Shown here: in pieces, positions 1 to 30,663 of the stretch
Numbering within the stretch: the first letter of the stretch is position 1
Layout: each line of letters opens with the position of its first letter
Virus record (IMG/VR): IMGVR_UViG_3300045996_000948
Location: 1 to 30,663 of that record
DNA length: 30,663 bases
From: a virus
Strand: one strand, 5' to 3'
Program-made: the position numbers and the translations under genes
Notes under the pieces: model-generated
What the model was told of the DNA's origin: nothing
What the model saw: only the letters and a program-made list of their open reading frames with translations
The model's database searches: none

Positions 1-515
1 CCGTAGTTGATGCTGCAACCAAACAGCAAGAACTACTGGAAAGCAACCTATCCACTTCAAAGGCCCAGCTTGGGTTACTTGAGGAGCAGTGGAAACGAGA
101 GACAGACCGTCAATCCTTAAAACCTAGAATAGAGCTATTTTTCAAAGATTTGTCTCCGAAACAACTTAGCAATCACGATCCAATTCCAATCCAGATCGAC
201 CACCGTCGAAGAGCACTACTAAAATTCGTCGCTCGCAATTCTGGCAATAGCCCTGGCCTGAATCCTACTGTGGCTTTCGGGGCTGATCCCATAAATGTAC
301 GTATAGGCGAGCCTCGCACACTATCTCTTAAACAGCTGGATGGTCATCGCTATGCATTCCCTGGAGTAACTCTGCATGAGCAACAGGGTTATGACTATAC
401 GATCGAGATTGAGATCCCAGCAGAGGTTGAAACTGTCCTCATCACATTCAAAGTTCTCGGTGATAATTTCTCAAGGGCCGAACTCGAAGTTAGACTCAAA
501 CCCGTTAATCCATGA
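1..515 (+). CDS. 3' part of a coiled-coil protein with a C-terminal beta domain (5' truncated)
   Basis: The reading frame is open from base 3 to the TGA at 513-515, so the gene enters from the left and 170 residues are visible. The first ~40 residues are rich in Q, E, L and K with heptad-like spacing (Q-Q-E-L-L-E, L-L-E-E-Q-W-K), as in a coiled coil next to a membrane anchor. The rest is a beta-rich domain of alternating hydrophobic residues (YTIEIEIP, TVLITFKVLG). This layout recurs in bacterial proteins with an N-terminal membrane helix, a coiled coil and a small beta domain, but I cannot name the family. It lies on the opposite strand from the phage late operon and in more AT-rich sequence, so it is probably host DNA or a separately acquired gene. 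The ATG at 150 is an internal codon, not the start. Confidence 0.75.
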   Translation, partial: VVDAATKQQELLESNLSTSKAQLGLLEEQWKRETDRQSLKPRIELFFKDLSPKQLSNHDPIPIQIDHRRRALLKFVARNSGNSPGLNPTVAFGADPINVRIGEPRTLSLKQLDGHRYAFPGVTLHEQQGYDYTIEIEIPAEVETVLITFKVLGDNFSRAELEVRLKPVNP

Positions 516-613
516 GAGCCCTCTACCGGCGCTCCACGCCCTGGTAGATAAAAGGCATAGGCTCTAACAGGCCACTGGCCCATAACCGTTCCACCGGGCA
601 AGAAGGGTACGTT

Positions 614-769
614 ATGCAATTTGATGAAGCGGAGAAACTTAAAAAACAATGGGAGGCAAGCGGGAATCAGCCATGTGATCATCCGAGAAAGGAAAAGGAG
701 CATTATCTTGGCTCGGCCACAGGCGACGAAATATGCACCACCTGCGGAAAATCTTTCTGGAGGGGATGA
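614..769 (+). CDS. 51-aa zinc-finger-like small protein
   Basis: ATG at 614 follows AAGGGT with suitable spacing and the frame runs to TGA at 767-769. The N-terminus is a charged helix (DEAEKLKKQWEA). It is followed by a likely metal site: C21-D-H23, H30, then C41-T-T-C44-G-K-S-F. The CxxCGKSF ending is typical of small zinc ribbons. Small proteins with this plan (helix, CDHP, YLG, CxxCG) occur in many bacteria, and I know of no assigned function. It ends four bases before the stop of the convergent phage lipoprotein gene, so it marks the left border of the minus-strand late operon. Whether it is a host gene or a phage border gene cannot be decided here. Confidence 0.7.
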   Translation: MQFDEAEKLKKQWEASGNQPCDHPRKEKEHYLGSATGDEICTTCGKSFWRG

Positions 770-773
770 AGCC

Positions 774-1043
774 TCACTCCCGCGCCCGGCTCAGCCGGCG
801 GATATCGTTCATCAGGTGCTCGTTGTTCCGCATCACGCACCAGCCGGAAATCACGGCATCGTAGGGCTCCGTCTCCAGCCGGGCGATGAGCGAGCCGTTC
901 TCGTACACATAGACGTCCTGGTCAGCGGTGATGACCCACTGATAGCAGGGCCGGCCGTTAGTCGCCTCCTGCGGCGCGGGCGCGGTCGTGCACGCGCTGC
1001 AGCTCAGCATCAGCAGCATTGAGCGCAGCAGCAGACTGCGCAC
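774..1043 (-). CDS. Small lipoprotein, candidate outer-membrane spanin
   Basis: This is the last gene of the late operon. Its frame begins inside the preceding small gene in another frame, as spanin pairs often do. From the GTG at 1043 the product is about 89 aa: a short basic start, a hydrophobic stretch (LLLRSMLLMLS), two cysteines in CSAC that could take a lipid, then TTAPAP. The mature part is small and beta-like with two further cysteines (C at PCYQW and GWCVM). The lipobox is imperfect, with M or C at -3. The start is uncertain: ATG 1019 gives a shorter leader, and neither has a clean ribosome site. Position after holin-like and coiled-coil genes favours an Rz1-like lysis role, which is inference. 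Confidence 0.5.
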   Translation of the reverse strand: MRSLLLRSMLLMLSCSACTTAPAPQEATNGRPCYQWVITADQDVYVYENGSLIARLETEPYDAVISGWCVMRNNEHLMNDIRRLSRARE

Positions 1044-1182
1044 CCTTCGTCGCCGCGAGCGCGGCTTCTCCTTCGGCTTCAAGGGACGCCCCCTTTCTCG
1101 TCTGGTCCCCCCATCGCCAATCCAAGACCTTTTTGGCGACGAGGGCCAGACTGCTCAATGCCGAGAACACTTCTGTGATCAT
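958..1182 (-). CDS. Small protein with N-terminal hydrophobic stretch and alanine-rich helix
   Basis: ATG at 1182 is preceded by AGGGTG about nine bases upstream; a GTG at 1191 would add three residues. The 74-aa product has a modest hydrophobic N-terminus (VFSALSSLALVAKKVLDW) and then a long A/E/Q/R-rich helix likely to form a coiled coil (EAEGEAALAATKGAQSA). It overlaps the downstream lipoprotein frame by about 85 bases. That nested arrangement, with an anchored coiled coil and a lipoprotein starting inside it, resembles Rz/Rz1 inner and outer spanins. The membrane segment is weak, so the call is tentative. Confidence 0.55.
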   Translation of the reverse strand: MITEVFSALSSLALVAKKVLDWRWGDQTRKGASLEAEGEAALAATKGAQSAAALNAADAELQRVHDRARAAGGD

Positions 1183-1225
1183 CGGTGACACCCTGTTACG
1201 CCGAGTGACATTCCGTGACGCGTCG

Positions 1226-1471
1226 CTACAGCTTGGGCGTCAGAGTCGGCACCACGGTGGGATTTGGTGCGTTCGACTTATTGGCATCCTTGGCCAGGCG
1301 AATCGAGAGCCCGGTGAAGAACGCCCCCAGAAAGACGATCCAGCCGTGCAGATCGTGCGGCGGCCCCTGTTCGACGATGACCTGATTGATCACGTCGAGC
1401 GCCATGATCATGGATCCCAGATAGCCCGTGATCGGACTCGATCCGCCTAATAGTCGGTGCAGCCATTCCAT
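1226..1471 (-). CDS. Holin-like small membrane protein
   Basis: Start at ATG 1471 is chosen because GGGGAGGG lies six bases upstream. An alternative ATG at 1510 overlaps the previous stop (TAATG) and adds 13 residues. The 81-aa product has a weakly hydrophobic segment (LGSMIMALDVINQVIV) and one clear membrane helix (WIVFLGAFFTGLSIRLA), followed by a charged, then proline-rich tail (KDANKSNAPNP). Size, one or two membrane segments and position after an M15-like peptidase gene fit a holin, which would open the inner membrane at lysis. No family signature is recognised, so another small membrane function is possible. Confidence 0.6.
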   Translation of the reverse strand: MEWLHRLLGGSSPITGYLGSMIMALDVINQVIVEQGPPHDLHGWIVFLGAFFTGLSIRLAKDANKSNAPNPTVVPTLTPKL

Positions 1472-1509
1472 GGGTGAGCCCTCCCCTTCGACTTGGACGT
1501 ATTGATGCA

Positions 1510-1848
1510 TTATTGCCGGTCCTGAGTAATCTCCTGCGCCCGACGTTCGACGATCTCGCGCGCCCGGTCCTGCACATACCCGCGCAGGTCCTTCTTCCGT
1601 TCGTTGGGCAGCATGGTGCTGAGAAACAGCGTCTCGTTCGCATGGGTCAAATCGATCAAGGCCTGATTCATGTGCTTATGATCCTGGTGAATCAGCAGGC
1701 TTTGCTGGTTCGTGGCATAGAGGCTATAGAACACGGCCCCAATCACCAGCATCGCGAGGAGAACATTGACGGTGGTCGCGCCGGTGGCCTTGGCAGAGGC
1801 CGGTCCTGCCTGGAATTCAAACCCGTTTCCATTGCCCTGTTGTCCCAT
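1510..1848 (-). CDS. Membrane-anchored coiled-coil protein, candidate inner-membrane spanin
   Basis: The 112-aa product has a short Gly/Gln-rich cytoplasmic start, one strong membrane helix (residues ~27-47, NVLLAMLVIGAVFYSLYAT), then a long polar helix with heptad character (HMNQALIDLTHANETLF) and an R/E-rich end. This N-in, C-out layout fits an inner-membrane spanin or another lysis-cassette protein, but no family is recognised. GGGGAT lies upstream of the ATG. The first 105 bases are shared out of frame with the zinc-ribbon ORF. It ends one base into the longer form of the holin-like gene. Confidence 0.65.
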   Translation of the reverse strand: MGQQGNGNGFEFQAGPASAKATGATTVNVLLAMLVIGAVFYSLYATNQQSLLIHQDHKHMNQALIDLTHANETLFLSTMLPNERKKDLRGYVQDRAREIVERRAQEITQDRQ

Positions 1849-1955
1849 GGCGTCATCCCCTTTCGTGCTGGACAGTCATAGACGTCATGCCGGTAGCCGT
1901 CCTGATGTCGATACTGCGCCCCGCAGCGCGGGCACCGATACTCATGCGGCGGCAT
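1743..1955 (-). CDS. FmdB-like zinc ribbon overlapping its neighbour out of frame
   Basis: The ATG at 1955 lies inside the end of the M15-like gene and fills the 93-base gap before the next start. The product begins MPPHEYRCPRCGAQY, very like the MPxYEYRCPxCG start of FmdB-type regulatory zinc ribbons; a further C in YDCPARKG gives a third ligand. The frame then runs 105 bases into the membrane protein gene and ends at 1743, where the composition becomes P/R-rich and looks like read-over. Either the two genes truly overlap or the functional part is only the ribbon. The N-terminal match is the main support. Confidence 0.5.
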   Translation of the reverse strand: MPPHEYRCPRCGAQYRHQDGYRHDVYDCPARKGMTPWDNRAMETGLNSRQDRPLPRPPARPPSMFSSRCW

Positions 1956-2448
1956 CGCGGCCCCCGCGTTGGCGTTCCGCCAGCTCACAGACCAGCAGGG
2001 CGGCTTCCAGCGCGCGCGGATGCGCATAGGACAGATAGAGCCAGCCGTCTTTTCGATCGACGATGAGGCCCGTCAACCCACGTCCCGACAGGTACACTTC
2101 TTCATCCGGCCGCACGGCGAGCCAGCGCGCCGGCAGATACGAGAATTCCCGCGTATCCACATGAAAGGAACAGCCGCTGTAGATCCCCCAGGAACACTGT
2201 TGCAGGCGGGTGAGCGCCATGAAAATCTGCGCGAGCGGCGCCGACGGACAGCAGGCATCCACCGCCGACGGCCGGTTCGGATGCGCCCCGCGGATCAGCC
2301 GGATTGGGCTCTGCAGCTGGTTGCGCAGCTGCACGAGCCAGAACATGGTCCGGTAGCTGATCGTGCTCCAGTCGATCACCTGGCCATTCAGATAGCGCTC
2401 CCCGTCGCGAAAGAATGGATCGAGCATCGTCAGTTCGGCCTCCGTCAT
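1942..2448 (-). CDS. M15-like peptidase domain protein, endolysin candidate
   Basis: ATG at 2448 overlaps the previous TGA by four bases (ATGA); upstream in-frame residues are not needed. The 168-aa product has the features of D,D-peptidases of family M15: a helix with LRNQLQSPIRLIRG, the usual position of 'G-x-R' before the zinc site, then H56 and D64, and finally GIYSGCSFHVDTR with H96-V-D98. This last block matches the third zinc ligand and the HxDxR signature. The first pair is H-x7-D rather than H-x6-D, so activity is uncertain. The position just before small membrane genes favours a peptidoglycan-cutting endolysin. It has no signal peptide, so release would need a holin. Confidence 0.55.
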   Translation of the reverse strand: MTEAELTMLDPFFRDGERYLNGQVIDWSTISYRTMFWLVQLRNQLQSPIRLIRGAHPNRPSAVDACCPSAPLAQIFMALTRLQQCSWGIYSGCSFHVDTREFSYLPARWLAVRPDEEVYLSGRGLTGLIVDRKDGWLYLSYAHPRALEAALLVCELAERQRGGRDAAA

Positions 2449-2666
2449 CTGGGTACCTCCCCGCGCGCCAGCGCGCATACGTCCTGCCAGACTCTCGCTT
2501 TCCAGTCCTTCGTGATGGCCGCCTCCCGGGCCTGTGCGCGATACCAGCGGATCGTGTCATCGACCCGATCGCCGCAGCTGTAACAGGCCCAGAGCGTGAC
2601 CGTCGGCTGCCCCCGGCGGCGGATGCGTTCCACGTGGCACAGTCCCCCGCAGCGGGTACAGCTCAT
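2445..2666 (-). CDS. Zinc-ribbon small protein
   Basis: The 73-aa product starts MSCTRCGGLC and has a second knuckle in WACYSCG, so CxxC...CxxC forms a plausible zinc ribbon over residues 3-32. This is followed by a charged helix (TIRWYRAQAREAAITKDW). Such ribbons recur in phage late operons without known function. The start lies two bases after the TGA of the lipoprotein gene, and the end overlaps the M15-like gene by four bases, showing co-translation. Confidence 0.75.
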   Translation of the reverse strand: MSCTRCGGLCHVERIRRRGQPTVTLWACYSCGDRVDDTIRWYRAQAREAAITKDWKARVWQDVCALARGEVPR

Positions 2667-2668
2667 AG

Positions 2669-3121
2669 TCAGGGCGCCACGCCGCCTGGAACCGGCGCAT
2701 TGATCAAGAGCGTACTGGTTCTTACGGGACTCCCAGAGATATTGTTCACCTGACGGACGTTGGTCTCTGGGATCAACGCGCCCAGTGTCCCGAATGCTGC
2801 CACGGAGAAGAGCCCATTGATGGTGGCAGGGACCACGAGATCCTTATAACTGGCGGTTTGGCGAACGCCACCATCGACGGCCAGCGTTGCATTCGGATCA
2901 ATCGTGTCATTGCAGACTTTCTTCTTCCAAAACTCACTCCATTTCATTTGATCTTCTCGACATTCTGTCCAGGCCACCTCGCCCGGTATGCCCCAGGTGC
3001 CGGGAACATAATGGCGCTCTTTGATTTTGTTGCCCTTATGGAAGTGATCCAGCGTTTCGGCGCAGCCCGAGACCAGCAGCACCATCGCGCACAGGCCCAA
3101 GAACAGAGTTTTGAATGTCAT
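2669..3121 (-). CDS. Phage-encoded lipoprotein
   Basis: ATG at 3121 has GGAGGATCT immediately upstream; the open frame to 3307 has no such support. The 150-aa product begins MTFKTLFLGLCAMVLLVSGC, a textbook lipobox with V-S-G before the modified cysteine at residue 20. The mature protein starts AETLDHFHKGNK and contains a hydrophobic stretch (ATINGLFSVAAFGTLGALIP) that may be amphipathic or membrane-associated. It should be anchored to the periplasmic face of a membrane. No family is recognised. Lying between a secreted glycosidase-like gene and the lysis genes, it could act in lysis, superinfection exclusion or display. Confidence 0.75.
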   Translation of the reverse strand: MTFKTLFLGLCAMVLLVSGCAETLDHFHKGNKIKERHYVPGTWGIPGEVAWTECREDQMKWSEFWKKKVCNDTIDPNATLAVDGGVRQTASYKDLVVPATINGLFSVAAFGTLGALIPETNVRQVNNISGSPVRTSTLLINAPVPGGVAP

Positions 3122-3143
3122 AGATCCTCCGTGTGAATGTGTG

Positions 3144-4013
3144 TCACCATTGCCCCGCCGCCTTGGTCGGTCGTGAGTAATGCCCCGCCTGAACGCGCTT
3201 GGGGAGCCGCGCGATAAACTGATTCCACTTGGGGACAAATTCGGCCCACGTGCGCTGCCACCCACCCCACAGAACACACCCGTTCGTGCCAGCGAATGAA
3301 ATCTCAATCATCGGAAGCCACGCGGCATCATCCAAATCATCCTCTTCATGCGCATGCGCCTTCCACCAAATGTACGGCCAGATCGGACGGTTGGCATCAC
3401 CATACGTATCTCGCAGTCGCTTCGTTTCGCGGATGTTTTCCCGGTAGTAGTCCTGGACTCCGAGATTCGCATTGACCCCGTTCACGGCCACGTTGTAGAA
3501 GTAATACAGCGTAGGGAAAAACGCATCCACCACCGCCGCCATCGCCGCCATGTCATCGTTCTCCGCTTGCCACGCGATGTAGTCCGGGTGCCCCGGGAGC
3601 GTCCTCGCGCGGAAGAGGTCCCGCTTTGGCGCGTACCCATAAAACCCGAACTTCACATCCGGCCGGTGAGCCTTGACCTGGAGGAACATCGTGGCAAACT
3701 TCTGGGCTGTCGCCAGGCGCTCCGCTTGCGTCGTCATCGGCCAATCTTCGTGGTCAATAACCGCCCATCCATGCGGCGCCACGAGATTCGCCGCGAGGTT
3801 CTCGTACCAAGCCGTCGGCGGTAACTCATGTCCATCACTCCACCCAGCGTAGGTGGTACGGCTGATAAACGGCAACGATGTGAGCCCGTGGGATTGGATC
3901 TGCTCCGCTGACGGTTTGTCGGCTTGGAGGAGCTGATACCAATACGTATCAGCATAGGTCGTCGACACCGCTATGGCCCAGAGTAGAGCGCTTATGACCA
4001 TTCGTGTGATCAT
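3144..4013 (-). CDS. Secreted glycosidase-like protein with DxE motif (GH56/GH18-like barrel)
   Basis: The product is 289 aa. Residues 1-21 form a Sec signal peptide ending TTYA. The mature part looks like a TIM barrel: repeated beta/alpha blocks, WAVIDHEDWP at 83-92, KFGFYGYAPKRD, AFFPTLYYFYNVAV and IWPYIWWKAH. The D87-H-E89 pair at the end of a strand is like the DxE catalytic pair of GH56 hyaluronidases and other barrels that use substrate-assisted catalysis. The family itself is not certain. It overlaps the preceding gene by ATGA. The product should be exported and could degrade a surface polysaccharide. Confidence 0.6.
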   Translation of the reverse strand: MITRMVISALLWAIAVSTTYADTYWYQLLQADKPSAEQIQSHGLTSLPFISRTTYAGWSDGHELPPTAWYENLAANLVAPHGWAVIDHEDWPMTTQAERLATAQKFATMFLQVKAHRPDVKFGFYGYAPKRDLFRARTLPGHPDYIAWQAENDDMAAMAAVVDAFFPTLYYFYNVAVNGVNANLGVQDYYRENIRETKRLRDTYGDANRPIWPYIWWKAHAHEEDDLDDAAWLPMIEISFAGTNGCVLWGGWQRTWAEFVPKWNQFIARLPKRVQAGHYSRPTKAAGQW

Positions 4014-4753
4014 CGTGAGATGCCTGTGATCTTCATCTCGAAATAGTCAACGTCATAGGTCTTCGACGCAGCGGCTCCGTTGGTCAGCTGAAACGCTGGA
4101 TCAAGCGCCACAGTTGGAATATTCGTCGTCATCAGCCCACACACGTGGACACCTCCAAACACGAATTGAACTCCCGCCGATGTTCGTATATATCCAGAGC
4201 CGTGAAACTCTGTATCAACCGCGACGCCTGAATCGATGCGCGTTTGCGTCGACGCCTGGCGCGTGACACAAAACCAGTTCGCATCCTCCCCCAACCGCTC
4301 CAGGTAAATCCCATTGACCGGCGTGATGCTCGATGAGGCACTCATCGACCCCCACCGCATCTGGGTATCGGCATCGATTTGATTCAACCGCATCTCAGCA
4401 TGGACAGAATGCGGATGCGATGGATCGAACGCGCCCGAAGTGACGACGACCAAATCCATCCGTGTCAGGGTCCCAGACACTGACCCTGAATCGCGTCGTA
4501 TGATCCCCGCGCGGTTGGGTTCAGTATTGATGTAGTTCGTCGTCCCACCAGCAATGCCCCATCCTAGATTTCCAACGTTGCCGCTGGAATTGATCCCGCC
4601 CATGAAATCGTCTTGGAGTTCAAGCGTAGTGTGATAGTCATACAACGATGATTGACTCGGCACCGCCCCAGCGGCAGGGGTCAGATAGCTATCGCCCCAG
4701 GCCGGCGACGCGAGGAACAGGAACAGAAGTGAGAGAACAGCTGAGCGGCGCAT
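4010..4753 (-). CDS. Secreted lectin-like beta-sandwich protein
   Basis: The product is 247 aa. The signal peptide is MRRSAVLSLLFLFLASPAWG, cleaved before DSY. The rest is beta-rich with features of concanavalin-like jelly rolls: an opening ELQDDFMGG strand, RMDLVVVTSG, HAEMRLNQID, a GIYLER strand and a closing YDVDYFEMKITG typical of the last strand of such domains. A likely role is carbohydrate binding as part of a tail fibre or surface coat. It starts four bases upstream of the next gene's frame end style junctions: its ATG overlaps no gene but its own stop overlaps the glycosidase-like gene start, while its start lies just after the TAATG junction with the gene at 4753. The exact ligand cannot be told. 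Confidence 0.6.
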   Translation of the reverse strand: MRRSAVLSLLFLFLASPAWGDSYLTPAAGAVPSQSSLYDYHTTLELQDDFMGGINSSGNVGNLGWGIAGGTTNYINTEPNRAGIIRRDSGSVSGTLTRMDLVVVTSGAFDPSHPHSVHAEMRLNQIDADTQMRWGSMSASSSITPVNGIYLERLGEDANWFCVTRQASTQTRIDSGVAVDTEFHGSGYIRTSAGVQFVFGGVHVCGLMTTNIPTVALDPAFQLTNGAAASKTYDVDYFEMKITGISR

Positions 4754-5136
4754 TAGTAGTGCACCTCCGCTAGAAATCTGGCATCCGTGCCGGTGATGGT
4801 TTCGATTTCCACGCTCATATACGGTGGATTGGCGGTGACCGATCCACGGCAGATGTCCGCGACTCGTGTGGTGCCAGAGAGCGTAAAGACGCAGAGAGCC
4901 ACTCGGTTGCTCACGTCGGTATTTCGGTGCGCGTAAATGACGCCGCTGGCGAGCACACTTCCAGTTCCCGCCACCTCAATCCAGAGTGTTTTGAAGTTCG
5001 AGGGTGTGGGCACCGCGACACCCGCCGATGCCGTCGTAACGTTCTCAGCCAGTACCTTGGTGTTGGCGGCATGTGTCGGTGAGGCGAACAACACCGCTAG
5101 AATCAGTCCTACTATTGACCATGCTCGAAACTGCAT
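4753..5136 (-). CDS. Small secreted beta protein
   Basis: The product is 127 aa. The signal peptide MQFRAWSIVGLILAVLFASP ends in THA before the mature start ANTKVLAENV. The remainder resembles a small Ig-like or jelly-roll domain (KTLWIEVAG, SVLASGVIYAH, MSVEIETITGTDARFLAEV), with two cysteines (CVF, ICRG) that could form a disulfide after export. Its stop shares one base with the start of the next gene (TAATG). No family name can be given. It sits between the BppU-like gene and the lectin-like gene and is probably part of the same adhesion set. Confidence 0.6.
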   Translation of the reverse strand: MQFRAWSIVGLILAVLFASPTHAANTKVLAENVTTASAGVAVPTPSNFKTLWIEVAGTGSVLASGVIYAHRNTDVSNRVALCVFTLSGTTRVADICRGSVTANPPYMSVEIETITGTDARFLAEVHY

Positions 5137-5152
5137 GTGGTTCCCCTCCTCC

Positions 5153-5476
5153 CTAAATCTTCTTCCGGATCGTGTACGTGATCGGTTTCGGCTGCGTGGT
5201 CACCTTCCCCTCGGAGTCGATCACCACCACATTGAGGCGCATCTGGGATTGCTCCCCGGTCGGCACGACCAGGTCGCCCGCGCCGAACTGGTAGGAGACG
5301 CGCCCCGCCGACGCGTCGACGATCGTCATGTCCTTTTGCACCGGCGTGCCGCCGTCGATCGTCCAGCGCAGCACCACCGTCGCGTCGGTCAAATTCACGA
5401 TCGTGCGCGGCTTGCGATTGCGGACGGTGCCCTGCAGCACCGTCCCCGTATCGTCTTCGACTAGGTCGAACCCCAT
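5153..5476 (-). CDS. BppU-like N-terminal domain baseplate or tail protein
   Basis: The 107-aa product has no signal peptide. It matches the plan of the Ig-like N-terminal domain of phage baseplate upper proteins: GFDLVEDDTG at the start, a DLTDA-type turn (NLTDATVVLRWTIDGG), MTIVDASAGRVSYQFGAGDL in the middle, and a final strand pair ending TYTIRKKI. In lactococcal phages this domain attaches receptor-binding proteins to the baseplate. Here it stands alone between two signal-peptide-bearing genes, which makes the cellular location of its partners puzzling. The start has a ribosome site in GGAGGGGTGACC just upstream. Confidence 0.7.
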   Translation of the reverse strand: MGFDLVEDDTGTVLQGTVRNRKPRTIVNLTDATVVLRWTIDGGTPVQKDMTIVDASAGRVSYQFGAGDLVVPTGEQSQMRLNVVVIDSEGKVTTQPKPITYTIRKKI

Positions 5477-5499
5477 AGGTCACCCCTCCGACGTTCGAC

Positions 5500-6000
5500 T
5501 TAGTCTTCCGTGATCGTGCTCGTCGTCTTCAGGCGTGGGATGGTCCCGACGGTCATGGTGATGGCCGTGGACAGCGCCCCGCAGTACAGCAGCTTTCCAG
5601 TGCTGGAGGCGGCGGTCCCGACACACCAGTGCGTCAGGTTCGATCCGCATGACGCGGTACATTCTCCGAAATCAATATTCGCCACAGGGCTGACGCTGTT
5701 GCCGGTGACGGTCCATCCGCCTGTGGTGCGAGCGACCGCCACCCGCGCATAGCCGGTATAGGCGGCTTCACTGCTCGTCTGATTGCCTGAATCCGTTGGA
5801 TCTGCCGTGTGCATGGACACTTGCAGATTCGTCAACGGGCTGGAGGCCGCATTGTCGGCCATGTTGGCAATGGCTGTGGCGTTGAAGATCAGCTTCAGGA
5901 GATCGTTTTCGAACGTGTCCCCTTTCCCCGCCGCAAACACCTGTCCGCACAGCACCAGCACCAAGACCACTGCCAGACTCACCCGCTTCAAGAAGTCCAT
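5500..6000 (-). CDS. Conserved phage tail-fibre-type protein carrying a signal peptide
   Basis: The product is 166 aa. From residue ~27 on (DTFENDLLKLIFNATAIANM, then SMHTADPTDSGNQTSSEAAY and YARVAVARTTGGWTVTGNS) it strongly resembles a widespread phage protein usually annotated as tail fibre, which as I know it begins directly with the 'NDLLKLIFN' part. Here 23 residues of signal peptide (MDFLKRVSLAVVLVLVLCGQ, ending VFA) precede it. The mature part also has cysteines (CTASC, HWCVG, YCGAL) well placed for disulfides. The gene has GGAGGG upstream and follows the giant protein gene by 14 bases. The added leader is the odd feature. Confidence 0.75.
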   Translation of the reverse strand: MDFLKRVSLAVVLVLVLCGQVFAAGKGDTFENDLLKLIFNATAIANMADNAASSPLTNLQVSMHTADPTDSGNQTSSEAAYTGYARVAVARTTGGWTVTGNSVSPVANIDFGECTASCGSNLTHWCVGTAASSTGKLLYCGALSTAITMTVGTIPRLKTTSTITED

Positions 6001-6014
6001 AATCCCTCCTGTGA

Positions 6015-9000
6015 TTAAACCTCGATCAGTTCTTCGATCGATTCTGCCACCAACACATCCACCATCACTTCCGCTGCCACATAGAACTCGACCTCCAGGG
6101 TGCGGCGGATCGGATTGAAGACCGGCACCCCAGTGGCGACTCCCTGGCCGTCGCTGGCCCCGCTGACACCGACAATTCTTCCACTCGCTCCGTCGGCCTC
6201 TCCGATGCCGTCACTCGTGGCCGCTCTTGAATCAACCCGTGCGCCGATCCCGTCGGCCTCACCCTCCCCCGCTGCCGACCCCTGACGAGACACCAGCTCA
6301 GCTTGACTGCCGATGGCCTCACCACCGCTGGCGGCCGATCCCGCCTGCTGGTCGATCCGCGCACTTTGCCCGGTGGCGAGGGCCTGGCCCGCACTCGTAC
6401 CCTCTTCACCCACCGCCCCCGCGTCCGCCGGATCTCCAATGGCTTCGGCCGTGCCAGCGATCGTCGGGCCCGAGCCGACAATCTTCCCACTCTGTCCCTG
6501 TGCGTCCGAGACTCCGGTGCTGGTGGCAGACCGTCCGTCAATGCCCGCTCCTGCGCCGGCGGCCGTCGAGTCACCCGAGGCGGCCCCTTCTCGACCCACG
6601 ATTGCGCCACTCTCCCCTGAGACCGCCGCGGCCCCTTCGCTGTCTCCCTCCGTTCCGACCGTGCGCCCACTCGCGCCGGTCGCCTCCGCAGCGCCCTGTG
6701 CGCTGCCCTGTTGCCCTTCGAGCCGGGCGCTCTGGCCGCTCGCGGTGCCTAGACCGGTACTGCTGCCGTCGGCCCCCTCCGCCCCGGCATCGGTCGCATC
6801 GCCGAACGCGCTGCCACTGCCCTCGCTGGTCGCCCCCGTCCCTTGGATCCTGGCGCTGACACCCTCGGCCTCCGCGTCCGCGACACTCGTTCCCACCTCC
6901 GCCTGAACGGCGGCGGCTTGTCCGGTGCTCTGGCCTTGGCCGGCCGATGACCCAGCGCGCCCCGCCGTCGCGCCGCTCTGTCCGGTGCTGGTCCCGGCTC
7001 CGACACCGGATCCGGTGCGGGCTTCCAGATCCGCACTGCTCCCGGTGGCGAGCCCGGCGCCGGCGGCGCTGCCGTCACGCTCTTCGACCGCCGACCCGGG
7101 ATCAAAGGAAAACCCATTGCTGAACGAGGCGTAACTCACAAACTTCGTGGGGTTCGCGGCGATGACGTTCTGTAACGCCGTCGCTTCGAGCGTGCCCGGT
7201 TGGATCAAACAGAGGTAGGGAAAGAAGTCGACGACCGTCCACGCGCCCTCTTCAGGCGGTCGGAGATCCGTCCAGTTGGAAATCATCTTGACCTGCGGAT
7301 GATCGTTGAGGACGACCGGGAGGATATCCGTCACCTTGGACGCGCGCCGCGTGGTGTTCTCGTTCATCCCATCGCACAGGCCGAATTCCACAAAGCCGAT
7401 GGGCAGCGAGTTGACCGCCGCGATTTGATCCAGCATGTGCTCCATGCTGGTGATCCAGTCCGCATTCGAGCGCAGGATGTCCGAGCCGCTGAGCCAGGTC
7501 CACCAGGCGTCGTAATAGTCCAGCGGGTAGAACGTCAGGGACCAGTAGTCGCAATAGGCCGCGCCGGGGAACCACTTCGCCGGATCGTTGCAATCCTCGA
7601 GTACCGCAATTGCGTAAGACTCGTGACCGACAAAATCCAGTGAGTCAAACGCCAGCTGATTGTCCGAGGCGTCCTTCCACCAATGGCAGGTAAAGCCCTG
7701 GCTGTCGAACGTCAGGAAGTTCAACCCTTCCCGTCGCACCAGGAAATCGTGAATGTAGCGTTGCCCGGCTTTCAGGCGTCCGATGCCGTCGGGCATCGTC
7801 GGCCCGCTGCAACCGTCATACAAATTGCTGGGCGCACCAGACGGAGGAGCCGGTGGGACGAAGTTTTCGTAGGCGTCTTCATTGGTCATCGCCCAGGCGG
7901 TATCTTGATCGCCGTTCGGGCCCCACCCGCCGAACCATTCCCATCCAATGCCGTTCGGCTCACGGCCGCACTGGATAAAGCAGGGTTTCCCGAAACTACG
8001 TAGTTCGTCCGCGAATGTCTCCAGGTTGCTGTCGTAATCGCCATCCAGCAGCTTATCGACCGTGAACCCGGACGGGTGTTCTGTTTCACCAGGATCATCC
8101 GTCGCGCACAAGTTGTACGCCGAGGTGACGATCACCTTGCCATCCGACCATGCGGCATTGGCCGCAGTGACATCCAGATGCGGATGCCCGCTGACAAACT
8201 CGCTGCCCCAGTTGCCATACCCTTCGTGGTAGTGCGAAGCCGGAATCCCGCACACCGTTTCAAACGTATCGATGTCATCATCCATCCACTGATAGCAGCC
8301 CCACAGCACGCCGTCGGACGGAAAGACGATCTTCGCGTGTTCGAGCAGACTCAGATCCAGCGCTTGCCCGGAGGCCACCGCCGATCCGGCCGCGGTGCCC
8401 GCGACGCCCGCGATCTTGCCGGAGACGCCAGAGACCGTGGCCGCGCCAACCGATGTGCCGTCGCGTTCTTCGATCGCAGTCACCGCCCCCACGTCGGAGA
8501 ATTCGATCCAGGGCCGGGTGTCCGTTGTGGCCGTCTCATCTTCTAATCGATCGGTATTTGCCGTCGTATCGCCGAAGCGGAACGTGTGGGTGCGGCCAGT
8601 CGTCGCCGCATCCGTGCAACGGCAGCCGATTTCGATCACCAAGTATCCGCCCCCCGAGGGGACGGTCCAGGGCGTGAGAATGGGACTGGTCCAGGCTTTC
8701 GGAAAGAGGCGCGACGCGGCGGAGGTCGGGAATTCATTCGCCAGCGCGGTCGTATCGACATCGAGCAACGTCGAGGGATTCGCTCCCGCGCTATCGACCC
8801 CACGAATCTTGAGCTGGGCCTGCGCGTTCGCGGCGGCATTGTTTTCGAGGACGCGAATCACCCCGCGCGCGGTGCCACTGATCACGGTTCCTGCAGGGAT
8901 CGGCCCATAGATGTATTGCCGCGCGAGGACGTTGAGCGGGCTCGTTGAAACGGCCTCGTCTGACGTCTTGTTGGCCATCGCGGTATCGGATGGTGTACTG

Positions 9001-9680
9001 ACGGCCGCGATGCGATCGGCGTCTTCCGTATCCCCCCAGATGCCATCGAAGGCGGGCGAGATCGCAGGAGCCCCAGAGGACGGGAGATAGAGCCGCAACT
9101 TATTGGCGACGTTCCCCCCACCGAAGGCTCCGAACTCGCCTGCCCCGTTCAGGTAATGAATCAGCGCGGCATAGCCTCCGGCCGTGATCGTGGTATCGCG
9201 GATCGCCATGACGGCCGTGCCGTTGTAGAATCCGACGATCAGCGAGCCGTAGGCGGCGATGCCGATCACATCCCCAGCGGTGATGTCTCCAGAGAGATTG
9301 AACGCGACAAGAAACGTATAGGTCCCGCTTGCGGCCACCCTGTACAGCTGGAGTTGATCATTCCCTGCGGCCACTCGACTGATGGCGATTTCATAGTGAT
9401 CCGCATTGGCGTTGTTATTCGCCTGGAGCCGAACCACACAGCCGAGTGACAGCGTGGCCTCCAGCGTCGGAATCGTCGCAATGACCACGTGCGATTCCAT
9501 GTCCGCATTGAAGGAGGTATTCCAGGCCGCGCCGTGATAGTCGCTGGTGGTATCCGGCGCAATCTTATTCGAGAGGATCTTCAGTCCTGTGCCGACCGTC
9601 GTCACCCAGGAGGACGACGGCGGCGGGCCCTCGTTCGCGCGAGTCGCGTTATCGAGGACTGGTGTGGACGGAAAGGCCAC
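6015..9680 (-). CDS. 1221-aa tail protein with glycosidase-like domain and Gly/Ala/Ser repeat arm
   Basis: GTG at 9680 shares a base with the previous TAG and has GAGAGGGGA upstream. Residues ~1-200 look like a concanavalin-type jelly roll; 205-400 are a second beta-sandwich (YLVIEIGCRCTD, HTFRFGDTT). Residues 404-441 are a first repeat unit starting EERDG. Residues ~445-850 resemble a clan GH-A barrel such as GH26, with E574 in CGREPNGIGWEWFGG as likely acid/base and E765 in IGFVEFGLCDG as likely nucleophile; their spacing is larger than in typical GH26, so the family is tentative. Residues 866-1186 are ~22-residue repeats, followed by a hydrophobic/acidic C-terminus. There is no signal peptide. 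Likely a tail-attached polysaccharide-degrading protein. Confidence 0.7.
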   Translation of the reverse strand: MAFPSTPVLDNATRANEGPPPSSSWVTTVGTGLKILSNKIAPDTTSDYHGAAWNTSFNADMESHVVIATIPTLEATLSLGCVVRLQANNNANADHYEIAISRVAAGNDQLQLYRVAASGTYTFLVAFNLSGDITAGDVIGIAAYGSLIVGFYNGTAVMAIRDTTITAGGYAALIHYLNGAGEFGAFGGGNVANKLRLYLPSSGAPAISPAFDGIWGDTEDADRIAAVSTPSDTAMANKTSDEAVSTSPLNVLARQYIYGPIPAGTVISGTARGVIRVLENNAAANAQAQLKIRGVDSAGANPSTLLDVDTTALANEFPTSAASRLFPKAWTSPILTPWTVPSGGGYLVIEIGCRCTDAATTGRTHTFRFGDTTANTDRLEDETATTDTRPWIEFSDVGAVTAIEERDGTSVGAATVSGVSGKIAGVAGTAAGSAVASGQALDLSLLEHAKIVFPSDGVLWGCYQWMDDDIDTFETVCGIPASHYHEGYGNWGSEFVSGHPHLDVTAANAAWSDGKVIVTSAYNLCATDDPGETEHPSGFTVDKLLDGDYDSNLETFADELRSFGKPCFIQCGREPNGIGWEWFGGWGPNGDQDTAWAMTNEDAYENFVPPAPPSGAPSNLYDGCSGPTMPDGIGRLKAGQRYIHDFLVRREGLNFLTFDSQGFTCHWWKDASDNQLAFDSLDFVGHESYAIAVLEDCNDPAKWFPGAAYCDYWSLTFYPLDYYDAWWTWLSGSDILRSNADWITSMEHMLDQIAAVNSLPIGFVEFGLCDGMNENTTRRASKVTDILPVVLNDHPQVKMISNWTDLRPPEEGAWTVVDFFPYLCLIQPGTLEATALQNVIAANPTKFVSYASFSNGFSFDPGSAVEERDGSAAGAGLATGSSADLEARTGSGVGAGTSTGQSGATAGRAGSSAGQGQSTGQAAAVQAEVGTSVADAEAEGVSARIQGTGATSEGSGSAFGDATDAGAEGADGSSTGLGTASGQSARLEGQQGSAQGAAEATGASGRTVGTEGDSEGAAAVSGESGAIVGREGAASGDSTAAGAGAGIDGRSATSTGVSDAQGQSGKIVGSGPTIAGTAEAIGDPADAGAVGEEGTSAGQALATGQSARIDQQAGSAASGGEAIGSQAELVSRQGSAAGEGEADGIGARVDSRAATSDGIGEADGASGRIVGVSGASDGQGVATGVPVFNPIRRTLEVEFYVAAEVMVDVLVAESIEELIEV
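6123..7085 (-). repeat. Degenerate ~22-residue Gly/Ala/Ser repeat array inside the giant tail protein
   Basis: About fifteen units follow a pattern close to G-S/T-x-x-G-x-G-x-A-x-G-x-S-A-R-I-x-G-x-x. Conserved points are GS or GTS at the start, TG/SG before a Q/A-S pair, and a bulky I/L/V plus V/E/D after the arginine. Examples are GTSAGQALATGQSARID and GSAAGEGEADGIGARVD. The repeats differ enough in DNA that they are not recent copies. A single related unit lies at 8358-8474, on the other side of the glycosidase-like domain. Confidence 0.8.
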
Positions 9681-9925
9681 TAGTGGTCCCCTCTCAGCGT
9701 GTCAATGATCCGTTCCTTCAGCGCCCTCGGGACCGCTGGATGTTCGGCAATGTCTCGTAGGAGGTCGATGGCTTCTTTCCCCCGCACGGGGACCATGTTT
9801 GTCCAGCGTTGCTCGATGTCCTGTTGCGCGGTCAGCAGCTTCTCGTATTGCTTGGCCAGGGCATCGAACTCCGCCAGCCCTGGCATCTGATCGCGGAAGC
9901 GTTCTCGGAGTTCCTGCACGTTCAT
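9680..9925 (-). CDS. Small helical cytoplasmic protein
   Basis: The 81-aa product is all-helical and charged (RERFRDQMPGLAEFDALAKQ, KALERI-like end with RALKERIIDTLRGDH). It has no signal peptide and no cysteines. It overlaps the upstream gene by four bases and the giant protein gene by one (TAGTG), so all three are translationally coupled. No family is recognised. A small helical protein just before a very large tail protein could be an assembly chaperone, which is inference from position only. Confidence 0.6.
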   Translation of the reverse strand: MNVQELRERFRDQMPGLAEFDALAKQYEKLLTAQQDIEQRWTNMVPVRGKEAIDLLRDIAEHPAVPRALKERIIDTLRGDH

Positions 9926-10497
9926 CGCGTCGCGTTCTCCAAGGCTTGAGCCAGCGCCTTCATGCAGGCGGTATGCGCGAGTTTCTTGCTGAGACAGGTC
10001 TTGAGCCCATCCTGCAGCGCCTCCTTCGTCGTCACGATTGGAACCGGCGGCGGCTCGACCGGGGGCGGTTCGACCGGTGGAGGCTCAACGGGAGGCGGCT
10101 CGACCGGGGGCGGTTCGACAGGCGGAGGTTCTACAATGACTGGAGGCAAGAGGTTGGCGGTCAGATTGCAGATGCCTTCCGTGTCGCTGATGTACCAGTT
10201 CGACAACGTACCGTCCTCGGCTTTCTGCCTCGCCTGCATACACAACCAATCGGACGGCAGGATGGATGATTTGTTGATGAAGTCACCAAACGGAAACTGC
10301 GTGGTTCCAGGCTTGATATGAACGGTCGTCTCCCCGCCTTGCGCCCGGAACCGGAGTTCCGTGGTGGCCGACCCTTTGCTGTAATCGGTCCAGCAAATGA
10401 CGCCTTTCTCACAGAACGTCAGCGGCGCTTGAGCCATCGCCGGGAACGCGACGAGACTCATCAGCGCTGAGATGGCAACTATGCCTAGCTTATTCAT
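9922..10497 (-). CDS. Secreted cysteine-rich protein with (VEPPP)6 linker
   Basis: ATG 10497 has GGGGAGG eight bases upstream; the TTG 18 bases further up does not. The 191-aa product has a signal peptide ending FPAMA before QAPLTF. A small beta domain follows with paired cysteines (FCEKGVICW, CMQARQ, GICN). Residues ~122-151 are six VEPPP units, a stiff extended linker. The C-terminal ~35 residues form a helix with two more cysteines (TCLSKKLAHTACMKAL). The plan, beta domain plus proline rod plus helix, suggests a periplasmic or surface spacer. The first eight bases overlap the end of the interrupted gene upstream. Confidence 0.7.
   Translation of the reverse strand: MNKLGIVAISALMSLVAFPAMAQAPLTFCEKGVICWTDYSKGSATTELRFRAQGGETTVHIKPGTTQFPFGDFINKSSILPSDWLCMQARQKAEDGTLSNWYISDTEGICNLTANLLPPVIVEPPPVEPPPVEPPPVEPPPVEPPPVEPPPVPIVTTKEALQDGLKTCLSKKLAHTACMKALAQALENATR
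10045..10134 (-). repeat. Tandem 15-base repeat coding for VEPPP
   Basis: Six consecutive 15-base units encode VEPPP. The units vary at third positions (for example GGGGGC, GGTGGA and GGAGGC on the plus strand), so selection acted on the protein, or the array is old. Such arrays change length easily by slippage. Confidence 0.9.
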
Positions 10498-11500
10498 CAG
10501 ATGATCCTCCCCCAATCCCGGCCGGTGTGAGCGTGGAACGAATCGGACCCGGCGCTGTCACGGATGCGCACAGTTCGTTGGACAGCGGCGAGGTCCCGGC
10601 GCTGTTGAGTTGGTCGACCACATAGCAGCGATCGGTTTGCGTGGTGTAACTGACGGTATAGGTGCTGCTGTCCGGAATGAGTGTCGCCAAGAGCTAATAG
10701 GTCGGTTGCGTGCTGTGCTTCCAATAGACGCGCACATTGGTCTCTTGCCGGAGTCCGCTGGACAGATCGGTCCAGACGAGGCGTTCCGTGGAAAAGCCGC
10801 CCCCGCCGCCACTGGTTCCGGCCGCTCTGAGCGGAACAGCCAGGATGGCGAACGTCTGTGACGAGCCATAGGCCCAGCTGTAGGACGTGGAGGCCCCCAC
10901 AGCGGACAGATCGCTCCCGGCCCCGTGAAAGCTCCCCCCGTTGTCGATATCGGAATAGATGGACGAGCCGCCGCCGGTGGGACTCGGCGAGCTGCCGGCA
11001 TTGGTAATCGTGAGGGACCCCACCACCACATCGCCGACTGCCGTGGTGACGCTGACAGAAGGCGAGTCGCTATTGCCGGTGGCGCTGACCGGTGTCCCGA
11101 GTGGCGTCGTTCCATCCACGCCCAGCTCCGTAACCACACCGAGGATGATCTGCGAGGTCGAGGAGACGTTGGCGGCGACGGTTTGTGAACCCGATGGCGG
11201 ATTGTAAAGGCCCCACAATTCCACCGCGCACTGTCCGCCCGCGCAGGTGGAATTAAGCACGCGCCCGATGAACGTCGCCGGTGTGCCACCGATGGTGGCG
11301 GAGGTGACAGACGGGACCGAGGACACCCCGAACAGATGCACGCTGATGATCGCTTGAGCATTGGCCGCGCCGACGTTATGCGTGACACTGCAGCTGGTCC
11401 CGGAGCATTTGTTCTGCGACTCATCGTCACGCGTAATCGCGGCTTCAGCCGGCCAAGCCAGCAGCGACAGCAGACACAGCATGAGCAACCGCACGAGCAT
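10490..11500 (-). CDS. Secreted beta protein with C-terminal fibronectin-like domain, interrupted by an in-frame TAG
   Basis: The frame from ATG 11500 has a signal peptide (MLVRLLMLCLLSLLAWPAEA, then AITRDDE) and a beta domain with cysteine pairs (KCSGTSC, TCAGGQC). After a glycine spacer a fibronectin III-like domain begins (STERLVWTDLSSG, VRVYWKHST). A TAG at 10694-10696 would end the protein at 268 aa inside this domain. The same frame goes on for 67 codons to TAA at 10490 with the missing strands (STYTVSYTTQTDRCYVVDQL, SPLSNELCASV). The full product would be 336 aa plus the recoded residue. The end of the extension overlaps the next start by eight bases, as elsewhere in the operon, so the long form is the ancestral one. 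Either a recent nonsense change or readthrough. Confidence 0.7.
10694..10696 (-). other. In-frame amber codon inside the fibronectin-like domain
   Basis: The codons read CAA CCG ACC TAT TAG CTC TTG GCG, in the same phase on both sides. The base after the stop is C, the context most often linked with leaky stops in bacteria. No ATG or GTG start with a ribosome site lies in the following ~60 bases, so an independent downstream gene is unlikely. Confidence 0.85.
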
Positions 11501-12412
11501 TTAGCTGCCAAACCTCAAGTCTCCCACCCCGAGCGGTGGCAAGGGCGGCGGAGGAGGAGGGGGAGGCGTGGAGCCCCCACCGCCCCCGCCAGGTACAGGG
11601 CATCCAGAGCAGACCGCGATATGAAGATGGTCGACGAAGTGCGCCCACTCCTGAGAGGGTGTGGGGTTCACCGTCCCATCCCAAGTTTCACTCCAGACCC
11701 ATTCGTTCAATCCTGCAGAAGACAAGTTCATATTGGTGTAGCGTCCGGCCGGCTGCCCATTGACCCACCACATCACAGCGCCATCACGCGAGGTATTGGT
11801 TGTGCTCGATTTCAGGTAGGCTTCGATCTTGAACCAGTTTCCCGTCGGCACGGTTTGCCCGGAGCCGACATTAGGGAAGCAGGTCAAGCCAAGCGCGTCG
11901 CCGCCGCACGTATGCCCATTGTTGACGTTCCCGGAGTTGTGCCCAAAGAAGAGAAAGAACGGAGAGCCGGCCGCGTTCCCACCGCCCGGTCCGCCCATCA
12001 GCCCAAAGAATCCGTTGGATGCTGGGCCTCGCACGAAGAACATCTTGTTGGCCACTTGCCGGCCGAAGAACCCAGAATTGACACGCCACGTGAACCCCAC
12101 ATACATCTCGCGCGAGACGCCGCCGGAATTCACCCAGTTCAATTGCGATCCACCCGTATTCGCGCCAGGGCTCAACCAGGACTTGAAGGCGCTCGGCGGC
12201 GACAGCGGCGCGGAGCCGTCCTGTACGATCGCGCCAGCTTGATAGAAATTCGAGATGCCGCACCCCGATGACGAGGGTGGCCAGGTCGGCATGCTGCTGA
12301 ACGGACAATCCAACACCGTCTGAAAGCCGGCCGGCTTATTCGGCCAGGTGGCTTGCGCCCAGGACGGCGAGGCGATCAGCAGAAACAGGATGAGGACTCG
12401 AAGGATGACCAT
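11501..12412 (-). CDS. Secreted polysaccharide-lyase/lectin-like jelly-roll protein with Gly and Pro tail
   Basis: ATG 12412 has AGGAGG four bases upstream. The 303-aa product has a signal peptide (MVILRVLILFLLIASPSWAQ). The domain to ~residue 265 looks like a polysaccharide-lyase or concanavalin jelly roll: YVGFTWRVNSGF, KMFFVRG, NWFKIEAYLKS, GAVMWWVNGQPAGRYTNMNL, EWVWSETWDG. Cysteine pairs (SSGCG, HTCGGDALGLTCF, CSGCP) fit an oxidising location. The end is a glycine run, then about nine prolines, then LGVGDLRFGS. It may bind or cut a host glycan. It ends directly at the start codon of the next gene. Confidence 0.65.
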   Translation of the reverse strand: MVILRVLILFLLIASPSWAQATWPNKPAGFQTVLDCPFSSMPTWPPSSSGCGISNFYQAGAIVQDGSAPLSPPSAFKSWLSPGANTGGSQLNWVNSGGVSREMYVGFTWRVNSGFFGRQVANKMFFVRGPASNGFFGLMGGPGGGNAAGSPFFLFFGHNSGNVNNGHTCGGDALGLTCFPNVGSGQTVPTGNWFKIEAYLKSSTTNTSRDGAVMWWVNGQPAGRYTNMNLSSAGLNEWVWSETWDGTVNPTPSQEWAHFVDHLHIAVCSGCPVPGGGGGGSTPPPPPPPPLPPLGVGDLRFGS

Positions 12413-12420
12413 GACGCCTC

Positions 12421-14160
12421 CTAGCGCGTGATCCACCAGTCGCAGGTGTCCGATCCGCTGGACGAGCCATTGATCGTGAACCCGCTGGTGGTTTTGCTGG
12501 ACCAGTAAAAGGTTTTGTTGGCGTTGCAGCCGAGTTGGATGCGGTAGCTGGTATCGGCCTGCGCGGTGCCGAACGTCACGGTGCAGGTGGTCGAGGCGGC
12601 GAAGGTGCAGACCCCGTTGGTATTGAAGGCGGTCGAAGCACTCCCCGAAAACCCGCGCGCCCCGATGAGATAGCCGCTGTCCAGAATGAAGACCTCACCG
12701 GCCGAGGCCGCGCTCGTCAGATTCGTGGTCAGCCCGGTGTAGAGCGGATCGTAGACCGAGGTCCGCGTGCTGCCGGCGGAGATGCTGATGCCGGTCCCCA
12801 CCGTCGGCGTATTGCTCAGGATCGGCCAGAAGATGCGCGTCTGTGTGGAGAGGCTGGAATTGCCAATCCGGATGCCATTGGTGAAGGCTTCGCACTTCGG
12901 GCTGTAGAGATAGGTCCCCGTCGAGTTATTGACATCGATGCAGTTGGTGACATTGTTGAACCGCATGCCGCGCAGCTCAGTCGTCACCGCATCGACAATC
13001 AGCGCGCCGTTCGTCGCCGTGAGACAATAGGAATCGATCAAGAGGGTATTGGCGATCGTCCCGCCGGACATGGAATTGACGTAGTAACAGGTCTCGACGT
13101 TCTGCGCGTTCACGCGCTCAAATCGCGCGTCTTCGACATTGGTCAGATCGAAACAGGTCCCGCCGACGTTCGCCTTGTCGGTGTTGTCACAGGTGAAGTT
13201 CTCGAACTGCCAGCGATAGTATTTGACGGCCGTATTGGGCGACCGAAAGACCGCCGTGGTGAGCTGGCCCTTGAAAAACGTCGCGGCCATCCCCTCGCCT
13301 TGGATGCGGATATCGCTCCCGACGGTGATGATGGCGGTGATCTTGTAGGTACCCTTGCCCGCGACCAGTGTCCCACCGCCCGAGCTGATGCTGTTGACGG
13401 CCGTCTGCAGGCAAACCGTATCGTCGGTTGACCCGTCGCGCGCGCAGCCGAACCATTCCCCGCGGGCGAAGGTGAGGCCCTGCACGGTCCCGGCCCCGTC
13501 GAAGATCTTGCGCACCGGCGCGAGCATCGGACCTTGGATGGCGAGGACCACCGAGCTATTGATGGAAATCTTGCCGCTGCCGGCGATCCAGATGGTGACG
13601 TTCGGACAGACCGTGGCATTCGACGACAGCGTCTGGCTGTCGGAGATCCGCAGCATCTTGACGGCGCTGCTTCCGCAGAGGTCGCTGATCGCCGTATTCA
13701 GGCTGGCTTTCGTGGAGGCATCGACCACGTCGTTGATCGACCCGCCGGCGTTCGCGATATCCGTCCGGATGGCGTCGACCATCGACCTGGTGAGCGCTTG
13801 ATGAATGCAATAGGTCTTGCCCGCCGTGTTGTGATTGACCGCGCTGGTGCCCTCTTGTCCGCGCGTGATCGTGAAGGTATCGCTCGATCGGTTGGTGACC
13901 CGCACCCGTTCCCGGGAGGGATCGAGATGCGAGGCCCCATAGTCCGTGCAGTTGTAGACGGTGACCGTGTAGGGAAAGGACGCCGGGAACTTCGTCCCGA
14001 CTCCCGTGATCGCGATCATGGTGGTCGTCGAAGAATCGATACCGGCCGCGAGCGTCCCGAAGGCGTCGTCATTGATGGGATCGATAGTCGCGTGCGCCGG
14101 CACGCAGAAGACCAGGGAGAGCAGTGAGACGATCAACCACCGTTGCATAGACTTCCTCAT
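12421..14160 (-). CDS. Pectate-lyase-like beta-helix (tailspike-type) protein with signal peptide
   Basis: The product is 579 aa. Residues 1-24 (MRKSMQRWLIVSLLSLVFCV, PAHA) are a clear Sec signal. Residues ~30-120 resemble the N-terminal segment of phage tail-fibre proteins, with FTITRGQEGTSAVNHNTAGK. Residues ~236-272 hold the entry motif of pectate-lyase-3 beta-helices: DGSTDDTVCLQTAVNS, then GGGTLVAGKGTYKI. A long right-handed helix with T/N/S-rich turns follows, and a beta C-terminal domain ends in DTCDWWITR. The mature form has 16 cysteines. The start overlaps the fibre gene by ATGA. It would act as a glycan-binding or depolymerising spike; having both a tail-type N-terminus and a signal peptide is unusual. 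Confidence 0.75.
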   Translation of the reverse strand: MRKSMQRWLIVSLLSLVFCVPAHATIDPINDDAFGTLAAGIDSSTTTMIAITGVGTKFPASFPYTVTVYNCTDYGASHLDPSRERVRVTNRSSDTFTITRGQEGTSAVNHNTAGKTYCIHQALTRSMVDAIRTDIANAGGSINDVVDASTKASLNTAISDLCGSSAVKMLRISDSQTLSSNATVCPNVTIWIAGSGKISINSSVVLAIQGPMLAPVRKIFDGAGTVQGLTFARGEWFGCARDGSTDDTVCLQTAVNSISSGGGTLVAGKGTYKITAIITVGSDIRIQGEGMAATFFKGQLTTAVFRSPNTAVKYYRWQFENFTCDNTDKANVGGTCFDLTNVEDARFERVNAQNVETCYYVNSMSGGTIANTLLIDSYCLTATNGALIVDAVTTELRGMRFNNVTNCIDVNNSTGTYLYSPKCEAFTNGIRIGNSSLSTQTRIFWPILSNTPTVGTGISISAGSTRTSVYDPLYTGLTTNLTSAASAGEVFILDSGYLIGARGFSGSASTAFNTNGVCTFAASTTCTVTFGTAQADTSYRIQLGCNANKTFYWSSKTTSGFTINGSSSGSDTCDWWITR

Positions 14161-15368
14161 AGGTACGTCAGAATCTGGCGGACGCCCGCCGCGCCGTTGC
14201 CGCCGTTGCCGCCCGCTCCGGTCAGGGCCCCGGGCGCCCCGCCGGTCTGCGTGAACGTGCAGCCCTCATCGATCAGCCAGCCCTGCCGGCAGATCAGCCA
14301 GATATTCCCGGCTCCGCCGCCGCCCCCGCCGCCGCCATCCCCGCCGCCGGATGCGCCGCCGGATTGCCCGCTGCTGTTCAGCACGGCTGTGGATTTGAGG
14401 ATGATGACCGGAGCCCAGAGCACGATGGTGGCGCCGCCGTTGCCGCCCGCGCCCCCGCTTCGTCCGCCCCCTCCGCCCGCGCCGCCGGCCAGTGAGCGGA
14501 TGACGTCCATCGCCCGCATGATTTCATTCCCGGTCAACACGCTCGCATTGGCGCCATGCCCCGTCGCTGAGACCCCGCCTTGCTGCTGCAGGATCCCGTT
14601 CAGGACGGCTGCGCCACCGGCGCCTCCAGATGTCGATCCGTCGCCGCCTCCGCCGCCCCCGGCCTGATCGGTCCCGGTGACGCCGACCGATGACGCCGCG
14701 CCACCCGCTTGCCCCGCATGCTGGCATTGCAAGGTCCCGGCGATTTCGATGACCCGATCCGCCATGAGGCAGACAATCTGACGGTTGGCAGAGAGGGTCA
14801 CACCAGCCTTGAGCCGGAAGGATTGATAGATCCGGATGCCGCCGATCCCGGTGCTGCTGTTGGCGAGGTAGTAGCCCTCTGCGCCATAGGTCGATCCCGT
14901 CGGGGTGTGGTGCGGGCCGCTGTACGGCCCGGAGAAGGGCGCGACCGCCCGCGCGTCGATCGTGTCGGTGATGACGCCGGCGGCGGCGATCAGGACCGCG
15001 AGCAGGCAATAGTCCGGACTGTCGAACGTGGAGGAGAGCCGATCGAAGACCGCGCCGTTGACCTTGCCGAGTCCATCCCGCGTGAGGGCGAGATAGAGGT
15101 AATTCGTCCCGTTGACCGTCGTGACGGTGGTGCTGCCCGGGACGATGACGTGATAGCCCCCGACCATCGCCGCGCCGCTTGGAATGGAGATATCCAGGTT
15201 CGCGCTGGAGAGCGGCGCCTTGAGGCCGGACAGCACATAGTTCCGCTCGGCCCCAAAGCGCCATAGCGTGAGCTTCAATTCGCGGCCGAGCTTGCCGTCT
15301 CCGACCGTGGCCGCAATGTCGTTCGCCGAGGGAAAGATGGTTTCGTTCGTGATGGCGTAGGTCGTCAT
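14157..15368 (-). CDS. Glycine-rich tail fibre/adhesin
   Basis: The 403-aa product has no signal peptide and starts MTTYAITNETIFPSANDI, overlapping the upstream gene by four bases. Residues ~1-220 are beta-rich and resemble baseplate-attached fibre N-termini. Residues ~225-400 have repeated glycine runs (GGGGGGDGSTSGGAGG, GGAGGGGGRSGGAGGNGG, GGGDGGGGGGGGAG) separated by short hydrophobic strands (TIVLWAPVIILKS). This is like the polyglycine-helix sandwich of T-even gp38 adhesins and of exported glycine-rich surface proteins. It probably binds the host receptor. Glycine runs are prone to length change. Confidence 0.75.
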   Translation of the reverse strand: MTTYAITNETIFPSANDIAATVGDGKLGRELKLTLWRFGAERNYVLSGLKAPLSSANLDISIPSGAAMVGGYHVIVPGSTTVTTVNGTNYLYLALTRDGLGKVNGAVFDRLSSTFDSPDYCLLAVLIAAAGVITDTIDARAVAPFSGPYSGPHHTPTGSTYGAEGYYLANSSTGIGGIRIYQSFRLKAGVTLSANRQIVCLMADRVIEIAGTLQCQHAGQAGGAASSVGVTGTDQAGGGGGGDGSTSGGAGGAAVLNGILQQQGGVSATGHGANASVLTGNEIMRAMDVIRSLAGGAGGGGGRSGGAGGNGGATIVLWAPVIILKSTAVLNSSGQSGGASGGGDGGGGGGGGAGNIWLICRQGWLIDEGCTFTQTGGAPGALTGAGGNGGNGAAGVRQILTYL

Positions 15369-15850
15369 AGCGCGGTGAAGGTGCCTGTCCAGATATAGGT
15401 GACGGTGCTGGAGACGGTCTTATTGATGATCGGGTAGACCAGACGCGCCAGCATCGGCTTTCCGTTCGTCTCGCCGTTGGCGAAGATGCCGAACTCCTGC
15501 AGCGGGTAGCCGTTGGCCTGCCCGCTCGCGACGAACCCTTTCACTTCCCACTGGTTGTTCCCAATGCGCCGGCTGGTCGAAATCTGCGCGCGGAAGATTT
15601 CTCCGTGCAGCGTTTGATCCGTGGCCGACGGCGCCGTCGCGTGGTTGCCGACCGCGAAATAGTTGGCCGTTTGAAACGTGTCGCCCTTGGCGCGATCGAT
15701 GAGGAAGGCCAGGCCGTCGTCCACAATCTTGTTGTGCGTGCGGATGAGGCGGGTGAGCTTCCCGGACTCGGCATCGTGCACGAGGATGGTGACGCGCCCG
15801 CTCAGGTGGAGGCGGCTGCCGAATCGTCGTCGGATGCGGCGGATACTCAT
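15365..15850 (-). CDS. Small tail-tip or fibre-associated protein
   Basis: The 161-aa product has a basic start (MSIRRIRRRFGSRLHLSG). A domain follows that resembles phage proteins with 'N-x-I-V-D-D-G-L-A' and 'F-A-V-G-N-x-A-T-A-P' blocks: HNKIVDDGLAFLIDRAKGD, YFAVGNHATAPSATDQTLHG, PLQEFGIFANG. This pattern, an 'is-valid' helix followed by AVGTGTTAP-like turns, is common in tail-fibre-associated proteins. It lies between hub and fibre and overlaps both by four bases. A structural role at the tail tip is likely; the exact family is not known to me. Confidence 0.65.
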   Translation of the reverse strand: MSIRRIRRRFGSRLHLSGRVTILVHDAESGKLTRLIRTHNKIVDDGLAFLIDRAKGDTFQTANYFAVGNHATAPSATDQTLHGEIFRAQISTSRRIGNNQWEVKGFVASGQANGYPLQEFGIFANGETNGKPMLARLVYPIINKTVSSTVTYIWTGTFTAL

Positions 15851-17355
15851 CCCACCTCCGCGAATTCCGGCTCGTCCACGTCGATGATCCAGGTATGGGC
15901 CGTGTCTTCATTCACGAGCAGCGCATCGGCGAGCGTCGCCTGATCGACCAGCGGCACCGGGAACTCGACGATTTCGCCCTCGCGCACGCCGACCTTCTGG
16001 CCGGTCTGCGCGAACTTCATCCAGAATTCCTTGAAGGCGTTTTTCACTTCGCCGGTCGTACAGGACACCCGGTACCGGCGGAGCTCGAGGGTGATCTGCG
16101 TGACCTCGACGGAGGTGATCAGCATTTCCGTGGTGGGCAGACCGAGCGTGGGATAATCGACCGTCACCAGTTGGCCGATATCGAGGCCCTCCATCTCGGT
16201 CTCGAACTCCAGCTGCGCATCCAGGCCATGCCGCCGCAGGAGCCCCGCGCCGCGCGTAATGACCACCACCCCGCCTTCCAGCGAGGCATCGACATCCACG
16301 GCTTCGTAGAGGCCGCTGCCGCCCTCCACGGCCTGCCGTTCGGCCACGCCCGCGACGTTCTGCTGATAGGTGATGCCGGAATAGCTCCCGACATAGGTCA
16401 CTTCCAGAATCTCGCCGACCGCGAGCTTCGGCTGAGCACCTTCCCCGACGCTGTGGTCCTGGCTGATTTCGTTTTGATCCCGGCTCCAGTACCAGTGCTT
16501 GCCTTCTTCGACGCCCCGAATCCCCACGGTCTGCGGTTGGCCGGCGCGCCGGATCGTGGGCGCCTCATAGACGGGAAAGGAGAGCGGAAAGGTGGTGGTT
16601 TCCCCGTCGCCCAGCACGCGTTCCGTCAGCGGGTTGGTGATTTCTTTCCAGCCCTTGATGATCTGCGTGTTGCGGTAGTCGTTCCGGCTCTCGCGCACGG
16701 TGGCGCCGCGCACGGCTGAATTCACTTCGTTGATGGTGAAGGGCGCCGCGGCATGCTGCCGAGCATAGAAATGCAGGCGCTTTTCGTAATCGACGAACCA
16801 GAAGAACCCCACATCCTTGGACAGCTCGTCCATGATCGTGGCGATCGGCACATGGTTCCAATTGGCGCGGGTGAGCGAGAGGCCGTCTTGAATGTTGCCG
16901 GCGGTGAGGCCTTCGACGGCCAGATGCGTGGCCAGGAGGTCGCGGACGATGTCCCCGGCGAAGGCGTCCTCGTAGGATTTGACGGCCGTGCGCCGATCGA
17001 GGATCTGATTCCAATCGGTGCAGGTCATCCGGACGGTCCGCCGCAGCGCGTGCCCTTCGGAGAGAAACTGCTCTTCCTTGTCGTTGACCGTGCCGGCGAA
17101 CTGCCGGACGCCGTTCCAGGTGAACACCACTTCCTGGCCGATCAGCGGCCGCCAGCTATCCTCGATTTCGAAGGCGCACTCGAACGTGTCCCGCGCGTTC
17201 AGTTCCTTTTGGATTCTGTAGTCGAAGACCTTGAGGTAGCGGGCGATGGCGTCATCCCCGCCCACACGCAGGACCAGAGAGGACGGTGCGACACCCCCAG
17301 CGGCGCTAGGGATGGACCCCAACGGAACGGTACCGAGCGGGCCGCTCCCGATCAT
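15847..17355 (-). CDS. Tail hub-like baseplate protein
   Basis: The 502-aa product lies directly after the tape measure gene, overlapping it by ATGA. Residues ~25-110 have a beta-barrel look (RIQKELNARDTFECAFEIED, GQEVVFTWNGVRQFAGTVND) like the gp27/gpD-type hub proteins. Residues ~115-170 contain TDWNQILDRRTAV and VRDLLATHLA, typical of this protein class in siphophages. Later parts are beta-rich with an LDIGQLVTVDYPTLGL segment. It should form the ring at the tail tip that joins tube, tape measure and fibres. No lysozyme or peptidase domain is seen in it. Confidence 0.75.
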   Translation of the reverse strand: MIGSGPLGTVPLGSIPSAAGGVAPSSLVLRVGGDDAIARYLKVFDYRIQKELNARDTFECAFEIEDSWRPLIGQEVVFTWNGVRQFAGTVNDKEEQFLSEGHALRRTVRMTCTDWNQILDRRTAVKSYEDAFAGDIVRDLLATHLAVEGLTAGNIQDGLSLTRANWNHVPIATIMDELSKDVGFFWFVDYEKRLHFYARQHAAAPFTINEVNSAVRGATVRESRNDYRNTQIIKGWKEITNPLTERVLGDGETTTFPLSFPVYEAPTIRRAGQPQTVGIRGVEEGKHWYWSRDQNEISQDHSVGEGAQPKLAVGEILEVTYVGSYSGITYQQNVAGVAERQAVEGGSGLYEAVDVDASLEGGVVVITRGAGLLRRHGLDAQLEFETEMEGLDIGQLVTVDYPTLGLPTTEMLITSVEVTQITLELRRYRVSCTTGEVKNAFKEFWMKFAQTGQKVGVREGEIVEFPVPLVDQATLADALLVNEDTAHTWIIDVDEPEFAEVG

Positions 17356-20177
17356 GAGTACCCCATCTTGAGGTGCACCACGTCATGCAGGCGTGGCACG
17401 ATCGCTTTGGCCATGGTGCGACCGTCGACTTGCAGATAAACGGTCATCGGCCCGCCGCCGCCCCCGAGTCCCATGGTCTTCTGCATGAAGGCCGCGCCCC
17501 GATCGTTCAGCGGAATGGCGGCTTCGGCGGACCCGGCTTCGGCGAAGTGCCCGATGGTCGGACCGGTCATGATGCCGCCATCCTTGAAGGATGGCAGGTT
17601 GTCGGTCAAGGCGAGCGCCGCCGCGATCAGACCAATTCCGACGATGATGGCTCCGGCAAATGGAATGCCGAACACGGTTGCGCTGAGAGCCGTCGCAATG
17701 GCGGACAACACCCCCATGATGAAGGTGCCGACCGCGACGACGGCGGCGACGAGAGCCCCGGTGATGGCCGCAAATCCGGCTCCGACGGTGGCGAAGAACC
17801 CCACGATGGCGGCGGTGGCGCCGGCCCAGATGGACACCGACGCGGCGGCCGCAGCTCCGTTGCTTGCCACGATCGCTCCATCCGCGACGGCATTGGTGGC
17901 CACCCGCGAAGCATCGCCTGTGGCCTTCACGGCCGTCAGCGTGGCCTCCTGCGTGGCTACCATCGCGAGCTCTTTCATATGGCTGAGCGCGAGCTGGACG
18001 AGCCATTGCTCGGTAAACTGCAGGGCGCTGGTCAGGAGCGTCGTCTGCGTCTGCTGAAAGAATTGTTCGAAGTCGCCTTGGCCGAGCATCCATTGCGCGG
18101 TGGCGTTGTTGAAGTTGGTCGTGATCGCGGACAGCGAGAAGGCGTTGCTCGCAACGATCGAATTCAGCTGTTGTTCCCAGAAGGTCGGAAACTGATTCAG
18201 GAGCCCGATGCGTTTCGCCTGCAGATCCTGATCGAGCGCGAAGATCGCTGCACCCTTGCGCTCTTCGTCGAAAATGGTTTCATCGATCGTGCGGCGACGG
18301 AGATCATTCTCAGCCTGCAACAGCTCGAAGCCCTTCTGTCTGGCGGCATCGGCCTGGCCGATCAGCCCGGGCGCTTGCTGGTACCACGCTTGTTGCAGCT
18401 GGAAATCGGACCGGGCATATTCCACCCCGAGCTCGAGTTCCTTATTGCGGTCCCGATAGGCGTCCGTAGCCGCCACGATGGAATCGTGCGCGCTCTGCTG
18501 ATTCAGCAGGACCTGCAGCGCCGCTTCTTGGTGGTTCAGCTCCGGCATGATCCGGATGAGGTTCTCGACGGCGGCTTGGTGGGCCTTCATGCCCTCGCTG
18601 ACGGTGGCCGGGCCGAATTGCATGTTGTTGAGGTCTTCGGCCTGTTGGAGCATGCGGCCGAACGCATCATTCGATTCCTTGCTGATGGCCTGCGTCGTGC
18701 GCGTGGAGGATTGCACGCGAACGGTGTCACTCTTGATCTGCGCGATGCCGATCTGATTGAGGAGGTCTTTCGTTTTCTGGCCCGCTTCGATTTCGAACTT
18801 CGCCTTGTCGGCCTGACCCTTGGCATCTGCACCAAAGAGCGCGAGCTTCTCCTGAGCATATTGTTGGTAGTTGCGGAGCTGTGTTTGCAGCGACGCGATG
18901 GTAAAGGCCGACATGCGGTCCATCGCCGCCTCATGGGCCTGCGCGACCTCCGCATCGCTCAGAAAGCCCAGGGCTTTCCGGCTGTCGAGATGGGCCTGAA
19001 AGTTCGCCAGGCGGGATTGGCTCAGCGTCTCTTCCCCTTTGGCGAGAGACTCCATCGCCTTGAGCTGGGCATCGGCGGCGGCTTGTGCGGCGGCCGAGAC
19101 CTTCGCGCTGTCGATCATCGCGGGCGCGGTGGAACGGGTGTCCGTGGCGGTGCCCAGGCTGCCCAATTCGCGACGCTTCGCAATTAACTTGGCGGCCTCC
19201 GCATCGATGTGCTTGATCGTTTCCAAGGTCTGGGTCCAGGCGGCCCCATTGAAGATCTGTGTCGAGAAGACTTGTGAGGAGACTGCCATGAAGACCTGGC
19301 CCATGGCCGTGAAGCGAATCGCGAGTGTCGCCGAGGCGGTCCCCATTTCTTGAAAGACGTGCGAGCCCCAGCTCAGGAGCGTGGTCAATCCCTGCACCGC
19401 GAGCTCGACGGCCGGCGCGAAGAAGGCCCCCATCTGTTGCGAGAATCGTTTCCAGGACAACTGCAGGTCATCGACCGAGTCGTCCATCTTGCCGAGGACT
19501 TCGAGCTGCACGTTCGACAAGGTTGCGCCGATCCGCTTGGAGGCTTCGGCCGCTTCGTCGATCGCCGCCGCGCCGCCCTCGAAGGCCGGGATGAACTTCA
19601 GTCCGGCCTTGCCCAAGAGGTCGCCCATGATGGCGGCCTTTTCGGTACCGTTCGAAAAGTGCGAGACGGATTCCGCGATCTTCCGGATCAGGTCATCCGT
19701 GCTCGTCACCGCGTGGATATCGATCCCGAGTTGACGGAAGCGATCGGACGCGACGCCTGTGCCCATGCGGGCCTCTTCCAGCTTCTGCGACAGGGTCTTC
19801 ATCATGATGGTGAGATCCTGCCCCCCGAGGCCAACCCGATTGAGCATGACTTCGTATTCCTGCAGTTTGTCCGTGCCGATCCCCATGACGGAGCTGAGCT
19901 GGGACAGCTCCTCCGCCTGTCGCCCGGCTTCAATCGCCATGTAGGTGGCCGACCCCGCCGCCGCGACCAATGCCCCGGCGAGCACCCCGGCCGCGACCGC
20001 GCCGCCCTTGGACAGGCCCATGAAGGAATCCAAGGCCTTGTTGACCCCGCCCCCCAAGGATTGACCGGCGGTTTCCGACCCCTTGATGAAATTGTTGAGC
20101 GACTTCTGCGACTGCTCCATCGCCTTCAGCAGGTTGTTCGAGTCGGCAAGGAGTTCGAGGACGAGCTTATTGGCCAC
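17352..20177 (-). CDS. Tail tape measure protein
   Basis: Start is GTG 20177, with GGAG seven bases upstream, overlapping the end of the T frame by 11 bases; the longer frame to 20384 is the T shadow. The 941-aa protein has helical, Q/E/K/A-rich N-terminal and central parts (LNNFIKGSETAGQSLGGGV; VMGIGTDKLQEYEVMLNRVG; many coiled stretches) that set tail length. Close to the C-terminus several hydrophobic segments follow each other (AGATAAIVGFFATVGAGFAA, VAVGTFIMGVLSAIATALSA, AIIVGIGLIAAALAL), likely used for DNA passage through the inner membrane. The end carries the usual FKDGGIMTGPT...AEAGSAEAAIPL tape-measure signature. Confidence 0.9.
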   Translation of the reverse strand: MANKLVLELLADSNNLLKAMEQSQKSLNNFIKGSETAGQSLGGGVNKALDSFMGLSKGGAVAAGVLAGALVAAAGSATYMAIEAGRQAEELSQLSSVMGIGTDKLQEYEVMLNRVGLGGQDLTIMMKTLSQKLEEARMGTGVASDRFRQLGIDIHAVTSTDDLIRKIAESVSHFSNGTEKAAIMGDLLGKAGLKFIPAFEGGAAAIDEAAEASKRIGATLSNVQLEVLGKMDDSVDDLQLSWKRFSQQMGAFFAPAVELAVQGLTTLLSWGSHVFQEMGTASATLAIRFTAMGQVFMAVSSQVFSTQIFNGAAWTQTLETIKHIDAEAAKLIAKRRELGSLGTATDTRSTAPAMIDSAKVSAAAQAAADAQLKAMESLAKGEETLSQSRLANFQAHLDSRKALGFLSDAEVAQAHEAAMDRMSAFTIASLQTQLRNYQQYAQEKLALFGADAKGQADKAKFEIEAGQKTKDLLNQIGIAQIKSDTVRVQSSTRTTQAISKESNDAFGRMLQQAEDLNNMQFGPATVSEGMKAHQAAVENLIRIMPELNHQEAALQVLLNQQSAHDSIVAATDAYRDRNKELELGVEYARSDFQLQQAWYQQAPGLIGQADAARQKGFELLQAENDLRRRTIDETIFDEERKGAAIFALDQDLQAKRIGLLNQFPTFWEQQLNSIVASNAFSLSAITTNFNNATAQWMLGQGDFEQFFQQTQTTLLTSALQFTEQWLVQLALSHMKELAMVATQEATLTAVKATGDASRVATNAVADGAIVASNGAAAAASVSIWAGATAAIVGFFATVGAGFAAITGALVAAVVAVGTFIMGVLSAIATALSATVFGIPFAGAIIVGIGLIAAALALTDNLPSFKDGGIMTGPTIGHFAEAGSAEAAIPLNDRGAAFMQKTMGLGGGGGPMTVYLQVDGRTMAKAIVPRLHDVVHLKMGYS

Positions 20178-20894
20178 GGCGACGCTCCATGGCTTCACGG
20201 TACATCTGCAGCGCCTCCGCGTTCCGCTGCCCGAGGGTGTCGTCGTCGAACGGCAGCTGTTCGAGCATTTCCTTTGGTAAGTAGTCAGCGGGTTTCGCCA
20301 CAGGCTGAGAGTCCTTGGTGCGCTGAACGTTAAAGACCTGACTCGCCACAATCCCCGCCCTGGTGAACTCGGCCGGCGGGCCAAATGGTTCGAGCTGGTA
20401 GAAGGCCGCCCATTCGGCCAACAACCGCGCCGGCATCTCCCGCGCCAGGCGATCGGGATTCCAGCAGCCCAGACTCAGGGCGAGACGGAAGAGGAAGCGT
20501 CGCTCTGGCTGGGCTCGGAATTTTTTACGAGGTCCTCGACTTCTTTGTTCGTCAGACCAGACAGCCGGTTCGCAACCTCGACGATGAGCTCCAAGGCGGC
20601 CGCGCTTTTCGTGCCGAGCTTCTCGATATCGCGCTCGGTGAAGAGGCGCTGGCGATCCTTATTCACCACCGTGAGCGCCACCAGCTTGGCCGTGGAATTC
20701 TCCAGTCGCAGCTTCTGTGTCGCGCCTCGCATCTCGACCAGCGATTGCTGATACTGGTTTTTGGCCGCTGCGCTGAGGCCGCACACCAGCACGGTGCGGT
20801 TGTTCCACATCGGAATGGTGACCTCTTCCACGAGGATGTCTTCCATCCCGAATATTTCCTCCCGCGTGAGCGGGAGAGCTGATCCGTTCTCCAT
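20167..20894 (-). CDS. Tail assembly chaperone GT fusion made by -1 frameshift
   Basis: The T frame is open without stops from the slip site at 20520-20526 to TAA at 20167. After the slip the frame reads F-R-A-Q-P-E-R-R-F-L-F-R-L-A-L, then NPDRLAREMPARLLAEWAAF and YQLEPFG. The LLAEWxAxYxLEPFG block is the mark of phage lambda T-type (DUF4035-like) domains. The fusion would be 242 aa: 125 from G and 117 from T. An ATG at 20436 exists inside the T frame but lacks the conserved residues before it. In lambda, G and GT bind the tape measure and recruit tube protein; the same role is expected here. Confidence 0.85.
20475..20894 (-). CDS. Tail assembly chaperone G
   Basis: The 139-aa product is the unshifted form of the chaperone pair. 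It has a beta start with EVTIPMWNNRTVLVCGLSA, a helical centre (QYQQSLVEMRG) and a helical end with GLTNKEVEDLVKNSEPSQ. It lies between the tail tube region and the tape measure, the fixed position of G/GT in siphophages. The last 14 residues after the slip site (SEPSQSDASSSVSP) are low complexity, as expected when the zero-frame tail is only a terminator segment. Confidence 0.85.
   Translation of the reverse strand: MENGSALPLTREEIFGMEDILVEEVTIPMWNNRTVLVCGLSAAAKNQYQQSLVEMRGATQKLRLENSTAKLVALTVVNKDRQRLFTERDIEKLGTKSAAALELIVEVANRLSGLTNKEVEDLVKNSEPSQSDASSSVSP
20520..20526 (-). other. Slippery heptamer A AAA AAT for -1 frameshift
   Basis: In the G frame the codons read GTA AAA AAT TCC, giving A AAA AAT in the X XXY YYZ register. 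A one-base backward slip gives AAA AAA TTC and enters the open T frame. Both tRNAs can re-pair at most positions. The G stop follows 45 bases later, a typical distance. I did not find a strong stem just downstream. Confidence 0.85.
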
Positions 20895-20902
20895 GATTCT
20901 CC

Positions 20903-21265
20903 TTACAGATTGATGATCGCGAACTTGATCGCCGCGTTGCTGCCTTCGAGGTACAGATAGCCGTCCGACTGCATCCAGCCCTCGGCATTGTCGATCTTGA
21001 AGACCGCAATTTCCCCGGCGGCCAGGGAATACGTGGGGATATCGCCGGTGCGGTTGCGACTGTCGGCCTTGCTCGTGAGGGTGAAGGTATAGGGATCGGC
21101 CGCATCGCTGTTCTGCACGAGCACCAACTTCGGACCGTTGAACAGCACCTGGTTCTTGTCGCTGACATTGGCGGCGGTCCAGGTCACGTCGAGGGCATTG
21201 GCCGAGACCGGCAATGTTGGATACGGGCCGAGCGGCGTGAGGGGCGTGAGGGTCACTCTAGGCAT
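20903..21265 (-). CDS. Small tail-region structural protein
   Basis: The 120-aa product is a beta-sandwich (LDVTWTAANVSDKNQVLFNG, KLVLVQNSDAADPYTFTLTS, LAAGEIAVFKIDNAEGWMQS). Phage operons often carry a protein of this kind between the tail tube and chaperone genes, sometimes placed as a tube or head decoration; its exact role is not known to me. The ATG at 21265 has GGAGAG upstream. It ends eight bases before the chaperone gene. Confidence 0.7.
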   Translation of the reverse strand: MPRVTLTPLTPLGPYPTLPVSANALDVTWTAANVSDKNQVLFNGPKLVLVQNSDAADPYTFTLTSKADSRNRTGDIPTYSLAAGEIAVFKIDNAEGWMQSDGYLYLEGSNAAIKFAIINL

Positions 21266-21312
21266 GGTGTCTCTCCTTTGTGGTCAGTCAGGGCGTCCCG
21301 CTGCTGTCGCCC

Positions 21313-21741
21313 TTATGAGAAGGCCGGCAACCCCGTGATCATGATTTTGATTTTGGCGTTAATCGAGTCGCCGACCGGATAGGTGATCGGCATCGTCATC
21401 ACATAGCCGACGAGCGTGACCAGCGCCCCGCTCCGTGACAGCAGCCGAAAATTTCGCTTGATTTGGTTCTGCCACACATTGCGCAAGGCGATATGGGTGG
21501 CATCGCTGGCGACATAGTTGATCTCGAATTCCAGATTGCCGGGATCGATCAAACCCGGAATCTTCTCTTTTGCGCGAGACAGCAAGACGGCATTGTGTGT
21601 GGTGACCTCAATTTCATCGGACTCCATGCCAGAAAGGGAGATATCGCCGCGCAGTTCTCCAATCGCGGCATAGGTCTCAGGGGACCCGCCATCTGACATC
21701 TGGACGAGCGTGCCGCCGCCGAATTCTGCATTACTTGGCAT
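21313..21741 (-). CDS. Major tail tube protein
   Basis: The 142-aa product has the pattern of short siphophage tube proteins: GGTLVQMSDGGSPETYAAIG at the start, SLSGMESDEIEVTTHNA, then GLIDPGNLEFEINYVASDAT and HIALRNVW, with a final strand. The 'L-V-Q-x-x-D-G-x-x-P-E-T-F/Y' start is common in the lambda V-like group. It polymerises as rings around the tape measure. Start ATG 21741 has AGGAGGAGGA upstream. Confidence 0.85.
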   Translation of the reverse strand: MPSNAEFGGGTLVQMSDGGSPETYAAIGELRGDISLSGMESDEIEVTTHNAVLLSRAKEKIPGLIDPGNLEFEINYVASDATHIALRNVWQNQIKRNFRLLSRSGALVTLVGYVMTMPITYPVGDSINAKIKIMITGLPAFS

Positions 21742-21764
21742 ATCTCATTCCTCCTCCTGTGCGA

Positions 21765-22211
21765 TTACCAATTGATGGGCCGCCGCATGTGTGCGGTCCA
21801 TCTCAGCACCGCTTGCGCGAACGGCTTGACGATGCTCGTGCCTTCGTCTGTCTCGATGCCCTGCAACTCCAGATAAGGAATGATCGGTTTCACCAGCTGC
21901 CCATTCCTCAGTGCTTCGATGACATCCTCGATGGCGCCATCGAGGACCGCCCGAACATCCGCCTCTGATCTCACGTAGATGACCACCAGCACGGTCATGG
22001 TGACATCGGCGAACCCATGCCCCCTGACCTCCAGTTCCTCATTCGTGACGACGACGCAATAGGCCGGATATTTCTTGAGCTCATCGACGGTGGCGTAGTG
22101 CGTGAGGATCTGTGCCCCCGGCACCCGGACGGTCGGCGAAGCCTCGATGGTCTGCAAGGCCGACAGGAACGCATCCCTAACCTGTGTACGAATCGACAGC
22201 GGCCCCGTCAT
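21765..22211 (-). CDS. Tail terminator/completion-like protein
   Basis: The 148-aa product has an alpha/beta plan of tail terminators: an N-terminal helix (TQVRDAFLSALQTI), YPAYCVVVTNEELEV, TMTVLVVIYVRSE, a VRAVLDGAIEDVIEALR helix and a C-terminal strand (AQAVLRWTAHMRRP). It sits between the head-tail joining gene and the tube gene, the usual place for the protein that caps the tube and meets the head. The start overlaps the upstream stop by ATGA. Confidence 0.7.
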   Translation of the reverse strand: MTGPLSIRTQVRDAFLSALQTIEASPTVRVPGAQILTHYATVDELKKYPAYCVVVTNEELEVRGHGFADVTMTVLVVIYVRSEADVRAVLDGAIEDVIEALRNGQLVKPIIPYLELQGIETDEGTSIVKPFAQAVLRWTAHMRRPINW

Positions 22212-22606
22212 TTCCCCACCTCGGCCAGCACAGCGTTGAATTCCTTTTCCGCGCTGCCCTCCATGGTGTCTGACGCGGGACCGATGACCGGACGCGGCTG
22301 CAAAAAGCCTCGGCCCTTGGCAAGCGTGGCGCCGCGCTCGAAAATGTTGAGCAGCCGCGGCAACGGTGTAATCTGTCCTTTTACCTCGGAGGCCTTCACA
22401 GTCACTTTCGTCTGCATCTTGCGGGCATCGGCCTTGAGACGGCCGGTACGCACGGCGAATTCACTGGAGATCCGCTGGCGGGCCTTCGTGCGGCCAGTAT
22501 TGAGCACCTTGCGCATGGCGGTTTTGACCCGCTTGAAGGCCTCTTTTCCGGCCTTGGCATAGTCCAGCAGACCCTTTCCATTGACGCGCAGCTGAATCGT
22601 CGCCAT
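22208..22606 (-). CDS. HK97 gp10-like head-tail joining protein
   Basis: The 132-aa product starts MATIQLRVNGKGLLDYAKAG at ATG 22606, sharing one base with the upstream TGA; upstream codons in the longer frame are read-over. It has the R/K-rich helix (FKRVKTAMRKVLNTGRTKAR), FAVRTGRLKADARK, LPRLLNIFERGA and KGRGFLQPRPVIGP of this family, which joins the connector to the tail. The length is typical. Confidence 0.8.
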   Translation of the reverse strand: MATIQLRVNGKGLLDYAKAGKEAFKRVKTAMRKVLNTGRTKARQRISSEFAVRTGRLKADARKMQTKVTVKASEVKGQITPLPRLLNIFERGATLAKGRGFLQPRPVIGPASDTMEGSAEKEFNAVLAEVGK

Positions 22607-23175
22607 CAGGCCACCCCCGTGCGCAGGCGGTACTTCCCGATGATGGATTCCAGATCGAGCGGCCAAGCGAGATTGACGAACTGCACGCTCCCGTCGGCAA
22701 TGGACCGCGAGCGGACGCCGATCAGGTTCTGCTCGCCCTTCATGTGCGCGGCCCACACCAGTTCGATGGCGGCTTCTTCGAGATCGCCCGGGATCTCGGC
22801 GAAGCCCCCGACATAGGTGACCTTGATGTTGCGCAGGCCCTTGACAAACTCCAGGCCGTCGAGTCGGATCACCCCAGCCTCGGCGTCGTCGATGACATAG
22901 TGGCTGCTACTGATCGGCGTGGCGTAGACCCGCGCCGGATCGTCCCAGAGATTCGTGATGCTGACGATGGGCGGGCGCGCCACGATCAATCGATCACGCC
23001 AGTCGCCGCCGTTGAAATACTCGGTGACGGTGTCTTGCTCGAACGTCCGCTCGCATTCCTTTTCGAGAAACGCCTGCACGGCGACGATCAGTCGTTCGAG
23101 CTCGGTATCGTGGTCTTGGTTGTCGGCCTCGATGCCGCGAAAGGCTTTGCAGGCGGACAGTGTGGTCAGTGGCAT
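22606..23175 (-). CDS. Head-tail connector (gp6-like adaptor)
   Basis: The 189-aa product begins with helices (DTELERLIVAVQAFLEKECE) and the R-T-F-x-x-x-x-x-T-E-Y-F-x-G pattern of head-tail connectors (ERTFEQDTVTEYFNGGDW). A RPPIVSITNLWDDPA strand, HYVIDDAEAGVIRLDG and IKVTYVGGFAEIP are followed by a helix with ELVWAAHMKGEQN. These match the gp6-like connector family, which binds below the portal. Order and overlap with the joining protein agree. Confidence 0.85.
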   Translation of the reverse strand: MPLTTLSACKAFRGIEADNQDHDTELERLIVAVQAFLEKECERTFEQDTVTEYFNGGDWRDRLIVARPPIVSITNLWDDPARVYATPISSSHYVIDDAEAGVIRLDGLEFVKGLRNIKVTYVGGFAEIPGDLEEAAIELVWAAHMKGEQNLIGVRSRSIADGSVQFVNLAWPLDLESIIGKYRLRTGVA

Positions 23176-23184
23176 GGCTCAGGG

Positions 23185-23403
23185 TTACCGTGTTTTGCGG
23201 GCGACGCCGGCCGACATGGCCGTTTCCGGCGTGGAGACGGCGGCGCTCTCACGCTTCCCCGGGAGCGGCCGAGGACTGACCGCATCGGCATACCGTTCGG
23301 CGATCAGCGCCTTGGCCGTCGTCTCATCGAGCTCGATGATCTCGCCCGATCCTGCGCACCCGTGCACAGGATGGGCGAAGATCGTTCGCAATTTGACTTT
23401 CAT
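23185..23403 (-). CDS. Small conserved head-region protein
   Basis: The 72-aa product has a short beta barrel-like part (MKVKLRTIFAHPVHG, SGEIIELDETTAKALIAERY) like small phage proteins with 'G-D-V-I-E-L-x-x-x-x-A-x-x-L-I' patterns, often just upstream of the connector. The rest is disordered and basic. No function is established. It is nine bases from the connector start and four from the previous stop. Confidence 0.65.
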   Translation of the reverse strand: MKVKLRTIFAHPVHGCAGSGEIIELDETTAKALIAERYADAVSPRPLPGKRESAAVSTPETAMSAGVARKTR

Positions 23404-23406
23404 GTC

Positions 23407-23853
23407 CTACGCGGTACCCTCAGCCGGGCTGACGTGCGATTCACTGGCCGCGATGGTGGTTGTATCTTGGGTGACCGGCGCTTTCCGGCCACGGTACTGA
23501 ATCGCCATCACGCCATCGATCACCGCGTTGGCCGTGCCGCGTGTGACCACGCAGCGCACGTACCGCTCGAGCGGCCGGTACACATCCAGCGCGAGACACT
23601 TATTCGAATCGGCATCGGCCATCGGGCCCACCGCCGTCCCGGCCAAATCGGCCGCATCAGAGAGATTGGCTTGCGCGCCCTGTTGCGCCTTCAGGCCGGT
23701 GACCTGTGTCGCGGTCAACGTCCCCAGGGCGGCCACAAAGAGCACGCCGTCCCATCCACTCATATCGAGCACGGAGCCGTTCTGGCTGCTCGTGCCGGCG
23801 GCGACCGCGTTCAAGACGCGGGTGACTTTGATGTCCTTCAGCAAGTTCTGCAT
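23407..23853 (-). CDS. Capsid-associated protein, possible head decoration
   Basis: The 148-aa product is conserved in character with a phage protein found right after major capsid genes: SVLDMSGWDGVLFVAALGTL near the start, then KAQQGAQANLSDAADLAGTA, a SNKCLALDVYRPLERYVRCV strand, RGTANAVIDGVMAIQYRGR and an SPAEGTA end. A beta-rich, Gly/Ala-rich small protein in this position could decorate the capsid, but I infer this from position. Confidence 0.6.
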   Translation of the reverse strand: MQNLLKDIKVTRVLNAVAAGTSSQNGSVLDMSGWDGVLFVAALGTLTATQVTGLKAQQGAQANLSDAADLAGTAVGPMADADSNKCLALDVYRPLERYVRCVVTRGTANAVIDGVMAIQYRGRKAPVTQDTTTIAASESHVSPAEGTA

Positions 23854-23915
23854 ACGTCCTCCGTAGTTCCCCTCTGTGCCTTCCTGTCTTGCTCTTGCCT
23901 GTGCTGGCCTCGCGT

Positions 23916-25256
23916 TTAGCTGGTCTTGATGCGCACGAAGGCTTCGCCCAGGACCGGCATGCCGTCCAATTCCATGCGGCCGATGAAGCCGATCTGGTTG
24001 GTTTCCGCGTAGAGCTCCCCGAGTCGCTGCACGGACATGCCCAGCGCATCGGCAATGTGGTAGTAGGACCAGTCGGCCAACATGCCGACGTAGAGGCCGG
24101 TGGTGAAGGTGTTCGGAAAAAACTCGCTCATGTACAGCGGTGTGCCGATCAATCGATCCGGCTGGCCGACCTGTTGTGAGGGCTCCCAGAGGTAGCGGTT
24201 CTGCGAATCTTTCAACTTGGCGATCAGCTTGAGGGCATCACGATGGAAGCCCCAGGAGGTGCTCGGACGATTCCAGTACGCCCCCTTGAGGGCATACTTT
24301 GCGTCGTAAATGCCGTCGAAGGTGAAACCGGTGGCTGATCCGGTGGCGACATCGCGCGACGTTGGGATCCCGTCGTTGGACGCGGTGAAGACGCCGAGCG
24401 GTTGGCCGGCCCCGTGGCCGGTCAGAAAGGCCTTTTCTTCGGTGACGCCGAACTTGTAGGAGAGGCGCTGACGGACCAGATTCTCAACATTCATGGCCGA
24501 CGCGCGCAGCAACTTATTGCTGACCTTGATGCGTTTGGCGAGCGGATAGGGCTTCAACTCACGCCGCCCGAATTGCATGCTCGAATCATCAGACCCCGTC
24601 GCAATTTCAGCGGTCCAGTCTGCATCGGCCGGATCGGCATCCAAGGAGGGCATGCCGATGCCGTCGGCGTTCGTAACGAGATGCTTGGTGGCAAACTTGC
24701 GGATGAACACGAGATCATCGACGGCTTGGATCAAATCCATGGTCATCTGCAGCGGCATGACTAGGTAGCCCCCAGTCACGGAGACATCAGCGGCCAGGGC
24801 TCGCAATTCCTTCATGCCGATCTCTCCGCGCAGATAGGCTTCGTGGTTGCGGTGGTAGGCCAACGACGCCCGCGCCTCTAATCCCCGATCCTCAAACGTG
24901 ACGGAGCGGGAGGCGCCCTCTCCTGAGACGGACGCGAACCGTGACAACCGTTCGGCATGGGAGATGAGCCGGGAGCGGTGCTCACGATCGCTGGTGTCGC
25001 CCTCGCGTGAACCGGCTGGCGGCGTATTCCCGGATGAGACGGCGGCGGCCGCCTGCTCGCGCTCCAATTCCTGCTGTCGCTCCATCCGCGTGATCTGATT
25101 CCGGAGATCGTCGATCTCGGTCAATCGCGCATCGTCGCTCGCCCGCTCTTCAGCGGTCATCGATCGCTTTTCGGCCTCGACCTTCTTGTAGAGATCGCGG
25201 CCCGCCTGAATGAGCGTGTTCCGTTTCTCGAGGGTCTCGCGAATTTTCGCCAGCAT
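23916..25256 (-). CDS. HK97-type major capsid protein
   Basis: Start ATG 25256 has GGGAGA six bases upstream; the longer frame to 25316 runs through a structured leader. Of 446 residues, ~1-72 form the helical scaffold (delta) region with coiled-coil character, then a linker to ~155. The mature fold begins near LRALAADVSVTGGYLVMPLQ, as in HK97 capsids. Other typical blocks are GIGMPSLDADPADADWTAE, PYPLAKRIKVSNKLL and GVTEEKAFLTGHGAGQPLGV. The protease two genes upstream is expected to remove the N-terminal part. Confidence 0.92.
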   Translation of the reverse strand: MLAKIRETLEKRNTLIQAGRDLYKKVEAEKRSMTAEERASDDARLTEIDDLRNQITRMERQQELEREQAAAAVSSGNTPPAGSREGDTSDREHRSRLISHAERLSRFASVSGEGASRSVTFEDRGLEARASLAYHRNHEAYLRGEIGMKELRALAADVSVTGGYLVMPLQMTMDLIQAVDDLVFIRKFATKHLVTNADGIGMPSLDADPADADWTAEIATGSDDSSMQFGRRELKPYPLAKRIKVSNKLLRASAMNVENLVRQRLSYKFGVTEEKAFLTGHGAGQPLGVFTASNDGIPTSRDVATGSATGFTFDGIYDAKYALKGAYWNRPSTSWGFHRDALKLIAKLKDSQNRYLWEPSQQVGQPDRLIGTPLYMSEFFPNTFTTGLYVGMLADWSYYHIADALGMSVQRLGELYAETNQIGFIGRMELDGMPVLGEAFVRIKTS

Positions 25257-25275
25257 GGTTAGTCTCCCGGTAGAT

Positions 25276-25320
25276 GTGGGTGCACGTCGTGCATGCGCGC
25301 ACGGTACGCCCAGCACCCAC
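25276..25320 (-). other. Hairpin in the leader of the capsid gene
   Basis: GTGGGTGC at 25313-25320 (minus strand) pairs perfectly with GCACCCAC at 25276-25283. Between them GTGC and GCAC can form an inner hairpin around GCGCAT. The structure ends just before the ribosome site of the capsid gene and could protect or process the mRNA. It has no T-run, so it is not an intrinsic terminator. Confidence 0.55.
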
Positions 25321-25327
25321 GGAGCCG

Positions 25328-25351
25328 TGAGACGAATGAGACGAATGAGAC
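25328..25351. repeat. Short 9-base tandem repeat upstream of the capsid gene
   Basis: On the plus strand TGAGACGAA occurs twice in tandem, followed by a partial third copy TGAGAC. It lies between the HTH gene stop and the capsid leader hairpin. It could be a binding site for one of the small HTH proteins or mere slippage. Confidence 0.6.
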
Positions 25352-25358
25352 ACTTTAT

Positions 25359-25544
25359 TTATTCAGGCTGGCTGCGGAAGATGCTCACGAGGGAGTTGCG
25401 TGGAATGAAGATCTGGTTGTTGACTTTGCTGACCGGATAAATTTTGCCTTCTTCGATCATGCGATAGACCGTGGCCCGGCTGATCGGGAGGTAGCGCGGG
25501 AGTTCGGATGGGCGGAAATGGGCCTTCTCCGGGAGCGTCAGCAT
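25359..25544 (-). CDS. Small HTH (excisionase/AlpA-like) protein within the head genes
   Basis: The 61-aa product is one winged-HTH domain of the excisionase type: FRPSELPRYLPISRATVYRM as helix-turn-helix, IEEGKIYPVSKVNNQIFIP as wing, then VSIFRSQPE. It starts three bases after the protease stop. This type normally binds DNA in regulation or recombination. Its place between protease and capsid genes is unusual and suggests control of head gene expression. Confidence 0.75.
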   Translation of the reverse strand: MLTLPEKAHFRPSELPRYLPISRATVYRMIEEGKIYPVSKVNNQIFIPRNSLVSIFRSQPE

Positions 25545-25547
25545 GGA

Positions 25548-26132
25548 TTAGGCGACGGCTTCCAGTTCATTGCGACGCTTGCGGATCTCCGTGTCCTCAG
25601 GCTCGTGAACGATCGCCTGCGCCTTGAACGCTTCATGGCTGCGCACGGCCACATCCGTATCCGGATAGGCCGGAAAGGTCACTGGGCTCACATCGAACAG
25701 TCGGACCTTGATCAGGGTTCGCACGTCCGGCGCCCCGTCTTTGCCGCGCTCCCACTGATCGACCATGGTCTGAAAGCCGAAGCTCATCTGCGAGATGTCC
25801 CCGCGCTTCGTGCTTTCGAGCAGATCCTGGGCGTAACTGGTGTTCGGCGGATCGATGGTCACATGCAGGCCCTGCTCATCTTCGCGCAGGGTCAATGTCT
25901 TGCTGAGGTTCCGGCCTAGGATCAAATTCGGGTCATGATTGATGAGCGCTCTGACATCGTCCGGCTTGCTGATGGTCTCGGCAAAGGCCCCCGGCGCAAT
26001 GCGCTCGATGAAGCTGCCGAAGATCAGCTCGCTGTCACGGTTGAAGACCGCCGCATGCCCGACAATTTGTTGCGTCTCGCCGTCGGCTCGGACTTCGAGA
26101 GAGCTGGACAGAATGCGGCGTTCGATTGTCAT
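25548..26132 (-). CDS. HK97-type prohead protease (family S78)
   Basis: The 194-aa product shows IVGHAAVFNRDS, GSFIERIAPGAF, ALINHDPNLILGR with H66, and GDISQMSFGF with S117 as likely catalytic serine. The later FDVSPVTFPAYPDTDV block is also typical of the family. It cleaves the capsid delta domain during maturation. It overlaps the portal gene by ATGA. Confidence 0.92.
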   Translation of the reverse strand: MTIERRILSSSLEVRADGETQQIVGHAAVFNRDSELIFGSFIERIAPGAFAETISKPDDVRALINHDPNLILGRNLSKTLTLREDEQGLHVTIDPPNTSYAQDLLESTKRGDISQMSFGFQTMVDQWERGKDGAPDVRTLIKVRLFDVSPVTFPAYPDTDVAVRSHEAFKAQAIVHEPEDTEIRKRRNELEAVA

Positions 26133-27391
26133 TGGGTGTCTCCTTGCGGCTCATTAAGATCACGGGTCGGATCGGCCGATGACTGCATGTTCAACGGCTC
26201 ATGATAGGCATCGCCGCCATCGTCTTCTCGCGGGTTCATGTTTTCGAATGCGCGAACATCATTGGGTGACAGCCAGCCCCACTGCCGACCGACCGCATAG
26301 GCGGCATACCGGCTCTTCACATCCCCCCGCAACAATCCATCCACACTGAATTCGATAAAGAGCCCTTGGCTCTGTTCACGAGGCGTGAGCAGCGCCATAC
26401 CGAGCCGCTGTTCCCAGCGTACCAACCAGGGCCGCAACGAATGCATCACAAATTCAATCGACTGCTGTTCGATATTGCTGAACGTGGCCTTATCCAGATC
26501 GGCCAGCATGTGCGGCGGGACGCGGAAGATGCGCGCGATCTCGGCGATGGAAAACTTGCGGCTCTCGATCAATTGACTGTCGATGGGTTTCACCCCGATG
26601 GCCGTCCAAGTGAGGCCCTCTTCGAGCACCGCCACCTTGTGGGCATTGTCCACCCCTTGATGCTTTTGTTCCCACTGCTCGCGTAACCGAGTTACGGCTG
26701 GAGCCGACAAGGTCTTCGGATGCGTGAGGACGCCCCCAGGATTGGCATAGTTACGGAAGAACCGCGCGGCATACCCCTCCGTCCCGATCGACAACCCCAA
26801 GGTTTCGCGAAATTCATGAATGGGACTGAGGCCCACGAATCCATCATCGGACAACCCCTTCAGGTGCAGGACCTCGTCCGGAAAGAGAAACCGTGCTGGA
26901 CCGGAGGCTGGCTGGTATTCATAGACGAGCGGATGATTGCCGATTGATTCTTGCGAAATGTCGTAGACGCGCATCCGGTCAGGATGGCGAGGGATCAACG
27001 ATTGGATACCGCCCCGCCGGTCATAGAGCATTTCGCTGTAGGCGTTCCCACGCATGCAGAGATGGCCCTGCATCATCTCCCGCCACTCAAAACTGCTTTG
27101 CCATGGATTCGGTTGCGTGTGAATGAGCCGATGAATGGGATTGTCTGTCTGTCGGTCTCGTCCCTTGCCATCCTTCCGGCGTTGGTACACAAAGCAGGGC
27201 AACGACGCGACGGATTCGGAGATGATCTTCACGGCCGCCCAGACTGCCGTAATGCGTCGCGCGGACTCATTGGTGACCTGCACCCCGGTCGCGCTCGTAT
27301 GCCCCCCGAACCAATCCACGAGCCATCGGGCCGGATCTTTCAGTGTGGAGATCTGGCTGCGTCGTTCCATGAGGCGGGAGGTTAAACCCAT
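26129..27391 (-). CDS. HK97-type portal protein
   Basis: The 420-aa product has the usual length and blocks: TNESARRITAVWAAVKIISE, SVASLPCFVYQRR, NPIHRLIHTQPNPWQSSFEW, MMQGHLCMRGNAYSEML, HLKGLSDDGFVGLSP and IAEIARIFRVPPHMLADL. It forms the twelve-part ring through which DNA enters and leaves. The ATG at 27391 is five bases after the stop of the small membrane protein; GGTGA provides the ribosome site. Confidence 0.93.
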   Translation of the reverse strand: MGLTSRLMERRSQISTLKDPARWLVDWFGGHTSATGVQVTNESARRITAVWAAVKIISESVASLPCFVYQRRKDGKGRDRQTDNPIHRLIHTQPNPWQSSFEWREMMQGHLCMRGNAYSEMLYDRRGGIQSLIPRHPDRMRVYDISQESIGNHPLVYEYQPASGPARFLFPDEVLHLKGLSDDGFVGLSPIHEFRETLGLSIGTEGYAARFFRNYANPGGVLTHPKTLSAPAVTRLREQWEQKHQGVDNAHKVAVLEEGLTWTAIGVKPIDSQLIESRKFSIAEIARIFRVPPHMLADLDKATFSNIEQQSIEFVMHSLRPWLVRWEQRLGMALLTPREQSQGLFIEFSVDGLLRGDVKSRYAAYAVGRQWGWLSPNDVRAFENMNPREDDGGDAYHEPLNMQSSADPTRDLNEPQGDTQ

Positions 27392-27395
27392 AAGG

Positions 27396-27587
27396 TCACC
27401 GTGATGGTGGCGTTCTGGTCGGAATGCCTATGAACACGAGGCCGAGAAGCAGGCAGCCTAAGATCACACAAGCCCATCCGCTCCCCAACAACAGGTACGA
27501 TCCCGTCGTGATGAGTGAGAAGGCCGCCAACAGCACCAGATCGAGCAGATCGATGGTCTGCCGGAGTGCCGTCCACATGCGTCTCAT
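27396..27587 (-). CDS. Small two-helix membrane protein
   Basis: The 63-aa product has two hydrophobic segments (residues ~14-36, LLDLVLLAAFSLITTGSYLL; ~38-57, WACVILGCLLLGLVFIGI), a basic start (MRRMW) and a basic end (RTPPSR), so both ends probably face the cytoplasm. Small membrane proteins like this occur near the portal gene in several siphophages without known role. An ATG at 27578 is an alternative start. No clear ribosome site is seen for either. Confidence 0.65.
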   Translation of the reverse strand: MRRMWTALRQTIDLLDLVLLAAFSLITTGSYLLLGSGWACVILGCLLLGLVFIGIPTRTPPSR

Positions 27588-27727
27588 CGTGAAGTGTCAT
27601 TGGCAAATTGGCGCACGATCACGGCAGGGTACCAGCCCCATTAGAATGACCATACGGCACTTTGCGGAGGTTTACGTAGACTTGTCGGAATACTTATTCT
27701 TATACAGTCTCAAAAAGGTATGTCATC

Positions 27728-27764
27728 ACAAAAAACAGGGCGGAGGCCTTTCAACCCCCGCCCT
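27728..27764 (-). terminator. Intrinsic terminator after the 47-aa gene
   Basis: On the minus strand AGGGCGGGGG pairs with CCTCCGCCCT (10 pairs, one G-U) around an eight-base loop, followed after one G by TTTTTT (27730-27735). It should stop transcription from the promoter at 28330-28358. Late mRNA from the terminase genes would also meet it unless antitermination acts. Confidence 0.85.
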
Positions 27765-27790
27765 TCCAACCACTCTTAGCTATAGTTCAA

Positions 27791-27934
27791 TTACTTGGTA
27801 TCACCATAGCCTGGTTTAGGTACCCGCTCAACAGTCGAGCCTTTTGGATCCCTGCGAGCTTCTTCGACAGTGATGAACCGTCCGTCGCTCGCATCTCGAC
27901 CTTTGAGAGTTGTTTTCGATTCTTTCTTGGCCAT
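27791..27934 (-). CDS. 47-aa basic small protein in a separate transcription unit
   Basis: ATG 27934 has AGAAGGA seven bases upstream and the frame ends with TAA at 27791. The product has a lysine-rich start (MAKKESKTTLKGRD), then GRFITVEEARRDPKGSTVER and a VPKPGYGDTK end. Small proteins of the form GRDxxxGRFxxxxEAxxxPxxTxVERVPKPG are common in bacterial genomes and plasmids, with no defined function. Directly downstream is a strong terminator. Base composition is less GC-rich than the flanking head genes. Confidence 0.8.
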   Translation of the reverse strand: MAKKESKTTLKGRDASDGRFITVEEARRDPKGSTVERVPKPGYGDTK

Positions 27935-28322
27935 GTTCATTCCTTCTGATAGTTTCAGTCGAATCGATGAATGGCGAAATTGCCAGTCTACGAGTCGGAC
28001 CTCTTGAAAGTCATGAAACGGCCACCTATACTACAGGCCGTTTTCAAGGCAGCAGGGCAATCGCCTACAAGCCAATCACCCCGCTGCCAAGGTTGCCGGA
28101 CTTTCGTGCCGGGTTCGCCCTTTCTAGGGGCGTTATGTCCTCCTCATCGTAGTATCCTCCCTTGTTCGAACGGCCTTGGGTTTTCATCCTGCAAGATGAA
28201 CCCGAGGCCGTTCCGTTTTGACACACCATGCATTCAATACGTTTACGCTCATTCTAGATGAACGTCAATAGAACCTATGACGAAAATTGTGGAAGTTTCG
28301 CGAGGATAGAAGATCTTTCGAG
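27935..28322 (-). other. Hairpin-rich leader upstream of the 47-aa gene
   Basis: This ~390-base stretch holds no gene apart from a minigene. It has five inverted repeats: 28168-28213 (about 19 pairs with one G-U and a two-base bulge, loop of six); 28116-28132 (CGCCC/GGGCG); 28096-28112 (CCGG/CCGG with GAAA loop); 28048-28088 (GGCAGC/GCTGCC plus GGG/CCC); 28016-28043 (AAACGGCC/GGCCGTTT). None is followed on the minus strand by a T-run. It may be a regulatory leader or a small RNA; no known riboswitch class was recognised. Confidence 0.55.
28133..28147 (-). other. Four-codon minigene with tandem AGG codons
   Basis: GGGAGG at 28156-28161 is eight bases before ATG AGG AGG ACA TAA (M-R-R-T). The ribosome site and spacing are as good as those of the real genes. 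Tandem AGG codons are rare-arginine codons in many bacteria and can stall ribosomes. A leader-peptide role is inference. Confidence 0.4.
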
Positions 28323-28329
28323 GAGGCGC

Positions 28330-28358
28330 AGGATAGAGACGCCGTTGTAAAAAGTCAA
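28330..28358 (-). promoter_or_regulatory. Sigma70-like promoter downstream of the HTH gene
   Basis: On the minus strand TTGACT (28353-28358) and TATCCT (28330-28335) are separated by exactly 17 bases. This is the best promoter match noticed in the window. It begins 11 bases after the stop of the HTH gene and points to the structured leader and the 47-aa gene. Confidence 0.65.
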
Positions 28359-28368
28359 GAGACAGCCC

Positions 28369-28548
28369 CTACAGGTATTTCCTTACCGATTCCGTATGCA
28401 CCCGGCGATGTCCTCCAGGTGTGCGCACACCTGAGAGCTTCCGTTCATCAATCCATCGTCGTACCGTATCCTCATGCACCTCAAGCAGGGCAGCGGCTTC
28501 GTCGACTCGGAGCTTCGTCTTTTTCAGCAGCACGGTCGGATCGTACAT
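28369..28548 (-). CDS. Small MerR/excisionase-type HTH protein
   Basis: ATG 28548 has GGGAGG about five bases upstream and avoids overlap with the terminase gene; an ATG at 28581 would overlap it. The 59-aa product is one HTH domain with wing: LRVDEAAALLEVHEDTVRRW as the recognition part, then IDERKLSGVRTPGGHRRVHT, where R-T-P-G-G-H-R-R is the classical wing of MerR-like and BldC-like proteins. It probably binds DNA as a dimer or multimer. A promoter lies directly downstream, so it may regulate the following unit or the late genes. Confidence 0.8.
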   Translation of the reverse strand: MYDPTVLLKKTKLRVDEAAALLEVHEDTVRRWIDERKLSGVRTPGGHRRVHTESVRKYL

Positions 28549-28558
28549 CGGGCCTCCC

Positions 28559-30349
28559 TTACGTCGTTGTCGTTTCGGCATCCGTTGACCCTCCTAGAGC
28601 CAGGAGGCCCCGCGTCTCATAGATCGAGGCCTGTGTTTGGTGCCGCATGTCACGATCGAGCGCGAGCAGCAGGGCGACGATCCCGTCGATCTTTCCCTGG
28701 CTCGTCGATTTGTCCGGCTTCTTGTTGCCGGCCGGATCTTCCTTCACGGACACGTTGTTCGCCATCCACCGCAGAACCGGATGCCCCCCATGCCGCAGCT
28801 TATGCCCGAGCAAGCGCCGTTCGAGCTCGGCACAGGGCGCGGCCATGCTCATGAAGCCCATGCCGCAGGCGGCCACCGTGAGGCCTTCCTCGGCCAATTG
28901 CATCGACATCTGGTACCCCTGGAATAATCGATCGACGGCGAGTTCCTGCACTTGGAAGGTCTCCGCGTCTTTGAGTACCTGCGCTTTGACGGTGTCATAG
29001 TCGATGGCGTTCCCTGAGGTGGCCGTGAGCCAGCCCTCTCGCTCCCAGGCCTCATACTGATCCCGGTACCGGTTCGTCTCATCGGTCAGCCGGGCTTTCG
29101 GACACCACAGCCGGCAGAGAATCGTACAGACGCCGGCCGGATCCGGATCTGGAAAGAGCCACACCAAGGCCGTGAGGTCGGACACGGATGAGAGATCGAG
29201 GCCCCCGAAACAGAGCCGGCCGGCGAGCTCGCTCTCGACAATGGGTGCGCCCGCGTTCTTGCCCCAGAGCTCCATCGAGATCCAGCGCGTGACCTGTTGC
29301 GTCCAGCGGTTGAGGTCGAGACGGAGAAAGGAATTGAGTTTGCTCGGCATCTTCGCGGCCCGGTTGGCTTGATCGCGCATATACTCGAGCTTTTTGCTCA
29401 CACCTAAATTCGGGTTGGCCTTGTACCAGTTCCGCTCATCTTGCCAGTCGTCCTTGTCATCCATCGCGCAGATGAACGCGAAATATTTGTCGTCGTCGAT
29501 GATGCCCTTCAGGAGCTGCTCGGCATAGACATGATGCTCCCAGCAGATGGAGCCGTCGGTCTGGTCGGTCCCTGCGGTGGTGATCCCGAAGATCATCGGG
29601 TTCCGGCGAGCGCCGGTGGCGGTGTCGATCAGATCAAAGACCGCTCGCGTCTTGTGCGCGTGCAGCTCATCGATGATCGCCCCATGCACGTTGAGTCCGT
29701 CGAGGGTGTCTTCGTCGGCACCCAACGGTTCATATTTCTGATTCTTCTCCGGGCGGGTGAGGCTGTTCTTGAAGATCGTAATGCTATCGGCGAGGTCTTC
29801 CGTGGCGCGCACCATGCGGGTGGCTTCCCCGTGCACGATGATGGCCTGATCCTTTTTCGTGGCGGCCGAGTAGACTTCCGCGCCCGGTTCATCGTCGGCG
29901 AAGGCGAGCTTCAATCCGATCCCGGCGCCGAGTGTGGACTTCCCGTTCTTGCGAGCGACCTCGACATAGCCCATGCGAAAGCGCCGGGTGCCGTTCTTGT
30001 TCATCCACCCGAACAAGACCCAGACGATGAAGACTTCCCATGGCGAGAGCGTGAAGGATTGGCCTGCCCATTCCCCCTTGCTGTGCTTCAGATATTGAAA
30101 GAACTCCACCGCCTTTTCCGCGCGCGCTTCGTCGAAGGAGAGCCCGCGACGTTTACCCTTCTGCAGATCCAGCAGATGCCGTTTGACGGCCAGGCGCACG
30201 AGTTGGCCGGCGATGACCTTGCCATTGAGCACGCCCTCGATATAGCGATCGACGATGGTGGCGGTCGGCGAGAGGCGACGGCGAGGTGTTCCCCCGCGGC
30301 GCCGTCGTCGTCCTGTTGTACGCTTTGATGTCCCCACGATCGTCGGCAT
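28559..30349 (-). CDS. Terminase large subunit (HK97-like)
   Basis: The 596-aa product has a basic arginine-rich start. The ATPase part has EVARKNGKSTL (residues 130-140; Walker A with K137), GAIIDELHAH (223-232; Walker B with D227 and E228) and the GITTAGT coupling motif near 255-261. The nuclease part has GGLDLSSVSDLTALV with D385, LAVDRLFQGY, and a late KIDGIVALLLALDRD. This is the packaging motor that cuts and pumps DNA into the prohead. The start is three bases after the small subunit stop. Confidence 0.95.
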   Translation of the reverse strand: MPTIVGTSKRTTGRRRRRGGTPRRRLSPTATIVDRYIEGVLNGKVIAGQLVRLAVKRHLLDLQKGKRRGLSFDEARAEKAVEFFQYLKHSKGEWAGQSFTLSPWEVFIVWVLFGWMNKNGTRRFRMGYVEVARKNGKSTLGAGIGLKLAFADDEPGAEVYSAATKKDQAIIVHGEATRMVRATEDLADSITIFKNSLTRPEKNQKYEPLGADEDTLDGLNVHGAIIDELHAHKTRAVFDLIDTATGARRNPMIFGITTAGTDQTDGSICWEHHVYAEQLLKGIIDDDKYFAFICAMDDKDDWQDERNWYKANPNLGVSKKLEYMRDQANRAAKMPSKLNSFLRLDLNRWTQQVTRWISMELWGKNAGAPIVESELAGRLCFGGLDLSSVSDLTALVWLFPDPDPAGVCTILCRLWCPKARLTDETNRYRDQYEAWEREGWLTATSGNAIDYDTVKAQVLKDAETFQVQELAVDRLFQGYQMSMQLAEEGLTVAACGMGFMSMAAPCAELERRLLGHKLRHGGHPVLRWMANNVSVKEDPAGNKKPDKSTSQGKIDGIVALLLALDRDMRHQTQASIYETRGLLALGGSTDAETTTT

Positions 30350-30352
30350 AGT

Positions 30353-30663
30353 CTAGCCCAGGAGTTTCTTCACACCGCTCGTTTGTGATTCCGGAATGCG
30401 CTTCACCTTGGTCCGACTGGATGGCGTAAGGCCCAGCTCGGCGAGCGCGGACAGATATTGCCGGCGCGCCTGATTCCGCTGTGCGACCTCCGGATACGGT
30501 TTATAGTTCGTGCCGCCAGTTTGTGACGTCGCGTCATAGGAGATCGAGCCCGCATCCTCCAAAAACTTCTGACATTGCCGCAGTTGCGAATAGGCATCGC
30601 AGGCGACCACGAGGACGCCGATCTCTCCCTTGGTCAGCACGCGCGCAGGGACCAGTATTCCTG
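30353..30663 (-). CDS. Terminase small subunit, P27 family (5' truncated by the window edge)
   Basis: The frame stays open past the GTG at 30640 to the end of the window, adding G-I-L-V-P-A-R before V-L-T-K. In the P27 family this segment precedes the 'L-T-x-x-D' helix, so the GTG is internal and the gene starts outside. The visible part has VLTKGEIGVLVVACDAYSQL and the closing ALAELGLTPSSRTKVK, the most typical family mark. It recognises the packaging site together with the large subunit. Confidence 0.85.
   Translation of the reverse strand, partial: GILVPARVLTKGEIGVLVVACDAYSQLRQCQKFLEDAGSISYDATSQTGGTNYKPYPEVAQRNQARRQYLSALAELGLTPSSRTKVKRIPESQTSGVKKLLG

Follow-up and report, generated by a model that had tools for sequence, protein, structure and literature searches.

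In a 30,663-base virus record, analysed here in full (the window; 61% G+C), eight genes located after the tail hub and before the lysis genes begin with Sec signal peptides (SPs). This run is a real and unusual feature and probably, as judged from sequence, constitutes a late, Sec-exported module of disulphide-bonded adhesins and glycan-acting or depolymerase proteins of a Nitrospira siphovirus. The siphovirus late genes lie on the minus strand and include terminase, portal (PF04860), capsid (PF05065), tape measure and hub; the SP run follows the hub, and small genes near the left end of the window follow the run. The portal is 79% identical to that of IMG/VR contig G002 and 82-83% identical to those of Nitrospira and Nitrospiraceae MAG contigs (G003, G004). 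Based on the identity to the MAG contigs, we infer nitrite-oxidising Nitrospira as the host lineage, which an earlier note on this DNA had missed, together with the recurrence of the SP feature in unrelated prophages of the same bacterial family.

Export signals in the late operon

Signal peptides were called with a rule-based Sec predictor written for this analysis (cut-off 7.3), which on a 48 kb calibration stretch of E. coli K-12 called 9/9 exported and 0/20 cytosolic proteins. The earlier note had assigned signal peptides to eight genes and a lipobox to gene 2669, and the calibrated predictor returned 8/8 positives, each with an n-region, an h-region and an AxA-type site at its N-terminus (scores 8.1-10.7), as well as the lipoprotein start of 2669. 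These nine were the positives among 28 tested CDS of the window, with no other real CDS at the cut-off; genes 5153, 6015 and 9680, described before as signal-less, received no call. Among the structural CDS of five control phages (lambda, PdC23, ctuNt529, GJ44 and DC1), 1 of 114 was called (Fisher p ~1e-6 against the window), namely lambda Lom, which is truly exported, and of the antisense ORFs of the window 1/95 was called. The control survey supports the earlier view that such export is unexpected for phages.

The genes of the SP region are tightly packed or overlapping (as at the stop of 14157..15368, which shares bases with the 12421 start), and the region gave no promoter match on the minus strand (Table 1). 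The most likely starts of 11501 and 9922 are ATG 12412 and ATG 10497. The limits of a further gene were also corrected: the SP reported for "10490" is present, but the gene itself is ORF 10694-11500, as an in-frame TAG (10696-10694) cuts the FnIII-like module of 10490-11500, the frame staying open for 66 more codons to 10490. The TAG could be a real nonsense change, an assembly error or a readthrough site, three options that look alike here; recoding was rejected because TAG ends several other window genes.

Table 1 Genes of the signal peptide module and its upstream neighbours.
Feature	Coordinates	Strand	Evidence
Tail hub (GPD-like), no SP	15847..17355	-	Weak Phage_GPD match, E=0.0019; adjoins module upstream
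Tail-fibre-related protein, no SP	15365..15850	-	phrog_5417, E=5e-20; weaker tail fiber families
Gly-rich fibre-like protein, no SP	14157..15368	-	N-terminal relative at same place in G039
12421: SP, tail-fibre N-terminal domain, variable C-terminus	12421..14160	-	SP score 10.7; 16 mature Cys
11501: SP, domain corresponding to C-terminus of SP-less podovirus G001 fibre	11501..12412	-	SP score 9.4
10490/10694: SP, minor-tail domain, TAG, open FnIII-like remainder	10490..11500	-	SP score 9.2
9922: SP, FnIII-like part, Pro-rich repeat	9922..10497	-	SP score 9.05; 6 mature Cys
9680: small helical protein, no SP	9680..9925	-	Similar small SP-less ORFs at same place in G003, G039
6015: 1221-aa protein with repeat region, no SP	6015..9680	-	Partial relatives in G003, G039
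5500: SP, Gp80 fibre protein	5500..6000	-	PF23140, E=1.2e-15; 4 mature Cys
5153: BppU_N-like, no SP	5153..5476	-	Sub-cut-off Pfam match, E=7e-4
4753: SP, small protein	4753..5136	-	SP score 8.8; SP-less G001 relative, 33% over aa 32-120
4010: SP, probable jelly-roll lectin/glucanase-like fold	4010..4753	-	AlphaFold and Foldseek; two mature Cys
3144: SP, GH56 hyaluronidase-like domain	3144..4013	-	PF01630, E=1.7e-7; one mature Cys
2669: lipoprotein (LVSG|C)	2669..3121	-	Start ATG 3121 after GGAGG

Other parts of the record and its relatives gave further observations. Between portal and terminase, G+C is lower over 1.2 kb (27392-28558) that contain no clear late gene; a portion of this segment matches the G039 prophage at 77% identity. 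At positions 1-500 G+C falls to 46% and an opposite-strand ORF runs off the left end, so that this may be DNA of the flanking host or of an early region. In the relative G003, the terminase large subunit (L069:6707-9523) has 938 aa against 596 aa and carries after residue 138 an in-frame insert with a weak LAGLIDADG match, probably an intein. Hub orthologues occupy the same place in G002, G004 and G039; as a single-sequence query against IMG/VR the hub gave no matches, and an archaeal virus, vir515, has a hub relative.

Tail-type proteins with and without signal peptides

Four proteins of the run are related to tail families: 12421 (phrog_8469, E=1.2e-9, aa 32-138), 10694 (its minor-tail domain matching phrog_553, E=5e-14), 5500 (PF23140 over the mature part, 58.4 bits against a curated cut-off of 27) and, via the G001 fibre, 11501. 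For 9922 and 4753 sequence comparison showed no such relation, and we read the FnIII-like part of 9922 by eye, with no family match. Searches of the phage database with 10694, 4010 and 3144 gave no matches. The AlphaFold model of 11501 was uninformative (pLDDT 34); that of 4010 was moderate (pLDDT 63), and its Foldseek matches were GH16, PL7 and galectin folds, which makes a jelly-roll fold of the lectin or glucanase kind probable. Gene 3144 reached 31 bits against the GH56 Pfam family (curated cut-off 23.2) and matched hyaluronidase-1 in the PDB (E=4e-5); its DxE pair (D87, E89), presumably catalytic, recurs in its G001 relative. The solved GH56 relatives found are animal enzymes, whereas 3144 is a predicted enzyme encoded by a phage. 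Two further candidates were set aside, a GH26-like middle of 6015 that had no support from Pfam or PDB and a PDB match of 5500 to a repeat protein over a short stretch that looks like chance.

Outside this group of prophages the relatives of these proteins largely lack signal peptides. All 80 relatives of 5500 in IMG/VR are SP-free, and so are the Gp80 proteins of six reference phages, which begin at the mature N-terminus of 5500; 5500 differs from the family in its SP and its four mature cysteines. The N-terminal domain of 12421 occurs without an SP at 78/80 IMG/VR loci, at most of which it begins a few residues from the ORF start; the two SP-positive loci are the relative G002 and L156, the latter with the same order of hub, fibre and SP genes. 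The annotated tail-fibre genes of PdC23 and DC1 start 4-5 codons before the match to this domain, and that of Itty13 starts inside it. An unrelated podovirus, G001, encodes SP-less relatives of 11501, 4753, 4010 and 3144: that of 11501 is the C-terminus of a 645-aa fibre, and that of 3144 (59% identical) starts where the mature form would start. By computational comparison, therefore, the signal peptides are shown to be joined onto tail-type proteins that are SP-free elsewhere, and the SP-free relatives in other viruses suggest that this virus completes or deploys part of its tail or attack kit outside the cytoplasm.

The tail-fibre region of lambda encodes one exported protein, Lom (PMC12309495), and a similar set of lysogenic conversion genes, expressed from the prophage and altering the host surface, could be imagined here. 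We regard this as improbable, since the genes are packed inside the late operon with no promoter match of their own, their homologues are of tail type, and there are eight of them against one. Lom itself is an outer-membrane protein, neither tail-type nor glycan-acting, and its gene stands singly, in contrast to eight in a row in the window.

Signal peptide retention and cysteine content

Related prophages, which the earlier note had proposed to search, keep the signal peptides (G004, G039 and G003). Relatives of 12421 carry them in G002, G004, G039 and L156. In G004, of the Nitrospiraceae, they occur on genes 7573 and 6457 as well as on the 12421 and 10694 relatives; the lipoprotein is also present, and the relative of 11501 (G004 8088-8981) has a probable but atypical SP with an acidic n-region. 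The prophage G039 lies in a chromosome from the same bacterial family and differs in its head and in most of its tape measure; it has SP-positive relatives of 12421, 10694 and 11501 and four more SP-positive genes, including a GDSL-type hydrolase. The 2669 relatives in G004 and G039 are 63% identical and have the lipobox. G003 encodes an SP-positive Gp80 whose mature start is 86% identical to that of 5500 and whose SP is 35% identical, and an SP-positive pectate-lyase-like protein on a second contig end, which we take for the remainder of that prophage. In 7/9 orthologue pairs compared, conservation was lower in the SP than across the initial 110 residues of the mature protein, with AxA-type cleavage sites kept despite the divergence. 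Computation thus shows that, over long divergence, orthologues and swapped-in proteins of related Nitrospira prophages alike have kept predicted signal peptides. A Gp80 profile blind to the SP found signal peptides on only some Nitrospirota matches (G003 C9 and G231 positive, G039 without), and the Gp80 proteins of the Nitrospirota prophages G039 and G004 lack one. This counts against the module reading in so far as not every such protein needs an SP.

Cysteine content was also distinctive. In mature SP-positive proteins it reached 2.0% both in the window and in G004, and 1.8% in G005, whereas the SP-less proteins encoded by these phages had 0.66-0.82% (p=4e-10 when the window and G004 are combined). 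Counts were even in 17/20 mature SP-positive proteins. SP-positive Gp80 copies have four mature cysteines in the window and two in G003 and G231, compared with 0 or 1 in 78/80 SP-less relatives. Such enrichment is expected for proteins that fold in the periplasm, although it does not extend to every member, 3144 having one mature cysteine and 4010 two.

The hydrophobic N-termini might alternatively belong to virion proteins made in the cytoplasm, as helices that contact membranes or form trimers, a reading for which the acidic n-region of the G004 orthologue could be cited, export being predicted here from sequence. This is highly improbable given that AxA-type sites are kept while the SP sequence diverges, that SP-free homologues start right after the cleavage site, that the SP-positive proteins are enriched in cysteine, and that a pectate-lyase-like gene of another Nitrospira prophage has a twin-arginine-type start. 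The proposal that several tail-type, carbohydrate-acting proteins are exported is well supported by the SP calls, their conservation, the cysteine content and the SP-free homologues.

Recurrence and possible roles of the putatively exported set

Profile searches within the same bacterial family found SP-positive spike- or fibre-type genes in several unrelated Nitrospira prophages of other phage types, a sample biased toward SP-positive genes because both of the profiles used contained SP columns. In G018 a spike N-terminal domain, matching spike or fibre N-termini of E. coli and Oceanospirillum, directly follows the SP. G117 has SP-like starts on three adjoining genes, one of them over the cut-off, and in G025 an SP-positive protein with a depolymerase C-domain adjoins a transglycosylase virion protein. 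In another prophage region of G003 (C12), a relative of window gene 20903 bears an SP, and the pectate-lyase-like gene there (L142:9424-11004, minus strand) has the twin-arginine-type start (RRQFVLG). G005, a 70 kb contig of 44% G+C, carries an SP-positive gene run with three tandem relatives of 4010, and also larger SP-less proteins with 4010-like and GH56-like regions. No SP-positive gene follows the hub of L320, a hub relative found by profile, and the feature is therefore not general for the hub superfamily. Elsewhere, a distant hub relative has downstream of its hub an SP-positive protein of 602 aa with 21 cysteines (L322:12348-14156), and another IMG/VR phage has two SP-positive genes (L166:7032, 452 aa; L166:8387, 432 aa) after a tail-fibre gene that lacks an SP.

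As an exported adhesin and depolymerase module, the SP-positive proteins would leave the cytoplasm late in infection, be cleaved and then oxidised in the periplasm, and be freed when the cell lyses. Proteins that still have a tail-type N-terminal domain or represent a whole fibre protein (12421 and 5500) may attach to virions once outside the cytoplasm. Those consisting of a binding domain or enzyme alone (11501, 10694, 4010 and 3144) would probably act unattached after export, on the polysaccharide or matrix at the host surface, where they could loosen the matrix for progeny release or strip or cover receptors. Grouped with the G018 spike, 12421 and 5500 point to particle attachment outside the cytoplasm, and the other four point to free secreted action on host glycans; both routes may hold. 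The sequence is compatible with each of the three uses proposed in the earlier note: a secreted coat, masking against superinfection, and tail parts added in the periplasm or after lysis. The GH56 domain, the jelly-roll model of 4010, the GDSL hydrolase and a beta-helix protein point to polysaccharide as the predicted target.

Each route can also be taken as the whole explanation. If all SP-positive proteins were virion parts, exported for their disulphides and added at or after cell opening, one would understand the tail-fibre domain directly after the SP in 12421, the spike-type domain in the same position in G018, the complete Gp80 protein of 5500 and the placement of the SP genes in a tail operon. 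We hold this rather doubtful for the set as a whole, as 11501, 10694 and 3144 have no evident docking part, the first two being inner or C-terminal parts of tail proteins and the third an enzyme domain. A kit that is secreted and never enters virions, targeting the exopolysaccharide or the receptors on infected cells, neighbours or debris by matrix loosening or by receptor removal or masking, is plausible, if somewhat short of an even chance. It would suit the enzyme domains (GH56, GDSL, pectate-lyase-like and beta-helix), the standalone binding domains with no visible docking part and G005, where standalone SP-positive 4010 relatives coexist with the larger SP-less proteins that contain a 4010-like part. 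Export would then need another reason, since lysis alone would free such proteins, and the tail-type regions kept in 12421 and 5500 also count against it.

The earlier note knew of no phage system described with a run of this kind, and none was found in the open-access full-text literature, although a description in a subscription journal is possible. Open-access searches on SP-bearing tail proteins, Nitrospira phages and Tat or tailspikes gave only Lom and WceF as parallels. WceF of Pantoea stewartii is a glycan-modifying enzyme of tailspike fold with a Tat signal (PMC7949094); its gene, however, belongs to a bacterial exopolysaccharide cluster, outside any phage tail operon. Among the closest known counterparts are also the tail-fibre and depolymerase modules of siphoviruses and podoviruses, which share the position after the hub, the N-terminal fibre domains and the swapped C-termini and enzymes, whereas the members in the window have export signals and extra cysteines.

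Particles of tailed phages are taught to be made in the cytoplasm. Extracytoplasmic tail completion, if true, would amount to a two-compartment assembly route for tailed phages, and the feature would be categorically new if the cleaved proteins were present in particles. In its broadest form, in which Nitrospira phages of several unrelated tail types finish part of the tail outside the cytoplasm, through Sec and occasionally Tat export and periplasmic disulphides, the parts joining at or after cell opening, the idea is at present unlikely. A tail-type set with export signals and extra cysteines, maintained in several Nitrospira prophage lineages, would mean either that tails are finished elsewhere or that a kit attacking receptors and matrix is secreted, and either reading matters for how phages attack the principal nitrite oxidisers in wastewater and soil.
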